Below are positions 1 through 64,000 of a stretch of 64,000 nt of DNA, piece by piece. How positions within the stretch are numbered: position 1 is the first letter of the stretch; each line of letters opens with the position of its first letter. The position numbers were made by a program, and so were the translations under genes. This DNA is from a virus. The stretch spans positions 54,974-118,973 of IMG/VR virus record IMGVR_UViG_3300023174_000079; one strand, written 5' to 3'. The notes under the pieces were generated by a model. That model was not told where the DNA came from and searched no databases. It saw only the letters and a list, made by a program, of their open reading frames with translations.

Positions 1-86
1 TTTGACAATGCATTCTCATCAAGCATCGTTGCTTCGCTATTCATTGAATCAAGTTTCTTAAAAATATTATCAATCTCTTTACTCAT
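1..86 (-). CDS. Partial hypothetical protein, N-terminus only
   Basis: An ATG at position 86 on the minus strand opens a frame that runs off the left edge. The visible residues begin MSKEIDNIFKKLDSMNSEA and are charged and helical. A well-formed early-type promoter (TTGATT, 16 nt, TATAAT) lies just upstream and supports this start. Too little is present to assign a function. Confidence 0.6.
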   Translation of the reverse strand, partial: MSKEIDNIFKKLDSMNSEATMLDENALS

Positions 87-95
87 ATAGTACCT

Positions 96-123
96 ATTAT
101 ACTGTCATATTATTTGTAATCAA
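96..123 (-). promoter_or_regulatory. Early-type promoter TTGATT-16-TATAAT
   Basis: The -35 TTGATT (118-123) and -10 TATAAT (96-101) are separated by 16 nt. The -10 ends 9 nt before the start codon of the left-edge gene, leaving almost no leader. Confidence 0.75.
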
Positions 124-139
124 GAGCATAAAATAAAAA

Positions 140-165
140 AAACGCCCGACCTAAGCCGGGCGTTT
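140..165 (-). terminator. Rho-independent terminator
   Basis: A 9-bp perfect stem (AAACGCCCG / CGGGCGTTT) with an 8-nt loop is followed on the minus strand by a T-rich run. It sits 30 nt past the stop of the 196-555 gene and ends that unit. Confidence 0.85.
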
Positions 166-195
166 AATCTGGTTTCTTTGAGAGCAGATTACGGT

Positions 196-555
196 TTACT
201 CATCAAAAAGCTTTACAACTGCAGGCTCGGTAGTCGGTGTAGCTGCAGGAGCTGTAAAGAGCTTGCTATACTGATCAACAAGACGAGGATCATTGTCAAC
301 ATCGACGCCGACAACAACGTTAGCATAGTGATACTTCCAAGTCGTGCCATTCTCCTTTGACTTATCACCGACGAATTCGCGGAAATAAAGAGGAATAGTC
401 TGAACGTTAAGCTGACCCTGTTGAGTTGGCTGGACGTGAATAATAGCGGGGTTCTTTACAAGAAAGGACGCACCGTTGTCTACATCACCAACAGCCTCGC
501 CAATAATAGTGCGGCCGATGTGATCAATGAAGGTAAGAAGTTTTGTTTCGCTCAT
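196..555 (-). CDS. Conserved small phage protein, possibly Sm-like
   Basis: This 119-residue protein begins MSETKLLTFIDHIGRTIIGE. It has a beta-rich core with a short acidic Gly turn, then FLVKNPAIIHVQP. That order (a G-E strand, a short turn, then KNP..I...P) resembles small Sm/SH3-like proteins of marine T4-like phages, but this is pattern memory only. The C-terminal tail is Pro/Thr/Ala-rich and ends in acidic residues. It is a monocistronic unit with its own early promoter (565-592) and terminator (140-165). The function is unknown. Confidence 0.7.
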   Translation of the reverse strand: MSETKLLTFIDHIGRTIIGEAVGDVDNGASFLVKNPAIIHVQPTQQGQLNVQTIPLYFREFVGDKSKENGTTWKYHYANVVVGVDVDNDPRLVDQYSKLFTAPAATPTTEPAVVKLFDE

Positions 556-564
556 ATCTCTTAT

Positions 565-592
565 ATATTAAGCTATCGATTATTAAAATCAA
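565..592 (-). promoter_or_regulatory. Early-type promoter TTGATT-16-TAATAT
   Basis: TTGATT (587-592) and TAATAT (565-570) are 16 nt apart on the minus strand. The -10 ends 9 nt before the ATG at 555. The -35 touches the stop of the polymerase gene. Confidence 0.7.
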
Positions 593-3181
593 CTAATTCA
601 TGCCAAGAAGATCGAAAAGATCAATTTGTACGTCATTACCGGGCTTCTTTACTGTCCAGTTAACTGCTTCATAAAAACGCTCAATAACTGAATAGATAAT
701 CTTTTCAAACATCTTCTCATAGTCGATCTCAAACACTGATTGAAACTCCTTTGGATAGTAATATTTGTATCCTACAACAGATAGACCGAAACTATTTGGC
801 TTCTTAACCTCAAAGAAGCGTACCTTATCACCTGACGCCATCTTCTCGTATTTTCTTTCAATACCAAATCTATCAAGAAGAATATTATGGTAGTACGCAG
901 CTTTAACATGCTTAGGCATTCCTTTTACTGTCTCAAAGCCGCTGCATCGGTTAGCGTATTTTTCATATCCTTTTACACCCATCACAAATGCAATGTCCTC
1001 GAGAGGTAAACTCTTAAAGATTTCATACGTCTCGTTAAATATTTTATTTGTCATTGTGTAGTCTTTGGTAAGAAGCATTGTTTCAATAATCTTCTTTACA
1101 TAAGGTTTGATAGGAGCAGGCATTGTAGTACGTACTACTTCAACGCCTGTATACTTAAACTTTTTACCTGGTATACCTTCAACGTCGAGAGTATGTAGAA
1201 CATAGCGCTTCTTAGCTAAGAATAAACCTACATCTGCAATCGCTTCACGTTTGAACACTAGACGGCAGTCCTTTGATCCTAAAGAACTCTTTCCCCATAC
1301 AATAATCTCCTTATTTAAATGATCTTCAATTTCTTCGACTGCCTTATAGTACTCAGGTGCAACATTACCGTCTTTATCAAAGACGGGTATTTTTTTCGCT
1401 TTAACTAAATGCTTAATAGAAATGTAGCTAGAGTCGGTATCGTTATAGATAATAGGAGAATTCTCTTGCAATTCTTCATCGGATAACCCGGTATTCGTTT
1501 TAATATAATCCGTTAAGATACGATTAGATTCCTTAATAACTGCTTGACCTGTAAGCGTGATTGAATTTGCTAAATCGTCATCTCCAAGTGGACTGTGTTT
1601 GTTACCGAAGTATCCATATACAGTGTTCATCAAGATCTTTATTGTATGTTGACGAATATTAAGCCGATCTACTTCAACTTGAAGATCTTTATATTCCTGT
1701 GTATCATCCTTAAGAGTAACAAGCTTCTTTTTAGCTTTTGTAAGCTGCTTCTTTACTTCAACACGCTTACTGTAATAGTAATCAATTGTATCAGGAATGA
1801 TGCCTTTCTCTTTTTGTGTAAACAAGATCTTAGCTCTTGAGATAGCTATCTCTTCCTGCTTAACAAACGAAGCAAACTTATCATGATTGAGCGTAAAAGT
1901 CTGCCCATTAACATGCTTGATTGTTATATCTTTTTCTGTACTGTTAACAATCTTCCCGACTTTTGTCTCGGGTGAAAGATTTAACGTGATCATCGTGTTT
2001 GGATACAGGCTATTTGCGTCAAGAGATACTATATGCTCTTGGAATCCTTTCTGAGGATCGGCAACATAAGCGCCTTCGTTCTTTGGACCTTCTTTAACAT
2101 CTTTAACAAACGTAGGGATACGCTTATCTTTTAACCGAGCTCGTATGGAGCAAAGCCCGGTAATGACTGACAGTGATCCTAGAGCACCTTCAAACGTCGT
2201 AAGACCAGCGTACGCGATCATTCTCAATAATTGAATGTACTGAAGTTTTTGTTCCAGTCTTACAAGCAGATTAACGTCTTGAATATTGTAATCAACGAAT
2301 GTATCCCAATCACCATCTGCTAGTTCTGTAAGATTTTGATCACCGTAATCAATCTTTCTCTCCTGTAATTCAATTTCACCGATTGCATCTAGCTTATAGG
2401 ACTCGCGTAATGTCTGACAAAAGCGCTTATAGATATCGAGATAATCTACACAAGAAAGCCCTTCAATGTGCCATTTGACTTGCTCTCTACCATACTTTCC
2501 CATAAACGTTCTTGAACGTAATGAACCTGCAGGAGAAAGTCTTTGCATAGCCTCTTCGCCAAGAACCTTTCTTACCCTATTAATAACATACGGTACGTCA
2601 AAGAACTCTGAGTTCCATCCTGAAAGAATATCTGGATAATCTTTGCTAAAGAAATCTACAAACTTACGTAGTAATTCCTCTTCAGTCTTACATGCTATAT
2701 AAACAACATCAGATGATTTAGCTGTATAAGGCTTAAGTCCCCAAGAATAAAATTTCTTCGTAATTGTATCATAAATGGTAATAATATTAATTGTATCGTT
2801 CGGATCTTGGGGATCAGGAAATGCATCTGGTGAATAGGTCTCGATATCGATAAAATGTACCTTCAATTGATGCTTTGTAAAATCGGGCTTTTCATTCTCT
2901 TGCCAGTATGCATCGATTAAGAACTGTTGATAGACGTTAAAGTTTTCAAAGACTCTTGTTACTTTATTATCCTTAAGATACCGCGAACGATCGTATTGAT
3001 TCCTAAATCTCTTCTTCTTTAACTTAGTATTGAAGATGCTCATAGCATCAGGAGCATTATTTGTCTCAAGATAAATGTATGGCTCGTACGTAGAGGGTAT
3101 TGTTATTCGTTTACCGTTTTCATCCCAAGTATGAAGGTAAATTGTCTGTTCTTGCGGAGAGTATGAAACGTTCCTATACAC
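593..3181 (-). CDS. 43: DNA polymerase, family B (T4 gp43-like)
   Basis: This is the replicative polymerase with 3'-5' proofreading, at 862 residues close to T4 gp43 (about 900). Exonuclease motifs are Exo I DIE (about 112-114), Exo II GWNSEFFD (188-195) and Exo III YNIQD (298-302). Polymerase motif A is DANSLYP (388-394), motif B KILMNTVYG (515-523) and motif C DTDS (581-584). The C-terminus ends QIDLFDLLGMN, which looks like a sliding-clamp-binding peptide. The start is GTG at 3181, placed exactly 6 nt after a TATACT -10 box. The gene has its own promoter rather than depending on the recombination operon upstream. All catalytic acidic residues are present. Confidence 0.97.
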   Translation of the reverse strand: MYRNVSYSPQEQTIYLHTWDENGKRITIPSTYEPYIYLETNNAPDAMSIFNTKLKKKRFRNQYDRSRYLKDNKVTRVFENFNVYQQFLIDAYWQENEKPDFTKHQLKVHFIDIETYSPDAFPDPQDPNDTINIITIYDTITKKFYSWGLKPYTAKSSDVVYIACKTEEELLRKFVDFFSKDYPDILSGWNSEFFDVPYVINRVRKVLGEEAMQRLSPAGSLRSRTFMGKYGREQVKWHIEGLSCVDYLDIYKRFCQTLRESYKLDAIGEIELQERKIDYGDQNLTELADGDWDTFVDYNIQDVNLLVRLEQKLQYIQLLRMIAYAGLTTFEGALGSLSVITGLCSIRARLKDKRIPTFVKDVKEGPKNEGAYVADPQKGFQEHIVSLDANSLYPNTMITLNLSPETKVGKIVNSTEKDITIKHVNGQTFTLNHDKFASFVKQEEIAISRAKILFTQKEKGIIPDTIDYYYSKRVEVKKQLTKAKKKLVTLKDDTQEYKDLQVEVDRLNIRQHTIKILMNTVYGYFGNKHSPLGDDDLANSITLTGQAVIKESNRILTDYIKTNTGLSDEELQENSPIIYNDTDSSYISIKHLVKAKKIPVFDKDGNVAPEYYKAVEEIEDHLNKEIIVWGKSSLGSKDCRLVFKREAIADVGLFLAKKRYVLHTLDVEGIPGKKFKYTGVEVVRTTMPAPIKPYVKKIIETMLLTKDYTMTNKIFNETYEIFKSLPLEDIAFVMGVKGYEKYANRCSGFETVKGMPKHVKAAYYHNILLDRFGIERKYEKMASGDKVRFFEVKKPNSFGLSVVGYKYYYPKEFQSVFEIDYEKMFEKIIYSVIERFYEAVNWTVKKPGNDVQIDLFDLLGMN

Positions 3182-3187
3182 ACCAAT

Positions 3188-3216
3188 AGTATACTACCAC
3201 TAATTATTGCAATCAA
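3188..3216 (-). promoter_or_regulatory. Early-type promoter TTGATT-17-TATACT
   Basis: TTGATT (3211-3216) and TATACT (3188-3193) are 17 nt apart and drive the DNA polymerase gene. Six nucleotides separate the -10 from the GTG, so transcription should begin at the start codon. The -35 lies in the 3' end of the glycosyltransferase gene. Confidence 0.75.
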
Positions 3217-4451
3217 GCCTTAATACCATTAATAGCATTAAGCAACTTTCTATCTTTATGACCGAAGGGAAGTGTATGAAGCTCAACATATTTGTTGATA
3301 TTGTCCTCGTTCTCTAACCAACGATCTTCAGCCATCTTACGCATTTTAGCAGATATGTTCATATATCTACCTTTCTTAGAGAGAACATCATCCACGATAT
3401 CAATCATCTCCTCACCGGTGTCAAACTTATACGGCGCGTTTTCGTACGTAACAAGATTCTGACAGGCAATTGGCAAACCGTAGCAGCATGCTTCGACGAG
3501 CTTAAGATCAGATTTTGCTTTGTTAAACGTATTATCCTGAAGAGGAGCGACCATCATCTGGACATTCAAGCTAGCAATCTTTTCTGGATATCTATAGAGG
3601 GTCTCCCATGGGTGGTATTCAAACTCTTTGCTCTGAATAAGATCATGAAGTGGTAGTGGGTATGCACCGAGGAATACCCACTGATATTTGTCCTTTGTTG
3701 CGCGAATTACCTGATTAACATGCGCAAAGTCATCATTTTGTCCAACACGATTATCAACATCAAAATGAGCTCCAGAGCCGGCGTAAAGAATTCGAGGCTT
3801 CTTTTGATAGCGATCGTAATTATCTGAAATTTTCTTTTCGTTATAGAAGTTTCCCATCCAGAATTTTGGCGGGTAATTAGGAATAACAGTAACGTTCTTG
3901 TTAGCAGTTTTACCCATATAGTACTCTTTCATGAAATCACAGGTTACTGTAATCTCATCGCACAGCTCCATAATCTCTTGTGCTGTTTTGCGAATTTCAG
4001 GATTAACAAAAGCTGGCTTGAACTTATTGTACTCGGGAATATCTTCACTAAACACGAGATCATCAATCTCGTAAATAATTCTAAAACCTAATTGCTTACT
4101 AAGCTCTTTAAGAAATTTAACAAATTGAAGCTGATGCGGCGTGGCTTGACGTTGAATGCGTACGCATTCTGTTCCTCGAAAATAATTCGGATCAAAACAC
4201 ATCATCGTACTACCGTGTACAACCATCTTTTGATGAGCGTTTAAGATATGTTCAGGCCAAATCAATCGCCAAAATCCACAACCGCTATAATCTGCATAGT
4301 AATTCATTACTCGTTTTAACGAGAGTTCAGGAGGTTGTGGTAGGGCCTCGGGTACAGATTGTTGTATAGGCTGCATCCCGAATGGCGCCACAAAGGGAGA
4401 AGTGAAAGGTGAGGCAAAGGGCGATGCAAACGGGCTCGGTGTCATGTTCAT
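3213..4451 (-). CDS. Glycosyltransferase, GT-B fold (GT4-like)
   Basis: This 412-residue protein resembles GT-B retaining glycosyltransferases. It shows YEIDDLVF, an ITVTCDFMKEYY helix and VIPNYPP in the middle, then ILYAGSGAHFDVDN opening the second Rossmann domain, and finally KSDLKLVEACCYGLPIAC, the donor-binding E-x7-E-like region. The N-terminus carries a repeat of PFASPFASPFTSPFVAPF type (residues about 6-23) followed by a Pro/Gln-rich linker, unusual for a soluble GT. It closes the uvsW-55-47-46 operon, 4 nt after the gp46 stop. Targets might be phage DNA bases or virion protein. The acceptor is unknown. Confidence 0.8.
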   Translation of the reverse strand: MNMTPSPFASPFASPFTSPFVAPFGMQPIQQSVPEALPQPPELSLKRVMNYYADYSGCGFWRLIWPEHILNAHQKMVVHGSTMMCFDPNYFRGTECVRIQRQATPHQLQFVKFLKELSKQLGFRIIYEIDDLVFSEDIPEYNKFKPAFVNPEIRKTAQEIMELCDEITVTCDFMKEYYMGKTANKNVTVIPNYPPKFWMGNFYNEKKISDNYDRYQKKPRILYAGSGAHFDVDNRVGQNDDFAHVNQVIRATKDKYQWVFLGAYPLPLHDLIQSKEFEYHPWETLYRYPEKIASLNVQMMVAPLQDNTFNKAKSDLKLVEACCYGLPIACQNLVTYENAPYKFDTGEEMIDIVDDVLSKKGRYMNISAKMRKMAEDRWLENEDNINKYVELHTLPFGHKDRKLLNAINGIKA

Positions 4452-4455
4452 ATAA

Positions 4456-6267
4456 TTATATGGCAGTGTCTACGTAATCAACGCGTTTTGTAATACCATT
4501 ACTCTTTTCCAGGAAAATAACATCACCGGTAGCTGCTTTCACGCTTTCTTTACGGTGACTGATAACCATGATGCTTTCGTTATATTTTTCAACACGCTCC
4601 TTCAGTACATTAATAACAAGTTCGATACCACGAGCATCTAAACTCGAATCAAATAGTTCGTCGTAAATACTAAAGTTAAAACATACATCACCCTGTAATC
4701 TACGCATATCCATGAATGTAAAGAGACAAGCAAGGTCCATATTCTTTCTCTCAGCTCCGCTAAAATTAAAATACGAACGCTGTGCTCCTTTAATATCAAC
4801 GATTTCCTCTTCAAAATATTCATTAAACGTACAAATACAGTTGGCGTCCATTTTCTGAAGATAGTAAGCAAGTTTGCTATTAAACAATTGAAGTATTTTC
4901 TTAACAATATATGACTTTACACCTTCCTCTGAGACAACAAATTTTACAACATCTAATACGTTTGTTGTTTCTTTAATTGTTTCAAGACCAGTTGTCAATC
5001 TTGTAAGCTCTTGCTGCTTTTCATCGATTAATGTATCAAACTGCGTTGACGCTTGCTCGAGATCTTTTAAATCCTGATCAAGCATTGTTTGCCATTCATT
5101 TAATTGAATTAAACGTGCTTGTCGATTTTGTTGATCTTTTATTTCGAGATTATATGCATGAATACTATTTTCTAATGTACTGATCTTAGTGTTGACATCA
5201 TTACGCTTTAAAACAAGTGTCGACTCAATATCAGTCTGGTCATTAATAATTTGTTTATGATCTTCAATGTCGTTAGTAAGCTTCTGCTTTTCCTTCTTAA
5301 TATGGTCCTTATCAGTTTCTTTGATCGAGCGTAAACATGTGGGGCATTTATCTTTATCTGTACCTACGGCATTTATTTGTTTTTGAATTTGTGTTATCAA
5401 TGTTTGACTCTCACTTCTTGTGTGTCTACAAGCTTGTATCTTATCATCGACTTTAGTATTAGCATCTTTGAGCTTGGTGATAGCAGCATTAATATTATCA
5501 ATACTTTTTTCTTTAAAAGAATTTATTATTTCTGTCACTTCAACAATTTCTTTAGCATTATTAATCTTTCGTTGTGTGTACTTTTCATGCTTTTGCTTTC
5601 GTTCATCAAGAGTATTGTCTCGCTGACGAATATAGCTTCTAAGAACCTTATCTACTTCCTCATACCTAGTACCTTCAATATCAAGAGATTTTTTATTTTC
5701 TGTTACATCGGCTTTTAACAAGGTCGACATATTACTGAATACACCGAGATTAAAAATATCTTCAATAAATTTTCTCTTTTCTTGTTTCTTTTTCGCCATA
5801 AACGGAGTAGTGTTGTTTATGGTCATAATCACACAATTCTGAAATATTTCAGGCGTGCAATTAAACTTCTTCATAATGAAGTTATTTGTATTTGAAATAC
5901 TATCTCTTGTTTTATCCTCATCGTTAATATAGATAAAGCATTTTGAGGGCTCTAATGTACGTACAATTTTAATATTTTCAATGGTATCAAATTGATTAAT
6001 TGTTGCTTCTAATATAACTTCGCAGTTTTTCTTGTTGATGCTATTAACAATAAATTCTTTTTTAAGATCTCTAAGTGTTTCACCAAATACAGCAAAGTTG
6101 ATAGCATCAGCTATTGTCGATTTACCGACACCATTTTGTCGATCCTCCTTGTCTTTATTGATACCTGTAATAATATGGAGACCACGTTTAAAGTCTACAG
6201 TAACAGGGGCATTACCGACGGAGAGAAAATTCTTTATCGTTATATTTTTGAAATTAATTTGTTTCAT
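4456..6267 (-). CDS. 46: Recombination endonuclease large subunit gp46 (SbcC/Rad50-like)
   Basis: This SMC-like ATPase works with gp47 to resect DNA ends for recombination-dependent replication. Walker A is GVGKST (about 46-51). A long coiled coil is split by a CPTC zinc hook (308-311). The signature motif is SGAERKNMDLA, and the Walker B/D-loop region is FSIYDELFDSSLD, with a His switch near VISHRKES. At 603 residues it is slightly longer than T4 gp46. Its start overlaps the gp47 stop by 4 nt, giving coupled translation of the two subunits. Confidence 0.96.
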   Translation of the reverse strand: MKQINFKNITIKNFLSVGNAPVTVDFKRGLHIITGINKDKEDRQNGVGKSTIADAINFAVFGETLRDLKKEFIVNSINKKNCEVILEATINQFDTIENIKIVRTLEPSKCFIYINDEDKTRDSISNTNNFIMKKFNCTPEIFQNCVIMTINNTTPFMAKKKQEKRKFIEDIFNLGVFSNMSTLLKADVTENKKSLDIEGTRYEEVDKVLRSYIRQRDNTLDERKQKHEKYTQRKINNAKEIVEVTEIINSFKEKSIDNINAAITKLKDANTKVDDKIQACRHTRSESQTLITQIQKQINAVGTDKDKCPTCLRSIKETDKDHIKKEKQKLTNDIEDHKQIINDQTDIESTLVLKRNDVNTKISTLENSIHAYNLEIKDQQNRQARLIQLNEWQTMLDQDLKDLEQASTQFDTLIDEKQQELTRLTTGLETIKETTNVLDVVKFVVSEEGVKSYIVKKILQLFNSKLAYYLQKMDANCICTFNEYFEEEIVDIKGAQRSYFNFSGAERKNMDLACLFTFMDMRRLQGDVCFNFSIYDELFDSSLDARGIELVINVLKERVEKYNESIMVISHRKESVKAATGDVIFLEKSNGITKRVDYVDTAI

Positions 6268-7322
6268 ATTTCGCTTGCGCGTTTATATAAATCAGCACAA
6301 TACTTGATTATATTCTCTTTGTTGTCAATATCTAGCACGTTAATAAATTCCTCAATAGTTGCCTGCATATTCACCCCAGTTGATTCATAACCCTTATCGT
6401 CAATATTGTAATTATTTTCCGTATAGGTATAATCTGTAGTAAATGCTAATGGCTTATAGACAGAAAACTTTTGAATTAAAGCGTCAATAGCATCACTATT
6501 TGCTTTCTTATCGACAACAAATTTAACAAAATTACCGTTAACCATTTCATTAATATCTGCGCCAGTCAGCGACTTAGCGTTCGTCAATTCAGTAAGTGAT
6601 ATCTTTCTGTGCTTTGGTGATATATTATTTTCAAAGAAATTATAATTTAGTGTTTCAAGGTCGAGAGTATAATACCCTTTAATACCACCTAGGTCGCCAA
6701 AATCCATCTCAAACGGATTACCGACATATACGATTGTACCGTCATTATATACTCTTTCGTCTCTAAGATGGAAGTGACCTGACATCACAAGCTTTGCTTT
6801 AGTAAGCAGATCACGAGTCTTAGTACCGTGATCACATGTCTTAAAGCTGTTCATTTTAAAGCTCTCAATTTCTAAATGCCCAAAAATAGCATCAGATTTT
6901 GGTAAATCTGAAATATCGCCTCCCCAGGGAATAAATGTAAACGTCTTGCCAAAGAGAGTACTCGTTGTTGTTTCACTAATAACAGTTAAATTTTTTCTAC
7001 CACTAAGAATGGATAATGAATTAACGTCGGAACGATCCTTATAATAGGCGTCGTGGTTACCGACGATCATAACTACATTAAACTCACTTAGCTTATCTAA
7101 AACTAGACTTGCAACATGTAATGTAGAAACGGATATGTCACTTCTATGATGATAGAAGTCACCAAGAAATAAGACATCTCTAATATCTTGCTTTTTAAGC
7201 TCCGATACAAACCAATCACACCATTCTAGAGCAACTTGATGCCATGTAGTAGAATCAAGATGTACTCCTAAATGTAGATCGGAAAATATAGCTACTTTTG
7301 ATTTGTTTAAAAATAAATCCAC
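6264..7322 (-). CDS. 47: Recombination endonuclease subunit gp47 (Mre11/SbcD-like)
   Basis: This metallophosphoesterase nuclease partners gp46. The metal-binding motifs are in order: FSDLHLG near the N-terminus, LGDFYHHR, VGNHDAYY and SGHFHLRDE, supplying the Asp, His and Asn ligands of the Mre11 family. At 352 residues it matches T4 gp47 (about 340). It lies in the minus-strand operon uvsY-uvsW-55-47-46, 2 nt downstream of gp55. Confidence 0.96.
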   Translation of the reverse strand: MDLFLNKSKVAIFSDLHLGVHLDSTTWHQVALEWCDWFVSELKKQDIRDVLFLGDFYHHRSDISVSTLHVASLVLDKLSEFNVVMIVGNHDAYYKDRSDVNSLSILSGRKNLTVISETTTSTLFGKTFTFIPWGGDISDLPKSDAIFGHLEIESFKMNSFKTCDHGTKTRDLLTKAKLVMSGHFHLRDERVYNDGTIVYVGNPFEMDFGDLGGIKGYYTLDLETLNYNFFENNISPKHRKISLTELTNAKSLTGADINEMVNGNFVKFVVDKKANSDAIDALIQKFSVYKPLAFTTDYTYTENNYNIDDKGYESTGVNMQATIEEFINVLDIDNKENIIKYCADLYKRASEI

Positions 7323-7324
7323 AA

Positions 7325-7936
7325 TTATTCGTCAGCGTCATCACCTGTGGGCTCAATATAAATATGAGCACCGTTATTTTCTTCAGGGTTAAGCATTAAT
7401 TCTGTATAGACTTTTTCTCTATACTCGTTAATGGCTTCATGATGCTTCTTTTCTTTTTTAATTCTATTAATAAAAGCGTGAAATGCAATAGTAGTGAAAT
7501 ATGAAAACGGACTAAATCCACAATCGATCTTAAACTTCTTATTCTTTAATGCTGAAAACATCTTAACAACAGCATCGCCGACCATATCTTCCTTATACGA
7601 ATAATTTAAAAAATTAGGGGCATAAGAAAGACCGTTGGCTATTTTATTAATACTTTCACACAGCTTATCAGTCATTGTGTCTGTTTTATAGTAGTTTCTT
7701 ATTTCGTCTTCGAATTCTCGGCTATTGACGTAATGAACCTTATCCTTTGGCTTGATCTTTTTAGGTGTTTCAACTTCATCAGCAATAGGCAGCGTCTGAA
7801 TAATCTCTTGTGGAAGAACCTCTACGATATCTTCCTCCTCGGATGTGAGATTAAGATCTAAGATAATAGGATCAGCTTTAGCCTTCTTACTTTTCTTCGA
7901 TTTCTTTGATTGCAAATGGGATGTGTTCTTTTTCAT
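7325..7936 (-). CDS. 55: Late-transcription sigma factor gp55
   Basis: This sigma-like protein directs host RNA polymerase to late promoters. The diagnostic core is an NYSYKEDMVGDAVVKMF region-2-like helix followed by FSPFSYFTTIAFHAFINRI. The N-terminal 25 residues are very Lys/Ser-rich and are followed by an acidic stretch, making it somewhat longer (203 residues) than T4 gp55 (about 185). Its first 50 nt overlap the end of uvsW in another frame. The late boxes found throughout this window (TATAAATA type) are the sites it would be expected to recognise. No gp33 was recognised here. Confidence 0.93.
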   Translation of the reverse strand: MKKNTSHLQSKKSKKSKKAKADPIILDLNLTSEEEDIVEVLPQEIIQTLPIADEVETPKKIKPKDKVHYVNSREFEDEIRNYYKTDTMTDKLCESINKIANGLSYAPNFLNYSYKEDMVGDAVVKMFSALKNKKFKIDCGFSPFSYFTTIAFHAFINRIKKEKKHHEAINEYREKVYTELMLNPEENNGAHIYIEPTGDDADE

Positions 7937-9350
7937 AAAGTGCTTGTCGTTTTAATGCATGTGCAGCGCTATAGCGGAGATCATCAGTAATATCAAATAT
8001 TATAAGCTTAGTTTTATCTTTATGCAACCTAAGACCTCTACCAATCGATTGAACAATTTTTATCTTGGCCTTACCACCGCATGCAAAGATTATATAATGT
8101 AAATTTTTAATATTGATTCCGGTTGAGAAGATTTTTGATATAGCTACTACCACGACATTGCTATTAGTCTCCATGAGCTGTCTGACTCTATCACGCTCCT
8201 CTACTTCAACTTCTCCGCGAATAAAAAAGCATTGTTTCTCAGGCATCATACGCTGAACGATATCGAATAATAGTTCGCCGTGTTGGATATAATCAACCAT
8301 TATAAGAGAATTTTGATTCAGACCCTTAGTAAGCTTTGCAATGAGTTCGTTTCGAAAGGTGGAGGTCGTGAGGTATTCTAGTTCTTCTCTATATGCATTT
8401 CCGCCATCAGTTTTTTTTGGTACGTTCTTATGTAAAAGTTTAATAACCTGAATTGATGCATTACTTACATAGTTATCTTGTCTTAGATCGTAGCTATTTT
8501 TTTCATAGATAACCGGGCCAATCTTACCGATAATATTCCATTGATCTAAGCTCTCCTCAGGCATTGTACCTGTAAATCCAAACCTATAAGGTGTTTTAAT
8601 TTTCTTAAGAATATCGTTTACTTTATTACCTTTACGAATTTTATGTACTTCATCGACAATTAACAGGTCGATGTCCTCCAGCCAATCTAAATTACTATTT
8701 TTGCTTTGTAAGATACCAAGATTTGATACAATTACGTTAGATGATAGATCTAAATCATCGTCACCTGTCCATTTTGAAACTTTAAATGGTACACCGTAAT
8801 CAATAAAATCTTGATAGGTCTGCGATGCAAGACCACGATCTGGTACAATAAAGAGACATTTAAAGTCTTGTTTATTGTATGGTGACATATAGAGTCGATA
8901 GACTTTGGAAATTAGTGAAGCTGACGTTAGTGTTTTGCCACCTGCAGTAGCAAGAATAATAGTACCCCTTCCATTAAAAAGACATTCCTTTACGATATCT
9001 TCTTGATAGTCTCTAAGGCTTAATTTAAGTGGGTATATTTCATTTTTAAAATCTAACTGTTGATGCCAACCGTGTCTTGCTGGTACAACCTGATCAAAAA
9101 CATCTTTATTATATTCAATTTCACCTACGTATTGCTGACTGGTGAGAAACTTTTTAATCTCAACAAAAAGACATGGCTCAAATCTACCGGTTGGTGTTAT
9201 CGCGTAGGTTCGCGAAGGCATAAACCTACCTCGTCTACGCATAAAATGTGCTGCTTCATTTTTTACAGAGAAATGCTCACGTATTTCATCAAACATATCA
9301 CCTGATAATACACCGAGTCTTTTTTTCTTATCGTAATCAAATTTTATCAT
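7887..9350 (-). CDS. uvsW: UvsW-like ATP-dependent helicase
   Basis: This superfamily 2 helicase/annealase acts at D-loops, R-loops and stalled forks. It has motif I TAGGKT, motif II DEVH, motif III FTGTMP, and motif VI QSIGRGLRLH. At 487 residues it is close to T4 UvsW. It starts with an ATGA overlap on the uvsY-like stop and ends inside gp55, so the three are translationally linked. The N-terminal domain before motif I is typical of UvsW rather than RecQ. Confidence 0.94.
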   Translation of the reverse strand: MIKFDYDKKKRLGVLSGDMFDEIREHFSVKNEAAHFMRRRGRFMPSRTYAITPTGRFEPCLFVEIKKFLTSQQYVGEIEYNKDVFDQVVPARHGWHQQLDFKNEIYPLKLSLRDYQEDIVKECLFNGRGTIILATAGGKTLTSASLISKVYRLYMSPYNKQDFKCLFIVPDRGLASQTYQDFIDYGVPFKVSKWTGDDDLDLSSNVIVSNLGILQSKNSNLDWLEDIDLLIVDEVHKIRKGNKVNDILKKIKTPYRFGFTGTMPEESLDQWNIIGKIGPVIYEKNSYDLRQDNYVSNASIQVIKLLHKNVPKKTDGGNAYREELEYLTTSTFRNELIAKLTKGLNQNSLIMVDYIQHGELLFDIVQRMMPEKQCFFIRGEVEVEERDRVRQLMETNSNVVVVAISKIFSTGINIKNLHYIIFACGGKAKIKIVQSIGRGLRLHKDKTKLIIFDITDDLRYSAAHALKRQALYEKEHIPFAIKEIEEK

Positions 9351-9736
9351 GTTGTCTCAAGCTGCATTATCTTGATAATATTTGATATATCATATGAACA
9401 GCTACTTAGCGTTTTTTCGGAACGTTCGAGAAGTTCAACAAGAAGATCAGTGTCTTGAATTTGCTTGTTAATATCTTGAATCCTGCTATGTTTATCGGCA
9501 GTAGCAGCAATAACAGGTTGTGTTAGTTTAACAGCGCTCGTATGATCGATTTCTGACATAATATCAGCTTTTACTTTATCTTTTTGCTTCTTAAGCTGAT
9601 TAATATGTGATTTCAATCGAATCATTCTTCCTGTCCATTTATGCTTTATAGCAGGAAGACGAAGCTGATAATCTTTAAGATTGAGTTCGTTAATCTTAAG
9701 ATCTTCTTCTAATTCTTTAATGTATTCTTCAAGCAT
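9347..9736 (-). CDS. uvsY: UvsY-like recombination mediator
   Basis: This 129-residue helical, charged protein matches UvsY in size (T4 about 137). It has a lysine-rich KW-containing first helix region (IKHKWTGRMIRLKSHI) and a C-terminal helical half ending SYDISNIIKIMQLE. UvsY loads UvsX recombinase on gp32-coated DNA. The assignment rests on length, helical pattern and position immediately upstream of uvsW. I chose the ATG at 9736, not the upstream in-frame ATG at 9772, because AAGG precedes it and a promoter (-10 at 9745-9750) lies between the two. Another small coiled-coil protein is possible. Confidence 0.6.
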   Translation of the reverse strand: MLEEYIKELEEDLKINELNLKDYQLRLPAIKHKWTGRMIRLKSHINQLKKQKDKVKADIMSEIDHTSAVKLTQPVIAATADKHSRIQDINKQIQDTDLLVELLERSEKTLSSCSYDISNIIKIMQLETT

Positions 9737-9744
9737 TAACCTTA

Positions 9745-9772
9745 AATATAATATAAGATACCTAAAAATCAA
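9745..9772 (-). promoter_or_regulatory. Early-type promoter TTGATT-16-TATATT for the recombination operon
   Basis: TTGATT (9767-9772) and TATATT (9745-9750) are 16 nt apart on the minus strand. The -10 ends 8 nt before the ATG at 9736. It is the likely promoter of the uvsY-uvsW-55-47-46-GT operon. The -35 overlaps the start codon of the divergent gene at 9772. Confidence 0.7.
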
Positions 9773-10029
9773 TGAGTAAATTTAACAGGCTTGTAGAAGA
9801 ACTTTTATCTGAAATGGCAGCGAATGTCGCTGGTGGTGCTGGTGCTGTTACAGGTCCGGTAACATCGGGTAATTACGGAAATCAGTTTCCCTCACAAAAT
9901 GATAGTGCATATGCACCTAATGATGCACGCGTACCTACTATACTAGGTGTTAAATCTTCAGGTAAAAAGAAAAAAAAGAAAGTTAAAGTACCTATTCAGC
10001 GTAGAAGTATATATTTACCGAGAATGTAA
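9772..10029 (+). CDS. Small head protein candidate: targeting leader, major-capsid N-arm mimic, Lys-rich tail
   Basis: This 85-residue protein has three parts. Residues 1-14 (MSKFNRLVEELLSE) look like a T4 capsid-targeting leader ending in an LxE protease site. Residues 35-58 match residues 79-102 of the major capsid protein encoded at 50366-51871 at 21 of 24 positions, including NQFPSQND and AYAPNDAR. The tail has KKKKKKVKV and QRRS, suited to nucleic-acid contact. The codons of the shared segment differ between the two genes, so the match is kept at protein level and is not a recent copy. A role inside the capsid shell is inferred. I know of no named family. Confidence 0.75.
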   Translation: MSKFNRLVEELLSEMAANVAGGAGAVTGPVTSGNYGNQFPSQNDSAYAPNDARVPTILGVKSSGKKKKKKVKVPIQRRSIYLPRM

Positions 10030-10040
10030 TAACTATCTGT

Positions 10041-10466
10041 ATGGATAGCGGACATTGGCTTTTGAGTGAAGGTGTTATTATTGATGAGAATACTTTTGGG
10101 TTTATCTATTTGATTGTTAATACTATTAATAATAAAAAGTATATCGGTAAAAAGCAATGCACTAGTCGTATCAAGCGTAGACCATTAAAGGGTAAGAAAA
10201 ATAATCGGATTGATTATAAGGAATCTGATTGGAGATCCTATACAAGCTCGTCTAATGAGCTCAATGCAGATATAGAGAAGTATGGAAAGGATAAATTTAT
10301 ATTTAAAATTTTACGTACTTGTGATTCAAAGTGGGCTTTAGCGTACTATGAAATAAAAGAACAGTTAGGTGAAGATGTACTTTTGCGTGATGATTATTAT
10401 AATGGAATTTGTAACGTACGTATTGGTAAGGCTCCTAAGCTCGAGCTTGCAAAATTTAAACTATAA
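10041..10466 (+). CDS. GIY-YIG endonuclease (probable homing endonuclease)
   Basis: The 141-residue protein carries the GIY-YIG core as FIYLIVNTINNKKYIGKKQ at about residues 20-38, followed by an Arg/Lys-rich segment and a conserved Glu further on (YYEIKEQLGED). It is free-standing, without a recognisable DNA-binding module. It lies 11 nt after the capsid-arm-mimic gene. Its ATG sits in the loop of a small hairpin (CTATC/GATAG, 10033-10048), which may limit translation. Confidence 0.75.
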   Translation: MDSGHWLLSEGVIIDENTFGFIYLIVNTINNKKYIGKKQCTSRIKRRPLKGKKNNRIDYKESDWRSYTSSSNELNADIEKYGKDKFIFKILRTCDSKWALAYYEIKEQLGEDVLLRDDYYNGICNVRIGKAPKLELAKFKL

Positions 10467-10475
10467 TATTATACT
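10447..10475 (+). promoter_or_regulatory. Early-type promoter TTGCAA-17-TATACT
   Basis: TTGCAA (10447-10452) and TATACT (10470-10475) are 17 nt apart. Exactly 6 nt separate the -10 from the GTG at 10482. This matches the spacing rule seen at other genes and decides between two adjacent GTG codons. Confidence 0.6.
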
Positions 10476-10481
10476 GTTGTG

Positions 10482-11057
10482 GTGATCGAAAGCTGTACAT
10501 TTAATCAGTTTAATCTTCAGTTGATTAGCTTTGAGTCTATTTTTAAAAATATCGAAGTTGCTTTTATTAATGATCTCGCAAAATATCAGCTTTTACCAAC
10601 AAAGAAAGTAACGAGAGATATTAAGAAATTACTATATCATCATATTTTTTACGGTACATGTGAATGTCTCTTAAGGCGTGAATCAAGGGAACGGGTTGTA
10701 TTGCTCAAGGCAATGCAATTAGATTTAACCGGTTTTCAAGTTTTGCAATACTTCGATAAGGAAATAATTCAAAAACACGTTGATCAGATAGCTCTAAAGG
10801 TAGCGAGATTATTACCAATAAACATGTATGGTTATGAAAATATAGAATTTTGTTCACTCAAGCATTTGTATTCAAAGCGTGATGGTAATGTTATTGAACT
10901 TATCGAACGTATACGATCTTATGCATGGACAAAGGATTTTACGCGGTCACATTATACGTTTGCAAAAGTCAGAGGGTTTGTAAAGCGTAATGAATTGACT
11001 TTTTTAAGTGAGAAGTACTTTAATCAACTTAAAACAAAGCAACTTCTCTATGTATAA
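10482..11057 (+). CDS. Hypothetical protein, 191 residues
   Basis: No family is recognised. The protein is helical and basic, with a run of His and Tyr (LLYHHIFYGTCECLL) and several Arg/Lys pairs, and has no membrane segment or signal peptide. Two GTG codons (10479 and 10482) could start it. The second is preferred because it lies 6 nt after a TATACT -10 box. It stands alone between a homing endonuclease and a late promoter, so it is probably expressed early. Confidence 0.6.
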   Translation: MIESCTFNQFNLQLISFESIFKNIEVAFINDLAKYQLLPTKKVTRDIKKLLYHHIFYGTCECLLRRESRERVVLLKAMQLDLTGFQVLQYFDKEIIQKHVDQIALKVARLLPINMYGYENIEFCSLKHLYSKRDGNVIELIERIRSYAWTKDFTRSHYTFAKVRGFVKRNELTFLSEKYFNQLKTKQLLYV

Positions 11058-11059
11058 GT

Positions 11060-11067
11060 ATTAAATA
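11060..11067 (+). promoter_or_regulatory. Late promoter box ATTAAATA
   Basis: The box lies 6 nt before the ATG at 11074. It is one mismatch from the T4-type late consensus TATAAATA plus a weak first base. It heads the 11074-13421 group. Confidence 0.5.
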
Positions 11068-11073
11068 CTTATA

Positions 11074-11523
11074 ATGAAATTTCTTGATAAACTTAATAAG
11101 CAATGGACTCTACTAGATGAGGATGATGCTACACAAGTTCCTGATAATACAGCGGATGCTGCAGCTCCTGATCCTAATGCAATTCCAAAGCCTGCTACAG
11201 GTGAGCTAGCGCAAGTAGCTCCTGAAGGCTATGTCGGTCTTGTAAAGCTGTTAGCAAAGGCAACAGCTATGAATTTTCCTGCTGGTGCGCTTGATGAAAT
11301 TTTTAGAACAGATATTACAGCTGAGAACGCTTTTCCTATGCAGACTGCTCTCGAAGCTGCTATTAAGCAGAATGAAATGTACAGCGACAATCCAGAAAGA
11401 TTACAAAATATAAATTATAATAAATTTGCTAATAGCATTAACGCTGGAAATTTTATAAACAAATATAAGCAGCTTCTTGCAGCTATGAAAAAGCAAGATC
11501 CATATTTAAAAGATGAGCTTTAA
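11074..11523 (+). CDS. Probable capsid-targeted protein with LLDE-ending leader
   Basis: The 149-residue product begins MKFLDKLNKQWTLLDE, a short amphipathic leader ending in an LxDE/LxE-type site as expected for gp21-type processing. An acidic Asp/Ala/Pro-rich linker follows, then a helical domain (GYVGLVKLLAKATAMNFPAG and onward). The domain family is not recognised. A late box precedes it, and the next gene overlaps it by 11 nt, so the two are co-translated. Packaging in the head is inferred from the leader and the neighbourhood. Confidence 0.65.
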   Translation: MKFLDKLNKQWTLLDEDDATQVPDNTADAAAPDPNAIPKPATGELAQVAPEGYVGLVKLLAKATAMNFPAGALDEIFRTDITAENAFPMQTALEAAIKQNEMYSDNPERLQNINYNKFANSINAGNFINKYKQLLAAMKKQDPYLKDEL

Positions 11524-12802
11524 AAGTTTAAAAGATATTTACGCGGAAAAATGTATAGGTGCACCTGTAGGTTTGATGCCTAGGCAGGCTGTAATCTTAT
11601 CTAAATTTGTTACCGAGGGTGGAGCAGCTGGTCATATGGATCATCCTTTCGATTTACCGCAAGTCAAAACAGGTAGAGATTTAATTAATGTTTTTAATAA
11701 AACGATTCAATCAATACAGAAAAATCCGCCTTCAGTAAAAATTGACGGTGTTAATGCCTCAATAAAGCTTGTTACAAACCCTGACGGTAGTATGGAATTT
11801 GGTCTTGATCGTGGATCAAATAAGCCGCTTGATGTAAAAGGCGTAACAAGAGCAGATCTCAATAGTAGGTTTACTGAAGGTCACGGAATGATCGAGGTTG
11901 GCGGTATTGTATTAGATATTTTTAATAAGGCTCTCCCTACTATAAAAGACGATTTAGCAAAGCTTGGTTTCTTTAAAAAGCCTCTACTCCTTAATATGGA
12001 ATATGTAAAGGGCGGTACAAATGTCATTGGTTACGCAGATAATTTTCTTGCTATTCACGGTATTAACGAAATTTATGAAGTTAAAAGCCCGGTTAAAGGA
12101 TCTATCTCTCGTGCAACAAGAGAGATTTCCTATAATCCTGAAGTATTGCAAGATCTTATTGATAAAGTTAATAAAATTGCGAAGAATTATGGATTTAAGA
12201 TTCTTGGTTCAGTACCTGCTAAGTTAAAGAATAGGGTCGATCTCACCTCAACGCTTAATACTGAATTAACAGTTAAATACTCTGACCATACAGCAGAAAC
12301 TAAAACATTAAAAGCTTGGCTTGAACAAAGCAAGAACCCACGTGGACAAAAGATTACCTTATCAAATGGAAAGAAGGTCGATGCACTTAGTAAGCAAGTC
12401 TATATGGATATTCTTAATGGTGTAGCGCTAGATCAATACATTAAGGACGGTAATAAGGAAGACGAAAAAGCAGCTATAAGTGGTGCGGTCTTTTACCATG
12501 CGGTTCGTCTTTTGGGTCAGAAGATTATCGATTCTATGACTTCTGAAATGGGAGATATTAACAATCACGAAGGTGTTGTAATACGTGATTCGTCAATCTC
12601 ATCAAAGCCATTTAAGCTTACCGGTAATTTTATTGTCCGAGGTCTTGAGTCAAGATTTGCACAACAAGATAATGAAGAAGTTTCAGGGTTGTTGCAGAAT
12701 ATTGCTACAGCAAACGGTCTCTATGTTAATTCACCGTACGATCGCGCGACCGGTGGTACGGGAGCCGGTGGCGGTACACGAGTTGGTGCAGAGGTTAGCT
12801 AA
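11513..12802 (+). CDS. Nucleotidyltransferase/ligase-fold protein (DUF6267-like)
   Basis: This 429-residue protein contains GHMDHPFDLP, then VKIDGVNASIKL (Lys nucleophile about residue 76), NMEYVKGGTNVIGY, NNHEGVVIRD and KPFKLTG. In that order these correspond to motifs I, III, IV and V of covalent nucleotidyltransferases such as RNA/DNA ligases. The H-x-x-H-P element before a KxDG motif resembles the uncharacterised DUF6267 family of marine T4-like phages (from memory). A ligase-like adenylylation activity is inferred. The start MSFKSLKDIYAE resembles the leaders of its neighbours, and the C-terminus is Gly-rich. The true substrate is unknown. Confidence 0.7.
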   Translation: MSFKSLKDIYAEKCIGAPVGLMPRQAVILSKFVTEGGAAGHMDHPFDLPQVKTGRDLINVFNKTIQSIQKNPPSVKIDGVNASIKLVTNPDGSMEFGLDRGSNKPLDVKGVTRADLNSRFTEGHGMIEVGGIVLDIFNKALPTIKDDLAKLGFFKKPLLLNMEYVKGGTNVIGYADNFLAIHGINEIYEVKSPVKGSISRATREISYNPEVLQDLIDKVNKIAKNYGFKILGSVPAKLKNRVDLTSTLNTELTVKYSDHTAETKTLKAWLEQSKNPRGQKITLSNGKKVDALSKQVYMDILNGVALDQYIKDGNKEDEKAAISGAVFYHAVRLLGQKIIDSMTSEMGDINNHEGVVIRDSSISSKPFKLTGNFIVRGLESRFAQQDNEEVSGLLQNIATANGLYVNSPYDRATGGTGAGGGTRVGAEVS

Positions 12803-12803
12803 T

Positions 12804-13421
12804 ATGAAATACAAAGCTTTAGTTGAAAATATCATAGCAGACATTAAGCCTACAGGGTCAAAGGCTGTCTTTGTTTTTGGAAGAATGAACCCCCCTACTC
12901 TCGGCCATGAATTGTTAATAGCAAAAGCTGTTGAAGTCGGTAGAGCTGAACATTGCGATACATTTGTTATTCTTTCAAAAACACAAGATACTAAAAAGAA
13001 CCCTGTTCCATATAACGACAAGCTTGCAGCTATAAATGCTGCTCTTCCGCGTGTTAATTTTATAGATTCAGAAAAAATTAAAACTTTATTTGATGCCGTA
13101 CAGTTTTTAATCGATAGTGGTTATACTGATTTAATACTTGTTTGTGGTAGTGATCGGGCAGCGGAATATGATGCTCTATTTAACAAATATATTAATAATC
13201 CAGATCCAGAAAAACGCTTAGCATTAACTAGCTTTAAAACAGCTGTCGCCGGTGCAAATAGAGATCCGGATAGTGATGATGCTTCTGGTATAAGCGCTAC
13301 GAAGGCTCGTAATTTAGCAAAAGCTGGAGACTTTGAAGCTTTTAAAAAAATATTACCTACACAAATGCCTGAAAATCAGGCTAAGGTTTTATTTGATGAC
13401 ATTCGAAAGAACTTAAAATAA
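12804..13421 (+). CDS. NMN adenylyltransferase-like nucleotidyltransferase
   Basis: The 205-residue protein has the cytidylyltransferase-like fold. FVFGRMNPPTLGHELLI carries the (T/H)xGH nucleotide-binding motif at residues 32-35, and SGISATKAR supplies the ISxTxxR-type motif near residue 170. Relatives make NAD from NMN or transfer CMP/AMP. The start was moved to 12804 because the upstream extension overlaps the previous gene, and the residues MKYKALVENII match the leader pattern of this cluster. The spacing to the previous stop is 1 nt. Whether the leader is removed is unknown. Confidence 0.75.
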   Translation: MKYKALVENIIADIKPTGSKAVFVFGRMNPPTLGHELLIAKAVEVGRAEHCDTFVILSKTQDTKKNPVPYNDKLAAINAALPRVNFIDSEKIKTLFDAVQFLIDSGYTDLILVCGSDRAAEYDALFNKYINNPDPEKRLALTSFKTAVAGANRDPDSDDASGISATKARNLAKAGDFEAFKKILPTQMPENQAKVLFDDIRKNLK

Positions 13422-13422
13422 A

Positions 13423-14046
13423 TTAAGCTTCGAGCATCTTTATCATTCCGTAGACAGCATCTTCAACCCTTTCTTTTGGCTGGCTACGCATAAGTTCTTT
13501 AATTTTATTAATTAAGTTTTCACCGCCAGCATCTATACTCTTATAGAGATCTTGTTCTGTCTTTTCTTCAATCTCAATATCGTGATCAACTCTGTGCTTA
13601 AAATCTTCGTAATCCTTATAACCGAGCACACTATTAATGTTATCTGTAGCTTTGCTTAATTTATCTGCTACCCAAGGCTCAATTTCACTATCACAAGGTA
13701 TAATGTCGTAGAGCATCGCTGCCATTTTTGTAATTCTGTAAAGGTTTTGCTTTGCCATATTGGATGCCTTGTGTTCGGGATGTTCACCGGTATGTGTAAA
13801 TTCATCGTCTTCATTATCATAATCGCTATGTTTTTTCTTCCTTGCAAATACCATATCATCTTCCGATTTTACGTCTTCTTCACTCCACTCGCACTCACAA
13901 TCTTCTGCTGCTTGATTACACTTAAGACATTTTCTCATAGGTGCGCCATTTTCGCTATCTTCAGCGTTTGGGCCAAGGCCTACATTTTCCTGTAAGAACA
14001 CTCTTGTACTATAGAGGGTATTAAGATCATCAATATAACTACGCAT
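13423..14046 (-). CDS. Conserved T4-like protein with leader and Cys cluster
   Basis: The 207-residue product starts at 14046 with MRSYIDDLNTLYSTRVF, a leader ending in FLQE (candidate cleavage). A Cys motif (CLKCNQAAEDCEC) follows, then an acidic region. The C-terminal half contains NLYRITKMAAMLYDIIP and EPWVADKLSKATDNINSV, a helical pair that recurs in proteins of marine T4-like phages. The upstream in-frame extension to 14346 was rejected because it crosses the divergent gene and its promoter. A late box (AATAAATA) lies 7 nt upstream of the ATG. It converges with the 12804 gene, with stops 1 nt apart. Confidence 0.7.
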   Translation of the reverse strand: MRSYIDDLNTLYSTRVFLQENVGLGPNAEDSENGAPMRKCLKCNQAAEDCECEWSEEDVKSEDDMVFARKKKHSDYDNEDDEFTHTGEHPEHKASNMAKQNLYRITKMAAMLYDIIPCDSEIEPWVADKLSKATDNINSVLGYKDYEDFKHRVDHDIEIEEKTEQDLYKSIDAGGENLINKIKELMRSQPKERVEDAVYGMIKMLEA

Positions 14047-14053
14047 ATGTAAA

Positions 14054-14061
14054 TATTTATT
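14054..14061 (-). promoter_or_regulatory. Late promoter box AATAAATA
   Basis: The box lies 7 nt before the ATG at 14046. It is back-to-back with the plus-strand box at 14068-14075, forming a compact divergent late promoter. Confidence 0.6.
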
Positions 14062-14067
14062 CTCGCA

Positions 14068-14075
14068 ATTAAATA
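14068..14075 (+). promoter_or_regulatory. Late promoter box ATTAAATA
   Basis: The box lies 5 nt before the ATG at 14081 and heads the four-gene run to 15196. Confidence 0.5.
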
Positions 14076-14080
14076 ATATT

Positions 14081-14389
14081 ATGCAAAGTTTATTTGAATC
14101 ACGCTTTATTGAAGTATTAGAAAAAAACGGACCGAGCTTATCTATTAAGCGTGGTGAAAAGCTCCCCGTAAGTCGTGGCGGTGGGTTAACTGCAAAGGGT
14201 CGTGCCAAATATAATCGCGCTACAGGATCACATCTCAAGGCCCCTGTTACAGGTAAGGTTAAGAAGGGGTCTAAGGCATCTAAGCGTAGAAAGAGTTTTT
14301 GTGCTAGAAGTAAAGCTTGGATTCCTGCAGGCGGCTGCGCTGGCAAGAAGACAAGAGGTTGTGCTGCGAGGAGGAGATGGAAATGCTAA
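14081..14389 (+). CDS. Small basic Cys-containing head protein candidate (DUF6321-like)
   Basis: The 102-residue protein is strongly basic. Residues 1-14 (MQSLFESRFIEVLE) form a leader with FIE and VLE sites. The body carries GGGLTAKGRAKYNRATGS, KAPVTGKVKKGSK, RRKSFCARSKAW and RRRWKC. The KGRxxYNRxxGSxLKAP and RRKSFCAR signatures recall an uncharacterised family (DUF6321, from memory) found in phages and large viruses. The next gene starts in GAGGAG-preceded overlap with its stop. DNA condensation in the capsid is an inference from the charge and leader. Confidence 0.7.
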   Translation: MQSLFESRFIEVLEKNGPSLSIKRGEKLPVSRGGGLTAKGRAKYNRATGSHLKAPVTGKVKKGSKASKRRKSFCARSKAWIPAGGCAGKKTRGCAARRRWKC

Positions 14390-14535
14390 CGTTCAGACAA
14401 TTTATTATAGAAAAAAAGGTTAAGCGCGATCGTTGCTTAAGAAGAGCGGATTCAGTCTATGGTAAAAAAACGTCTGCTTATAAGTCTGGAGCTGTTGTAA
14501 AATGCCGTCAAGGAAAAATCTGGAAAAAGAAATGA
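14383..14535 (+). CDS. Tiny basic protein with capsid-targeting-type leader
   Basis: The 50-residue product begins MLTFRQFIIEKK, which closely resembles the T4 internal-protein leader MKTYQEFIAEA as I recall it. The remainder has CLRRADSVYGKKTSAYKSG and VVKCRQGKIWKKK, a small family I recall from phages and giant viruses without a known role. GAGGAG lies 6 nt before this ATG, whereas the alternative ATG at 14377 abuts it, so 14383 is preferred. It overlaps both neighbours. Confidence 0.65.
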   Translation: MLTFRQFIIEKKVKRDRCLRRADSVYGKKTSAYKSGAVVKCRQGKIWKKK

Positions 14536-14780
14536 AATTTAATGACCTTTATCAAATATTAATGGAAGACTTTTCAAAAGAAAAGTCCCAAGGGCTTCAT
14601 GGATGGTTTTCGCGTAATAAGGGAAAAGGCTGGGTCGATTGCAAAACGGGTAAACCTTGTGGTAGACAAAAAGGTGAAAAGAGAAGAAGCTATCCAGCCT
14701 GTCGACCAACAATGGCTATGTGTAATAGTAGAAAGAGACTCAAAAAAGGCTCCAAACGAATTTCTTGGAAGAAAAAATAA
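14532..14780 (+). CDS. Small basic Cys-rich protein with leader
   Basis: The 82-residue product starts MKFNDLYQILMEDFSKE, a leader with an ILME site. The body contains GLHGWFSRNKGKGWVDCKTG, PCGRQKGEKRRSYPACRP and C-terminal KKGSKRISWKKK. The WVDCKTGKPCGR...YPACRP pattern is a widespread small family of unknown role, with several Cys that might bind metal or form disulfides. Its ATG overlaps the preceding TGA, and GGAAAAAGA precedes it. It is the third of three consecutive tiny basic leader-bearing genes. Confidence 0.7.
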   Translation: MKFNDLYQILMEDFSKEKSQGLHGWFSRNKGKGWVDCKTGKPCGRQKGEKRRSYPACRPTMAMCNSRKRLKKGSKRISWKKK

Positions 14781-14785
14781 TTATA

Positions 14786-15196
14786 ATGAAAACTTTTAAA
14801 AATTTTATCGAAAATAGACCTATACTCGGTGTTACGGAATATATAACAATAGATGGGATCGGATCTGTTGTCGCAAAAATAGATAGTGGTAATGAAGCTT
14901 ATAATGTTCTACACGGTGTAGATATTGAAGACAGCGGAGATGATACCGTGACCTTTACTACTATTAATGACAAAAAAATTACACTCCCTCGCACTGGTAG
15001 TATTGATATCAATATTGGCAGTGGTAACATCGAAACCCGTCCAACGGTTGTACTCGATATTATTCTAAGAGATATACCTCATAAAGGCATTACCTTTAGT
15101 ATCGCTGATCGAGCGGATAATGAACAACAGGTGTTAATAGGAGAGCCGTTTATTAAACGGCTCAACGCTCTCGTAGATGTTAAGAGAGCTGTTTAA
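14786..15196 (+). CDS. Retropepsin-like aspartic protease with capsid-targeting-type leader
   Basis: The 136-residue protein begins [15 protein letters not shown], the closest match in the window to the T4 internal-protein leader. The body shows a retropepsin-like pattern: [19 protein letters not shown] (catalytic-type D-S-G), [12 protein letters not shown], and [17 protein letters not shown] (the hydrophobic-Gly partner segment). It resembles bacterial RimK-linked zinc-protease-annotated proteins, which share this fold. The start at 14786 is preferred over an earlier ATG because of the leader. Its stop overlaps that of convergent folE. Being packaged into the head is inferred. Confidence 0.7.
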
Positions 15197-15840
15197 AACA
15201 AATTTCTGTTTTGCGCAAACTCAATAAACTTGTAAAACTCAGCACGTGAGCTATCACCGTTTTCAAGAAATGCACCGGACATTCTCGCAGTTCTCATTGT
15301 TGAGTCGTGTTTTATACCACGATTTGAGCAGCAAGTATGCTTAGCTTCAATCATAACAGCTACACCGGCGTTATTTTCACATACTGTATCAATAAAACTA
15401 GCTATTTGATTTGTTAGGTTTTCCTGTACCTGTGGACGGCGAGCAAACCAATCTACAATTCTATTAAGCTTACTCAATCCAATAACTTTACCATCAGCGC
15501 GTGGAATATATGCAACGTGTGCATATCCTGTAAACGGTAACCAGTGATGTGCGCAAAGGCTAGTCAATTTAATATTATTCTGACAAACCATACCGTCATA
15601 TTTATCGACATTGTCGAACGCTGTTATTTTTGGAGGTGGCGTAAAGCAACCCTGACAGATGTCATACATATACGCCTTAGCAACACGTCGCGGCGTGTCA
15701 ATAGCGTTTGGATCTGATTCAAAATCAAAACCAAGGGTATTCATAAATTTACCAAAATGTTTAGCTGCTGCTTCGACACGCTTTTTCATTTCTGCTTCTG
15801 TTAAAACAATGTTACTATTTGAGTTTTTTAATTCAGTCAT
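15193..15840 (-). CDS. folE: GTP cyclohydrolase I
   Basis: FolE converts GTP to 7,8-dihydroneopterin triphosphate, the first step towards folate and 7-deazaguanines. It is 215 residues long. Key elements are [12 protein letters not shown] (zinc Cys and catalytic His), [20 protein letters not shown], and [14 protein letters not shown] with the second zinc Cys. With queD and queE nearby, a role in deazaguanine supply is more likely than folate. It is a single-gene unit with its own early promoter. Confidence 0.96.
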
Positions 15841-15847
15841 ACAACAT

Positions 15848-15875
15848 ATATTAATATATTAACCTTTTAAAGCAA
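15848..15875 (-). promoter_or_regulatory. Early-type promoter TTGCTT-16-TAATAT for folE
   Basis: TTGCTT (15870-15875) and TAATAT (15848-15853) are 16 nt apart. Seven nucleotides separate the -10 from the folE ATG. Confidence 0.65.
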
Positions 15876-15918
15876 CTTTTTTTTATTTGATCTGAGCACG
15901 AAAAGGTGGTGATGACAG

Positions 15919-15926
15919 CATAAATA
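15919..15926 (+). promoter_or_regulatory. Late promoter box CATAAATA
   Basis: The box lies 5 nt before the ATG of the homing endonuclease gene at 15932. Confidence 0.6.
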
Positions 15927-15931
15927 TTAAT

Positions 15932-16759
15932 ATGAATAACATCAAATGTTTAGAATGTGGCAAGGAATTTAAATTTCTTAATAATACACATCTTAAAAGA
16001 CATAATTTAGCTATACAAGAATATAAAAATAAGTGGAATATTAAAGAGAGTTTGGTTTGTGATGATTTAAAGAAGGTAAGAGGTGATTATACGCGTGGTA
16101 AGACATACGAGCAGATACATGGAAAAGCTACAGCGCAGAGATTAAAAGAGTTGAGATGTATACATACAACTAATCAAATGAATGACGTAAATCAGCGTTT
16201 ATTAAGAAAAAAGGTTTGCGGTAAATGGGCGGCTAACGCTGATGAATATTTATCACGTACCAGTAAGATGAAAATTGCTTGTCAGAATCCCGATGTTATA
16301 AAGCGTCGCAGAGAGACATTGTTGAAGCGATACAATACATCTAATACGCTGAGAATACAACCACGTTTTTCAAAAATGGCTTATGAATATATTAAAAATT
16401 ATATCAAACAGAATAATCTTGATGTATCATGCTGCTATTATGCAAAAGGCGGTATTAATAATAGAGAATATGTTTATTTTGATTCTGATACACAAAAACA
16501 TATTATGTTTGATCTTGTTGTAATCAATAGCGAAACAAAGAAAATAGAATTAATTTTCGAATATAATGGCCCGTTTCATTGGACGGAAGATGATGTTAGG
16601 CAAGATCCGTATAGTTCATCGACTTGGTTTAAAACAAATTCTATGACTAAGCTAGAATCATATAATTATGATCAATATAAATTAAATATCGCAAAAAAAA
16701 TTAGCACAAATGTTGTCGTTTATTGGCTACGTGATAACCGTATCGAACAAGTTAAATGA
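15932..16759 (+). CDS. Homing endonuclease, Vsr/EDxHD-like
   Basis: The 275-residue protein opens with a C2H2-like finger (CLECGKEFKF..HLKRH). A middle module with SKMKIACQNPDVIKRRRETL resembles NUMOD-type DNA-binding repeats. The C-terminus has a Vsr-like PD-(D/E)xK nuclease: IMFDLVVINSETKKIELIFE, then YNGPFHWTED, as in EDxHD homing enzymes. It is an inserted free-standing gene between folE and leader-bearing genes. A late box 5 nt upstream suggests late, leaderless expression. Confidence 0.8.
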   Translation: MNNIKCLECGKEFKFLNNTHLKRHNLAIQEYKNKWNIKESLVCDDLKKVRGDYTRGKTYEQIHGKATAQRLKELRCIHTTNQMNDVNQRLLRKKVCGKWAANADEYLSRTSKMKIACQNPDVIKRRRETLLKRYNTSNTLRIQPRFSKMAYEYIKNYIKQNNLDVSCCYYAKGGINNREYVYFDSDTQKHIMFDLVVINSETKKIELIFEYNGPFHWTEDDVRQDPYSSSTWFKTNSMTKLESYNYDQYKLNIAKKISTNVVVYWLRDNRIEQVK

Positions 16760-16764
16760 TCTAA

Positions 16765-16772
16765 CATAAATA
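16765..16772 (+). promoter_or_regulatory. Late promoter box CATAAATA
   Basis: The box lies 6 nt before the ATG at 16779, so that gene can be expressed independently of the endonuclease gene. Confidence 0.55.
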
Positions 16773-16778
16773 ATAAAG

Positions 16779-17207
16779 ATGAAGTATAATCGAATCATTT
16801 TGGAGAGCTTACAGAAAGTAGCTCTAAAGAAAGTACGCATTAAGGTTGACCCTATTAATGTTAGCCAAGGTGCAGATTTATCAAATTGTAATGGTTATGA
16901 GGGGTATGTATTAGCTGAAGATCGAGAAATTACAAAAGTTTTAGTTATTACCCCTGATCAAGAAAATGATATGTCAATAATGGATATACCTAACGAACAT
17001 CTCGAACAACTCGCTAATGTTAATGAAAATTTAACAGCTTTAAAAGAGTTTATCTTACTGGCGCTTGATATTGCTAGTGACGATCCTCTTATTCAAAACA
17101 TTAATGCCTGTGAGTCGATTGACGATGTTGAGGTGTTTTTAAAAGATAGAGGGTTGACAGATGAAGATATAACAAATCTTTATAAATATTATATCGCCAA
17201 TGAATAA
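16779..17207 (+). CDS. Probable capsid-targeted hypothetical protein
   Basis: The 142-residue product begins MKYNRIILESLQKVALKKV, a leader with an IILE site. The body has GYEGYVLAEDREITKVLVI (beta-strands) and an acidic helical C-terminus. I do not recognise the family. It overlaps the next gene by 8 nt and has its own late box. Head targeting is inferred from the leader and promoter only. Confidence 0.6.
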   Translation: MKYNRIILESLQKVALKKVRIKVDPINVSQGADLSNCNGYEGYVLAEDREITKVLVITPDQENDMSIMDIPNEHLEQLANVNENLTALKEFILLALDIASDDPLIQNINACESIDDVEVFLKDRGLTDEDITNLYKYYIANE

Positions 17208-18126
17208 TTTCGACGCATTAGCTAAAGTTGTAACTGGCGAATCAACGATAGGTGATTACGTCCGAGCTGCAGGTAGAGCAGCTGCACGTACACCCGGTGC
17301 TGTTATAACAGCACCGTTTAAAGCTGCAAAAGCTGCTATTAAGGGTACCGTACAACTTCCAGGTCGTGCTATACAGGCTGTTGGTAAGACTATTAGTGGA
17401 GCTGGAAAGCTCTATAATGTACTCGGTGCTGGTCAAACGGGCGGTGGAGCCGAATTATTACAAAGCATTGGTGGTAATATTTCAAAAGCTGGTGGTGCTA
17501 TAGCGGATGTACCTACAAAAATTCATAATGCTATTGTTGCATATGGTCAGAGTGCTGATTTTAAGCGGAAGTACTTAAGCGATTATAAAAACTATGTTAA
17601 TTCTACATATCAAAGATTACCTGATAGGCAGAAAAAACAAATTAAATCAGCCAAGGATATTACTGAAATTGAAAAGATACTTAAAAACTCAATACCTGGA
17701 ATTACCGATAATCAAGTCAAGAATGTAACAACTTCCTTCTTTAAGGGAGGTAAAATAAAAAATGATCCCAAGGTTAAAAATATACTTACAAATACTCCAG
17801 CTCCTACGCCTACTAGAACACCTACGTCGGTCCCTGTATCTACTCCTACACCGACTTCTACATCTACACCGACTTCCGCGCCGGCTAACACATTAAATAC
17901 CTCTCAAATTAAACCAAGAATAAAAGCAAATCGTTCAATGGTCAATGACATCGCTAATGGAATAATCTACAAGTATATGGGTAGATCAAGCGGTGGTTGG
18001 TATGTTTATGACCCGAAGACAAAGACGATAGACCCTGCCCCTATCGACCCACAGGAACAAAAGCGTGTAGCAGAACTTTGGCGTAAAAAGGAGATTGCTA
18101 ATATGACATCTCGCCACAAAAAATAA
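17200..18126 (+). CDS. Probable capsid-targeted protein with Ala/Gly region and Pro-Thr repeat linker
   Basis: The 308-residue protein begins MNNFDALAKVVTGESTIG, a weaker version of the leader. Residues 20-105 are Ala/Gly/Lys-rich (AAGRAAARTPG, APFKAAKAAIKG) and could be an amphipathic, membrane-active or DNA-binding helix. A Pro-Thr-Ser repeat linker (TPTPTST type, about residues 200-230) joins a C-terminal domain with IIYKYMGRSSGGWYVYDP. Alpha-helical Ala/Gly regions of this kind occur in injected phage proteins, but no homologue is recognised. Confidence 0.6.
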   Translation: MNNFDALAKVVTGESTIGDYVRAAGRAAARTPGAVITAPFKAAKAAIKGTVQLPGRAIQAVGKTISGAGKLYNVLGAGQTGGGAELLQSIGGNISKAGGAIADVPTKIHNAIVAYGQSADFKRKYLSDYKNYVNSTYQRLPDRQKKQIKSAKDITEIEKILKNSIPGITDNQVKNVTTSFFKGGKIKNDPKVKNILTNTPAPTPTRTPTSVPVSTPTPTSTSTPTSAPANTLNTSQIKPRIKANRSMVNDIANGIIYKYMGRSSGGWYVYDPKTKTIDPAPIDPQEQKRVAELWRKKEIANMTSRHKK

Positions 18127-18130
18127 ATTT

Positions 18131-18328
18131 ATGCCATATAATATTCAAAAATCTAAAGCTGGCTATAAAGTACGCTATAAGAAGGGCGGTAAGATGCATA
18201 CAGTACCCGGTGCTTCAACGTCAAAAGAAAAGGCTAGAAAACGTATTGCTGCTATAGAGATAAGCAAACACGCGCATGAAAGCTTTAATCAAGTCGTAGA
18301 AAAATTACTAAAAACTCTAATCTTCTAG
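18131..18328 (+). CDS. Small basic protein with a leader-like C-terminus
   Basis: The 65-residue product starts MPYNIQKSKAGYKVRYKKGG and continues KMHTVPGASTSKEKARKRI. This is a compact basic beta/helix pattern I recall in small phage and algal-virus proteins. The last residues, ESFNQVVEKLLKTLIF, resemble the N-terminal leaders of neighbouring genes (compare SKFNRLVEELLSE at 9772). It follows the previous gene by 4 nt, so it is in the same transcript. The function is unknown. Confidence 0.6.
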   Translation: MPYNIQKSKAGYKVRYKKGGKMHTVPGASTSKEKARKRIAAIEISKHAHESFNQVVEKLLKTLIF

Positions 18329-18348
18329 TTGATTTATTTTTCACGTGG

Positions 18349-18407
18349 AATAACTAATAGAGAATATAGGATTTGAGAGAAGGGACGAAAGAGAGTTATT
18401 AATTTTT
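18349..18407 (+). terminator. Possible weak terminator or structured leader
   Basis: AATAACT (18349-18355) pairs with AGTTATT (18394-18400), followed by a T-run. The loop is long (38 nt), so this is weak. Apart from this and the queD promoter I see nothing in the 18329-18457 gap. Confidence 0.25.
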
Positions 18408-18423
18408 TTCTGCGATCTTTACG

Positions 18424-18451
18424 TTGATTTCTAACTTTTCTAAGTCATACT
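18424..18451 (+). promoter_or_regulatory. Early-type promoter TTGATT-16-CATACT for queD
   Basis: TTGATT (18424-18429) and CATACT (18446-18451) are 16 nt apart. Six nucleotides lie between the -10 and the queD ATG. Confidence 0.6.
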
Positions 18452-18457
18452 ATCTTT

Positions 18458-19123
18458 ATGAGCTATCAGAGTACTAAACTTATCGAACTTGGATCATGTG
18501 CTTTTAGACAATGGAGAGCTACATCGCATTGTTCAAAAATTCACGGCTATCAATTAATGGCTAAATTCTATTTCGGTGGATCTACATTAGATGATAAAAA
18601 TTGGATCGTTGACTTTGCAAATCTTAAACAACTTAAAGCAACACTACAGCAACAATTCGATCATACATTATGTGTAGCTAAGGATGATCCTTTGCTTGAA
18701 ATATTTCAACACTTACATAATATGGGAGGATGTGATGTCCGTATCATGGATGGTGTAGGTATTGAGAAAACTGCTGAATATTGTTTTAAAGCAGCTCAGA
18801 CATTTATAAAGGAAGCATATGGTGATCGTTGTTGGGTAGAAAGAGTTGAAGTATTTGAGCATGAAGCAAATTCAGCTATCTATAGTGAACCGAGACCTGT
18901 TGTTTATTCAACAAGCATCTCATCAATAGCTCCATCTACACCAACAGTAGCTGAGCCTATCATACAACAAAACGTCGAACAACTTCAAATACCCTTAGAA
19001 GCACCAACTACAGAACAACCAGTAGCTGAGCCACCTAAAGCGGGTCCTGTACCACTCCGTCCCAATGTCACAAATGGCTACTCCGGTCTCTTTGATAATA
19101 TTCGCTGGGGTGCAAGTCGGTGA
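18458..19123 (+). CDS. queD: 6-carboxy-tetrahydropterin synthase, with C-terminal extension
   Basis: QueD turns dihydroneopterin triphosphate (from FolE) into 6-carboxytetrahydropterin. The core (about residues 1-130) contains FRQWRATSHCSKIHGYQL with zinc-ligand-type His and Cys, WIVDFANLKQLKATL and FDHTLCV. The HGY in place of the usual HGH is seen in the FRQWRA-type variant. After residue 145 a Pro/Thr/Ser/Glu-rich tail of about 75 residues (SSIAPSTPTVAEP, EAPTTEQPVAEPP) is added, which is unusual for the family (about 120-160 residues). GTG of the next gene overlaps the stop. Confidence 0.88.
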   Translation: MSYQSTKLIELGSCAFRQWRATSHCSKIHGYQLMAKFYFGGSTLDDKNWIVDFANLKQLKATLQQQFDHTLCVAKDDPLLEIFQHLHNMGGCDVRIMDGVGIEKTAEYCFKAAQTFIKEAYGDRCWVERVEVFEHEANSAIYSEPRPVVYSTSISSIAPSTPTVAEPIIQQNVEQLQIPLEAPTTEQPVAEPPKAGPVPLRPNVTNGYSGLFDNIRWGASR

Positions 19124-19524
19124 ACGCTGAATACGCTCATCAGTTATTTGGTGGTGAGATCTCTGATCATTTTAAAATACAAGGTAAATTAGCACCTGAC
19201 TTTGTAAATAATATTCTTAATAATGATCGAAAGTTAGAAGACATTTATAACTCACAAGTTAAACCAGTTGGCAATGTTACTGTAACTAATTCACCGACAA
19301 ATATGAGTATGGATGCGCTCATCGAGCGTCAACCCGATCCACTTGTCTTACAATTACAAAATACCCTGTCGAAGGTAGCTCAAGAATACGGATTAACGTC
19401 AGATAATCAAACAAACATAGACTTTAAACCAGCATTAAAAGATCAATCAGTTGATGATATGCAACAAGCAAATGATGCTGTAATGAAAGCTTTGGAAGAA
19501 CTTAAGTCTTTGGGCGAGATTTAA
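19120..19524 (+). CDS. Hypothetical protein downstream of queD
   Basis: The 134-residue protein starts at a GTG overlapping the queD TGA (GTGA), so it is translationally coupled. It is acidic and Asn/Gln-rich, with a C-terminal helix (DDMQQANDAVMKALEELKSLG) and no recognised motif. Its 3' end overlaps the convergent phoH by 23 nt. It may act with QueD, but only the position supports this. Confidence 0.6.
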   Translation: MNAEYAHQLFGGEISDHFKIQGKLAPDFVNNILNNDRKLEDIYNSQVKPVGNVTVTNSPTNMSMDALIERQPDPLVLQLQNTLSKVAQEYGLTSDNQTNIDFKPALKDQSVDDMQQANDAVMKALEELKSLGEI

Positions 19525-20335
19525 CTGAATCAGACGGACTATACTCCTTTGTATTTGTAACAGGCATAATACCTTTAAATACATGTGTTACGTAACGACA
19601 AAGCTCGGATCGTACGATATGATCTTCCGTTAATTCGACACATTGTACGCCGTGTTCTTTAGCATCATCATTATCGAAAGCTTTATAGACAGTATTAAAT
19701 CCTGATTTACCATAAGGTAGATCAGATTGATCAGGGTCACCACATATAATCATCTTACTAAATTCACCCATACGCGTAAAAAGAGTTTGTAACTCTCTGA
19801 TAGTTAAATTCTGACTTTCATCACAACACACAAATTTAACAGCGAAGTGTAGCCCACGTGCAAAATTAATAGGGCAAATTGTAATCCTGTTATCTTTATG
19901 AAGACGGTGTATCTGAGGCTCGGTTACAAGCTCTGAAAATTTTTCATTAAACGGTGTCATATATACATTAACCTTTTCATTAATGTCACCAGGTAAGTAG
20001 CCGAGCTTTGAATCTGAGCTCTCTACAGCTGAACGTACAAGAACAATATCTGAAACCTTCTTCATATTAAGAAGCTGAAGACCGAGATACATTGAAAGAA
20101 TAGTTTTCGATGTACCTGCTGGTCCTTTAAGAATCATAAGTTTAGTATTCTTATCAAGGAATAAATTAATGATTTCTTTTTGTTTATCTGTCCAAGGAAG
20201 CTCTCGGACATTAAGAGTAAAATCAATTTTTTCTCTTTGGGCTACATAGGGTGATGTATCTTTGACCTCTGAATTGACACCGGTCTTAGATGTTATAACG
20301 GTCGCGGCTTTCGCCGTGCGTTTAGATTTTTTCAT
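19502..20335 (-). CDS. phoH: PhoH-like ATPase
   Basis: The 277-residue protein has Walker A GPAGTSKT (about residue 75), VLVRSAVES, a Walker B region FVCCDESQNLT and MIICGDPDQSDLPYG, all typical of the PhoH domain. PhoH is common in marine phages, and its role (RNA-related or phosphate-stress-linked) is unsettled. The N-terminal 40 residues are basic and Thr-rich. It lies on the minus strand downstream of a homing endonuclease gene (14-nt gap). Confidence 0.92.
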   Translation of the reverse strand: MKKSKRTAKAATVITSKTGVNSEVKDTSPYVAQREKIDFTLNVRELPWTDKQKEIINLFLDKNTKLMILKGPAGTSKTILSMYLGLQLLNMKKVSDIVLVRSAVESSDSKLGYLPGDINEKVNVYMTPFNEKFSELVTEPQIHRLHKDNRITICPINFARGLHFAVKFVCCDESQNLTIRELQTLFTRMGEFSKMIICGDPDQSDLPYGKSGFNTVYKAFDNDDAKEHGVQCVELTEDHIVRSELCRYVTHVFKGIMPVTNTKEYSPSDSVKSRPKT

Positions 20336-20349
20336 CTATTAATATTTAA

Positions 20350-21108
20350 TCAAATTTGATCTTGATTGCGTAAATCTATAAATAAAGCTTTATCTATATA
20401 TTCAAAACTCAACTTATCACCTTTTTCGAATTCATGTTTTGCCTTACTGCTTACCTGTTTGATGTAAATAGTGCCATGCTTCTTAAGATTACCTAAAGTT
20501 GGGTATGGGTATAAACCTATATTCCTTACATCGCTCTCACATTTAAATATCCACACTCTCTCACCATCATTTAAGGTTATTTTAAAAGGCTTAATCTGAG
20601 GATGTAAATGCCCGGGTTTATATATATCCTTCATTCGCTTACCTTTTCTTGGATCCTGCCATTCATTACCCATGCGCTCTTTCATAGTAACACCCAATTG
20701 CCGCATACTTGTTAATCTGCCTAAATTAATATACATATCATGATATTCCATATTACCTTTCATCTTTCGATGATAGTTTTTACGATTCTCTACCATCTGA
20801 TTGTACGTGCGATCGTTAATATTACTTCCGTTTTCAGGCACAAGATTTGCCCATTCTACTGAAGACACCACATTATAATAATCACTCCAGTATAATGCCT
20901 TAATATGCAGATCAGAAATATTATCACATATTTCAATAATTTTTGTATCGATACACGAACCATGCTTTTGCAGATGTCTCTTCCAGAAACTACCTGAACC
21001 CTTATATCTATAGCATTTTTTTATATCATCAGTCGTCTTTTTACAGAGATATTTTAATCCTGTCTTTTTGTGGGTTTTTATCATAAGATAATGCTTTAAC
21101 TCATTCAT
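20350..21108 (-). CDS. Probable homing endonuclease, GIY-YIG-like
   Basis: The 252-residue protein begins with HYLMIKTHKKTGLKYLCKKT and YRYKGSGSFWKRHLQKHG. This is the degenerate GIY-YIG-like start (TGLKY, Y.GSG..W..H...HG) seen in phage free-standing endonucleases. The middle has basic NUMOD-like segments (NRKNYHRKMKGN, MKERMGNEWQDPRKGKRMKD). Insertion between phoH and queE fits a mobile gene. A perfect late box (TATAAATA) lies 5 nt before its ATG. Confidence 0.65.
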   Translation of the reverse strand: MNELKHYLMIKTHKKTGLKYLCKKTTDDIKKCYRYKGSGSFWKRHLQKHGSCIDTKIIEICDNISDLHIKALYWSDYYNVVSSVEWANLVPENGSNINDRTYNQMVENRKNYHRKMKGNMEYHDMYINLGRLTSMRQLGVTMKERMGNEWQDPRKGKRMKDIYKPGHLHPQIKPFKITLNDGERVWIFKCESDVRNIGLYPYPTLGNLKKHGTIYIKQVSSKAKHEFEKGDKLSFEYIDKALFIDLRNQDQI

Positions 21109-21113
21109 CTATA

Positions 21114-21121
21114 TATTTATA
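21114..21121 (-). promoter_or_regulatory. Late promoter box TATAAATA
   Basis: The box is an exact match to the T4 late octamer, 5 nt before the ATG at 21108. Confidence 0.7.
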
Positions 21122-21166
21122 TCACCGCCTGTCACTTCACCTCCTGTATATAATAATATATTATAG

Positions 21167-21194
21167 TTGATATACGTATAGGTGGTTATATAAT
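21167..21194 (+). promoter_or_regulatory. Early-type promoter TTGATA-16-TATAAT for queE
   Basis: TTGATA (21167-21172) and TATAAT (21189-21194) are 16 nt apart, close to the sigma-70 consensus. Seven nucleotides lie before the queE ATG. Confidence 0.8.
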
Positions 21195-21201
21195 AGATAA
21201 T

Positions 21202-22026
21202 ATGCATGCTAACAATACTCTCAGTATATCTGAAAATTTTTATTCTATTCAATGTGAAGGTCATACAACTGGCTACCCTGCTTATTTTATTCGTTTAAAG
21301 GGCTGTAATTTGAGCTGTGGTCTCTCTACTAAGCACTTATTAGAAGTTAAGCAACAAGGTCGCGGAAATATTGATTCCGGTAGCTTTGTCGGTGATTTAC
21401 ATAAAAACGGTAGTGCCACGTGGACGTGTGACTCTGCTCCTATTTGGCTATTCGGTGATGAAATGTCGTATGAAAAATTAACCCGCAGTTGGACTGAAGA
21501 GGGAATCTTTAATTGGATTAAAGAAGGTCGTGTACATCTTATATGGTCAGGTGGTGAACCAACAATTCCTAAGCATCAAAATGCTATTATCGGCTTTCTG
21601 GATTGGTTTCATGCAGATGATAAATTTCCCTCTAGTTATAACGAAATAGAAACAAACGGTACTTTTTATATTGAAGATAAACTTTTTACTTGGTTGCAAC
21701 AAATTAACTGTTCTGTAAAGCTTGCAAATTCCGGTATGGAGAGAGATCGCCGTATTGTACCTGATGCTATTAAGCGTATTATGGAGCATAAAAATTATTG
21801 GTTTAAATTTGTTATATCAGCTGAGAATGATTTGTTGGAGATTATTAAAGATTTTATAGATCCGTTTAATATACCATGGTCACGTGTTATTATGATGCCA
21901 GGACTAGATTCACAGGATGATTTCCATGAGAGAACAGAATTTGTTCTTCAGATGGCGAAGAAATATGGTTTTATCGGTCTTACGAGGCTTCATATTAGCG
22001 CTTGGGATAAGACGACAGGTGTTTGA
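21202..22026 (+). CDS. queE: 7-carboxy-7-deazaguanine synthase (radical SAM)
   Basis: QueE rearranges 6-carboxytetrahydropterin to 7-carboxy-7-deazaguanine. The protein has 274 residues. The N-terminus ENFYSIQCEGHTTGYPAYFI is typical. The cluster Cys motif is split: GCNLSCG is followed about 40 residues later by TWTCDSAPIW, so the third Cys is displaced compared with compact CxxxCxxC enzymes. Phage QueE sequences with such an insert are known to me. HLIWSGGEPT is the SAM-binding GGEP element. It is a single-gene unit with a near-consensus early promoter. queC was not found in this window. Confidence 0.92.
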   Translation: MHANNTLSISENFYSIQCEGHTTGYPAYFIRLKGCNLSCGLSTKHLLEVKQQGRGNIDSGSFVGDLHKNGSATWTCDSAPIWLFGDEMSYEKLTRSWTEEGIFNWIKEGRVHLIWSGGEPTIPKHQNAIIGFLDWFHADDKFPSSYNEIETNGTFYIEDKLFTWLQQINCSVKLANSGMERDRRIVPDAIKRIMEHKNYWFKFVISAENDLLEIIKDFIDPFNIPWSRVIMMPGLDSQDDFHERTEFVLQMAKKYGFIGLTRLHISAWDKTTGV

Positions 22027-22042
22027 TAAATTATTGTCTACT

Positions 22043-22050
22043 GTTAAATA
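22043..22050 (+). promoter_or_regulatory. Late promoter box GTTAAATA
   Basis: The box lies 7 nt before the ATG at 22058. It has two mismatches to the octamer, so this is a weaker call. Confidence 0.4.
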
Positions 22051-22057
22051 ACATAAT

Positions 22058-22810
22058 ATGAGAATAGCAATAAGTGGTTCAGCTTGTCAAGGAAAAAGTA
22101 CTTTAATTGATGATATTATTAAAAAATGGCCGATGTATGCACGGTCTGCAGAATCATATCGTAAGATAATTAAGGAGGAGAATATTCCTCTTAATAAAGA
22201 AGTTACAGAAGACGGTCAATGGAGAATTCTTAATTGTTTAATCGACGATATTCAAAAAACATCAAAAGATGATTATGTACTTTTTGATCGTTGTACACTA
22301 GATAACCTTGTTTATTCACTTTGGGCTAACAGTAAGGATTCATTGAAGATAAGTGATGAGTTTGTTAAAAAGTGTATTCCTCTTATTAAGGAGACAATGC
22401 ATTCTTTGGATATTATCTTTTTTACACCAATTACAAAGTTTTCACCTATTCCAAAAGAGGCTCGAGAGACTCGTAATATTGAAGAAGAGTATATTAAGGA
22501 AATCGATAACTTATTTAAAGCAATTGAACACAGCTACACGCGAACTGGTGCATCTCCTTTTTTCCCTGATGAAGATCGACCACCAATTATTGAATTATTT
22601 GGTACTAGAGAGGAGCGTATTGCTATGGCAGAACTTTATATAAACGATGATGGTAATGCTGTCGTTGAGGAGACGAGTGTTCTAGATGGAAACAACCTTG
22701 ATTTAATTGATAAATTAATGGGTGATCAGAAAGATGCTCAAAAAGCAGAACTCGACGAAGAGAAGTTCCGTACCGGTATTATTCGTGCAAAAAATTTAGG
22801 CGAAGAATAA
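22058..22810 (+). CDS. NadR-like P-loop kinase/ATPase
   Basis: The 250-residue protein starts ISGSACQGKSTL (Walker A, residues 6-15) and contains DDYVLFDRCTLDNLVYS, the D-R-x3-D element of NadR/deoxynucleoside-kinase-type P-loop kinases. A long acidic tail follows. A second member of this family lies at 53476-54027 in the deazaguanine operon. The substrate is unknown: nicotinamide riboside or a modified nucleoside are possible. The stop is 3 nt from the convergent fibre gene. Confidence 0.7.
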   Translation: MRIAISGSACQGKSTLIDDIIKKWPMYARSAESYRKIIKEENIPLNKEVTEDGQWRILNCLIDDIQKTSKDDYVLFDRCTLDNLVYSLWANSKDSLKISDEFVKKCIPLIKETMHSLDIIFFTPITKFSPIPKEARETRNIEEEYIKEIDNLFKAIEHSYTRTGASPFFPDEDRPPIIELFGTREERIAMAELYINDDGNAVVEETSVLDGNNLDLIDKLMGDQKDAQKAELDEEKFRTGIIRAKNLGEE

Positions 22811-22812
22811 GC

Positions 22813-23586
22813 TTAATAGGTAACAAGCAAGCGTACGTTAAAGTTTGTACCACTTCCGGTGGCCCCTGGAATAGGTGTACCAATGTTGAGGGTATATGTA
22901 AAGGTATTACCTGCTGTTGTAATACTACTAATATACGGTACATTACTAAGCGGCGATGTGAGTGTGGTGGCTGGAGCAATTGTAAACATTGCAGAGTTAA
23001 GTGTTGATGCTATAGTTGTTGGTACTGTTAGGTAGAAATTAGAATCTGTCCAGGTTTGACTTGAAGCATTACTAGCGTTTTGTGCTACATTAACTGTCGC
23101 TGTGGTATCATAGATATTTTTATTAGCAGTCAACGACTTATTCATTGTTGCAAGGCTAGCTGATGCAGCAGTAAGCTGAGTGAATAAGCTCGTATACATC
23201 GGATTACCTGTATAATCAAGACTTGTTGGTGTTGCACTTACAATGAGACCGTTGGTAATAGTAAAGCTATCATAATAATTATTACTATTAAGCTTAATAG
23301 GTGCTGTATCGGTCCAGCCCTTTTGACCCCCTGTTGTAAAGTATTGTGACGCTGTTAACGTAACTGTATTAATACCACCAATAAAGACAGCGTTATTACC
23401 GGTAAGATCACCTACTACAGTCGCATTACCGCTAATATCAGTACGTACTACATTAAAACTACCAAAAGGGATAATCTGCGTACCGTTTGTTGTCTGTAAA
23501 ATGAGATAATCCGTCGATGTAGCAAGCTGAGCTTGCGGTAAATTAAGAAGACTCACAGAAGTACTGTTGGTAGGGTTTGTTGCCAT
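22813..23586 (-). CDS. Virion surface/fibre-like protein
   Basis: The 257-residue protein is Thr/Ser/Asn/Ala-rich, nearly free of Lys and Cys, and made of beta-type repeats. The N-terminus TSVSLLNLPQAQLATSTDYL plus DGTQIIPFG-like turns and a short RTDISGNATVVGD segment recall N-terminal attachment parts of phage fibre and whisker proteins. A perfect late box 6 nt upstream supports a structural role. It precedes the glycan island, so it could be a glycosylation target, but that is speculation. Confidence 0.6.
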   Translation of the reverse strand: MATNPTNSTSVSLLNLPQAQLATSTDYLILQTTNGTQIIPFGSFNVVRTDISGNATVVGDLTGNNAVFIGGINTVTLTASQYFTTGGQKGWTDTAPIKLNSNNYYDSFTITNGLIVSATPTSLDYTGNPMYTSLFTQLTAASASLATMNKSLTANKNIYDTTATVNVAQNASNASSQTWTDSNFYLTVPTTIASTLNSAMFTIAPATTLTSPLSNVPYISSITTAGNTFTYTLNIGTPIPGATGSGTNFNVRLLVTY

Positions 23587-23592
23587 CGATAG

Positions 23593-23600
23593 TATTTATA
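23593..23600 (-). promoter_or_regulatory. Late promoter box TATAAATA
   Basis: The box exactly matches the T4 late octamer, 6 nt before the ATG at 23586. Confidence 0.7.
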
Positions 23601-23622
23601 GTAATATATATAGAATAACCAT

Positions 23623-24465
23623 ATGCCTGGAAAAATTGGAGTTGGAATTATAACGTGTGAGCGATTAGATTATCTTAATAATTTATTAGATTCTATTGAT
23701 AAGGAAGTAGCAGGTATTGATTTTCTAATCATAATAGACGATGGTAATAAAAAAACTATGCATTCACACCCTAAAGTAAACTTTATAAATCATACAAACG
23801 GTAGAGTAGGTGTTGGTAAAGCAAAAAATATGGCTCTAAAGAAATTATATGAACAAGAATGTGATTATATTTTTCTTATTGAAGATGATATGGTTATTAT
23901 CGATCAATCAATTTTTAAGCAATATGTAACAGCGTCAAAGATTAGCGGTATTCAGCATTTTAATTACGGACCAGGATCTCCCTTTAATCGTAAACAAACT
24001 ATTAAGAATTTTGACCTTCACAATAGACACCTTTTAGAGGAAGAAACTGAGCCTAATCCACGCGCTATTATTGATTACAAAGATATTAAAATAGCTCTAT
24101 ATAAACACGTTACCGGTACGTGTTCTTTCTATACACGTAAGGCAATAGATATAGTTGGATATATTGATGAAAACTACAAGAACGCTTGGGAGCATGTAGA
24201 TCATACGTATAATATCATTAAGGCGAAATTACATCCTCCTTTTTGGTGGTTTGCTGATCTTGCTAATAGCCATAGACTTATTGAGCCGCAGAAAAACGCA
24301 ATCGGTAACAGCTCGACATCTAAGAATACTAATGAATGGATGGAGAATGTAAGAGTAAATGCAGAGAAATATAAAGCAAAACACGGTCACTATCCAGCAG
24401 AAGCTTTTGATACTGATCTTAGCAACGTGACATCTATTCTTAAAAAATTAAAACCCAATGAATGA
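23623..24465 (+). CDS. Glycosyltransferase family 2-like (GT-A)
   Basis: The 280-residue protein opens VGIITCERLDYLNNLLDSID, the GT2 N-terminal nucleotide-binding strand. YIFLIEDDMVII carries the metal-binding acidic motif, and TGTCSFYTRKAID with GYIDENY forms the acceptor side. There is no membrane segment. It is the first gene of the glycan island, and the next gene overlaps it by 8 nt. Confidence 0.85.
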   Translation: MPGKIGVGIITCERLDYLNNLLDSIDKEVAGIDFLIIIDDGNKKTMHSHPKVNFINHTNGRVGVGKAKNMALKKLYEQECDYIFLIEDDMVIIDQSIFKQYVTASKISGIQHFNYGPGSPFNRKQTIKNFDLHNRHLLEEETEPNPRAIIDYKDIKIALYKHVTGTCSFYTRKAIDIVGYIDENYKNAWEHVDHTYNIIKAKLHPPFWWFADLANSHRLIEPQKNAIGNSSTSKNTNEWMENVRVNAEKYKAKHGHYPAEAFDTDLSNVTSILKKLKPNE

Positions 24466-25873
24466 TCTTACACTTATTACCTGTTCTTTTAATACACCCG
24501 ATATAACACTAACAATGTTAAGATCGTGGATGTCAGTGCATAATAGTACACAGAGACTTGTCTTAGTAGATAATTCTACAGATGATAAAACTAAAGGACT
24601 GCTATTTGACAATAAGATACCATATACATCACGTCCAGGGCTTAGTCATGGTCAAGGCGTTAACGAAGCATTAAAGCTCTGTAAAACGAAATACGCTCTT
24701 TTAGTCGATACAGATGTTATCTTTTTAAAAAATCATACTGATATTTTTGAGCAATTTAAATCCATGGATCTAGCTATCATGGGTAAGGTTGAAGGTGATC
24801 GAGGTGGTAAGAAAATCTATAATAGAGTTAATCCGTGGCATTGTTTCATCGACGTTGAAAGGATTAAAGAACATGGCATTACTTTCTTTAATGAGGAAAA
24901 AATGAAGAATAGTTTTAAAACCGATAAAATTTATGATATTGGGTCAACTTTCTTGGAAGATATAAAGAAAGCAGGATTAAAAATCGGTAATGTTGATTTA
25001 GAAAAAAATTACTTCCTTCATCTCGAAGGAATGAGCTGGTATAAAAATAAATTTAATCCAAATCAAGAAGATACAGGAATTGACTTTGGCGGTACACATA
25101 ATAATTCTGCGTTTGTACAGGTATACGATCAAAAATATAATTACTTTAAAGAGTTAAAGAAGCGATACGATGATATAAAAGTATCTAATAAATTTATTTA
25201 CGAAGAACCAATATTACTTGTAAAATTTCCAACAAGAGAGCGTAAGGAGAAATTCTTTACAATGTTAGACAAATATTATAAGCTCTTATCAGGTAAAAAT
25301 AATGTCAAGTTTCTTATAACCTGTGATAGTGATGATAACACTATGAATAATGATGAGGTTAAAGAGAAATTTAAAACATATAAAAATTTAACTGTTGAAT
25401 ACGGTAATAGTAAATCAAAAATTGAAGCTTGTAACGTTGGTCTCGATAGTCATAAATTTCAAATTGTTTTGCTTGCATCTGATGATATGGAGCCTGTTAT
25501 TAAGGGCTATGATTCTATTATTATTGATGGTATGTGTAAAAATTTTCCAGATTTTGATGGTGTATTATGGTTTAATGATGGATTTCAAGGTAATAGGCTA
25601 AACACATTATGTATTCTAGGGCATACATATTATAATCGATTTAATTATATCTATCATCCAATATATAAGTCGCTTTATTGTGATGCTGAGTTTACTATAG
25701 TATCACAGACTCTTAATAAAGTGAAGTATTTCAACGATGTTATTATTAAGCATGTACAATATAGTATTGTTAAAGAGGAGCCAGATCAGCTATACTTAAG
25801 AAATGATGGTCTCGAAAATATCGATAAATTATCTTTCTTACAGAGACAAAAAATAAATTTTGACCTAAAATGA
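24458..25873 (+). CDS. Two-domain glycosyltransferase (tandem GT-A)
   Basis: The 471-residue protein appears to hold two GT-A modules. The first has LTLITCSFNTPDITLTML and KYALLVDTDVIFLKN (DxD). The second, from about residue 250, has EPILLVKFPTRERKEKFF and IVLLASDDMEPVIKGYD with an SDD acidic motif. A bifunctional enzyme could add two sugars in turn. It overlaps both neighbours (8 nt and 4 nt). Confidence 0.8.
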   Translation: MNDLTLITCSFNTPDITLTMLRSWMSVHNSTQRLVLVDNSTDDKTKGLLFDNKIPYTSRPGLSHGQGVNEALKLCKTKYALLVDTDVIFLKNHTDIFEQFKSMDLAIMGKVEGDRGGKKIYNRVNPWHCFIDVERIKEHGITFFNEEKMKNSFKTDKIYDIGSTFLEDIKKAGLKIGNVDLEKNYFLHLEGMSWYKNKFNPNQEDTGIDFGGTHNNSAFVQVYDQKYNYFKELKKRYDDIKVSNKFIYEEPILLVKFPTRERKEKFFTMLDKYYKLLSGKNNVKFLITCDSDDNTMNNDEVKEKFKTYKNLTVEYGNSKSKIEACNVGLDSHKFQIVLLASDDMEPVIKGYDSIIIDGMCKNFPDFDGVLWFNDGFQGNRLNTLCILGHTYYNRFNYIYHPIYKSLYCDAEFTIVSQTLNKVKYFNDVIIKHVQYSIVKEEPDQLYLRNDGLENIDKLSFLQRQKINFDLK

Positions 25874-26586
25874 AAATAAAAGCGTATACTATTTTTACAG
25901 ATTCGCATAAGCGTATGTTTTGTGATTATTTGATGACGTCATTTCCGTTCAGACAAGAGATTGAACTAACTGTTTTGTATAGGGATCAAGCCTGTAAGAC
26001 AGCGGAGTTTGAGACGAATGGATGGAAAGATACGATGAAAGAGAAAGCGAAGTGTTTTGTCGACGGTATTACGAGCTGTAAGGAGGATGAAGTCTTTATG
26101 TTTATCGATCCTGATATTCAGTTCTTTGGAGATTTTTACGATGACATTAAGCAGGCTTTAGACACTTGCGATGTTGTTTGGCAGAATGACGTTATTGGAG
26201 GTGTTAATACGGGTTTTTTTGCCGCGCGAAGCACGAAAGCGACGCGTGGCTTCTTTAAAACTGTGCTCGGTAATTTAGACTCTGATCAATTTAAACAAGA
26301 ACAAGAACTTGCTAACTATCTTCTTAGACAGATACATCTCTACCCGACAATTAACTTTAAGTGGAAATTTTTACCTAATACGTATTGGACTTACGGTCAT
26401 ATTGCTGCACAGCCCAAGAAAGATAACAGCGGGCTAAAGGGAAGCTGGAAGCAAGAAGACGATGACTTTGATATACCAACTGATATTAAAATGCACCACG
26501 CTAACTGGACGTTGGGTGTAGATAATAAAGAAACAATACTTCAAATCGTCCGCGACAAGTATAAAAATATATATGACCAAAAATAA
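25870..26586 (+). CDS. Nucleotide-sugar transferase, GT77/GT8-like
   Basis: The 238-residue protein begins IKAYTIFTDSHKRMFCDYL. It contains EVFMFIDPDIQFFGDF, a DxD motif, and GGVNTGFFAARS, the N-T-G-x-F element typical of the nucleotide-diphospho-sugar transferase (PF03407-like) group. HHANWTLG is near the end. It is cytosolic and has no transmembrane helix. Its start overlaps the previous stop (ATGA). Confidence 0.75.
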   Translation: MKIKAYTIFTDSHKRMFCDYLMTSFPFRQEIELTVLYRDQACKTAEFETNGWKDTMKEKAKCFVDGITSCKEDEVFMFIDPDIQFFGDFYDDIKQALDTCDVVWQNDVIGGVNTGFFAARSTKATRGFFKTVLGNLDSDQFKQEQELANYLLRQIHLYPTINFKWKFLPNTYWTYGHIAAQPKKDNSGLKGSWKQEDDDFDIPTDIKMHHANWTLGVDNKETILQIVRDKYKNIYDQK

Positions 26587-27427
26587 TTTTGTTGATGATT
26601 CATTTTATATAACAGAACAGCTTCAGACTGACGAGCCGTTTGGATGCGGCAAGATAGGTAATTGTGAGCTAATGTGCTTGTACAATTATTTTTTATATAA
26701 CCATAAAAATCAACCTGTCAGCTGGATGCCTATAGTTGAAGCGGAAATCTATAATAATGCTGGCGTGTTTCCGCAAACGGAAGCCGCGCGTATTGAGTTT
26801 GTAGAAGAGATTATACGAAGCATGCCATATCTTGACGCATTGGCCTCGTGGTCTTCTTTTAACCGTGGTTTTGAAGATCGCTTTATACGTAAATATTCAC
26901 CGAATTGCCGGCAAATAGACTTGCAGAGTCTTGAGCCATTTTATTTCGGAGCACCGTGGACCGAGTATCTTAGAGATAAGAAAGTTCTAGTTATATCGCC
27001 ATTTATAGAATCAATAAAAGTGCAGTACGCAAAACGCGAAGCTCTCTGGAAAGACCCGCGTATATTACCTGATTTTGATCTCATTACCCTTAAACATCAA
27101 CATTCGCCTGGCATAGATATCCCAAGCAAATATGAGAATTGGCTAGATATGATTAATCATTATAAGACTCTGTTAGATGATATTAATTACGATATTTTGC
27201 TTATTGGAGCTGGTGCCTCAGCGTTACCACTTGTAGCGCATGCACGTAAAACCGGAAAGAAGGGTATACATCTCGGTGGTCCATTACAACTCCTATTCGG
27301 TATAAAGGGAAGTAGATGGAATAACAGTAGTGTTGGAAAACACTTTTATAACGATTCATGGATCAGGCCATCAATCGAGGAGACACCACACAAGTTCAAA
27401 AACATAGAAGACGGTTGCTACTGGTAA
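26573..27427 (+). CDS. GT-D-fold glycosyltransferase candidate
   Basis: The 284-residue protein has FGCGKIGNCELMCLYNYFL near the N-terminus, comparable to the R-x-G-D/N-x-E motif of the DUF1792/GT-D group. YDILLIGAGASALPLVAHARKTG and IHLGGPLQLLFGIKG near the C-terminus look like the nucleotide-sugar-binding half. The family assignment is from pattern memory. It overlaps the preceding gene by 14 nt. Confidence 0.55.
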   Translation: MTKNNFVDDSFYITEQLQTDEPFGCGKIGNCELMCLYNYFLYNHKNQPVSWMPIVEAEIYNNAGVFPQTEAARIEFVEEIIRSMPYLDALASWSSFNRGFEDRFIRKYSPNCRQIDLQSLEPFYFGAPWTEYLRDKKVLVISPFIESIKVQYAKREALWKDPRILPDFDLITLKHQHSPGIDIPSKYENWLDMINHYKTLLDDINYDILLIGAGASALPLVAHARKTGKKGIHLGGPLQLLFGIKGSRWNNSSVGKHFYNDSWIRPSIEETPHKFKNIEDGCYW

Positions 27428-27464
27428 TCGGTAATATAAGCGCCTATAATACATCAAATATAGT

Positions 27465-28313
27465 ATGGTAATCGATTTCAAAAATTTAAGACCAAGCGCT
27501 GATTATCCTGTCTATCCGCCTTACCACAAGGGTGATTATTTGGAAGAATATTTTTATAAGTTTTATGTAAAAAATAAAGGCGAATTTGATAAGACTGGAT
27601 ACACGTTAATACCAATCTTTTGGACAAACGTTTATATTACGAATAAAAACGTAAATCTTATTCAGCATTACATTGATAACCTACCGCCAGGTAAATATTT
27701 TACTGTATCGCAACACGACGATGCTGTAAAAGAAAAACTACCTGAAGGTGCACTAAGCTTTGAAGCAGGTGGAAATAAAGACGGCATACCGATCCCATTA
27801 ATTTGTTCACCTCTACCTGACGAACTCACGAAACCCGCAGATAAGGAAAAACTTTGCTCATTTACAGGCTCCGTTACCCATGACATAAGGAATAGAATAT
27901 ATCATTTACATGGTGGTGATTCAGATTTTAGCTTTGTTAATAAAAACTGGAATCCAACCGTGTGTGATAATGATTTACAGTTATTTGTAGAGAGAACAAA
28001 GCGTTCAAAATTTACGCTTTGTCCGCGTGGTTATGGGGCACAAAGCTTTAGATTATATGAAGTGCTTCAACTGAATTCTGTACCAGTTATTGTTTATGAT
28101 AAGAGATGGTTTCCCTTCGAAAATACTATTGACTGGAACAGCTTTTGCGTACTCATACATAGTAACGATATACACCTAATTAAAGATAAAATAACCAGTA
28201 TTAACGATCAACAATACAGCGACATGCTCTTAAAAGGAAAGCAAATCTATAAAGAGTATTTTACTATGGAAGGTATGTCAAGAAATATTCTCAATATATT
28301 AAAAGCAAAATGA
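27465..28313 (+). CDS. Exostosin-like glycosyltransferase (GT47)
   Basis: The 282-residue protein carries the exostosin core: LCSFTGSVTHDIRNRIY, then SKFTLCPRGYGAQSFRLYE and NSVPVIVYDKRWFPFE. In GT47 enzymes this region binds the UDP- or GDP-sugar. There is no signal anchor, unlike eukaryotic exostosins. A short 37-nt gap precedes it, with a weak ATCAAATA box (27453-27460) that might be a late promoter. The next ATG overlaps its stop. Confidence 0.8.
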   Translation: MVIDFKNLRPSADYPVYPPYHKGDYLEEYFYKFYVKNKGEFDKTGYTLIPIFWTNVYITNKNVNLIQHYIDNLPPGKYFTVSQHDDAVKEKLPEGALSFEAGGNKDGIPIPLICSPLPDELTKPADKEKLCSFTGSVTHDIRNRIYHLHGGDSDFSFVNKNWNPTVCDNDLQLFVERTKRSKFTLCPRGYGAQSFRLYEVLQLNSVPVIVYDKRWFPFENTIDWNSFCVLIHSNDIHLIKDKITSINDQQYSDMLLKGKQIYKEYFTMEGMSRNILNILKAK

Positions 28314-29107
28314 GTATTGTCGTTAATCATATTTCCGGGTGCAGACACGGTAATCAATTGTGTCAGTATATGTATGGTAGGATTCTGTCTGAAAAATTAA
28401 AGTTTAAGCTTTTTGGAATTGATCAAAGACATAGAGAGTTTGCTTTAAATGGCTTTAATCTTAATTACAATCAACCTGAATATGCGTATTACGATACACC
28501 TATTCAACAAATAGGGACGAGCAGCAATTATGAATATTCAGCAGGTCTTGATTGGGCACATCCTAATATCAGTATTGATAATATCTGCGCCGATACAACA
28601 CCAAGAAGAATTATATTAGAAGGGTTCTTTCAAAGAAAAGAATATTTTATACCCTATAAAAAACAGATTAAAGATTGGTATAATTTTATCAATTATGATA
28701 TCCCTCAGGACCACGCTGCGATACATATAAGACTCGGCGATTTACGAGAAACTAATCATCCTGATCTTTTACCGCTTGAATATTATCAACAGGCACTTGA
28801 CATGCTAAACTTTAATCATCTTACTATTTGCACAGATACACCTACAGATAGTGAATACATCTTACCTTTTGTTAAAAAGTATAATGCACAAATTTTTACC
28901 GGTAACGAGAGAGAAACAATTTGCTTTTTATCTTGCCACAACAATCTAGTACTGAGTGTTGGTTCTTTTAGCTTCTGGGCAAGCCTTTTTAGTAATGGCT
29001 CAAATATTATAAATGCTATTCCAACAAAAGGTAATAATAGAATTGACCCTAAAAACGGTGTAGACTTACTCCTACAAGGTCCGAATTACAAATATATAAA
29101 ACTATAA
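28310..29107 (+). CDS. Fucosyltransferase-like enzyme (GT11-like)
   Basis: The 265-residue protein has GCRHGNQLCQYMYGRIL at the N-terminus and AAIHIRLGDLRE in the middle, the HxRxGD motif of alpha-1,2-fucosyltransferases. VLSVGSFSFWASLFS near the C-terminus matches the S-x-S-F-x-W element. GT11 enzymes use GDP-fucose, and other GDP-sugars are possible given the epimerase at 37662. ATGA overlaps occur on both sides. Confidence 0.78.
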   Translation: MSIVVNHISGCRHGNQLCQYMYGRILSEKLKFKLFGIDQRHREFALNGFNLNYNQPEYAYYDTPIQQIGTSSNYEYSAGLDWAHPNISIDNICADTTPRRIILEGFFQRKEYFIPYKKQIKDWYNFINYDIPQDHAAIHIRLGDLRETNHPDLLPLEYYQQALDMLNFNHLTICTDTPTDSEYILPFVKKYNAQIFTGNERETICFLSCHNNLVLSVGSFSFWASLFSNGSNIINAIPTKGNNRIDPKNGVDLLLQGPNYKYIKL

Positions 29108-29895
29108 TGAAGGTTATAACAGGTACAAAAAAAGGATTCTTTGCACTCTCAAACGATACCGCTAGACAAATATCACACTGTATTAAAAATAACGAAGAGT
29201 GGTTTGTTAAGTGGGGTAACGATACTCTCTATTGCGACCCTGTACACGGTGATAATGTATGGGAATATTACTTTAAACAACAATATCCTCTTCAAGAAAT
29301 CTTTCAAGTTGTAGGTGATTATACCGAGCTTGTTTTACTAAAAAATAATAGTTTTAGAACAACGATGAATTACATTTATAATAATCATTTTATTCTAAAT
29401 GATTCAACAGTACAGAAGCTATCAGGTCATTATGATCTATTTGACAAAAATAATATACTCGGTGTACACATACGGCGTACGGATAAATTCCTGATAGGGA
29501 TGCACGGTACTACGTTTAAGCATGCACCTGTCGATTTAGCACTGTTTCAGCAAGAAATTGATAAAGTGATTAATGATTATGATTATCTCTATCTTGCAAC
29601 AGACTGTGAAGAAGCGGTAAAGTTTATTAAAAAATGTTACGGCGAAAAAGTCATTTATAATATAAATGCCGTGCGTGGTCAAAACGCTATCAGTATACAC
29701 GATAATTATAAGCACATATCAGGATACATTAAAGGACTTAATGTATTAACAGATGTCATCTTATTGTCGAAATGTAGGCATTTAATTCGATCGTCATCGA
29801 ATGTATCTATAACATCTCTCTATTTAAATTTAGATTTGACACAGCTAAACCTGAATGAAAAATACCACGGTGATTCAGAGGCAGAACTTTTATGA
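29107..29895 (+). CDS. Fucosyltransferase-like enzyme (GT23/NodZ-like)
   Basis: The 262-residue protein has NNILGVHIRRTDKFLIG, the HxRRTDK motif of alpha-1,6- and protein-O-fucosyltransferase relatives. YDYLYLATDCEEAVKFIKK and LLSKCRHLIRSSSNVS follow as in that superfamily. GDP-sugar use is expected. It shares the A of its start with the preceding stop (TAATGA). Confidence 0.75.
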   Translation: MKVITGTKKGFFALSNDTARQISHCIKNNEEWFVKWGNDTLYCDPVHGDNVWEYYFKQQYPLQEIFQVVGDYTELVLLKNNSFRTTMNYIYNNHFILNDSTVQKLSGHYDLFDKNNILGVHIRRTDKFLIGMHGTTFKHAPVDLALFQQEIDKVINDYDYLYLATDCEEAVKFIKKCYGEKVIYNINAVRGQNAISIHDNYKHISGYIKGLNVLTDVILLSKCRHLIRSSSNVSITSLYLNLDLTQLNLNEKYHGDSEAELL

Positions 29896-30662
29896 GAACA
29901 AATTGGCCGTCATTTGATGAATCAATGAAGTATTGTCGTAATTATACGACGAGAAAAAAAGATTTTGATAAATGGGATTTTTTAGTAAAAAAATATAACG
30001 AAATTAAAAATAGAGAGCAGCAAGAACAAAAAATACCTAAGATATTACATCAAATATGGGTTGGAAAAAATATGCCAGAGAGAGAAAAAGAGTTCTGTGC
30101 GCAAGCTCAAAGAGCTCTCCCGCTTGACTGGGAGTACAGGCTGTGGAGAGATGATGATGTTAATAAATTACCTAATTTTACGCAAGTCGATCTCTATAAC
30201 AAGACACCAAGCTTGGGTCAAAAGTCTGACTTATTAAGACTTTATGTTCTATGTGAATTTGGTGGCGTATATTGTGATACAGATTTTATTTTAAACAAAC
30301 CGTTTGACGATTTATTGGATCTCGATTTTTTTGGAGGCGTTGTCTACGATGATGTACCTAATATCGCAAATAGTGTAATGGGTAGTAGTCCAAAAAATCA
30401 ATTAATTCAAGATATGCAAATCCTAGACGAGCCAATGCGTTATAGTGATGGCATGGATATCATCAATACAACAGGACAGGGGTTGGTGACGAGTAAAATC
30501 TTTAAAAACAAAGATACATTTAATAATTTCGTCGTACTACCGAATTTGTTTTTATATCCTTTTCCAAATTGCCCATCATGTCGAGAATCCGGACCGGATT
30601 ATAGAAATTATATAACCGAGGAAACTTATTGCTGTCACTTATGGCATGGTTCGTGGATGTGA
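29892..30662 (+). CDS. Glycosyltransferase GT32-like (DXD)
   Basis: The 256-residue protein has IPKILHQIWVGKNMPE, WEYRLWRDDDVNKLP, LGQKSDLLRLYVL and FGGVYCDTDFILNKPFD with the D-x-D motif, the full GT32 (OCH1-type) signature. It lacks a membrane anchor. A second GT32 lies at 38656. It overlaps the previous gene by 4 nt. Confidence 0.88.
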   Translation: MRTNWPSFDESMKYCRNYTTRKKDFDKWDFLVKKYNEIKNREQQEQKIPKILHQIWVGKNMPEREKEFCAQAQRALPLDWEYRLWRDDDVNKLPNFTQVDLYNKTPSLGQKSDLLRLYVLCEFGGVYCDTDFILNKPFDDLLDLDFFGGVVYDDVPNIANSVMGSSPKNQLIQDMQILDEPMRYSDGMDIINTTGQGLVTSKIFKNKDTFNNFVVLPNLFLYPFPNCPSCRESGPDYRNYITEETYCCHLWHGSWM

Positions 30663-30683
30663 GTAGATATACAAGAAAAAGCA

Positions 30684-30691
30684 TGTAAATA
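30684..30691 (+). promoter_or_regulatory. Possible late promoter box TGTAAATA
   Basis: The box lies 8 nt before the ATG at 30700. It is one of the few promoter candidates inside the glycan island. Confidence 0.4.
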
Positions 30692-30699
30692 ATTTTTTT

Positions 30700-31320
30700 A
30701 TGATGGTTAATTTGTTTGAATCGATTGAAAAATACAACATGAATATTACTGGCGTAATTCACGTCGGTGGTCATTTCGGAGAGGAATATGATTCATACAA
30801 AGCAATTAGTACAATAGATAACATTGTGTTTTTTGAACCTGATAGAGAGAGCTTTATAAAGTTAAAAGAAAAAACATCACACGACACAAAAGTCATATGC
30901 ATCAACAAAGCACTCGGACCCTTTTCATGTAAAGCAACACTATACAGGACGCCTAACCAAGGTGGTGAATCGAATTCAATTCTTGAACCACACAAGCATA
31001 CGCACATTTATCCAGGAATTGTCTTCACAAACAAAGAAACTGTCGATGTCGAGCCTCTCGATAAATTTGAGCCTACCACATCATTAAATTTTCTAAATAT
31101 GGATGTTCAAGGCGCAGAACTTAACGTCCTGTTAGGCGCATCAAATACCCTTAAAAATATTCAGTATATTTTAACAGAAATAAATACAGATGAACTGTAT
31201 AAAAACTGCGCTCTCGTAGAAGACTTAGATTACTTTCTCGGTAAATATGGTTTCAGGCGCGTTGAAACAATTTTAGATAGAGACAGCCAGGCATGGGGCG
31301 ATGCGCTTTATATAAAATGA
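30700..31320 (+). CDS. FkbM-family methyltransferase, copy 1
   Basis: The 206-residue SAM-dependent methyltransferase has MNITGVIHVGGHFGEEY (motif I), IVFFEPDRESF, VEPLDKF and LNFLNMDVQGAELNVLLGA. FkbM enzymes methylate hydroxyls of sugars or polyketides, so O-methylation of the glycan is likely. It is a tandem paralogue of the next gene. Another ATG at 30703 is possible. Confidence 0.88.
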   Translation: MMVNLFESIEKYNMNITGVIHVGGHFGEEYDSYKAISTIDNIVFFEPDRESFIKLKEKTSHDTKVICINKALGPFSCKATLYRTPNQGGESNSILEPHKHTHIYPGIVFTNKETVDVEPLDKFEPTTSLNFLNMDVQGAELNVLLGASNTLKNIQYILTEINTDELYKNCALVEDLDYFLGKYGFRRVETILDRDSQAWGDALYIK

Positions 31321-31943
31321 GTTATATTGATGTAAATCGCGCTATTAACAATTACGGTATGAATATTACCGGTGTTATTCATGTTGGAGGCCACTACGGT
31401 GAGGAATATAGTACATATAAGAGCATACCGACAATCAGTAATATAGTTTTTTTTGAACCTGATGAATCGAGTTTTATAAAACTGAAAGAAACAACGGCAC
31501 ACGATAGTTGCGTTACATGCTTTAAAACCGGTCTTGGTCCTTTCTCCGGTAATGCTAAATTTTATAGATCCTTAGATTGCGAAGGACAAGCTAACTCAAC
31601 ACTACAGCCATTAATTGTAAAAGATATATACCCATCAATAAAATTCACCGAAATATCTACAATAGAAATAGAAACACTAGATAGTTATAATTTTCCGACA
31701 GATTATAATCTACTTAATATGGATGTTCAGGGTGGTGAGTTAAATGTTTTGCTAGGTGCAACTGATACCTTGAAGAGGATACAGTACATACTAACAGAAG
31801 TTAATACAGCTGAACTATATAAAAATTGTGCGCTAATTGAAGATTTAGATTATTTTCTCGGAAAGCACGGATTTAAAAGAATTGAAACAGGGCTCGAGTC
31901 TGAAACTCAGACATGGGGAGACGCTCTCTATATCAAAGTATGA
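31317..31943 (+). CDS. FkbM-family methyltransferase, copy 2
   Basis: The 208-residue protein aligns end to end with copy 1. Shared segments include MNITGVIHVGGH, NIVFFEPD, LNMDVQG, LYKNCAL and WGDALYIK. I start it at 31317, overlapping the copy 1 TGA, because this gives the same N-terminus as copy 1. The diverged middle (residues 80-120) may set different acceptor positions. Confidence 0.88.
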   Translation: MSYIDVNRAINNYGMNITGVIHVGGHYGEEYSTYKSIPTISNIVFFEPDESSFIKLKETTAHDSCVTCFKTGLGPFSGNAKFYRSLDCEGQANSTLQPLIVKDIYPSIKFTEISTIEIETLDSYNFPTDYNLLNMDVQGGELNVLLGATDTLKRIQYILTEVNTAELYKNCALIEDLDYFLGKHGFKRIETGLESETQTWGDALYIKV

Positions 31944-32575
31944 AATTAAAAGATTATTATAAACAGAGCGTCGATATGAATGAACGTGTAGACGAGGGTG
32001 GAAATCGTATTGACGGATGGGCTTCAATGCATTACGGTGTATTTTCGAAAATTGTAAATGACAATAACTATAAAAAAATAGCTGAAATTGGTGTAGGTTA
32101 CGGTACACATGCAAAATATATCTTAGAACACTGCAAGGATATTGAGCAGCTGTATCTTGTGGATCCTATGGTTAACTACCCTAACGATTATTTTGCTATT
32201 GATATAATGAATCAAGAAGCAGAAATTTCTGGTAATAATTTTAATGAGCTTTATGTTTTAATAAACGACTATTTATCTGCACATCAAAACTATATATGGT
32301 TTAGAAAAAAAAGTCTTGAAGTGACAGAGGCTGAGATAGCTAATGCTAGTTTAGACGCTGTTTTTATAGATGGCGCCCATGATTACGACAACGTGTTGGC
32401 TGATTTATTTTTCTGGTCAAAAAAAATTAAACCTGGTGGTCAAATATTAGGTGATGATTTCTGGATAGGTGATATTAAGCGTGCTGTAGATTTCTTTTCA
32501 ACATCCACTACCATATCATATGATTTATTAAGACTACCGCATAAGGAGTATTATATCTATAGATTTAAATTTTAA
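31940..32575 (+). CDS. Class I SAM-dependent methyltransferase
   Basis: The 211-residue protein has KIAEIGVGYGTHAKYIL (motif I) and DAVFIDGAHDYDNVLADLFF followed by KPGGQILGDDFW, as in Methyltransferase_24-type sugar methylases. The ATG at 31940 overlaps the TGA of copy 2 FkbM. A longer in-frame start was rejected because it lies inside that gene. Confidence 0.85.
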   Translation: MKLKDYYKQSVDMNERVDEGGNRIDGWASMHYGVFSKIVNDNNYKKIAEIGVGYGTHAKYILEHCKDIEQLYLVDPMVNYPNDYFAIDIMNQEAEISGNNFNELYVLINDYLSAHQNYIWFRKKSLEVTEAEIANASLDAVFIDGAHDYDNVLADLFFWSKKIKPGGQILGDDFWIGDIKRAVDFFSTSTTISYDLLRLPHKEYYIYRFKF

Positions 32576-32580
32576 AATAC

Positions 32581-33429
32581 ATGATAACTATAAACTACGA
32601 AACAAATTTTGGTAATTGTATGTTCCAATATGCTTTTGCAAGATTACATGCCGAGGTAAATGGATTTAATTTACAAAGTGATTTTAAATATAGAAATATC
32701 CTAGATACAACAGACCACAGGCCCGGCGAAAACGAAAGAAATATCGGAAGCACTGCTACTATACATGATATAGTATACGACTCTTTTAGAAGGGACCATG
32801 GTTCGAACTATATGAGATTGTCACCCGATATGAGCTATTATATCAACGGGTATTTTCAGGATGCAGATTTATTTAACAATAACAGAGATCTTGTAAGAAG
32901 TTTCTTTAAGACACCTGAAGTATTAGATGTGAATACAGAGGACACTTTTGTTACGATAAGGCTTGGAGATTTTGTTAAAACAGGACAGGACTCAGAGATA
33001 ATAGATTATAATTGGTATATATCTGTTCTAGAGCAAATGCCCGGTAAGAAATTTATACAAGTTTGTGATTATAAAGGCACAAACCCGGATTATACGGCTC
33101 AGTTTATAAATACTGATCACGAAAAGAAATACATAGACCGTATCGTTAGTGCAGTTGATGGGTGTGAGGTATCATACATGGATCCTGATACTTCGAAGGA
33201 TTTTAGGAAATATTTTCAATATAAAAATATTGTATGTTCGAATAGTACGTTTGCTTGGTGGGGATGTTTTTTGAGTGATGCAGCAACTAATATTATTTCG
33301 TTTAATAAATTTGGATTTAAAGGTCTAGCGGAAATTGTTAGTCACGGACCTCATGTAAATAACTTACGTAACATTAAAAATATAGCGCATATAGTTGATG
33401 GAGGATTTTGTGATGTTACAAAATTGTAA
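32581..33429 (+). CDS. Fucosyltransferase-like enzyme (GT11-like)
   Basis: The 282-residue protein starts ITINYETNFGNCMFQYAFAR (G-N-x-x-F-Q-Y). It has TFVTIRLGDFVK (x-IRxGDF) and NIVCSNSTFAWWGCFLS near the C-terminus, all hallmarks of GT11. It is the second GT11-like enzyme of the island and diverges strongly from the one at 28310. Confidence 0.82.
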   Translation: MITINYETNFGNCMFQYAFARLHAEVNGFNLQSDFKYRNILDTTDHRPGENERNIGSTATIHDIVYDSFRRDHGSNYMRLSPDMSYYINGYFQDADLFNNNRDLVRSFFKTPEVLDVNTEDTFVTIRLGDFVKTGQDSEIIDYNWYISVLEQMPGKKFIQVCDYKGTNPDYTAQFINTDHEKKYIDRIVSAVDGCEVSYMDPDTSKDFRKYFQYKNIVCSNSTFAWWGCFLSDAATNIISFNKFGFKGLAEIVSHGPHVNNLRNIKNIAHIVDGGFCDVTKL

Positions 33430-34030
33430 GATCTTTATTTTACATCATATTCCCGCAGCTTATCGTAAGCAAAAACTACAGGAAGATCTTAATAAAGTAA
33501 ATTTGATGTATCCGATAGAATGGGTAGAAGATTTTTTACCTGAAGATATTAAACACATAAAATGTAATATAAAGCTTACTGAGCTTTCTTTAACCCTCAA
33601 ACATCAATATGTTTTTGAGCAAATAGTTCAGCAGAAACTACCCTATGGCATTATTTTTGAAGATGATGTTGATTTACTTAGTGTAGATAATCTACAATGT
33701 TTTATTGAAAAAAGTATAGAAGAGATAAATGAAGCGCAAGGCGATATGTTGTGGATCGGTGATGCCTGGGTTGGGAAATATACAATTCCAAAAGAATGTA
33801 AATTAGCAAATAAACTTTCATATTTCTCTGAAAACTGCTGGTCTAGATGTACACATGCTTATATAATAAGCCTACAAGGCGCTAAGACAATGCTTGAAAA
33901 CTATAACTATGACTATGCTATTGATCATCTTTTTAATCATATTAAGCGACAGAATTCTTTAAATATCGGTTGGACGGAGCCCGGTTTAATACAAAAAACA
34001 GCTGAGGGGTTATGGCAAACAATAATGTAA
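33413..34030 (+). CDS. Glycosyltransferase GT25-like
   Basis: The 205-residue protein begins MLQNCKIFILHHIPAAYRKQ and contains TLKHQYVFEQIV, GIIFEDDVDLL (E-D-D) and SRCTHAYIISLQGAKTML, the GT25 (LPS-galactosyltransferase-type) pattern. GGAGG lies 8 nt before the ATG at 33413. Upstream in-frame starts are possible but inside the previous gene. Confidence 0.8.
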   Translation: MLQNCKIFILHHIPAAYRKQKLQEDLNKVNLMYPIEWVEDFLPEDIKHIKCNIKLTELSLTLKHQYVFEQIVQQKLPYGIIFEDDVDLLSVDNLQCFIEKSIEEINEAQGDMLWIGDAWVGKYTIPKECKLANKLSYFSENCWSRCTHAYIISLQGAKTMLENYNYDYAIDHLFNHIKRQNSLNIGWTEPGLIQKTAEGLWQTIM

Positions 34031-34034
34031 AGCA

Positions 34035-35027
34035 ATGAATAAAGACAAGACAAAAATAGGTTTTTTTATACGTCACTTTACCGAGTGCGGAACAGAAGTA
34101 TCTATTTACGATTATGCAGATCATAATGAAACAATTTTAGGAAATGAAAGCGTCATATTAAGCTTTACGAAGGAAGCTCATGCATTATATGGAAAACCAT
34201 ATAATGAAAGTGTGTTTGAAAAATTCAATAAGCGATTTAAGGTTATACAAGCCAATAATTTTGATGAAATTCGTAATATTGTCGATCGTGAAAAAATAAA
34301 CGTATATTATACGCAAGTTTGGGGTATACCAGAAGAACATCCATACGGTGATATTAATAATACGAAATATTTTGTACACTGCGTCTTTGATGCTGTCGCA
34401 CCTCGTGGCGATATATATGTACCGATAAGCGATCAAATTAATAAAAAGAATAATACAAACTTTACTGTACTACCGTATATGGTACGAGTAGGTACAAATG
34501 CAGAGAATCTTCGCACGCAATTGAATATACCTAAAGATGCGATTGTGTTCGGCCGACACGGTGGTACAACATCTTTTGATATACCTATAGCAAGAGAAGC
34601 TGTAGCTGAAGTAGCTAGGAATAATAAACATATATATTTTATTTTTCTTAATACCCCTGCTTTTTGTGAACCGCTGCCGAATGTAATACATCTACCGTGC
34701 GAGGTCGATATAGAAAAGAAAAGAACTTTTATTAATACATGTGATGCTATGATTCATGGTCGAACTCATGGCGAAACTTTTGGTCTCGCTATTGGAGAAT
34801 TTGCAATGTGTTTGAAGCCTGTTATTTGCTGTAATCAATTTCTCGACTGGGCTCATCTTGATATACTTGGCGATAAGGCGGTTATATATAACAGTAAGGA
34901 TGAGCTAGTTAATATTTTAACAAACTTCGAACCTAAGAAATACGATATGACAGATAATGGCTATACAAAATATACGCCCGAGTACGTTATGTCAATCTTT
35001 AAAGCGCTGATTAACAAAGTTGTATAA
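34035..35027 (+). CDS. Glycosyltransferase GT4-like (GT-B)
   Basis: The 330-residue protein has IGFFIRHFTECGTEVSIYDY (a G-T-E acceptor loop), IVFGRHGGTTSFDIPIA opening the second Rossmann half, and MIHGRTHGETFGLAIGEFA with the E-x7-E donor-binding motif. This is GT4-type architecture. It starts 4 nt after the preceding stop. Confidence 0.82.
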   Translation: MNKDKTKIGFFIRHFTECGTEVSIYDYADHNETILGNESVILSFTKEAHALYGKPYNESVFEKFNKRFKVIQANNFDEIRNIVDREKINVYYTQVWGIPEEHPYGDINNTKYFVHCVFDAVAPRGDIYVPISDQINKKNNTNFTVLPYMVRVGTNAENLRTQLNIPKDAIVFGRHGGTTSFDIPIAREAVAEVARNNKHIYFIFLNTPAFCEPLPNVIHLPCEVDIEKKRTFINTCDAMIHGRTHGETFGLAIGEFAMCLKPVICCNQFLDWAHLDILGDKAVIYNSKDELVNILTNFEPKKYDMTDNGYTKYTPEYVMSIFKALINKVV

Positions 35028-35672
35028 ATGAATACCAGTATACCATCATTTCAAGTTTTCTCTTACGCAAATTCAAATATTTCAAACGAGGTTTGTGATT
35101 ATCAGAAAGCGGTTTTTGATAGATTTAATCTATCTGTTGATCAAATTAAAGTGAATGTTGATCATAGTGTATATGGTCATGGTGATTTTTTAAACGAAAA
35201 AGCAAGAAATAGTAATAGTAAATATATAATATTTTTCGATGTAGATTGTATTCCGCTAACGTCGAATTTATACGATATTATTATTAATGAGCTAGAAAAA
35301 GAACAATGTATTATAGGTATTGAGCAATTATGTAATAGTAATCCTCATAATCATCTATATGCTGGTCCTGCTTGCCTTGCGTTTCCCGTCTCACTTTATA
35401 AAGAGCTCGGATGCCCGTCGTTAATTCAAAACAATAGAAGCGATGTTGCGGAAGAGCTGACATGGATATGTGAAGAGAATGATATTAAAGTCAAATATTT
35501 TACAGCTATTTCTTCTGAAATACCAAAGTGGAAATTAACAAGCGAAAGAAATTTTGGCATAGGCACAACTTATAGTTATAATCATGTTGATGTATTATAT
35601 CATCAATTTGAAATTCGCATGGGATGTGATCGATTTATAAATAAATGCAAATCCATTCTCAAGCAACACTAA
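35028..35672 (+). CDS. GT-A-like glycosyltransferase
   Basis: The 214-residue protein has SKYIIFFDVDCIPLTSN with the D-x-D motif, LYAGPACLAFPVSLYKELG, and a C-terminal NHVDVLYHQFEIRMG region. It resembles nucleotide-diphospho-sugar transferases without a firm family. It begins directly after the preceding stop. Confidence 0.7.
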   Translation: MNTSIPSFQVFSYANSNISNEVCDYQKAVFDRFNLSVDQIKVNVDHSVYGHGDFLNEKARNSNSKYIIFFDVDCIPLTSNLYDIIINELEKEQCIIGIEQLCNSNPHNHLYAGPACLAFPVSLYKELGCPSLIQNNRSDVAEELTWICEENDIKVKYFTAISSEIPKWKLTSERNFGIGTTYSYNHVDVLYHQFEIRMGCDRFINKCKSILKQH

Positions 35673-35677
35673 TACAA

Positions 35678-36319
35678 ATGAAAAACAAAACATTAACAGA
35701 AATAGGAATACACTATGGAACGGACAAAGCAACGTTTCATGGATTTACAGACATCTATGATAGATATTTTACGCCTCTTAGAGACAAGCAGCTTAATATT
35801 TTAGAGATTGGTATTGATAGAGGATACTCCATACTTACGCTTAGAGATTACTTTATTAATAGTCAAATATATGCTATCGATTGTTTAGATAAGAGTCACC
35901 TATCCGGTGATCGTTTTATTTTTAATATAGGTGATCAGGCTGATAGAAATTTTATGCAACACCTGTTCCGGGGTATCGAATTTGATATTATTATCGATGA
36001 TGGTGGTCACGGTATGGAGCAACAGCAAGTCACGCTTGAGGAAATGCTTCCAAGATTAAAATCAGGAGGCATTTATGTTCTTGAAGATCTGCATACAAGC
36101 TATGAATACGGTTACACAGGCAACAAGGATGATAATACTACTCTCACATTGATCGAAAATATTAATAATTTATCTGCAGTTAAAAAAAATAATTTCTTCA
36201 TCAACGATTTAACAGAAGTGCAGCGTCAAATTAACGCTTGCAATGTATACTATAACGATACTGCTAGTGGCGAAGCTCACCGTGGTAAATCAATCACATC
36301 TGTTATCTATAAAAAATAA
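35678..36319 (+). CDS. SAM-dependent methyltransferase (cephalosporin-hydroxylase/TylF-like)
   Basis: The 213-residue protein contains LTEIGIHYGTDKATFHGFTD, LNILEIGIDRGYSILTLRDY (motif I) and FDIIIDDGGHGMEQQQVTLE, followed by LKSGGIYVLEDLHTSY. This is the pattern of class I methyltransferases found in sugar and antibiotic clusters, with IDDGGH and EDLHTSY as possible metal ligands. The start at 35678 is chosen because it lies beyond the preceding stop. Confidence 0.82.
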   Translation: MKNKTLTEIGIHYGTDKATFHGFTDIYDRYFTPLRDKQLNILEIGIDRGYSILTLRDYFINSQIYAIDCLDKSHLSGDRFIFNIGDQADRNFMQHLFRGIEFDIIIDDGGHGMEQQQVTLEEMLPRLKSGGIYVLEDLHTSYEYGYTGNKDDNTTLTLIENINNLSAVKKNNFFINDLTEVQRQINACNVYYNDTASGEAHRGKSITSVIYKK

Positions 36320-36320
36320 A

Positions 36321-37091
36321 ATGTCAGATTACTGTACAGTACTATTGACTAATGATGCGTATTTCGAGCGAATGCTACATACGTTGAGCGGTATCTTACA
36401 ATTCGTCTGCAGTTCAGACATAGTAATTGTTATTGGTGATGATCTTAAAGAATCTACTAAACTATCTCACCCTCTCCTAGGACATGAAAAAGTAAGAATA
36501 CAATATTTTCCTGATATTAAATTTAGCAATAACTTTAATATTAAATTCAATACATTACATAGAACACACTGGACCGAAAAATTTTTAACAAAAAAATTTC
36601 AATATCATAAATTTAACATCTTTAACCAATATTTCAAACAATGGAAATTTATACTGTATATAGATTCCGGCGCGACAATCTTTAGCTCCATCGACAGGAT
36701 GTTCAACGCAAAAAGAGTCGGTAAGTTTTGTGCACACAGCGACGGTTACCCAAATAACCCGTGGTTTTTAAAACGACAATTTGACGATACAGATTCGCTT
36801 TTTTCCGAGTTAACTAATACATATAATCTTGAAATAGATTATCCGCAAACAACAATAAAGTTATTTGATACCAACTTAATAGAAGAAAATACATTCAACG
36901 AAATTTATGATCTAGCCGAAAAATGGCCTATTTCACTCACTAACGATCAGGGTATCCTGGCTCTTTATTTTACAGCTATTAAAAATAAATGGGAACAAAT
37001 ACAACTAGGAGATGAAGACTATTGGTACTATGATTTTCATATACGACCAACAAAAGTTGATAAGCCTCATATAATTGTTAAATACGTCTAA
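36321..37091 (+). CDS. GT-A-like glycosyltransferase
   Basis: The 256-residue protein has SDYCTVLLTNDAYFERML at the N-terminus and WKFILYIDSGATIFSSID in the middle (D-x-G variant of the metal motif). KWPISLTNDQGILALYF (N-D-Q-G) is typical of GT8/GT77-like enzymes. The start was trimmed to 36321, next to the previous stop. Confidence 0.68.
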   Translation: MSDYCTVLLTNDAYFERMLHTLSGILQFVCSSDIVIVIGDDLKESTKLSHPLLGHEKVRIQYFPDIKFSNNFNIKFNTLHRTHWTEKFLTKKFQYHKFNIFNQYFKQWKFILYIDSGATIFSSIDRMFNAKRVGKFCAHSDGYPNNPWFLKRQFDDTDSLFSELTNTYNLEIDYPQTTIKLFDTNLIEENTFNEIYDLAEKWPISLTNDQGILALYFTAIKNKWEQIQLGDEDYWYYDFHIRPTKVDKPHIIVKYV

Positions 37092-37095
37092 TAAT

Positions 37096-37629
37096 ATGTT
37101 TTATTCACAAATCGGTCAAGATGAATTTGTTTTTAATACTGCGAGTAAATACCTAAGCACAAAAAAGGATTTTACCTTTTTAGATATTGGATGCCAGGAT
37201 TATGAGCATATCAACAACACGTATTACTTAGAAAAGGTACATAACTGGAGAGGTGTAGCGATTGATATTGACGGTCAGTGGAGTCAGAACTGGATTAATA
37301 ATAGAAAAAATTCTGTATTTGTTGCTACAGATGCAACTACCGCCGACTACGGTAAAATATTACAAGATAATAATATGCCGACAGTAATAGATTATTTGAG
37401 TCTAGACTTAGAGCCACCACCGCTCACCCTGAAAGCACTGCATCGACTGCTTGAGTATAATTATACGTTTAATATTGTTACATACGAAACAGACTATTAT
37501 CGGGAAAATGAATACGGCGTCGATTCTCTTAGAAAACCTTCTCAAGATCTCTTTAAGTCGAAAGGTTATGTTCTTGTACAAGAAGGGCGTCAAGATGATT
37601 TTTATATACATAGCAGTTTACTGACTTGA
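37096..37629 (+). CDS. FkbM-like methyltransferase
   Basis: The 177-residue protein starts MFYSQIGQDEFVFNTASKYL and continues with FTFLDIGCQDYEHINNTYYL, WRGVAIDIDGQWSQNW and VIDYLSLDLEPPPLTLKAL. The S-Q-x-G-Q-D-x-F start and the D-I-G/S-L-D-x-E elements match FkbM-type enzymes acting on sugars. A longer start (TTG at 37075) lies inside the preceding gene. Confidence 0.8.
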   Translation: MFYSQIGQDEFVFNTASKYLSTKKDFTFLDIGCQDYEHINNTYYLEKVHNWRGVAIDIDGQWSQNWINNRKNSVFVATDATTADYGKILQDNNMPTVIDYLSLDLEPPPLTLKALHRLLEYNYTFNIVTYETDYYRENEYGVDSLRKPSQDLFKSKGYVLVQEGRQDDFYIHSSLLT

Positions 37630-37653
37630 CCTTTCAAATAAAGTTATTATATT
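37626..37653 (+). promoter_or_regulatory. Early-type promoter TTGACC-16-TATATT
   Basis: TTGACC (37626-37631) and TATATT (37648-37653) are 16 nt apart. Eight nucleotides lie before the epimerase ATG. Confidence 0.65.
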
Positions 37654-37661
37654 AATGTGAT

Positions 37662-38654
37662 ATGAAAACAGCATTAGTACTTGGTGCCGGGGGATTTATA
37701 GGCAATCATTTGGTTAATCGTCTCAAGGATGAAGGTTATTGGGTAAGAGGAGTAGATTTAAAATATAATGAATATCAGCAAACGCGTGCTGATGATTTTG
37801 TAATTGGAGATCTTACAGATCCCGTCGTAGTACGAAATGTAATGTGGGGACCCGATCAACGTGCGTATAGTATAAACCCGTTTGATGAAGTATATCAATT
37901 AGCAGCTGATATGGGTGGAGCTGGTTATATTTTTAGTGGCGAAAACGACGCAAACGTAATGCATAATTCTGCTACAATAAATCTCAACGTTGCTGATACC
38001 GCTGTACGAAACCATATTAAACAGCTTTTTTATAGCAGCAGCGCCTGTATGTATCCAGAACACAACCAACTTGATCCAAATAATCCAAATTGCGAGGAGA
38101 GTAGCGCTTATCCTGCTAATCCCGATAGTGAATATGGCTGGGAAAAACTCTTTAGTGAGCGACTATATCTCGCTTACCAGCGCAACTACGGTTTAAATGT
38201 ACGTATTGCGCGCTTTCATAACATCTTCGGGCCGCTTGGTTCCTGGAACAATGGTAAAGAAAAATCACCTGCAGCTATCTGTCGTAAGGTAGCACAAGCC
38301 GAAAATAACGGTGAAATTGAAATTTGGGGTGATGGAGAACAAACAAGAAGCTTTCTTTATATTGATGAGTGTCTTGAAGCGGTAAGACGATTAATGTTAT
38401 CTGAATTTACTGGACCGGTTAATATTGGATCAGATGAAATGGTAACAATTAATAAGCTTGCTGATATTGCATGTAAAGTTGCAAATAAGAATCTTACAAA
38501 AAAGCATATAACCGGACCACTTGGTGTAAGGGGCCGTAATTCAGACAATAGATTAATTAAGGAAAAGCTTAATTGGGCACCTTCACAGCCCCTTGAGCAA
38601 GGTATTGCTAATACGTATAACTGGATCCATGAACAGTTAAATAAGAGCAATTAA
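37662..38654 (+). CDS. GDP-mannose 3,5-epimerase-like SDR enzyme
   Basis: The 330-residue extended SDR has the NAD motif GAGGFIG (residues 8-14), LAADMGGAGYIFSG, FYSSSACMYPE, the catalytic YGWEK (Y-x3-K), and ARFHNIFGPLGSWNNGKEKS with PAAICRKVAQAE. The AADMGG, SSSACxYPE and EKxPAAICRKV blocks are characteristic of GDP-mannose 3,5-epimerase (GDP-mannose to GDP-L-galactose). It is the only nucleotide-sugar-modifying gene in the island and has its own promoter. A related 4-epimerase activity cannot be excluded. Confidence 0.85.
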   Translation: MKTALVLGAGGFIGNHLVNRLKDEGYWVRGVDLKYNEYQQTRADDFVIGDLTDPVVVRNVMWGPDQRAYSINPFDEVYQLAADMGGAGYIFSGENDANVMHNSATINLNVADTAVRNHIKQLFYSSSACMYPEHNQLDPNNPNCEESSAYPANPDSEYGWEKLFSERLYLAYQRNYGLNVRIARFHNIFGPLGSWNNGKEKSPAAICRKVAQAENNGEIEIWGDGEQTRSFLYIDECLEAVRRLMLSEFTGPVNIGSDEMVTINKLADIACKVANKNLTKKHITGPLGVRGRNSDNRLIKEKLNWAPSQPLEQGIANTYNWIHEQLNKSN

Positions 38655-38655
38655 A

Positions 38656-39351
38656 ATGCCAATTGATAAAAATATATTTCAAACATATAAGACAAGAGCT
38701 ATACCAGATTTTATGGAAAAGCTCATTGATGAGCTTAAAAATAAAAATCCTGATTATGAATATTTTCTTTTTGATGATGATGATATTCATCAATTTATAA
38801 GTGATAATTATAGCAAGGATATTCAACAGGCATATAGTAAGCTTCATATAGGGGCCGCAAAAGCTGATTTTTGGCGATATTTAGTTTTATATAAACATGG
38901 TGGTATTTATATAGATTTTGATTCGTATCCTCGTTGTGAGCTTAACGATATAATTCGAGAAACAGATTCTGCTATTATAACGCGTGAAGGTAATCCAGAT
39001 TATTTTGTTCAATGGTGCTTATTCTTTGGTAAAGAACATCCTGTCTTGAAAAAGACAATTGAATATACAGCAGAGAATATTCTTGAAGCTAAAGAGACAA
39101 AAATACTCAAATTAACAGGACCTGTTGTCTATACAAGAGCTATAAAAGATTATTATAGTTTTATTCCCTTTAAAGATTCTATTCACGACTTGACAGATGA
39201 TCATATCAACCAATTGATATCACAAAACACTAACGACGGTACGAGATTCTTTAAAACAGACTATGATAATCTTATAGATTTTCATCATGAGCATTTTAGT
39301 TATTTGTACGAGCCATACACTAGCGTTAAACATTGGATACAACAGCAATAA
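38656..39351 (+). CDS. Glycosyltransferase GT32-like (DXD)
   Basis: The 231-residue protein has NIFQTYKTRAIPDFME, YEYFLFDDDDIHQFI, HIGAAKADFWRYLVLYKHG and GIYIDFDSYPRCEL (D-x-D), the GT32 signature. It starts 1 nt after the epimerase stop, so the two are probably translated together. It closes the glycan island. Confidence 0.88.
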   Translation: MPIDKNIFQTYKTRAIPDFMEKLIDELKNKNPDYEYFLFDDDDIHQFISDNYSKDIQQAYSKLHIGAAKADFWRYLVLYKHGGIYIDFDSYPRCELNDIIRETDSAIITREGNPDYFVQWCLFFGKEHPVLKKTIEYTAENILEAKETKILKLTGPVVYTRAIKDYYSFIPFKDSIHDLTDDHINQLISQNTNDGTRFFKTDYDNLIDFHHEHFSYLYEPYTSVKHWIQQQ

Positions 39352-39355
39352 AAAC

Positions 39356-39383
39356 TTGATAAACAAATTTAATATAGTATCAT
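39356..39383 (+). promoter_or_regulatory. Early-type promoter TTGATA-16-TATCAT
   Basis: TTGATA (39356-39361) and TATCAT (39378-39383) are 16 nt apart. Six nucleotides lie before the ATG at 39390. Confidence 0.6.
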
Positions 39384-39389
39384 CAATCT

Positions 39390-39977
39390 ATGATTATTAA
39401 CGTACCTATCTACGACGGCGACCTCATTCACTCACGCTTTGCATATAAGCATTTTCGTAAGAATACCCTCCCTATTGGTAATATTGTAGCGTTTAGAGCT
39501 CCTATGAAGGTTGAGGCTGAGGGAATGGTCGATAATGAAGATATTCTTAATGCTGATTACATCTACAGTGACGATGCAATTAACTTCTGCTGGGAAATTC
39601 CTAACCTTGATCCGTTTGGAGCTGTAGCGTTTCAGCGCTTACTCAATACGCAGATTGCTAATATTCTTAGTGCTAAGTATCTTCATGCTCCTATTGAGGT
39701 TGACGGTGATGATCTTATGGTTCATAAGGAGCATAATCAAGGCGGTGTTACGCAGATGAAAGGTAAGTGCAGTGTTAGCATTACATATTCAAAGAACGGA
39801 GTCGCTCTAGGTCACACCGGTATTAATATTGAAGCTGGAAAGAAGGCACCTGCTTTTGCTTTTTCTACTAGACTTGGCGAAGAAGAAGCTCAGCAGTTTA
39901 TGAAAGATATTATTGAGGTATTTTACGCGATGGTCGAGGATATTTTCCTTGCAACCTGCAAGCTCACACTAGCATAA
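39390..39977 (+). CDS. DUF366-family protein
   Basis: The 195-residue protein matches the DUF366 pattern I remember from archaea and some phages. It has PIYDGDLIHSRFAYKHF, VAFRAPMKVEAEGMVDNEDI, a D-x-INFCWEIPN segment, AVAFQRLLNTQI, DGDDLMVH and KCSVSITYSKNGVALGHTG. DUF366 has no established function to my knowledge. It is a single-gene unit with an early promoter. Confidence 0.72.
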   Translation: MIINVPIYDGDLIHSRFAYKHFRKNTLPIGNIVAFRAPMKVEAEGMVDNEDILNADYIYSDDAINFCWEIPNLDPFGAVAFQRLLNTQIANILSAKYLHAPIEVDGDDLMVHKEHNQGGVTQMKGKCSVSITYSKNGVALGHTGINIEAGKKAPAFAFSTRLGEEEAQQFMKDIIEVFYAMVEDIFLATCKLTLA

Positions 39978-39994
39978 TACTAAACTTAAAAAAT

Positions 39995-40033
39995 ATCATC
40001 ATTCATAGTGTAAATAATATTGTGAATGATGAT
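39995..40033 (+). promoter_or_regulatory. 11-bp inverted repeat enclosing a late box and the endonuclease start
   Basis: ATCATCATTCA (39995-40005) and TGAATGATGAT (40023-40033) are perfect complements around a 17-nt loop. The loop holds the late box (40009-40016), and the right arm begins at the GTG start codon (40022). A readthrough RNA would fold and hide the start. A late RNA starting near 40022 would lack the left arm. Confidence 0.8.
40009..40016 (+). promoter_or_regulatory. Late promoter box TGTAAATA
   Basis: The box lies 5 nt before the GTG at 40022, inside the loop of the 39995-40033 hairpin. Confidence 0.6.
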
Positions 40034-40912
40034 TATTACGGTTTTATATATCTTTGGGAAAACACACATCCAGGAGCAAAAATACACAAAAAATATATTG
40101 GTCAACATATAGGCGCTGTTGATGACGGATATATTGGGTCAGGTGCTATCTTTATAAAAAGATTTTATAGTAAAAAATATAGAGGGTGTTGGAAAAGAGA
40201 AATATTACAATACTGCAATGATCTAGAAGCATTAAATGCTGCCGAAAAAAGCTGGATAGCAGCAAGTAATGCGCTAGTTGATCCGATATACTGCAATATA
40301 AGAGAAGGAGGTAAAAACGGTAAATTAGGTAAACATACACGTAAGAAACTATCAGAGAGTTTAAAGGGTAGATCAGCATGGAATAAAGGTAAAAAGGGTG
40401 AATATAAACAAAGTCAACAGGCGATTTTGAATCGTATTAATACACGAACATATAACATGTCGAAATTATATGAAAAAGATAATAAGCAGATTCTAAAATA
40501 TCTCAAACAAAATGGATGGGTAAAAGCTACTGAGATATCAAAAATTCTTAATAGAAGTTGCTCTGCCTCTGTCTATAAAAAGCGAATTAAAATACTAATA
40601 GAGCAAAATAAAATAAAGATGTATAGTTTTGGATATAATGATATACGGTATGTTCAACCGAATTTTTCTTTTGAAAATATTATTATAAATTTAATAACTG
40701 AAAATAAAAAACAAACCGCGAGAGATATTTGTAATAAACTATGTACACAATTTAATATTAATAATGGAAAATATAAAGTACAGAGTATATTGCAACAATT
40801 GCAGAAGCAAAATAAAATTAAACAATACAGAGGTTATCGCAAAAATTATTACTGTTTAATTGATAACAATATAGCTGGCAATTATACTAATATAAAATAT
40901 GACAATTTTTGA
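40022..40912 (+). CDS. GIY-YIG homing endonuclease with NUMOD3-like and winged-helix-like modules
   Basis: The 296-residue protein begins at GTG with YYGFIYLWENTH and KKYIGQHIGAVDDGYIGSG, the GIY-YIG core, followed by a catalytic-type Glu in NAAEKSWIAASNAL. GKHTRKKLSESLKGRSAWNK is a NUMOD3-type DNA-binding repeat. The C-terminal 150 residues hold two helix-turn-helix-like segments (TEISKILNRSCSASVYKKRI and ARDICNKLCTQF). The clamp-loader-like gene begins inside its last 14 nt. The start is hidden by a hairpin containing its late promoter. Confidence 0.88.
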   Translation: MNDDYYGFIYLWENTHPGAKIHKKYIGQHIGAVDDGYIGSGAIFIKRFYSKKYRGCWKREILQYCNDLEALNAAEKSWIAASNALVDPIYCNIREGGKNGKLGKHTRKKLSESLKGRSAWNKGKKGEYKQSQQAILNRINTRTYNMSKLYEKDNKQILKYLKQNGWVKATEISKILNRSCSASVYKKRIKILIEQNKIKMYSFGYNDIRYVQPNFSFENIIINLITENKKQTARDICNKLCTQFNINNGKYKVQSILQQLQKQNKIKQYRGYRKNYYCLIDNNIAGNYTNIKYDNF

Positions 40913-41270
40913 TTTTATATCAAGTGTTCTTTTTACAAAAGAAAAGACTTGTCTAAATTCAGTTGATGAGGAGGGTAATTTCTCTCCATATATGCTTAAC
41001 AGGTGGTGTAGTATGTATTCGAAAACAACTGCAACATTTAGCAATTTACTGAACAGATATATTGGTATCTTTGAAGATAAAAAGGATCTTTATAGTTTAT
41101 TTGTAGCTGTTATGCCTAAAGTTTCATCAAAACGAATTTCTTATATTAAGAAAATTAAAGAAGAAAAAAAGGAAGAAAATAGCGATATTGGAATGCTTGC
41201 GAATAATTTAGAACTCTCAGAGAGGGAAATTAAACAATATATTGCATTTTCTGAAACTCTGTCTAATTAA
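40899..41270 (+). CDS. 62: Clamp-loader small subunit, gp62-like
   Basis: The 123-residue protein has IFDFISSVLFTKEKTC, GNFSPYMLNRWCSMYS, a Y.LF.AVMPK core and KRISYIKKIKEE, then LELSEREIKQYIAFSE. Marine T4-like gp62 proteins share the FDF..x..TK, PFM.NR.LS and kRk...K blocks followed by a short helix. It is shorter than T4 gp62 (about 187). gp62 with gp44 loads the gp45 clamp, which also activates late promoters. No gp44 or gp45 was seen in this window. Confidence 0.62.
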   Translation: MTIFDFISSVLFTKEKTCLNSVDEEGNFSPYMLNRWCSMYSKTTATFSNLLNRYIGIFEDKKDLYSLFVAVMPKVSSKRISYIKKIKEEKKEENSDIGMLANNLELSEREIKQYIAFSETLSN

Positions 41271-41276
41271 ACGTAT

Positions 41277-41744
41277 ATGGTAGCCGATATTGACATGCTT
41301 GGTCCTCTCCCGAAAAGCTTAATTGACTTTTCTTCACTCCCTAAAAATTCATTTAACTCTGTTTTTTACGGTTATAACTTAAAGCAAGTACTCGATGATA
41401 TTCTTCTTTGTACATTTGTCGATGAAACAGAAGATGGTTCAAGTATTATTCGCAACGGATTACATGTCCCTGTTAATACAGACACAAAGGCATGGCGAAT
41501 TGGCGAGGTAATTCTCGCTGGCCCTAATGTTCGTTATGCTAAGGTTGGAGATTTTGTTTGTTTTCCAAACAATCTCGGCGTACCAGTTGCTAATATCGAT
41601 ATCGATAACTACGGTACTCTTAGGAAAGGTATTTTCTTAAACGAGCAGCGTATCTTTGGTATTTGTTCACTAAGAGGAGATGATAATGAAAGCGTCGCTG
41701 CCAACCTTAAAAAGCCTACTACTAAACAACGTCGTCGAGATTAA
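41277..41744 (+). CDS. GroES/gp31-like co-chaperonin candidate
   Basis: The 155-residue protein has an OB-like pattern of the Cpn10 family. VLDDILLCTFVDETEDG-type first strands are followed by the mobile-loop-like SSIIRNGLHVPVNT, then WRIGEVILAGPNVRYAKVGD, FVCFPNNLG and IFLNEQRIFGIC. T4 gp31 replaces GroES so that gp23 can fold, and the VGPDV...VGD element of gp31 resembles GPNVRYAKVGD here. An N-terminal extension of about 35 residues and a basic tail are additions. The next gene overlaps by 59 nt. Confidence 0.55.
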   Translation: MVADIDMLGPLPKSLIDFSSLPKNSFNSVFYGYNLKQVLDDILLCTFVDETEDGSSIIRNGLHVPVNTDTKAWRIGEVILAGPNVRYAKVGDFVCFPNNLGVPVANIDIDNYGTLRKGIFLNEQRIFGICSLRGDDNESVAANLKKPTTKQRRRD

Positions 41745-42063
41745 ATTTAATCGACGTCGCCCAAAGGCTGGCGCTGGGTTAACTCGACGCATGCTCTGTA
41801 CTAATTCGCTTACCCTACTTAATAGTCCAGAAGGTAGGCTAGCGCTTAATTATAAACGTGCTATTAATATGCCTAAATTTGACCCTAATGCTAAAGATCT
41901 TATTATTACCTGGGATATCTTTATGCAGGACTATAGGTGTATTAATATGATAGCTTGTGATCTAATACAAGTTATACCAGCTAATAAAACGTTTTGGACA
42001 TTTTTTAACGAAAAGCTTGCTGGACTTTCGGCTCCACAAAAGGTGAGCTTCATGAACTCATGA
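41686..42063 (+). CDS. Conserved T4-like protein with SH3/Sm-like pattern (WYL_2-like)
   Basis: The 125-residue protein carries NNVVEIKFNRRRPKAGAG, LTRRMLCTNSLTLLNSPEG and ITWDIFMQDYRCINM, which recur in small proteins of marine T4-like phages (recalled as DUF2693/WYL_2, Sm-like barrel). The ATG at 41686 is preferred over 41680 because AGGAG lies 6 nt upstream of it. It overlaps the co-chaperonin gene by 59 nt in another frame. The function is unknown. Confidence 0.7.
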   Translation: MKASLPTLKSLLLNNVVEIKFNRRRPKAGAGLTRRMLCTNSLTLLNSPEGRLALNYKRAINMPKFDPNAKDLIITWDIFMQDYRCINMIACDLIQVIPANKTFWTFFNEKLAGLSAPQKVSFMNS

Positions 42064-42407
42064 CATCAGTAGAAGAAATTGAACAAATAATTAAACCATT
42101 CCTTCTACTGAAGGCAACGTTTACTATTGATAATAAAGTTATCAAACAGGGTAAGTTACAGCTTTTTTGTATAAAGGATTTCTTCTGCACTTTTACTCTT
42201 CTCGGAATAGAGAAAGAAAATAAGAAAGTAATTTATGAGCTTCCGTATCCATTCTCTATTAAGTGTAATACTAATAGTATAGAGTTTGACTATACGCTTG
42301 AATCTTTTTGTATATCAAATAACGCTATAAAGGAACTAACAGATAAAGTTAAACTAAACAAGACATCAAAATTTTTTAATAAAAAAGTCATTGCTAACTT
42401 TAGTTAG
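42060..42407 (+). CDS. Conserved hypothetical phage protein
   Basis: The 115-residue protein starts with an ATGA overlap on the previous stop. It is beta-rich: GKLQLFCIKDFFCTFTLLG, KVIYELPYPFSIKC and SIEFDYTLESFCI. The K-D-F and YELPYPF elements resemble a conserved small T4-like protein of unknown role. It lacks membrane segments. It is co-transcribed with gp62 and the co-chaperonin. Confidence 0.6.
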   Translation: MTSVEEIEQIIKPFLLLKATFTIDNKVIKQGKLQLFCIKDFFCTFTLLGIEKENKKVIYELPYPFSIKCNTNSIEFDYTLESFCISNNAIKELTDKVKLNKTSKFFNKKVIANFS

Positions 42408-42418
42408 GCGCGTATACT
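42391..42418 (+). promoter_or_regulatory. Early-type promoter TTGCTA-16-TATACT for the helicase gene
   Basis: TTGCTA (42391-42396) and TATACT (42413-42418) are 16 nt apart, inside the end of the previous gene. Six nucleotides lie before the GTG start. Confidence 0.6.
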
Positions 42419-42424
42419 ATACTA

Positions 42425-44056
42425 GTGGCTGTAAGTTTAATATCACAATTTCCTATTAGTTTTACCCCGAGCAAGCTTCAAATCGACGTAATTAATCGAA
42501 TTGAAAAGGCATTTAATACTGGTAAAAAGTTTGTTGTCTGCTGTGCTCCGACAGGATCAGGTAAGAGCTTTATTGCTAAAACACTAGCTAATGCTAGTAC
42601 TATGCCGAGTAAAACATTTGAGCAATTAATTCGTAGTTATGATGCTTATAAAATGGATTTTGATGGTAATTATTCTTATGAACAGGAATGTAAGGACGAA
42701 CCTGCTTTTGGTACATTTGCTCTAACCATAACAAAATCTCTTCAAGATCAATATCAAGAGCTTTTTAATGATACTAATTTACTTAAAGGCAAAACAAACT
42801 ATGTCTGCGATGTTGATAAGAATTACGACGCCGAACTAGCACCCTGTACATTTGCACCTACATTGAGGGATAACTGCTGGGCTGAAAATAGATGCCCATA
42901 CTACAACGCACGCAATGAAGCAATGTTAGCAAACTTTGCTGCTCTTAATTATAAGATGTTTTTATCTCTCCCATCTCATATCAAGCAAAAAAACTTTTTA
43001 ATTTGCGATGAAGCTTCTGAGCTCGAAGACGAACTCATTCGACAGTTTTCTGCTGAAATTAATTATGAGAAACTTGACAATTATAATATATCCTGTGATA
43101 TACTAGTTACAGATAATCGTGACAGAGCTTATAATTGGATAGGTGTTCTTCTAGAAAATATTACAAACGAACTAACAGCATTTCTAAATAAAGCTAATAA
43201 AAAACAAAATTTAATACCACAGTCTGAAAAAATAAAATATCAGTTCTTAAAAAACATGCATAGGTCACTGACTATTATTAGTACCCACTGGCATGAGTGT
43301 GAGTTTGTTATCGACATTGACTCAAAGCGTGTTATCTTAACTCCTCTCCATGCTAATACACTTTCGAAGTATATTTTTAATCACGGTGAAAAAGTTGTGC
43401 TTATGTCTGCAACAATCATCGATCATAAGCATTTTGCAAAGTCTCTAGGTATTACAGATTACGAATATGTTGAGGTTGATAGTACATTTGATCCTGCTAA
43501 GTCTCCAATTTATATCTCCTCTAAATATAAGCTTAACTATAAAACCTTAAATAATGCTCTACCAGGGATATGTGAGCAAATAAGGACAATTATAGATCAT
43601 CATAAAACTGATAAAGGAATTATTCATACTCACTCGAATGATATTACATCGTTTATTAAGGATAGATTAAAGAGCAATAAAAGACTTCTCTGTAGAGATA
43701 CTAATAATACAAACGAAGAGATTTTAAAAATTCATAGTGAGAGTGTTGAACCTACTATTCTCGTATCACCGTCGCTTGTCTATGGTATTGATCTTAAGGA
43801 TGATCTTGCGAGATTTCAAATTATCGTTAAATTACCCTTCCTACCGCTTTCATCAAAGCGGATCAAAAGGTTATTTGATTTAGACAGCGCTTGGTATGAA
43901 AATAAGATGCTTAACGCCGTTGTTCAGGCATCAGGCCGAGCTACACGTAATAAGGACGATTATTCTAGTACGTATATTTTAGATGGAAACTTTATAAACG
44001 TAGCAAAAAGAGCGAAGGGTAAGCTACCAAAATATTTTATCGACCGTATTCATTAA
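42425..44056 (+). CDS. DinG/XPD-like Fe-S helicase
   Basis: The 543-residue SF2 helicase has Walker A CCAPTGSGKS (about 38-47), a DEAS box (ICDEASELEDE), SATIIDHKHFAKSLG and the final AVVQASGRATRNKDDY motif VI. Between motif I and II there are Cys residues in NYVCDVDKNYD, LAPCTF, DNCWAEN and RCPYYNAR, placed like the four [4Fe-4S] ligands of XPD and DinG. A 5'-3' helicase of this kind is not a T4 core gene. It starts at GTG directly after a TATACT -10. Its stop overlaps the late box of the next gene. Confidence 0.85.
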   Translation: MAVSLISQFPISFTPSKLQIDVINRIEKAFNTGKKFVVCCAPTGSGKSFIAKTLANASTMPSKTFEQLIRSYDAYKMDFDGNYSYEQECKDEPAFGTFALTITKSLQDQYQELFNDTNLLKGKTNYVCDVDKNYDAELAPCTFAPTLRDNCWAENRCPYYNARNEAMLANFAALNYKMFLSLPSHIKQKNFLICDEASELEDELIRQFSAEINYEKLDNYNISCDILVTDNRDRAYNWIGVLLENITNELTAFLNKANKKQNLIPQSEKIKYQFLKNMHRSLTIISTHWHECEFVIDIDSKRVILTPLHANTLSKYIFNHGEKVVLMSATIIDHKHFAKSLGITDYEYVEVDSTFDPAKSPIYISSKYKLNYKTLNNALPGICEQIRTIIDHHKTDKGIIHTHSNDITSFIKDRLKSNKRLLCRDTNNTNEEILKIHSESVEPTILVSPSLVYGIDLKDDLARFQIIVKLPFLPLSSKRIKRLFDLDSAWYENKMLNAVVQASGRATRNKDDYSSTYILDGNFINVAKRAKGKLPKYFIDRIH

Positions 44057-44062
44057 TAAATA
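44055..44062 (+). promoter_or_regulatory. Late promoter box AATAAATA
   Basis: The box overlaps the helicase stop codon and ends 6 nt before the GTG at 44069, the first of the head/neck genes. Confidence 0.65.
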
Positions 44063-44068
44063 CTTTAA

Positions 44069-44905
44069 GTGCACCTACAGACTTTTCATTTTGAAATTCG
44101 TGATCTATTAACTCAGTTTGTTACTGCGTTTGATGATATTATTATTAATAGATACGATAAGAATCGCGTACCTAAAAATAAAGTACAAGTAAGATATGTA
44201 TATGCACCAAAACAGCGTGTTCTTTATGATCTCGTTAATTTAGCGCAAAATATAACAGTACCGGTTGTTTCCGTTAGTATAAGCAATGTTGCAAGAGATG
44301 AGGCACGTGTCTTTAATAAAATAAATGGATATTATTTCCCAAGCGGAACTAGTGATATATCAACAGGTTCAACGTCAGTGCACTATAATAGCCCTGTCCC
44401 TGTTAATATTACCGTTAATATGTCAATTATGACAAAATTTCAAACTGATATGGATCAGATTTTGTCTAACTTTATACCATACAATAATCCCTATATTATT
44501 CTCTCATGGAAAGTTCCAACTGATTTAGTTACAGATGGATTTGCTGTTCCACAGGAAATTAGAAGCGAGGTTTTATGGAGCGGGTCAGTGAGTCTAAATT
44601 ACCCTACTGATATATCAGCGAATGAGAAATATAAAATTGTAGGCGATACTTCATTTACTATCAAAGGCTGGTTATTCCCTGCGACTCAAGACCCTGTCGG
44701 TAATATCTTTTATATCGATAGTAACTTCTACGCTACAAGTCTTCTTACTTCAGTTGCCGAACTCACTGCAAATACTTACACATACCCTGTCAGCACAAAA
44801 CTTGTTACGGAGGTTGAAAGACTATCAACATACGGCTATCCGCAAATTACAAATAATATCACATACACCACATCTAATTCAGAAGCACCAAATCTGTATT
44901 TATAA
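44069..44905 (+). CDS. 15: Tail sheath stabilizer/completion protein, gp15-like
   Basis: The 278-residue protein (T4 gp15 about 272) has FHFEIRDLLTQFVTAFDDI, VQVRYVYAPKQRVLYDLVN and VPVNITVNMSIMTKFQTDMD. QILSNFIPYNNPY and FTIKGWLFPAT follow. These align by position with T4 gp15 segments (FRRYATLMGDLFSNIQ; ITYASKEHFMMKLN; LSIFTRYEDDMFQI; FEVNGWMYP). gp15 caps the contracted-ready tail for joining to the head. It starts at GTG after a late box, with no Shine-Dalgarno. Confidence 0.8.
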   Translation: MHLQTFHFEIRDLLTQFVTAFDDIIINRYDKNRVPKNKVQVRYVYAPKQRVLYDLVNLAQNITVPVVSVSISNVARDEARVFNKINGYYFPSGTSDISTGSTSVHYNSPVPVNITVNMSIMTKFQTDMDQILSNFIPYNNPYIILSWKVPTDLVTDGFAVPQEIRSEVLWSGSVSLNYPTDISANEKYKIVGDTSFTIKGWLFPATQDPVGNIFYIDSNFYATSLLTSVAELTANTYTYPVSTKLVTEVERLSTYGYPQITNNITYTTSNSEAPNLYL

Positions 44906-44915
44906 TTGATATTCT

Positions 44916-44923
44916 ACTAAATA
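44916..44923 (+). promoter_or_regulatory. Late promoter box ACTAAATA for the portal gene
   Basis: The box lies 24 nt before the portal ATG. This is an exception to the short spacing elsewhere, allowing a normal short leader. Confidence 0.45.
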
Positions 44924-44947
44924 CTCATTAAGTAATTGTGTTGAATT

Positions 44948-46717
44948 ATGGTCGATTCTAATAGAGAAAGTACATTCGGTAGAGAGTTAATGAAGTATGT
45001 TTCATCAAAGCTTCCCTACCAGTCCTATGATATTAACGATAAGATTAAGGCGTTAAATCCAAAATATGAGGATTTTTATGGAAAAGGTACAGATAGAATA
45101 GGAGCTTTAACACGGCAGTCGGTGTCATCGTCTATTGCAATGACCGATGACCAGTACGCAAGCATTCTCCAAAATAAGGATTATCACGATTTTATGTACG
45201 CCAATATCCAACCGGATAAAGGTCGTCGACTCATGGATTATCGTGTTATGGCAGCTTATTCAGAGGTTGCTGATGCGTTGGATGAGATCTGTGACGAATT
45301 TATTAATAAAGATGATCAGGGTGAAATAGTAAAGCTTAACTTTATTGACTCAGGTCTATCTGAGACGCAAAAATCGAAAGTTAAGAAAGAGTTTCAAAAG
45401 TATATCGGTTATTTTGATCTTGAGCATAAAGGATGGGAATATGTTCGACAGATGCTTGTTGACGCCGAAATTTATTGGGAACATATTATTCACAAAAAAT
45501 ATCCAAAGGAGGGTATCTTAGGCGTTGTTGCAATTCCCTCCGATGTAATTGATCCAGTTTTTGAAAACGTTCAAAATATGATCGTTAAGGGCTATCTCTT
45601 ACGTAAGCCTATTTACGATGCAAAAAATCCTGGCAAGGTGGCAAAGACTGAGCTTATTCCGATGGATATAAATCAGGTAACTTATATTAACTCTGGTATC
45701 TGGAATGAGAGCAAGAATTTAAGATTACCGTTTATTGAAAATGCACGTCGTGCTTATCGTCAGTTGAGTCTTATTGAAGACTCTATTGTTATCTATCGTC
45801 TTGTAAGAGCTCCAGAACGTCTTGTATTCAACGTTGATGTTGGCAATATGCCGCCGCCAAAAGCTGAGGCCTATCTCCGTAAGCTTATGACCAATTACTG
45901 GTCAAAGCGGACGTATGATTCTAATCAAAGTGCGACGGTACAGAAATTTAATCCTCAGTCTATGCTTGATAGCTTCTGGTTTGCCAAGCGTGCAGGCTCT
46001 GAAGGAACCTCTGTTACTCAACTTGCAGGAGGTGCAAATCTTGGTGAGTTAACAGATCTTATGTACTTTGTTAAGAAGTTATATAAGTCGCTTAAGGTAC
46101 CGTCAACACGTCTTAATCCTGATGATCCGTATAAGGATGGTGCAGATATTCTTAGAGAAGAGCTTAAGTTTGCACGATTTGTTATCCGTCAGCAACAGCG
46201 TTTTGCTTCAGGTCTTAAGAATGGTTTTATTACCCATCTTAAGTTAAAAGGTATTTACGAAGAAATGCGTCTTAAGGAGACACATATCGATCTCACCTTT
46301 AACGTACCTACAAATTTCTACGAATTACGCGAACAACAAAAGTTTCAGCTTAGAGCTGAGAACTTTAATACTATTACCACAAGCGACTTCATCTCTAAGA
46401 CCTACGCTCAGAAAAAATATCTTGGATGGAACGATTCTGAGGTTATGGCAAATAGAGAATTCTTACGTAAGGATAAAGAACTTATGTGGGAGCTATCGCA
46501 AATTGAAAATACAGGTCCTGACTGGCGGGAGGCTGGATCACTTGTACCTGGAGCCGAAGGCGCAGGCGGTGGTGGTGGAGCTCCCGCCGGTGGTGGAGCC
46601 CCTCCGGCATTTGGACCAGCTCCAACAGGCGGTGAAGAAGCGCCTCCAGAAGCCGGGGCACCTGAAGTTGCAGGTGCAGCTACACCAGCACCAGCCGGTG
46701 AGGCGCCTCCTGCTTAA
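44948..46717 (+). CDS. 20: Portal vertex protein gp20
   Basis: The 589-residue portal matches T4 gp20 (524). It has RLMDYRVMAAYSEVADALDE, DEFINKDDQGEIVKL, HKGWEYVRQMLVDAEIYWEH, YRLVRAPERLVFNVDVGNMP and STRLNPDDPYKDGADI with REELKFARFVIRQQQRF. The C-terminal 50 residues are Gly/Pro/Ala/Glu-rich repeats (GGGGGAPAGGGAPP type), a flexible tail absent from T4 gp20. The dodecameric portal sits at one capsid vertex and conducts DNA. Confidence 0.95.
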   Translation: MVDSNRESTFGRELMKYVSSKLPYQSYDINDKIKALNPKYEDFYGKGTDRIGALTRQSVSSSIAMTDDQYASILQNKDYHDFMYANIQPDKGRRLMDYRVMAAYSEVADALDEICDEFINKDDQGEIVKLNFIDSGLSETQKSKVKKEFQKYIGYFDLEHKGWEYVRQMLVDAEIYWEHIIHKKYPKEGILGVVAIPSDVIDPVFENVQNMIVKGYLLRKPIYDAKNPGKVAKTELIPMDINQVTYINSGIWNESKNLRLPFIENARRAYRQLSLIEDSIVIYRLVRAPERLVFNVDVGNMPPPKAEAYLRKLMTNYWSKRTYDSNQSATVQKFNPQSMLDSFWFAKRAGSEGTSVTQLAGGANLGELTDLMYFVKKLYKSLKVPSTRLNPDDPYKDGADILREELKFARFVIRQQQRFASGLKNGFITHLKLKGIYEEMRLKETHIDLTFNVPTNFYELREQQKFQLRAENFNTITTSDFISKTYAQKKYLGWNDSEVMANREFLRKDKELMWELSQIENTGPDWREAGSLVPGAEGAGGGGGAPAGGGAPPAFGPAPTGGEEAPPEAGAPEVAGAATPAPAGEAPPA

Positions 46718-46723
46718 TAAATA
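46716..46723 (+). promoter_or_regulatory. Late promoter box AATAAATA
   Basis: The box overlaps the portal stop codon and ends 5 nt before the ATG at 46729. Confidence 0.65.
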
Positions 46724-46728
46724 CTGTT

Positions 46729-47808
46729 ATGGATTGCTCTGCCGTAACACCAATTTCAGCTTTTCAAAGCTCAAATTTATCTAGTAAAATAAATTCTTTC
46801 AGTCGGCTTGGCGATCGAATTACCCGATCGCTTGGTGCGCCGATGATTAATATCGAAATTCACCAAGATCAGCTATTTGAATTTATCTCACAGGCTTGTG
46901 AAATGTTTACCAAATATGCAGGATATACAGAAGAATATCTTGTTTTTAATTCCGATCTTTATAAAGATGGTGTCGGTATAAAACTCGATGATTTGTTTAG
47001 TATAACGCCTTATTTCAATCGCATCAACGTACCGAGTTCTACAGTATATGCCGCTACTTCAACAATCCCAGGAAGCTTCTTTAGTGCGTCACCAGCTCTT
47101 TCAAGTACATATGCTACGGGTATTTTTCAAAATCAAATTCTCACGACAACAGCTTATCTTAGTGTTATAAACTATAATAGTTCAGTAGCTGGTATCTTCG
47201 CACCATCAAGTAATAGTCAGCAACAAATCGTTAATAGTTTTGACTATGACATCATGGATTACAGAAAAGTCGTTGATATCTTTAATTTTGAAGAGGGTTC
47301 ATCCGATGGTGTTAACACACTCTTTACTATTGAGCAAACTCTCGCACAGCAAACCTATTTCAGTTACGCAATGGGTAACTACGGATTCGATCTTATTAGT
47401 TGGTATACATTAAAGAATTGGCTTGAAGTCAGAGAAAAATTACTCGCCATTAGACGTTCGTTTACGTTTGACCCTCGTACTCAGACCCTAGTCTTTTATC
47501 CACCTCCACGTACACCTGGTTCAGGTAGTAAGTTCTGGGGTACAGTAGCGTGTTATGTTGAGAGACCTCTACGTGACGTTATTAAAGAACAGTGGGTATA
47601 TCAATATGCACTTGCCTTGAGTAAGATAGCGGTAGGTAACGTGAGAGGTAAGTATGGTAATACAGCACTATTTGGCGGTGGTTCGATTAATTACAACGAT
47701 CTATTAAGTCAAGGCTTAGAAGAAAAAAAGAAACTCGAAGACCAACTCTTTACTGGCGCGTCACCAGGAATGGGCGATGCTATGCCTCCTCAATTTTTTG
47801 TAGGATAG
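46729..47808 (+). CDS. Neck/head-completion protein, gp13-like
   Basis: The 359-residue protein has SRLGDRITRSLGAPMINIEI, HQDQLFEFISQACEMFTKYA, TEEYLVFNSDLY and a C-terminal YALALSKIAVGNVRGKYGNT, DLLSQGLEEKKKLEDQL and PPQFFVG end. The LGxPxIxIxxxxDQ start and a Pro-rich FFVG end resemble gp13 of marine T4-like phages. In T4, gp13 and gp14 close the head-neck joint. T4 gp13 is somewhat shorter (about 309), and gp14 cannot be excluded. Confidence 0.62.
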   Translation: MDCSAVTPISAFQSSNLSSKINSFSRLGDRITRSLGAPMINIEIHQDQLFEFISQACEMFTKYAGYTEEYLVFNSDLYKDGVGIKLDDLFSITPYFNRINVPSSTVYAATSTIPGSFFSASPALSSTYATGIFQNQILTTTAYLSVINYNSSVAGIFAPSSNSQQQIVNSFDYDIMDYRKVVDIFNFEEGSSDGVNTLFTIEQTLAQQTYFSYAMGNYGFDLISWYTLKNWLEVREKLLAIRRSFTFDPRTQTLVFYPPPRTPGSGSKFWGTVACYVERPLRDVIKEQWVYQYALALSKIAVGNVRGKYGNTALFGGGSINYNDLLSQGLEEKKKLEDQLFTGASPGMGDAMPPQFFVG

Positions 47809-47809
47809 T

Positions 47810-48268
47810 ATGATCCCACTTAACGGTAAGGGTAAGTTTAAGCAGGGTATCTTTAAGCCAAAAAATCAAACAAAATATATCGGCAAAGAAGATCCTGTAT
47901 ACCGTTCAGGCTGGGAGTTAAAATTTTTTAGATGGTGTGATGACAATCCTAATGTTGTTGAGTGGGCATCGGAGGCAATAATTATACCCTACGTTAGTCC
48001 AATTGATCGTAAGGTACATAGGTATTATACGGATGGCGTTGTTGCAATAAAAGAGGGTAATATAATAAAAAAATATATTATTGAGATTAAGCCAAGTGCA
48101 CAAACCGTATTACCTGTAAAGGGTAAAAAACGTATGTCGACAATGATTTACGAGACAGCACGTTATGCTCAGAATCAGGCAAAATGGGATGCCGCTAAAA
48201 AGTGGTGCAATAAATACGGTTACAACTTTTTAATCTTAACAGAAAAAGAGTTAGGTATAGATAAATAA
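47810..48268 (+). CDS. 4: Head completion protein, gp4-like
   Basis: The 152-residue protein (T4 gp4 about 150) has KQGIFKPKNQTKYIGKEDPV, YRSGWELKFFRWCDDNPNV, VEWASEAIIIPYVSP and HRYYTDGVV, followed by KYIIEIKPSAQTVLP and TARYAQNQAKWDAAKKWCNK. The W-E...N-P-x-V-x-x-W, Y-x-D and E-x-K pattern is the endonuclease-like fold of head completion nucleases (TnsA/PD-(D/E)xK-like). It starts 1 nt after the neck gene. Confidence 0.85.
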   Translation: MIPLNGKGKFKQGIFKPKNQTKYIGKEDPVYRSGWELKFFRWCDDNPNVVEWASEAIIIPYVSPIDRKVHRYYTDGVVAIKEGNIIKKYIIEIKPSAQTVLPVKGKKRMSTMIYETARYAQNQAKWDAAKKWCNKYGYNFLILTEKELGIDK

Positions 48269-48278
48269 CTATTCGGAC

Positions 48279-48286
48279 AATAAATA
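48279..48286 (+). promoter_or_regulatory. Late promoter box AATAAATA
   Basis: The box lies 5 nt before the gp21 ATG. A second near-box (ATAAATA) lies upstream at 48262-48268. Confidence 0.65.
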
Positions 48287-48291
48287 TCTTT

Positions 48292-48954
48292 ATGTCACTA
48301 CGATTATTAGTTGAAACACCGGCCTCAGAAGAGCAATTCGAGTATATTGAAGAGCAGAAAAATCTTAAAGGTCAATCTGTAATGAAGATTCGTGGCCCTT
48401 ATATGGCTTGCGAAGAGGTTAATAAGAACAAGAGAATCTATACAGAGTCGGATATGGAGCGTGAAGTTAATCGTTACGTCCAAGAAATGGTTATCCCTAA
48501 GCGTGCATTAGGTGAATTAAACCACCCTGCTTCAGCTGAAGTTGATCTCGAAAGAGCATGTCATATGGTTACCTCTTTACGTAAGGATGGTAATATTATC
48601 ATAGGTGAATCAATCGTTCTTTCAACCCCTGTTGGTCAAATTGTTCGTTCGCTTATTAATGATGGCGTTAAAGTCGGCATGTCAAGTCGTGCTCTTGGTC
48701 AGCTTGAAGAGCAATCTGATGGAATTAATCGTGTCAATGAAATGCGTCTTATTGCCGTTGACTGCGTAGCTGATCCAAGCTGTCCTAAAGCTTTCGTTAA
48801 CGGTATTCTTGAATCAAAGCAATTCGTTCTTGGCATGGATGGAAAACTTGAAGAAGTTTATGAATCTCTTGAAAAGAGTATTCGCGGCTTACCTCGCCAT
48901 GATGTCGCTTCATTCTTAAGAGAACAAATTCTTACCTTTCTCTCAAAACTTTAA
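48292..48954 (+). CDS. 21: Prohead core protease gp21
   Basis: The 220-residue protease (T4 gp21 about 212) cuts head proteins after (L/I/F)-x-E motifs. It has MKIRGPYMACEEVNKNKRIY, ALGELNHPASAEVDLERA (catalytic His), VKVGMSSRALGQLE (catalytic Ser) and AVDCVADPSCPKAFVNGIL. Its own N-terminus, MSLRLLVETPASEE, has an LVE self-cleavage candidate. This enzyme is expected to process the leader-bearing small proteins elsewhere in the window. A late box is 5 nt upstream, without a Shine-Dalgarno. Confidence 0.94.
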   Translation: MSLRLLVETPASEEQFEYIEEQKNLKGQSVMKIRGPYMACEEVNKNKRIYTESDMEREVNRYVQEMVIPKRALGELNHPASAEVDLERACHMVTSLRKDGNIIIGESIVLSTPVGQIVRSLINDGVKVGMSSRALGQLEEQSDGINRVNEMRLIAVDCVADPSCPKAFVNGILESKQFVLGMDGKLEEVYESLEKSIRGLPRHDVASFLREQILTFLSKL

Positions 48955-48959
48955 TTAAT

Positions 48960-49400
48960 ATGATTTCTACACCTACATCTAATCCACTTAAAGTACAGCG
49001 CGATAATCTCGCTAAACAGATTGCTGCTGCAAAGGCGAGCGGTAAAGAGGATATTATTAAGAAATTGTCTCCTAACTATATAGCTGTAAAAAAGAAGCTC
49101 GAGTCACAGGAAAAAGTCAAAGCTAGTAAAGCTGTTGCTGATGCTGGTAAGAACCCTAAAGAAGCTTCTGATATTGCCGATGAACTTACAGGTGGTGAAG
49201 AAAAGCCTAATGAAGCTAATGAAGAGAGACTAAATAAAATTATGACTAAAAACGAAAGCACTAATATTGCTAACTTTTTAAAGGCTGTTTCTCAAAAAAA
49301 TTACGCCCAGGCCGATAAGTATTTACAAGGTGTAGTCGAATCTAAGCTCAAAGCTTCTATCGACAAAGCTATCCAAAAATCAACAATTTATGCAAAATAA
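48960..49400 (+). CDS. Prohead core protein (gp67/gp68-like)
   Basis: The 146-residue protein is highly Lys/Ala/Glu-rich and helical. It lies between gp21 and gp22, where T4 has small core proteins. Segments such as QRDNLAKQIAAAKASGKEDI and KAVSQKNYAQADKYLQGVVE with SKLKASIDKAIQKS fit a scaffold-core role. The QGVVE site may be cut by gp21. It overlaps gp22 by 11 nt. The assignment rests on position and composition. Confidence 0.6.
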   Translation: MISTPTSNPLKVQRDNLAKQIAAAKASGKEDIIKKLSPNYIAVKKKLESQEKVKASKAVADAGKNPKEASDIADELTGGEEKPNEANEERLNKIMTKNESTNIANFLKAVSQKNYAQADKYLQGVVESKLKASIDKAIQKSTIYAK

Positions 49401-50268
49401 TATCTCCGAACTCCTCAAGGCCGCTACAAAGGACATTCTTACAGAAGATGTTCTTAAGGAAATTGAAAGCGCCTATGAAGCCTCAGTCGACGCTAAAGTT
49501 CAACTTCACGTTGAAAAGGCTCTTAACGAACAGGACGAAGATTATGCTAGTAAGCTTGAAACTCTTTTAGAAGCTGTTGACGCTGATCATACAGCCAAGC
49601 TCGAAAAAGTTGTCGAAGCTCTTGACGCTGATCGTGCTCGTAAGCTTAAGCAAATCGTTGAAAAATATGAAACAGCTCTCACAGAAGAGGCTACCAATTT
49701 TAAGAGTGAAATGATCGATCAGGTCAGCAATTATCTCGAACTTTATCTTGAAGAGAAGCTCCCAGTAGCTGAAATTCAAGAAGCTGTCAACAATAAGCGT
49801 GCTGCTTCCGTTTTAAACGAGATGCGTAACATGCTTTCTGTTGACATGGCTCTCGCCCAAGAGAGCATCCGTGATGCCGTCGTTGATGGCAAAACAAGAA
49901 TTGATGAAGCTGCTAGTCAGCTTGAAACCGCTAATAAGCGGATTGCTACATTAACTGAGCAGTTAAACACTGTTAATGCGAGCTTAACACTCGAGAAGAA
50001 GATTTCTTCACTCGACGAGGATAAGAAGAAGTATATGAAAAAGATGCTTGGTTCAAAGTCCGCTAAGTTTATCGCTGAAAACTTTGATTACACTCTCGGT
50101 CTTTATGAGAAATCTGAAGAAGAGCGGTTCAACAATCTTGTTACCGAAGCTAGGGAAGAAACAGTCACAACAGCTGTTGATCGCCCGATAATCGAGGAGT
50201 CCGTTGAGACTCCTGCAAGTGAAGATCGTGCATTCAATCTTTACTTGAACGAGCTTCATAAGTACTAA
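49390..50268 (+). CDS. 22: Prohead scaffolding protein gp22
   Basis: The 292-residue protein is acidic and a continuous coiled coil, as T4 gp22 (about 269). It contains an internal near-repeat, LLEAVDADHTAKLEKVVE followed by ALDADRARKLKQIVEKYE. Later segments are VNNKRAASVLNEMRNMLSVD and SSLDEDKKKYMKKMLGSKSA, ending FNLYLNELHKY. It forms the core on which gp23 assembles and is destroyed by gp21. Its position right before gp23 is the T4 order. Confidence 0.88.
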   Translation: MQNNISELLKAATKDILTEDVLKEIESAYEASVDAKVQLHVEKALNEQDEDYASKLETLLEAVDADHTAKLEKVVEALDADRARKLKQIVEKYETALTEEATNFKSEMIDQVSNYLELYLEEKLPVAEIQEAVNNKRAASVLNEMRNMLSVDMALAQESIRDAVVDGKTRIDEAASQLETANKRIATLTEQLNTVNASLTLEKKISSLDEDKKKYMKKMLGSKSAKFIAENFDYTLGLYEKSEEERFNNLVTEAREETVTTAVDRPIIEESVETPASEDRAFNLYLNELHKY

Positions 50269-50277
50269 GTTTTATTT

Positions 50278-50296
50278 TCTTCTAAAGAATAGAAGA
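50278..50296 (+). other. Hairpin in the gp22-gp23 intergenic leader
   Basis: TCTTCTA (50278-50284) and TAGAAGA (50290-50296) form a 7-bp stem with a 5-nt loop. No T-run follows, so it is not a typical terminator. The rest of the 97-nt gap (50269-50365) is A-rich with a purine tract before the gp23 ATG. It may be an RNA processing or stability element. Confidence 0.4.
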
Positions 50297-50365
50297 TTTA
50301 TTGTTGAGGGATTTTCCCCTGAATAGAAATTAAGGTCGACAAAAAGAAAGAAATTTTTTAAAACT

Positions 50366-51871
50366 ATGTCAAAATCAATCCGTCCTTCACAGTCCTACAT
50401 CGATGAGAGAAGCGCTAAGACATTGCTTGAGAAGTGGAGTCCTGTATTGGATTACACATCCAACAACGTTGCTGCGATTGAAGACGATCATACCCGCTTG
50501 AACACCGCCATCCTCCTTGAGAACCAAGAGAAGTGGTGCTTTGAAGCCTCCAACAGTGATGCTGGTGGTGTCTTCGGTTCAAACGCTACATTCAACCAGT
50601 ATGGCAATCAGTTCCCTTCACAGAACGATAACGCCTATGCTCCGAATGATGCTCGTCTTCCTAAGATCCTCATCCCGATGATCAGGCGTACATTCCCTGA
50701 GCTCATCACTAACGAAATCGTTGGTGTTCAGCCCATGAGTGGTCCAGTCGGTCTTGCTTTTGCACTCCGTTATAAGTACGAACCTACTTCCCTCGGCTAT
50801 CAGAGTGGATCGCTTGATGCTTCAAGCACACAGCAGTACAGCACAGCTAGTAATGCTCTCCTCTCCGCTAACCCTGAATTAGGTTATCAGTACCTCAACA
50901 CAGCCTTCACCGGCGCCAGCTCTTCAGCTCTCTCCGGTGCTACAGGTTACTTCACAATGGTTCCTGAAGATCAGGGCGTTGCCGCACTCCTCGGCCAGTT
51001 CGAGTTGTCCAGCAACATTCCTCAGATCGTCGTTTCCTTCGAGAAGACAGCAGTTGAAGCCGGCACCCGCCGTCTTGCAGCTCGCTGGTCCGTTGAGCTC
51101 GAACAGGATCTTAAGAACATGAACGGTATCGATATCGATACTGAGCTCACCAACGCTATGTCGTATGAGCTTCAGGCCGAAATCGACCGTGAAATGATCA
51201 TTCGTATGATCCAGACAGCCCTCAATGCCGGTTACGGCGTTGGGTTCTCCGTCTGGAATCCTGCTTCAGCCGATGGTCGCTGGCTCGTTGAGCGTAATCG
51301 TGACTTCTATCAGAGACTCATCGTTGAGGCTAATCGTATTGCCGTCCGTAACCGCCGTGGTTCCGCCAACTTCATCGTTGGTACACCTCGCGTTTGCGCG
51401 ATCCTTGAAATGCTCCCTGAATTCCAGTGGGTACCCGTTCAAGGCTCTGTCAATACTCAGCCCGTCGGTGTTGCAAAGGTAGGTTCCTTAGCTGGTCGCT
51501 TCAATGTTTACCGTGATACACGTACAGAGGCTCAGTTCGAGGCTAACGCCGGGGGTAACTTCGGTGGTAAGGGTGGTTTCCCAACTAACGTTGGTGGAAC
51601 TAGCGCCCAGACTCGTACTACCCGTCTCGACTACGCACTTCTCGGTTACAAGGGACCTGAATTCTACGACACCGGTATCATCTACTGCCCATACATCCCT
51701 GTTATGGTTCAGCGTACTATCGGTCCTAACGACTTCAGTCCCCGTGTTGGCTTGCTCACCCGTTACGGTGTCGTTGATAATATCTTTGGTGCAAACCTTT
51801 ATTATCACGTTATCGTTCTCCAGGGTCTCAGCACAGCCTTCACACCGGCTACGCAGTCTGTCTACTTCTAA
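50366..51871 (+). CDS. 23: Major capsid protein gp23
   Basis: The 501-residue protein (T4 gp23 521) has an N-terminal delta region and WCFEASNSD around residues 57-65, where gp21 would cut after Glu60. NQYGNQFPSQNDNAYAPND (residues 77-95) follows. RRTFPELITNEIVGVQPMSG and PVGLAFALRYKY are the conserved HK97-fold start. SANFIVGTPRVCAILEML and LLGYKGPEFYDTGIIYCPYI are further gp23 blocks. Codon use is richer in C-ending codons (TTC, AAC, ATC, CTC) than neighbours, as expected for a very highly expressed gene. No late box lies near its ATG. Confidence 0.97.
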   Translation: MSKSIRPSQSYIDERSAKTLLEKWSPVLDYTSNNVAAIEDDHTRLNTAILLENQEKWCFEASNSDAGGVFGSNATFNQYGNQFPSQNDNAYAPNDARLPKILIPMIRRTFPELITNEIVGVQPMSGPVGLAFALRYKYEPTSLGYQSGSLDASSTQQYSTASNALLSANPELGYQYLNTAFTGASSSALSGATGYFTMVPEDQGVAALLGQFELSSNIPQIVVSFEKTAVEAGTRRLAARWSVELEQDLKNMNGIDIDTELTNAMSYELQAEIDREMIIRMIQTALNAGYGVGFSVWNPASADGRWLVERNRDFYQRLIVEANRIAVRNRRGSANFIVGTPRVCAILEMLPEFQWVPVQGSVNTQPVGVAKVGSLAGRFNVYRDTRTEAQFEANAGGNFGGKGGFPTNVGGTSAQTRTTRLDYALLGYKGPEFYDTGIIYCPYIPVMVQRTIGPNDFSPRVGLLTRYGVVDNIFGANLYYHVIVLQGLSTAFTPATQSVYF

Positions 51872-51903
51872 GAAGTATACACGATCCTCGAAAGATCAAA
51901 AAG

Positions 51904-51929
51904 AAAACCCGGTCGAAAGACCGGGTTTT
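51904..51929 (+). terminator. Rho-independent terminator after gp23
   Basis: An 11-bp perfect stem (AAAACCCGGTC / GACCGGGTTTT) with a GAAA tetraloop lies 32 nt after the gp23 stop and is followed by a C/T-rich run. Confidence 0.9.
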
Positions 51930-51966
51930 CCCTTTTATATTGTTGTAAAAAAAGCGTCACATGCTG

Positions 51967-51974
51967 AATAAATA
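51967..51974 (+). promoter_or_regulatory. Late promoter box AATAAATA
   Basis: The box lies 7 nt before the ATG at 51982, downstream of the gp23 terminator. Confidence 0.6.
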
Positions 51975-51981
51975 ATAGTAT

Positions 51982-52488
51982 ATGGCATACGAAACCGTCC
52001 TCAATACACCAGTTCTTATCAGTACTGTACCTTCATCAACTGTAAACGCAACTGGTTATGCTTCCACACTTAAGCTTAACATAAGTGCAACAACACTCGG
52101 CAATGCACTAACAGATGAAGTTTGTACACTTAGTATTGTTACTAGTGCAAATAGTGATTATGCTTCACTTAGTTCTGCCGGTGGCACAACAATTAATTTA
52201 TCTCTTAGCTCGCCAACAGTTTTAGCAACTCCTCAAGTATGGCCTGGTCAAATAGCTACATCTACATATAGCAATACAACAAAATCTGCTACACTGACAA
52301 TTACCTTCCCACAGCGCTCCCTCCTCACAACATCAATTAGCTTATCAGCTAATGCTAATACAACAATTGTTGATCCTACAAAGACATCTGTTGTTGATAA
52401 CTTCTTCTTCTTAACCGGTAGCCCTGATGTAAACCATCAAGTCCGTACAACCGGTGGTCAGGCTAACCTACAGGCATACCTCGGCTAA
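51982..52488 (+). CDS. Structural protein candidate downstream of gp23
   Basis: The 168-residue protein is Thr/Ser/Ala-rich, beta-type, with one Cys, and begins MAYETVLNTPVLISTVPSS. It contains no gp24 (vertex) signature. A single-gene unit with its own late box, between two terminators and directly after gp23, suggests a decoration or other virion protein. It might be a small Ig-like outer protein. No family is recognised. Confidence 0.6.
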   Translation: MAYETVLNTPVLISTVPSSTVNATGYASTLKLNISATTLGNALTDEVCTLSIVTSANSDYASLSSAGGTTINLSLSSPTVLATPQVWPGQIATSTYSNTTKSATLTITFPQRSLLTTSISLSANANTTIVDPTKTSVVDNFFFLTGSPDVNHQVRTTGGQANLQAYLG

Positions 52489-52510
52489 TATAAATTAATA
52501 TATAAAAAGA

Positions 52511-52538
52511 AAAAGCCCTGGCTTAAGCCAGGGCTTTT
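52511..52538 (+). terminator. Bidirectional rho-independent terminator
   Basis: A 12-bp stem (AAAAGCCCTGGC / GCCAGGGCTTTT) with a TTAA loop has A-runs on the left and T-runs on the right, so it can stop both the plus-strand gene at 51982 and the minus-strand queF operon. Confidence 0.9.
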
Positions 52539-52564
52539 TGTGTTACAACAACTAACAAGCTAAA

Positions 52565-53473
52565 TTATTGACCCATTGCCTTCTCCGTATACACGTTTGT
52601 GTCACCAAGAAATTTCGGAAGAAGGTGTCTATTACTAGCGCGTGTCGGATTGATATCTAGCGATCCACGACGAGAATAGAGAAGAGTAACCACACAATCT
52701 ACAACTTCCTTATGCTCCATAATACTTGTAAGAAGCTTTTCAGCACAAAATTCATGGAATTCATTAACCTCACGCAATGAAACAATCTGCTTAAAGAGTG
52801 AGACAGGATCAACTGATGTACCTTTTGTAATAATATTAATATAAGCAGCCCCTGTATCCTTTTGCTTTGTATGTCTACAACGTGATCTTAGAGCATTTGT
52901 AAAATATTTGTTATCACAAAGTGTCCCGCCGTTAGATCTTTCAATAAATTTAAGATGATTTTCCTTAGCGCTATAATCGGTAATCTCAACACCATTAGCT
53001 CTGTTTATAATGTCATACAAATCGGTGTAGTCGTTAAGAGGAAAAAGGCCTGTAGAGCCTGATTTAAAAAATTTAACCTTTACCTCCTTACCAATAGCAT
53101 TTGTAAGATCAATGGTTATTTGTCTCTCGTAATTTGTAATAGCCTCTTCAACAGTATCGCCCATCTTACACATATCAAATGAATTCATATAGAGCTTCGC
53201 TGACTTTGACTCTACCATAAACTCTGAATCAGCAGGGTATACATACTTAATAGTACCGGCAATAGGTACACCACTATTCAAAAGAAATGTTGCTTCGTGA
53301 CAATGCCATGTATCAAAACCTACAAACTCATCACCTTTAATTCCCCACCCTTCACGAGCGAGAATTCTTGGCATGGGGTTGAGAAGTGATGGATCAAATT
53401 GCTCGGTATATACAGCATATGAAGCCGATGAACCAAGAGTCTTAGAAGCAATGTCAGTTATATTTGTTGTCAT
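52565..53473 (-). CDS. queF: PreQ0 reductase QueF-like
   Basis: QueF reduces preQ0 to preQ1 with NADPH. The 302-residue protein fits the long, two-subdomain form. It has GFDTWHCHEATFLLNSGVP, SEFMVESKSAKLYMNSFDM (the QueF E-S-K-S-x-K-L-Y/F-x-N-S motif), ALRSRCRHTKQKDTGAAYI (region of the catalytic Cys) and EVNEFHEFCAEKLL (substrate-binding H-E). SRCRHTKQ differs from the SNCxVTxQPDWG of bacterial enzymes. It is the last gene of the deazaguanine operon. Confidence 0.85.
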   Translation of the reverse strand: MTTNITDIASKTLGSSASYAVYTEQFDPSLLNPMPRILAREGWGIKGDEFVGFDTWHCHEATFLLNSGVPIAGTIKYVYPADSEFMVESKSAKLYMNSFDMCKMGDTVEEAITNYERQITIDLTNAIGKEVKVKFFKSGSTGLFPLNDYTDLYDIINRANGVEITDYSAKENHLKFIERSNGGTLCDNKYFTNALRSRCRHTKQKDTGAAYINIITKGTSVDPVSLFKQIVSLREVNEFHEFCAEKLLTSIMEHKEVVDCVVTLLYSRRGSLDINPTRASNRHLLPKFLGDTNVYTEKAMGQ

Positions 53474-53475
53474 AA

Positions 53476-54027
53476 TTATTGTAGTTTTATTTTAATAGCT
53501 TCCATTCGTTCTTCAACTGTTCCTTTTAGTCGAACGAGTTTATTTTCTAGTAAATCATTATATGAAATAATAGCTTGTTCAAACGTTTCAATCATTTTGT
53601 TTCTAAACTCCACATCAGTACTTCTCTCTCCATCATCAATAAGAGCTACATCATAAGGATCAGTATAAAAAATAATATCATATTGAGTAATAAGCTTTTT
53701 AAAAACGTTCTTCGTATATTCAAATACCCACTTCGGAACACTACCTTCTATATGAAGATATCCTGTATAACATAGTCCATCGAGAATACAACGATCAAGT
53801 ATAGCCCCCTTTGTCTCCCTAAATCTTAGAACGTTCTCGATATGTTTATTCGTGATTAAGCATTGCGTTAAACCCGTACCCTCTTCATTAATAGGAACAT
53901 TAAACTCACGCTTTACTAGCCTCGTAACCTCATCTACAAACTCAAACCGATCGCTATAGATTTCTTTACAAGCCTTCAGTAATGTAGTTTTACCAGAACT
54001 CTGAACCCCAGAAAAGCTTATTAACAT
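53476..54027 (-). CDS. NadR-like P-loop kinase
   Basis: The 183-residue protein starts LISFSGVQSSGKTTLLKACK (Walker A) and contains KGAILDRCILDGLCYTGYL (D-R-x3-D). YDIIFYTDPYDVALIDDGER-type segments follow. This is the AAA_28/NadR nucleoside-kinase-like group. A paralogue lies at 22058. Being between DUF1599 and QueF genes, it may phosphorylate a nucleoside of the modification pathway, but that is inference. It overlaps nothing; the gap to queF is 2 nt. Confidence 0.72.
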   Translation of the reverse strand: MLISFSGVQSSGKTTLLKACKEIYSDRFEFVDEVTRLVKREFNVPINEEGTGLTQCLITNKHIENVLRFRETKGAILDRCILDGLCYTGYLHIEGSVPKWVFEYTKNVFKKLITQYDIIFYTDPYDVALIDDGERSTDVEFRNKMIETFEQAIISYNDLLENKLVRLKGTVEERMEAIKIKLQ

Positions 54028-54043
54028 ATATCAATTATAGAGA

Positions 54044-54391
54044 CTACTTTGCCCACTTGCCACGATTAACAATCTCAGCAATAATACTATAGACAGAGAT
54101 ATCGAGAAATGCATCGAAGACAGACTCGTTAGCTGATTCTAGGCTATTTTTTCTAAGAACAAGATTGATCAATCGCTGCAGCTTATCATTAAGACGAACA
54201 ACAATGGCTGAAATTGAAGCCTTTCTTTCATCAGGTGTTACTAACGAAGATCCGAGAGAAATATTACCCGGACCGTAGTCAAACTGCTTCTTACAGAATG
54301 TAAGATAATGTTCGTGCTGAATCTTTTTGAATTCGACACATGTATCAGGATATTGTGTTTCTATTGCTTTTACTATTTCATCTATGCTCAT
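54044..54391 (-). CDS. DUF1599 (nucleotide modification associated) protein
   Basis: The 115-residue protein has CKKQFDYGPGNIS and IVVRLNDKLQRLINLVLR, followed by SANESVFDAFLDISVYSIIA. The K-x-x-D-Y-G, R-x-x-D-K-x-x-R and D-x-x-D-x-x-x-Y blocks are those of DUF1599, which has been named a nucleotide-modification-associated domain because it co-occurs with DNA-modifying genes. Its start overlaps the formyltransferase stop by 14 nt. The operon setting supports that link. Confidence 0.75.
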   Translation of the reverse strand: MSIDEIVKAIETQYPDTCVEFKKIQHEHYLTFCKKQFDYGPGNISLGSSLVTPDERKASISAIVVRLNDKLQRLINLVLRKNSLESANESVFDAFLDISVYSIIAEIVNRGKWAK

Positions 54392-54941
54392 AATTTTCTA
54401 AAAATTGATACCACATTACACTCCCAAGAGAGTGTAACTGGCTAATTACAGTTTCCTCTGAAAGACCAGTAATATTAATAGCATGAGACACAATAATCTC
54501 ACCTTCGTCAACAGCAGGTATAACTCTATGAATAACAGCACCAGCGGTCGTATAGCCTGCTTTAATAGCTCTTACCTGTGGATCTTTACCTTTAAGATCT
54601 GGATACTCAGTTATAAGTCCAGGGTGCAAATTATAAATATTTTTATACTTCTTACAAATCTCTTTTGGAATTATTCTCAAATATCCATGTAGAGTAATAA
54701 GCGGGTTCTTATATGGCTTAAGCGCTTTTTTATAATCTTTTAGTTCAGGATTCTTAGGTAATGTTATCCAGCAGCTTAATTTACCCTCATCCTTAGCCTG
54801 TTTAAGCATTATGTTTACACCATCATCATTTTGCCGGTTAGTAATAATTGCAGTAGGTACCTTACCAGTATGTTGAATTATATTATTCAATTCTGTACCG
54901 CTCTGACTAAAGAATGCTATCCAATTTTTATCTACCTGCAT
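54378..54941 (-). CDS. PurN-like formyltransferase, candidate dPreQ1 formyltransferase (DpdN-like)
   Basis: The 187-residue protein has the formyl-THF transferase fold. It shows AIITNRQND, LITLHGYLRIIPKEICKKYK, and the catalytic set YNLHPGLITEYPDLKG (N and H) plus HRVIPAVDEGEIIVSH (D). PurN makes FGAR in purine synthesis, but no other purine genes are here. It lies directly between a DpdA-like and a QueF gene. A predicted dPreQ1 formyltransferase (DpdN) is known from phage 7-deazaguanine work, as I recall, and this is a good candidate. It overlaps the transglycosylase gene by 10 nt. Confidence 0.75.
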   Translation of the reverse strand: MQVDKNWIAFFSQSGTELNNIIQHTGKVPTAIITNRQNDDGVNIMLKQAKDEGKLSCWITLPKNPELKDYKKALKPYKNPLITLHGYLRIIPKEICKKYKNIYNLHPGLITEYPDLKGKDPQVRAIKAGYTTAGAVIHRVIPAVDEGEIIVSHAINITGLSEETVISQLHSLGSVMWYQFLENYEHR

Positions 54942-55744
54942 AAGATCTTCTTAAACATTTTAGTATTATAATCTATAATTTCCATCTCATCTTTTGTTAC
55001 CTGGTGGTCGATAAGATCAGCAAGCTTTGTGGATGGCTTTGTCGGAAGACCGTACTCAGCATCATACTTCATATTATGAATAGCAGCAACAATCGGATTA
55101 CTTGTATCACAACTTGCAATATTAAAAATATTATGATTCAAGTAATAACGGAATTCCTTAGCTAAGGAGCAACCAAGAAGATGATGTGGTTTATTCCAAT
55201 TCCAGATACCTGAATCAATAAGCTGACTAATAAACCGCTGACGTCCTGAGCACCAACGTTCGAGTTGAGTATGACCCTCACCGGTATGTTCATAATAAGA
55301 GAAGTCAAAGCTTATCGCTATCATATCAGCATTTTCAGACATATACTTGTAACACTCAATAAGCTGCTGCCACGTTTTGCCTTGAACAGCTCCGATTGCC
55401 CTTGTCACAAATTCACTCTTAATTTGCTTGATGTTCGTCTTCCAGACATTAAAGCTTTCTATCGTTGCCATGTTATTCTCGAGAACATCTGGTACAATAA
55501 ACATATTAGGCTTGAGATCAAGGACAGCAGCTAAAAACTTACTACCCTCAAATGCATGTCCAAGCTCGAAAATAGAGTTATCAAGAAGTACTTCGCGGTT
55601 ATAAACTTCACGAGCTGTTTTAAAATATTGGTAATACTTTGGATGCGACTCAAATAAATGTACCAAAGCATAATCAAAATCATTATACAGTGTTGACGTT
55701 TGTAGTATAGAAATAGGAGATTCGTGTGAAACCTTAATTAGCAT
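54932..55744 (-). CDS. DpdA-like DNA 7-deazaguanine transglycosylase candidate
   Basis: The 270-residue protein has the TIM-barrel pattern of tRNA-guanine transglycosylases. LLDNSIFELG (55-62) sits where TGT has DSGGFQ. VPDVLENNMATIES matches the second substrate Asp. AVQGKTWQQLIECYKYMSE matches the GVVQG strand, and HLLGCSLAKEF with FNIASCDTSNP matches the strand carrying the nucleophile Asp. It lacks the zinc-binding C-terminus of bacterial TGT, as DpdA proteins do. First in an operon with formyltransferase, DUF1599, kinase and QueF. Confidence 0.78.
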   Translation of the reverse strand: MLIKVSHESPISILQTSTLYNDFDYALVHLFESHPKYYQYFKTAREVYNREVLLDNSIFELGHAFEGSKFLAAVLDLKPNMFIVPDVLENNMATIESFNVWKTNIKQIKSEFVTRAIGAVQGKTWQQLIECYKYMSENADMIAISFDFSYYEHTGEGHTQLERWCSGRQRFISQLIDSGIWNWNKPHHLLGCSLAKEFRYYLNHNIFNIASCDTSNPIVAAIHNMKYDAEYGLPTKPSTKLADLIDHQVTKDEMEIIDYNTKMFKKILCR

Positions 55745-55750
55745 ATCCAG

Positions 55751-55778
55751 ATTATAGGTGTAAATAATGGTATATCAA
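55751..55778 (-). promoter_or_regulatory. Early-type promoter TTGATA-16-TATAAT for the deazaguanine operon
   Basis: TTGATA (55773-55778) and TATAAT (55751-55756) are 16 nt apart, near consensus. Six nucleotides lie before the ATG at 55744. It overlaps a divergent late box at 55759-55766. Confidence 0.8.
55759..55766 (+). promoter_or_regulatory. Late promoter box TGTAAATA for the spike gene
   Basis: The box lies 14 nt before the ATG at 55781 and sits inside the spacer of the divergent early promoter, so the two may exclude each other. Confidence 0.45.
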
Positions 55779-55780
55779 GT

Positions 55781-58558
55781 ATGGATTATCCAAAATATTA
55801 CGGCAATTATATGGGCATCGTCGTACAAAACAATGATCCTCAATACAGAGGTCGTGTCAAGGTATTCGTGCCGCATATCACGCCAACAGTCTATAAGAAC
55901 TGGATAGAAAATAGCGATCAACAACCTGCTGTTGATCGTGTGTTTAAATTTATTGGCTCAAACATAGGAAGTGATCTTACAAATATTATTGACGACTTAA
56001 AATTAATTCTTCCTTGGGCTGAAATTGCCTCTCCTATTACCGGAGAATCAAGCGCTGGTCGGTACCATGCAGCGTCAAAGAAAGCAACTACAAGTGACGG
56101 TAGTAACTATAATTACCTCTTCGGATCAAACCCGACGCCATATTCTCAAAATTCTGACAATATAGCTGAAAAACCAGGTCATATCTATGATATGGCGACT
56201 GTCAATCTAAGTGATGCATTTAATAACCCTCAACTTACAAACGTTAATAATGTCAATAAGCTAAGCTATAACTATACTCCAGAGTGTTATAGTAATAGTG
56301 GTAAAGGTTCCTTTGCTGTTCCAAATGTAGGATCACACGTATGGGTATTCTTTAATGCTGGTGACCCATTAAAGCCGGTTGTTTTTAGCGTTTCGTACGG
56401 TGCTTCAGAATGGAATTCCATTTATGACGCTGTAGCAGGTCAACCCGGGTTAGACTATCCCGGTGAATGGGAGAATGCATCAACAGGATCCGGTACTATT
56501 AACGCCGAAACCTATCGCAACAAGTATGTTATCAATCAAAAAGGTGGTACATTAGCTTTTGTAAATACAGATAATAGAGAGATTTTAAAGCTAACTCATT
56601 ATTCAGGATCATTCAAAGAGTTTAATAATCAGGCTAATATTGAACTCGCAACCAATAATGACCAGAAACTAGTCCTCGGCGACTTGTTTCAAACAGTTAG
56701 AGGTACGAGAAACGAATTTACCCAACGTGATTATGATAACGTTATCGCAGGAGATCACTATCGTAAGGTCGGTGATTTAAATGTCGCGCTCTATCAGCAG
56801 TGGAAATCAATTATGAATCCAATTGCTGATATCAGGCAATTATTCGATATTCGTAGAACAAATGGTGTTGTAGATAACAGCGTAGCTAATTTATTAAAAC
56901 TTAATGGTACCGGTCAAACAAAAAATGGAAACCCAGCATTATGCCCTGTTTGCGCTGATGCTAATAATACAGTACTAGCTCTCAATAATTCGTTTGCACC
57001 TGGTTATAGAGCCATGACAAACACTGTATATACAGGTAATACTATTGGTGATGGTGTTGGTAAACAAACTCTGACTGGCTTGGACTCGATAATTCGTGAT
57101 GTTACTCCAAGTAGTTTTCTCGCTGGTTTAAATGTAGGATCTCTTCTTAATTTAATTAAATCGACTGTCGGTCCTTTTAATCCACAAGCTAGTGTTATTA
57201 CTGCTTTCACAGGTGGTAATACATCTACAGCTATTGTAGGTACCGATCGATCTACATTGCCTCATAGACCAGGTTTTCCTGCCGGGCATAAATGCCCAGC
57301 TTGCGGTGGTACGGGATTAAGTCCGAGTTCATTTAATGGTGTCTGGGCAGTAGAGACAAAGAAGACTGTCGATCTGCCAAACATGATGCTTGCTGCAGTA
57401 CCACAGCTAGCAAAGCTTGAAGCTCTTATGGGCCAAGGTGGTTCAGAGATTTTAGAAATTACAAAACATAAAGTCGAAACTATTGGCACGGTAATGAATG
57501 ATTGGGGGGCTATTCGTATTGACCCTTTAGGTAAGATGGAACCAGCTTATGTTCAAGTACATCCTGGTGCTTCATTAACGATTAACAAACCGTCACCGCT
57601 TATTGAGCAAGTTATGGTCGATGATCTCCCGGGCGGTACATATACTCTCAATGTCTGTAATCGCTATAATGTTCTTGTTGGAGCAGGTGGAGTTAATCTC
57701 AAGTCTTATGGTGTAGTTAATATCTCCGGTGCTATGACAAATATTGCCGGCGAACAGGTTAACATAGGTAGTGCAAATGAAGTCAATATTGACGGTGGTA
57801 AACGCTTGTCGCTCGTTGGAGATATCGTTCATATTAAACAGCGTAATAACGAACAAGTGCTACTTGATGGTGATGTCGGTATTTCAGGTAATCTATACAT
57901 TAAAGGTGGAGTGTATGTTGAACAGAATCTTGCAGCTCAATCCACCGATACCCCTCAGCGTAAGCGTCAAACCGACTCTACTATTGTTAAGGGTAGCCCA
58001 GTATCAGATATGTGTACTGGTGTTGCTATTCCGATGGATACAGCGGGTCAAGTTCTTGATCCTACAACAAGAGAATTAAAACCAGGAGGTGGTACACCAG
58101 TGTATATGGGATACACGGATACAACAAGACCTGTCGGTGGGATTCCCGTAGGCACAGTTATCGGTCAGGTTATTGTAGGTGGGGTTACGTATAGTGTAAC
58201 TGCAATTGCAGCAAACGTAACAGGTGTCGCAAGTGGTGGCTTGATGATTAATGGTACAGGCTCAACAAATTTAAGCTTAAGAGGCTTACCGCCTTCCGAG
58301 GTGCAAAAATTGATTAATGCATCAAAGATACCGACTTCTGGTGGAGCTAATCAATTCCCAATTATGAATCTCGGTACAGGTGCTCATGCTGACTCACACG
58401 TTATGGCGCCTCATACTCATAGTCATGATGAAGGTGAAGTGGGCTCTCACATGGCTATACGTCAAATAGCTATGTCGGGTTTAGTTGCTTACGATAATAC
58501 AGACTTCGGCGACACTAAGACAGCTAAGCCATATGATAAGGTATCTTATCTTGCTTAA
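55781..58558 (+). CDS. Baseplate central spike protein (gp5/VgrG-like), no lysozyme domain
   Basis: The 925-residue protein begins with an OB domain (YYGNYMGIVVQNNDPQYRGR, VKVFVPHITP) and FAVPNVGSHVWVFFNAGDP, typical of gp5 and VgrG. I see no T4 gp5-type lysozyme insert. Two Cys pairs, CPVC (near residue 389) and KCPACGGTG (near 506), suggest a zinc ribbon. The region GGVNLKSYGVVNISGAMTN and QVNIGSANEVNIDG has the repeats of a beta-helix needle. The end has HVMAPHTHSHDEGE, a His-rich tip that could bind iron or zinc. Its stop overlaps the minus-strand gene 58524-58715. Confidence 0.83.
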   Translation: MDYPKYYGNYMGIVVQNNDPQYRGRVKVFVPHITPTVYKNWIENSDQQPAVDRVFKFIGSNIGSDLTNIIDDLKLILPWAEIASPITGESSAGRYHAASKKATTSDGSNYNYLFGSNPTPYSQNSDNIAEKPGHIYDMATVNLSDAFNNPQLTNVNNVNKLSYNYTPECYSNSGKGSFAVPNVGSHVWVFFNAGDPLKPVVFSVSYGASEWNSIYDAVAGQPGLDYPGEWENASTGSGTINAETYRNKYVINQKGGTLAFVNTDNREILKLTHYSGSFKEFNNQANIELATNNDQKLVLGDLFQTVRGTRNEFTQRDYDNVIAGDHYRKVGDLNVALYQQWKSIMNPIADIRQLFDIRRTNGVVDNSVANLLKLNGTGQTKNGNPALCPVCADANNTVLALNNSFAPGYRAMTNTVYTGNTIGDGVGKQTLTGLDSIIRDVTPSSFLAGLNVGSLLNLIKSTVGPFNPQASVITAFTGGNTSTAIVGTDRSTLPHRPGFPAGHKCPACGGTGLSPSSFNGVWAVETKKTVDLPNMMLAAVPQLAKLEALMGQGGSEILEITKHKVETIGTVMNDWGAIRIDPLGKMEPAYVQVHPGASLTINKPSPLIEQVMVDDLPGGTYTLNVCNRYNVLVGAGGVNLKSYGVVNISGAMTNIAGEQVNIGSANEVNIDGGKRLSLVGDIVHIKQRNNEQVLLDGDVGISGNLYIKGGVYVEQNLAAQSTDTPQRKRQTDSTIVKGSPVSDMCTGVAIPMDTAGQVLDPTTRELKPGGGTPVYMGYTDTTRPVGGIPVGTVIGQVIVGGVTYSVTAIAANVTGVASGGLMINGTGSTNLSLRGLPPSEVQKLINASKIPTSGGANQFPIMNLGTGAHADSHVMAPHTHSHDEGEVGSHMAIRQIAMSGLVAYDNTDFGDTKTAKPYDKVSYLA

Positions 58559-58715
58559 GATATTCCTTTTTATTAAGCATCCAATCTAATAAAGCTCTCT
58601 CAAAACCTACATCCCTACCGGCACGTTCAGACATATACCATTTATTTCTAAGTATATGCTCTCTCTCCGCTGCAAACTTCTTATAGAGTAAAGTGTCCTC
58701 TAGAAGAAGTGTCAT
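58524..58715 (-). CDS. Small conserved protein with LSER/GRDVG-type motif
   Basis: The 63-residue protein is helical and basic: AEREHILRNKWYMSERAGRD then VGFERALLDWMLNKKEYL. The NKWYxSERxGxDVGxExAxxDW pattern is shared with small phage proteins and with the ends of some bacterial proteins. Its role is unknown. A late box lies 5 nt before its ATG. It overlaps the spike gene by 35 nt. Confidence 0.72.
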   Translation of the reverse strand: MTLLLEDTLLYKKFAAEREHILRNKWYMSERAGRDVGFERALLDWMLNKKEYLKQDKIPYHMA

Positions 58716-58720
58716 AAAGG

Positions 58721-58728
58721 TATTTATT
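58721..58728 (-). promoter_or_regulatory. Late promoter box AATAAATA
   Basis: The box lies 5 nt before the ATG at 58715 and overlaps the stop region of the next minus-strand gene (58727). Confidence 0.6.
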
Positions 58729-59266
58729 AAGACGTATAAATTGTCTCGTTACATAGAATAAAAATCGTAAAACTACTAAATGATTGATAAGCCGGAACAC
58801 TCTTTGTATTAAAAGCATTTTCGTAGAGCGATTCAAGAGTAATATCGATATTTGAAATTTTTGACAAACAATGACCGTCAATAGGGTATACGCCCTTTTT
58901 TAAGAAGGCGTAACATTCATCGCAGGATAGATTATACTCTTTAAGTAAATTTTTATATACATCTATATCAATATTGTCTGTTGTTAAGATAGTATTAAAT
59001 TTTCTAAGTTGATTAATAAGAGGAAAATATTTTTCGCGTATATGTATTTTTATACCTCTAAAAAAAACAGCTTCAAGATTAGCTGTCGGTAAAACATGAA
59101 TAATATCTTTTGTATTATATTTTGATTTTACTTTAATACGCTGTTGATCGTACAAACTCTTTAATTGAAAGCCAATAATACTATATGGGTATTTCTTTTC
59201 AGAAAGAACAGAAAATTTATCAAGCTCTAATGGCTCTTGTGTATTATTAATATCAACTAATGTCAT
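58727..59266 (-). CDS. Hypothetical protein, 179 residues
   Basis: There is no recognised family. It is Ile/Lys/Asn-rich, with YSIIGFQLKSLYDQQRIKVK, a Cys pair (LSCDECYAF) and a hydrophobic C-terminal segment (FSSFTIFILCNE). It is expressed from its own early promoter with a TATAAT -10 and carries no signal peptide. The length and coding character support a real gene. Confidence 0.65.
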   Translation of the reverse strand: MTLVDINNTQEPLELDKFSVLSEKKYPYSIIGFQLKSLYDQQRIKVKSKYNTKDIIHVLPTANLEAVFFRGIKIHIREKYFPLINQLRKFNTILTTDNIDIDVYKNLLKEYNLSCDECYAFLKKGVYPIDGHCLSKISNIDITLESLYENAFNTKSVPAYQSFSSFTIFILCNETIYTS

Positions 59267-59272
59267 GTCTGT

Positions 59273-59301
59273 ATTATACTACAGACTCAGACTATTATCC
59301 A
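59273..59301 (-). promoter_or_regulatory. Early-type promoter TGGATA-17-TATAAT
   Basis: TGGATA (59296-59301) and TATAAT (59273-59278) are 17 nt apart. Six nucleotides lie before the ATG at 59266. Confidence 0.6.
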
Positions 59302-59308
59302 CTTTGAA

Positions 59309-59695
59309 TTAATGTGTACCTAGCGCATGATTTATTATTAATGCAACGAAGGTTGTAATTGTCGCAATCACCGCTGTTGTTAAACCTGCTCTCAATTGAT
59401 GTGATCCAGCAGCAGCTACTTTCTTGTTTTCAAACTCATGTGATATTTGATATGAAATGTGAGAGAATCTCTCGTTAACAATTTCTGTAATATTATCAAA
59501 CTTCAATGACATTTCACTCTCCATGGATTTAAAACTTGAATCAAGTTTTTCTTCAAGAGAATCTAATCTATGCTCAATACTTGTAATTTGATTTAGGATA
59601 GATGGCTTGCCATTACCTTGATAAACGGTTTTATACAAATATTCAACATCAGACTTTAGCTTATTAATTTCAGCTGGTTTAATAGAAACACGCAT
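59309..59695 (-). CDS. Coiled-coil protein with C-terminal membrane anchor
   Basis: The 128-residue protein has a helical N-terminus (INKLKSDVEYLYKTVYQGNG), a coiled coil (ITSIEHRLDSLEEKLDSSFK) and one C-terminal transmembrane helix (AGLTTAVIATITTFVALIIN). The layout resembles hemolysin-XhlA-type lysis helpers or a holin-associated protein, but no lysis gene is recognised nearby. The function is unassigned. Confidence 0.65.
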   Translation of the reverse strand: MRVSIKPAEINKLKSDVEYLYKTVYQGNGKPSILNQITSIEHRLDSLEEKLDSSFKSMESEMSLKFDNITEIVNERFSHISYQISHEFENKKVAAAGSHQLRAGLTTAVIATITTFVALIINHALGTH

Positions 59696-59715
59696 ATAAA
59701 ACGAAATATATAAAA

Positions 59716-59949
59716 TTATTTAATCTGGAAGGAATATGAAAGAATACCTTTTGGAAGAGAATATACTTTTCCCTGCATTTTTCCCTGCCTACTCTTTACA
59801 ACAACCGTTAGCTTATCTTTTGTTACAACAGGTCCATTGATAATTTCAACATCACCAAGGTTGATCTTATAACTCGTAATTCCGTTCTCGGTATCAAACA
59901 CGGATATAGTATTTTTGTTTGCTGCGACTGCAGAATATAACTTCGCCAT
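59716..59949 (-). CDS. Small hypothetical protein
   Basis: The 77-residue product starts MAKLYSAVAANKNTISVFDT at 59949. It is beta-rich (SYKINLGDVEIINGPVVT, KLTVVVKSRQGK). The start was moved in from a longer frame because that extension crosses the divergent fibre gene. A late box lies 5 nt before this ATG. It shares a promoter region with the fibre gene and may be a virion component. Confidence 0.62.
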   Translation of the reverse strand: MAKLYSAVAANKNTISVFDTENGITSYKINLGDVEIINGPVVTKDKLTVVVKSRQGKMQGKVYSLPKGILSYSFQIK

Positions 59950-59954
59950 AATAG

Positions 59955-59962
59955 TATTTATG
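59955..59962 (-). promoter_or_regulatory. Late promoter box CATAAATA
   Basis: The box lies 5 nt before the ATG at 59949. It is divergent from the box at 59988-59995. Confidence 0.6.
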
Positions 59963-59987
59963 AATATATGGTAATTTATGTTATTAA

Positions 59988-59995
59988 GATAAATA
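59988..59995 (+). promoter_or_regulatory. Late promoter box GATAAATA for the fibre gene
   Basis: The box lies 12 nt before the ATG at 60008, giving a leader of about 7 nt. Confidence 0.55.
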
Positions 59996-60007
59996 ATTCT
60001 GTAGTAT

Positions 60008-62125
60008 ATGCCGACAATCACTAAGATTTTATTTCGCCGTGGTCTAGATAGCTCACGCCAGACCGTAACTCTTAATTTAGGAGAGCCTGGATATAGCACA
60101 GATACAAAGCGCTTATTTGTCGGCGATGGCGTTACACCAGGAGGTACGGCTGTCGGTATTGTTAATTACGGTGCTATAGCAGCTCTTTCAGGTAGCTATA
60201 CTTACAGTTCGGTACAGACAAATCTCGCGCAGGCAGCGTTTATTAAGCTTAGTGCTGCTAATATTGGAGATATTGTTTATGATCAAGCTAGCACATCAGT
60301 TTATAGCGTATCAAGTATTACTAATAACGGTGTAACGAATTTCATCGCTCTTTCAAACCTAGTACATTTTTATAGCACGACAGATTATAATACAAATCAA
60401 TTTTACTATAATGGCGCGAAATTAACAATACAAAATGGTCAAAACGGTCAGGGCTATGGTGTTGGTATTAACGAGCTTAATTCTTCTGTGACTGCCGGTT
60501 CTCCTACACTCTCAGGCGGAAGCGGTGGTGTACTCGGCGTTAAGACAGGTGGTATTGGTAATGCTTTTATAGCTCCTGGATCAAATAATAGCGTAAAGAT
60601 TACAAATAGTACAGGATCTGTAACTGATGTTATTATCGGTCAAAATCAATTTTTAGGCCAAACAAATGTAGGTAGTGCTACATTAAGAGCTGTAACTCTT
60701 GTAGCTACTGGTGGTATTACGCTAAGCGCTTCATCTGACACTCTTAGCTTTAATGCTCCGGTAGGTATACCGCAGAGCGGTGGATTTTTAACAGGTGTAT
60801 TAAGCGCTTTAAATATTTATAGTGGTAAATTTGTAACAGATGTTACACCTGTCGGATCAAATGATGTTGTTAATTTGAATTATATAAACAGTAATTTTAA
60901 TTGTATAACGCCTGCTCTTTTATCAAAATATCTACCACTTACAGGCGGTACAATGTCAGGGTCGTTGTCAACCACAAGTTATGTTGCAGCTAATAACGGT
61001 TTTTATTCAAGAAATAATTACACAGGTAGCTATACCGGTGGCATCGTTGTTGATTACGTAACAGGTAATGGTAGAATTAGTGTCGGTACTGCTGATGCAA
61101 TAACGTTTTACAACGGCGGACTTGCTTCAACAGCTCTATTAACTCTTTCAGGCAGTAATGTGGGTATTGGTACAAGTTCACCCAATGCTGCTCTTTCTTT
61201 TGGAACAGGTTATGTTGGTACACCGAGTCAAGCTAATGTAGTTCGTCTTTATGATAACGGTTCTAATAGCTATGGCTTTGGCATATCACCAAATACATTA
61301 AACATCGTTTCACCAGCTAATACACTATTTACCAATAATAGTTTAAGCGCTATATATATTGCTAGCACAGGTAATGTTGGTGTCGGTACAACAGCACCGA
61401 GCTATGTACTCGATGTAGCTAGTACAAGTGGTGTTGTAAGATTTACAAAAACCGGTGGCTCGTCAAGTTATATTGTTAACGGTGCTACTAGTAGTACCTT
61501 TTCATATGATGTTGCAGGTAATAATGCTTGGTCAGTAGAAGCTAATACAGTCGGTGCCTTTACTAATGGTACTCGCCGATTAACAATTGACTCTTCTGGT
61601 AGTGTTTATACTAACGGCGGGACACTAAGTGCTTCACGTTTATACGCTACTAATAATACACCAACATCGAATAGTGAATTAACAACCAAAACTTACGTAG
61701 ATTCAATACTACCAGCTGGAACTGTAGCATATTACGCTGCTACTACACCACCTACTGGCTGGCTTAAGGCAAATGGAGCTGTACTATCGCGTACAACATA
61801 TGCAAATCTTTTCACAGCTATTGGATTAACCTGGACACAAACCGGTGATGGGCCTACAAACTTCCGTCTCCCGGATTTACGCGGTCAGTTTATTCGCGGA
61901 TATGATGATGGAGCAGGTGTTGACTCAGGCAGAGGATTTGGTACAAATCAAACTGATGCGTTTAAGAGCCATACTCACTCGTACACTTATAGAAGCGGTA
62001 CAGCTAATCAATCAGGAAGTTCTACACCGTGCTGGAATGGTACTTCAACACAACAGACAGGTGCTACCGGTGATACTGAAACCCGTCCAAAGAACGTAGC
62101 CCTCCTTGCCTGTATTAAGTACTAA
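60008..62125 (+). CDS. Tail fibre/collar protein
   Basis: The 705-residue protein has an N-terminal attachment module (ITKILFRRGLDSSRQTVTLN, GEPGYSTDTKRLFVGDG). Many Ser/Thr/Gly-rich beta repeats (SNVGIGTSSPNAALSFG, TGNVGVGTTAPSYVLDV) form the shaft, and a C-terminal Tail Collar domain follows (AGTVAYYAATTPPTGWLKAN, FRLPDLRGQFIRGYDDG, FKSHTHSY, RPKNVALLACIKY). Such proteins form trimeric receptor-binding fibres. The next gene has its promoter inside the end of this gene. Confidence 0.88.
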   Translation: MPTITKILFRRGLDSSRQTVTLNLGEPGYSTDTKRLFVGDGVTPGGTAVGIVNYGAIAALSGSYTYSSVQTNLAQAAFIKLSAANIGDIVYDQASTSVYSVSSITNNGVTNFIALSNLVHFYSTTDYNTNQFYYNGAKLTIQNGQNGQGYGVGINELNSSVTAGSPTLSGGSGGVLGVKTGGIGNAFIAPGSNNSVKITNSTGSVTDVIIGQNQFLGQTNVGSATLRAVTLVATGGITLSASSDTLSFNAPVGIPQSGGFLTGVLSALNIYSGKFVTDVTPVGSNDVVNLNYINSNFNCITPALLSKYLPLTGGTMSGSLSTTSYVAANNGFYSRNNYTGSYTGGIVVDYVTGNGRISVGTADAITFYNGGLASTALLTLSGSNVGIGTSSPNAALSFGTGYVGTPSQANVVRLYDNGSNSYGFGISPNTLNIVSPANTLFTNNSLSAIYIASTGNVGVGTTAPSYVLDVASTSGVVRFTKTGGSSSYIVNGATSSTFSYDVAGNNAWSVEANTVGAFTNGTRRLTIDSSGSVYTNGGTLSASRLYATNNTPTSNSELTTKTYVDSILPAGTVAYYAATTPPTGWLKANGAVLSRTTYANLFTAIGLTWTQTGDGPTNFRLPDLRGQFIRGYDDGAGVDSGRGFGTNQTDAFKSHTHSYTYRSGTANQSGSSTPCWNGTSTQQTGATGDTETRPKNVALLACIKY

Positions 62126-62133
62126 GCTATAAT
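62106..62133 (+). promoter_or_regulatory. Early-type promoter TTGCCT-16-TATAAT
   Basis: TTGCCT (62106-62111) and TATAAT (62128-62133) are 16 nt apart. Seven nucleotides lie before the GTG at 62141. Confidence 0.5.
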
Positions 62134-62140
62134 ATAGCTA

Positions 62141-62506
62141 GTGAAGGTTTATAATTATAATCCCGATAATAGACTCTATACATTTGAAGAGGAAGCCGAT
62201 CCAGATCCTCTTGCTCCCGGTAGATGGTTAATACCGGCATATGCCACAACTATTAAACCACCTGAGGTAGGTGAGAGTCAAATAGCAATCTTTAAAGAAG
62301 AAGAGCAGGAGTGGGAAGTAGAGGTAATCAAACAACCTTCCATGCCTTATTATATTTTAAGAGCACGCGAATACCCTCCTATATTTGAATACATTGATGG
62401 TATTGTAAAGAATGATCACGAACAAATTAATAAGTATATTAGGGCTTGTCAAGAAGTAAAAGCTAAATATCCTAAACCCGATACAATAGACAATTATGAA
62501 ATTTGA
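62141..62506 (+). CDS. Tail fibre assembly-like protein
   Basis: The 121-residue protein begins at GTG with KVYNYNPDNRLYTFEEEADP, then DPLAPGRWLIPAYATTIKPP and EEQEWEVEVI. The Y-x-Y-D/N start, an A-D-x-D-P-L-x-P-G-x-W-L-I-P-A-x-A-T segment and a Trp after it are the pattern of fibre-assembly chaperone domains placed after fibre genes. The position right after the fibre gene supports this. It overlaps the next gene by 11 nt. Confidence 0.65.
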   Translation: MKVYNYNPDNRLYTFEEEADPDPLAPGRWLIPAYATTIKPPEVGESQIAIFKEEEQEWEVEVIKQPSMPYYILRAREYPPIFEYIDGIVKNDHEQINKYIRACQEVKAKYPKPDTIDNYEI

Positions 62507-62723
62507 TAAACTAATAGAAGACTTTAATGTTTTACCAAAGAGTCAAAACGCTATTCAATCTGGACCTGATATTGGTATGACAACAGGGGATATAGCAGGT
62601 ACTTTTCCTAATCGAAATGGAGCTGTTATCGGTAATCTTTTACCTGATAATGTTCAAGTAAAACTCAAGAAAAAACACATCAATAAGATTTGTAATCTTC
62701 TGTCTTTAGCTCTTAAAGACTAA
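62496..62723 (+). CDS. Small leader-bearing protein, possible head component
   Basis: The 75-residue product starts MKFDKLIEDFNVLPKSQNAI, a leader with an LIE site (cut after residue 8 or so). A short Gly/Asn/Pro-rich segment (TFPNRNGAVIGNLLPDN) is followed by a basic helix (VKLKKKHINKICNLL). The order (leader, flexible segment, basic tail) parallels the gene at 9772. The function is not known. Confidence 0.6.
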   Translation: MKFDKLIEDFNVLPKSQNAIQSGPDIGMTTGDIAGTFPNRNGAVIGNLLPDNVQVKLKKKHINKICNLLSLALKD

Positions 62724-63199
62724 TCAGTTATTTCCCAAGGAAATACAATCCAAGAATCATTTGGATATTCTGTAACGTAATAATCAGGAACAAATGTTGT
62801 ATGTGGTTTGGTGAAAAGGGTAGCGAACCTAAGATTATTAAGACCATAATTAGTCGCTAATTCATTCTTAATATACTCAAGGGTCGACCCACCATCGGAT
62901 ATATCATCAACAACTAATACCTTATCGTCACGATGTTTAAGAGCTAGACTATGACCAGGTTCTTGAATAGAGATAATAAACCCTGACTTCACATTCTTTT
63001 CATTGTACGTCTGTACGGAGAAGTTATGAACAATCTTTACATTAAGTCTATAGGCAAGTAGAGTGCCTGGGATCATTCCACCTCGACCAATCGTAATAAT
63101 AACATCAGGAATAAAATTATCGCCCTTAAGAAGTTCTTCAAGACTTGTTACACCATAAAAGATATCTGTCCAACCAAGGTTTTTAACTACTGTATCCAT
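62720..63199 (-). CDS. Phosphoribosyltransferase
   Basis: The 159-residue protein has IITIGRGGMIPGTLLAYRL and VLVVDDISDGGSTLEYIKNE, the PRPP-binding motif of type I phosphoribosyltransferases. WIVFPWE near the end is typical of xanthine-guanine-type enzymes (Gpt group). It may salvage a purine or a deazaguanine-related base, but its substrate is unknown. It has an early promoter with a consensus TATAAT. Confidence 0.85.
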   Translation of the reverse strand: MDTVVKNLGWTDIFYGVTSLEELLKGDNFIPDVIITIGRGGMIPGTLLAYRLNVKIVHNFSVQTYNEKNVKSGFIISIQEPGHSLALKHRDDKVLVVDDISDGGSTLEYIKNELATNYGLNNLRFATLFTKPHTTFVPDYYVTEYPNDSWIVFPWEITD

Positions 63200-63205
63200 T
63201 TAAGC

Positions 63206-63233
63206 ATTATATTATAAATGCTTTTTAAATCAA
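63206..63233 (-). promoter_or_regulatory. Early-type promoter TTGATT-16-TATAAT
   Basis: TTGATT (63228-63233) and TATAAT (63206-63211) are 16 nt apart. Six nucleotides lie before the ATG at 63199. Confidence 0.75.
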
Positions 63234-63554
63234 TTACTTTTTAACAAGAGCCCCAGCAGCTTTACTCAAGCGCATACAATCAACAACAATTCCGCTATAA
63301 TCGCCTTTTTGAGCACATACAGTTATACTCTTAATGAGCTTAGAAATTTCTTTTGGAGCTTTAATCTCTTCATTATCTTGACCGAGGTCACCGGATGTTA
63401 TACCCTGATCAAAAGTAGGACTAACTCCTGTTGATAATTGATTCTTGGTTGTCGAATGATTAATGTTCGCTGGTAAATTAACGCCGCTAGCAAGATCGCT
63501 ATTCTCTCTTACCTGTGCGTACGACTCATAGATGGCATACATATCATTAACCAT
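63234..63554 (-). CDS. Small leader-bearing hypothetical protein
   Basis: The 106-residue product begins MVNDMYAIYESYAQVRENSD, a leader-like hydrophobic/acidic start with a possible VRE site. Polar Asn/Ser/Thr-rich residues and then a helical C-terminus (EISKLIKSITVCAQKGDYSG) follow. A late box (ACTAAATA) 6 nt upstream is consistent with a virion protein. The family is unknown. Confidence 0.58.
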   Translation of the reverse strand: MVNDMYAIYESYAQVRENSDLASGVNLPANINHSTTKNQLSTGVSPTFDQGITSGDLGQDNEEIKAPKEISKLIKSITVCAQKGDYSGIVVDCMRLSKAAGALVKK

Positions 63555-63560
63555 ATATAC

Positions 63561-63568
63561 TATTTAGT
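63561..63568 (-). promoter_or_regulatory. Late promoter box ACTAAATA
   Basis: The box lies 6 nt before the ATG at 63554. Confidence 0.45.
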
Positions 63569-63570
63569 AA

Positions 63571-63798
63571 ATGAGTAGGAAGAAACCAAAGATTGATATC
63601 GAGGAAATTAAAGAAGAGCTCAAGAATACTTGGTTTTGGTATAAAGTGTGTGAAGGATGTGAGACTGTGGTGATGTATGTAGAGACCTTTTGTCCGAAGT
63701 GTCGTGGATATCACTTCGATGAAAATCGTAAGCGTGTCATTAATGAAATCGTTTTAAAATACGAAGAAAAAATTAAGAGGAGTAATGACTTGGGATAA
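63571..63798 (+). CDS. Small zinc-ribbon protein
   Basis: The 75-residue protein has two Cys pairs, VCEGCETVVMY and FCPKCRGYHFD (CxxC spacing), that form a zinc ribbon. Basic and acidic helices flank them. It may bind nucleic acid or a protein partner. Only 16 nt separate it from the divergent gene at 63554, and it overlaps the next minus-strand gene by 26 nt. Confidence 0.7.
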   Translation: MSRKKPKIDIEEIKEELKNTWFWYKVCEGCETVVMYVETFCPKCRGYHFDENRKRVINEIVLKYEEKIKRSNDLG

Positions 63799-63985
63799 TC
63801 GGGGTATAGTGGTCGAGATGCTGACTTAAGAACACTACACGATCCATTAGTATTTTCTTTTCCTGACCTTTAGCCTTTTTAGCTCTTGTGTATAAATCCA
63901 AGACCATGTCTGAGGTAATGAGAGTTGTAATCTTCTTCTCATAAACAGGAGTATCACGCTCCTTCTTTTTTGTTGTCATGGCCAT
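63773..63985 (-). CDS. Small hypothetical protein at the right edge
   Basis: The 70-residue product starts MAMTTKKKERDTPVYEKKIT and is basic at the N-terminus with a helical middle (LDLYTRAKKAKGQEKKILMD). A possible late box (ATTAAATA, 63988-63995) is 2 nt before the ATG at 63985 or 8 nt before the in-frame ATG at 63979, so the second start may be right. The function is unknown. Confidence 0.55.
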   Translation of the reverse strand: MAMTTKKKERDTPVYEKKITTLITSDMVLDLYTRAKKAKGQEKKILMDRVVFLSQHLDHYTPIIPSHYSS

Positions 63986-64000
63986 AATATTTAATCCTTT

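Follow-up and report, generated by a model that had tools for sequence, protein, structure and literature searches.

The internal proteins of phage T4 block host restriction, and to our knowledge only a handful of proteins resembling them have been characterised. The ejection proteins of phiKZ and SPN3US and the Dar proteins of P1 are likewise packaged in the head, and head proteins of SPN3US are cut by a prohead protease; judged by literature descriptions, these belong to other propeptide families. In T4, IPI, IPII, IPIII and Alt carry a capsid-targeting leader cut by gp21, in which residues 4 and 7 serve targeting and residues 8 and 10 control processing (PMC9026906). For the polyvalent proteins, a class of effectors, entry together with phage DNA has been predicted, and the accessible part of that work gives no leader-based targeting rule (Iyer et al. 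2017, PMC5512222). Enzymes reported from virions of the cyanophages S-CREM2 and S-SM1 include a cytidylyltransferase (T4-GC190), a SAM hydrolase and an APH-like kinase, and the available portions of these reports offer no targeting mechanism for them.

The window, by which we mean the whole stretch of 64,000 nucleotides analysed, comes from a distant, uncultured T4-like clade. Between positions 9772 and 18126 it holds ten plus-strand genes and one minus-strand gene (13423) that begin with a leader of the T4 type (Table 1), having an aromatic residue near position 4, then hydrophobic residues, and a Glu at 8-35. These leaders resemble those of T4 in length, in the aromatic and hydrophobic positions and in the terminal Glu, and as in T4 they stand before unrelated bodies in a genome that encodes a gp21-family protease. 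The locus differs from T4 in having roughly a dozen members, several of them enzymes, in leaders that vary more (8-35 residues) and in one window protein with the motif at its C-terminus (18131). None of the cluster bodies was found to be related to a T4 Ip, and a search of the genome with a 22-residue T4 leader peptide gave no match. The cluster sits among replication and nucleotide-metabolism genes, away from the head genes.

Table 1. Leader-bearing genes and head genes of the window, with the basis of each assignment.
Feature	Coordinates	Strand	Basis
85 aa protein: leader MSKFNRLVEELLSE, then gp23 N-arm copy, then basic tail	9772..10029	+	Leader in 9/9 orthologue sequences
149 aa protein, body without assigned family, leader MKFLDKLNKQWTLLDE	11074..11523	+	Terminal Glu in 10/10 distinct orthologue sequences
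429 aa covalent nucleotidyltransferase (ligase/capping-like) candidate	11513..12802	+	Leader alignment; KxDG and EGxVIR motifs
205 aa cytidylyltransferase-like protein, leader MKYKALVE	12804..13421	+	PHROG cytidyltransferase, E 1.9e-43
207 aa protein, body without assigned family, leader MRSYIDDLNTLYSTRVFLQE	13423..14046	−	[ILVMF]-x-E in 9/9 orthologue sequences
102 aa basic DUF6321 protein, leader MQSLFESRFIEVLE	14081..14389	+	Pfam DUF6321, E 1e-17; leader in 6/6 orthologue sequences
50 aa very basic protein, leader MLTFRQFIIE	14383..14535	+	Leader in 4/4 orthologue sequences
82 aa basic Cys-containing protein, leader MKFNDLYQILME	14532..14780	+	Leader in 4/4 orthologue sequences
136 aa retropepsin-like (RloA/RimB-type) protein, leader MKTFKNFIE	14786..15196	+	AlphaFold model vs RloA 9g58, E 9.8e-8
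142 aa protein, body without assigned family, leader MKYNRIILE	16779..17207	+	Leader in 5/6 orthologue sequences
308 aa Ala/Pro/Thr-rich protein, leader MNNFDALAKVVTGE	17200..18126	+	Orthologue leaders end ALNE, VLNE
65 aa basic protein, leader-like segment C-terminal: ...HE, then SFNQVVEKLLKTLIF	18131..18328	+	Pattern in five relatives
gp21-family prohead protease (Peptidase_S77), presumed leader cutter	48292..48954	+	Pfam and PHROG matches
Probable gp22-like scaffold	49390..50268	+	Weak PHROG head scaffolding match, E 0.009; between gp21 and gp23
gp23 major capsid protein	50366..51871	+	Pfam Gp23, E 1.7e-86
75 aa outlying member, leader MKFDKLIE	62496..62723	+	MKFNKLVE in relative G002

The sequence-only reading had proposed about a dozen leader genes sharing the form M-(K/S)-x-(F/Y)-x-x-(L/F)-(I/L/V)-x-E. 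The N-termini it quoted are those of the ORFs at 9772, 14383, 14532, 14786, 16779 and 62496, and the observation stands with corrections. It did not quote the N-termini of 11074, 11513, 12804, 14081 and 17200, nor that of the minus-strand gene 13423, all of which are members too. The literal motif proved too narrow because the leaders here are 8-35 residues long; a near-equivalent regular expression fits only about 2-3 of the genes called across the 119 kb genome, and it was dropped as a statistic. A two-part form, with F/Y at residue 3-5 and then [ILVMF]-x-E by residue 22, was matched by 8 of the 12 cluster genes and also by some genes outside the cluster (10/130; Fisher p=4.9e-6), so that in the comparison with the rest of the genome suggested by the earlier reading the leader is indeed commoner in the cluster. 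Composition-preserving shuffles gave a mean of 0.9 cluster matches and none of 5000 reached 8, while 6.5% of internal methionines were followed by the form. The two-part form was picked after the leaders had been seen, and therefore the independent tests (orthologues, collection-wide search and S-CREM2) weigh more. On automatic gene calls of the window genome, a broad leader expression gave a weak contrast (3.5% vs 1.8%), mainly because such calls miss short genes and upstream starts. The gene at 10041 has LLSE near its start and was rejected as a member, since it lacks the aromatic residue in place, its Glu is not conserved and it belongs to a homing-endonuclease family (SegE-type GIY-YIG); the GTP cyclohydrolase-like gene at 15193 and the genes at 10479 and 15932 also lie outside the leader set.

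Analysis of the orthologues revealed that the leader is kept in at least 60% of sequences in 8 of 14 cluster families versus 2 of 25 others (p=0.0015). Among the orthologues of 11074 the residues flanking the leader Glu vary and the Glu is kept. The leader of 11513 (MSFKSLKDIYAEKCIGAPVGLMPRQAVILSKFVTE35) is followed by GGAAGHM, which is nearly invariant after the Glu; a ten-sequence alignment of this family showed M1, K4 and E35 to be invariant and the leader to be 10-35 residues long. In the AlphaFold model of 11513, residues 1-40 have mostly pLDDT<50 and an ordered core begins at about 41. Leaders also recur on other bodies: a near-identical version of the 14081 leader stands on a different body in relative G003, and MITFKQFLLE, almost identical to the leader of 14383, occurs on the ligase-fold enzyme of the 11513 family in L011, with MLTFKQFLLE on an unrelated 50 aa protein in L010. 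A single 1203 aa protein in L029 joins cytidylyltransferase, retropepsin and DUF6321 with a RimK ATP-grasp domain behind one leader, whereas the first three are separate proteins in the window, each with a leader of its own. The leader behaves as a swappable module, the same enzyme having different leaders with the same final Glu in different phages and similar leaders standing on unrelated bodies.

Several bodies could be placed. For the cytidylyltransferase-like protein 12804, Pfam CTP_transf_like also scored above cut-off. The predicted fold of 14786 is retropepsin-like by its AlphaFold match, and its family conserves the D-[ST]-G active site, in which D33 and G35 never vary and the middle residue is S or T. 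F4 is invariant in the leader of this family and the Glu is replaced by Q or N in two orthologues, which makes processing less certain for the 14786 protein. The ligase-fold candidate 11513 has conserved K-[IF]-D-G and EG[IV]V[IV]R motifs; ligases and a capping enzyme in the PDB were matched weakly (E 0.04 or worse), and BLAST against cultured phage records gave no match. Neither Pfam nor PHROG yielded a convincing family for 9772, 11074, 16779 or 13423, and each window member scanned with Pfam has at most one recognised domain.

The gp21 gene located earlier at 48292 was confirmed by Peptidase_S77 in Pfam (E 2.6e-33) and by the PHROG head maturation protease (E 3.4e-52). The propeptide of gp23 probably ends in ...QEKWCFE, with ASN as the next residues. 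Since gp23 propeptides in this clade seem to have CFE as their last residues and not (I/L)-x-E, the specificity of the local gp21 is not firm. Behind its leader, the protein encoded at 9772 has a segment that copies the N-terminal arm of this phage's mature gp23 (local alignment score 126, against a shuffle maximum of 44-60 and 39 for the second-best protein of the proteome); single proteins likewise mimic the capsid arm in T4, P-HM2 and S-CREM2.

To see how far the leader extends, we searched IMG/VR for K-T-F-K-[QE]-F-[ILM]-x-E without requiring ATG and found it in at least 120 stretches, directly after an ATG in 115 of 128 cases among the matches listed. The bodies behind these leaders form at least 60 unrelated BLAST clusters and include a SAM lyase, an ADP-ribosyltransferase, a zeta-toxin-like kinase and a glucosaminidase. 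A codon-permuted pattern used only as negative control (K-[QE]-F-[ILM]-K-T-F-x-E) was found in 17 stretches, one of them after an ATG. Of the 9 leader-bearing contigs measuring 70 kb or more, 8 encoded Peptidase_S77; in size-matched short contigs the difference (3/15 with the leader vs 0/12) was not significant.

Published mass spectrometry of related phages links such leaders to virions. In the accessible S-CREM2 data, all four non-lytic enzymes detected in virions carry leaders: SAM hydrolase (MKDFDSFLEE), APH-like kinase (MKRFDAFLTE), cytidylyltransferase (MKNFSSFLTE) and a Cas9-like protein (MTSRWSNWSTGSDKKPLRFASFMAE), as do ORF13 and ORF136, which have no assigned function (PMC10665884). 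In the same data an anchored leader expression matched 5 of 53 virion-detected gene calls versus 2 of 141 undetected ones (p=0.017). The cytidylyltransferase family to which 12804 belongs was detected in both S-SM1 and S-CREM2 virions with the same leader type; the S-SM1 orthologue starts MKKFSAFLNE, and the S-PM2 orthologue, listed as undetected in virions in the available data, has no leader (PMC3037559, PMC10665884). The authors of the S-CREM2 study allowed that these enzymes could be contaminants (PMC10665884). The leader would explain marine phage virion enzymes that, as far as these reports go, have been left as possible contaminants, and it supplies the targeting mechanism that their accessible portions do not give.

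We therefore consider packaging of the tagged proteins in this phage likely, since virion-detected enzymes of related phages carry leaders. The earlier claim that capsid-targeting leaders mark packaged cargo is supported by the enrichment, the conservation in orthologues, the swappability, the anchoring at starts and the virion data of related phages. These results strongly favour, in our judgement, the leaders being capsid-targeting sequences that work as in the T4 internal proteins and are exchangeable across many kinds of cargo. In this model, the N-terminal 8-35 residues would attach to the prohead's scaffold core and the tagged proteins would be enclosed ahead of DNA packaging; the gp21-family protease would then cut after the conserved Glu, and the mature protein would stay in the head until it enters the next host together with the DNA. 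The cargo here would comprise a cytidylyltransferase, the ligase-fold candidate, a retropepsin-like protein, small basic proteins, the capsid-arm mimic and proteins without recognised fold. We infer cleavage and injection in this phage by analogy, and likewise effects of the tagged proteins in the host. Tagged enzymes have been detected by mass spectrometry in the particles of related viruses, so the range of proteins that the tag sends along with the viral DNA is probably far broader than T4 has shown. The set had been called unusually broad; it is broader than that of T4, but such broad tagging seems to be widespread in T4-like phages.

A role restricted to head assembly, in which the leaders bind the scaffold and the cargo acts inside the prohead without being meant for injection, seems unlikely to us, even though a T4 IPIII mutant assembles heads more slowly (PMC9026906) and a place in the head interior would be fitting for the small basic proteins 14383, 14532 and 14081 and for 9772, the capsid-arm mimic. 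No assembly role is plausible for a cytidylyltransferase, a ligase-fold candidate or a retropepsin, nor elsewhere for a SAM lyase, an ADP-ribosyltransferase and kinases, and IPI-III of T4 counter GmrSD inside the host (PMC12373910). Alternatively, the N-terminus could be a docking peptide for a partner outside the capsid, such as a host or phage complex or a membrane, and the location of the cluster and the short, flexible leader predicted for 11513 agree with this. The similarity to the T4 targeting sequence that experiments have mapped, the conserved junction Glu together with gp21 in the same genomes, and the tagged proteins in the available virion data of related phages make it very improbable. 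Even less credible is a chance resemblance of short amphipathic N-termini with Glu, which on this view would be common: [ILVMF]-x-E alone is found close to the start in 46% of the genes here, compared with 35% after internal methionines, but the joint pattern (p=5e-6), its conservation in orthologues and the anchoring at starts against the permuted control argue against it.

Capsid targeting as in T4 may have a wider meaning, which we regard as probable with somewhat less assurance: one exchangeable leader would constitute a general T4-like cargo system readable from sequence, with at least 60 unrelated clusters loaded into heads, many of them enzymes that counter host defence or modify the host, and many uncultured phages carrying several to a dozen cargoes, capsid-arm mimics included. 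If the leader predicts packaged proteins, phage genomes and metagenomes become a catalogue of first-minute infection factors. The polyvalent proteins compare with the tagged proteins in their predicted entry with phage DNA; the L029 protein, which joins different domains in one chain, is of similar build, and among the leader bodies there is an ART-PolyVal domain. The window members are mostly single-domain proteins with a leader each, and those scanned do not show the several domains that define polyvalent proteins.

Late boxes had been attributed to several of these genes, but of those leader genes that were inspected for a TATAAAT-like box, just 16779 and 17200 have one. Such a box lies at most 80 bases upstream of only 7 of 142 genes, and it may not be the late promoter of this clade; TATAAATA has 10 copies on one strand and 8 on the other. 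Finally, the C-terminal [HN]E-SFNxxVxxLLKxL-like pattern of the 18131 protein is kept in five relatives, and we propose for this segment a role in targeting or processing.

Profile searches indicate that the window belongs to a T4-like phage, with the prohead protease gp21, the major capsid protein gp23 and a probable gp22 scaffold at 48.3-51.9 kb. The window spans bases 54974-118973 of its IMG/VR source record (118,973 bases), the remainder of which was also examined, and about 130-140 genes were called. All N-termini quoted in the sequence-only reading are present as it stated. Within the interval that it had noted (9772-17207), five additional genes, at 11074, 11513, 12804, 14081 and 13423 (minus strand), carry the same type of leader, a short N-terminal segment ending at Glu, and the leader gene 17200 also starts there.

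The motif proposed in that reading proved too narrow when taken literally, and the late boxes attributed to several members found no support in a box scan. A statistical check came out in favour of that reading: a two-part form, with F/Y in residues 3-5 plus [ILVMF]-x-E no later than residue 22, matched 8 of the 12 plus-strand cluster genes examined and 10 of the 130 genes elsewhere (p=4.9e-6). Shuffled cluster N-termini gave a mean of 0.9 matches, and 6.5% of internal methionines matched. Since this form was defined post hoc, with the leaders already in view, independent tests were sought. In related contigs, the leader was retained in at least 60% of orthologues in 8/14 cluster families versus 2/25 other families (p=0.0015).

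The leader is real, conserved and swappable. All ten sequences of the ligase-fold family (11513) share M1, K4 and the Glu preceding GGAAGHM, with leaders of 10 to 35 residues: MITFKQFLLE in contig L011, MLTFKSYLKLIEE in L010 and MSFKSLKDIYAEKCIGAPVGLMPRQAVILSKFVTE in the window, each followed by GGAAGHM. In the predicted structure of 11513, confidence is low for roughly the first 40 residues, and the chain is ordered beyond them. A near-copy of the L011 leader, MLTFKQFLLE, heads an unrelated 50-residue basic protein in L010, and the similar leaders MQCLFERYFIE (contig G003) and MQCLFESRFIQ (DUF6321 family) precede different bodies. The window encodes cytidylyltransferase, retropepsin and DUF6321 as three genes, one leader apiece. 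In contig L029, one of a group from other phages, they (the retropepsin part being retropepsin/RimB-like) are fused with a RimK ATP-grasp domain in one 1203-residue protein under a single leader; this protein also has a DUF3140 region (domains scanned in L029 only).

A DNA search of IMG/VR for coding stretches of K-T-F-K-[QE]-F-[ILM]-x-E, with no start codon required, returned at least 120 stretches. Among the matches listed, ATG immediately precedes the motif in 115 of 128, and the proteins that follow form at least 60 clusters without mutual similarity. The same codons reordered gave 17 stretches, one of them after ATG. Ten cluster representatives were scanned, revealing a SAM lyase, an ADP-ribosyltransferase (ART-PolyVal), a zeta-toxin-like kinase, a glucosaminidase and a weak acetyltransferase match. 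Peptidase_S77, the gp21 family, occurs in 8/9 leader contigs that are 70 kb or longer; for shorter leader contigs the contrast with control contigs was not significant. We also observed seven leader-like genes with apparently unrelated bodies within 14 kb of contig L110 (3300025288_000189), four beginning MKTFKQFI-x-E.

Published virion proteomes of cyanophages bear on the same point. Sullivan et al. 2010 report the cytidylyltransferase T4-GC190 in S-SM1 virions and as previously undetected in those of S-PM2 (PMC3037559). Inspection of the sequences showed that the S-SM1 enzyme begins MKKFSAFLNE/A (slash, presumed cut), and that of S-PM2 has no leader of this kind. The S-CREM2 virion proteome includes four non-lytic enzymes, which the authors considered possible contaminants, leaving the question open (PMC10665884). 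All four bear a leader: the SAM hydrolase (MKDFDSFLEE), the APH-like kinase (MKRFDAFLTE), the cytidylyltransferase (MKNFSSFLTE) and the Cas9-like protein (RFASFMAE at residues 18-25), which argues for packaging rather than contamination. ORF13 and ORF136, of unknown function, have leaders too. An anchored expression built from T4 positions matched 5/53 detected versus 2/141 undetected S-CREM2 gene calls (p=0.017). No earlier link between the capsid targeting sequence and cyanophage virion enzymes was found in the literature searched, which may miss some; there, a T4 review is the only paper that mentions both the sequence and cyanophages.

In the window phage, the leader most likely targets a broad putative cargo to the capsid. 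By analogy with T4, it would attach to the prohead core, gp21 would cleave behind its Glu, and the released protein would remain in the head and exit with the DNA. In the T4 IPIII leader, residues 4 and 7 steer packaging and 8 and 10 govern processing (PMC9026906); T4 Ip1-3 have only the leader in common, each countering a different GmrSD restriction enzyme (PMC12373910). The system is in kind already known from T4, and what is new is its breadth, the enzymes carried and the fit with unexplained virion proteins. Cargo candidates in the window comprise the cytidylyltransferase-like protein, the ligase-fold candidate with its motifs KIDG and EGVVIR and weakly matching fold, the retropepsin-like 14786 (fold match to RloA), small basic proteins and unrecognised bodies. 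The gp23 propeptides of T4, S-PM2, P-HM2 and Melnitz end in (I/L)-x-E (...FLTE, MLNE, VLTE, FLSE), whereas that of the window's clade seems to end ...KWCFE/ASN.

The 9772 protein consists of a leader, a segment resembling the mature N-terminal arm of its own gp23 (26/37 identical, hand count on the alignment) and a basic tail. When the whole proteomes of seven T4-like phages were scanned, exactly one such mimic turned up in each of five (window, G002, T4, P-HM2, S-CREM2), scoring 82-126 against 33-44 for the runner-up proteins. In a cross-comparison of window, G002, T4 and S-CREM2, every mimic fits the gp23 of its own clade only; the gp23 arms vary from clade to clade, which means that each mimic follows the gp23 of its own phage. 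The S-CREM2 mimic is among the proteins detected in virions (PMC10665884), and that of P-HM2 has the arm without a leader.

Coordinates of features in the window, its source record and compared sequences
Feature	Sequence	Coordinates	Strand	Remarks
gp23-arm mimic 9772	window	9772-10029
Mimic gp61.1	T4, AF158101	18966-19130
Mimic P-HM2_171	NC_015284	150780-151484
Mimic S-CREM2 ORF160	OR473000	128342-129235
Small basic protein with C-terminal leader-like segment	window	18131-18328		conserved; also L010, L012, L018, L019, L021
Multidomain leader protein, ~1200 residues	L029	5944-9552		also L026, L030, L031, L033, L036
gp23 propeptide region	window	50366-50560
folE-like	window	15193-15840	-	inspection only
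queD-like	window	18458-19123	+	inspection only
queE-like	window	21202-22026	+	inspection only
queC-like	record (not window)	53205-53939	-	inspection only
Long gene series	window	23600-41700	+

The small basic protein 18131 carries its leader-like segment at the C terminus, behind a conserved Glu. In this family the segment ([HN]E-SFNxxVxxLLKxL-like) is similar to the leader with which 9772-family proteins begin and is possibly a capsid-targeting propeptide; C-terminal processing is known from T4 gp21 and Alt (PMC9026906).

The folE-, queD-, queE- and queC-like genes are interleaved with the cargo cluster, and this set suggests a 7-deazaguanine (preQ0) pathway, of the kind used for DNA hypermodification. 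In the long gene series, several members resemble, on inspection, glycosyltransferases, methyltransferases and sugar-metabolism enzymes.
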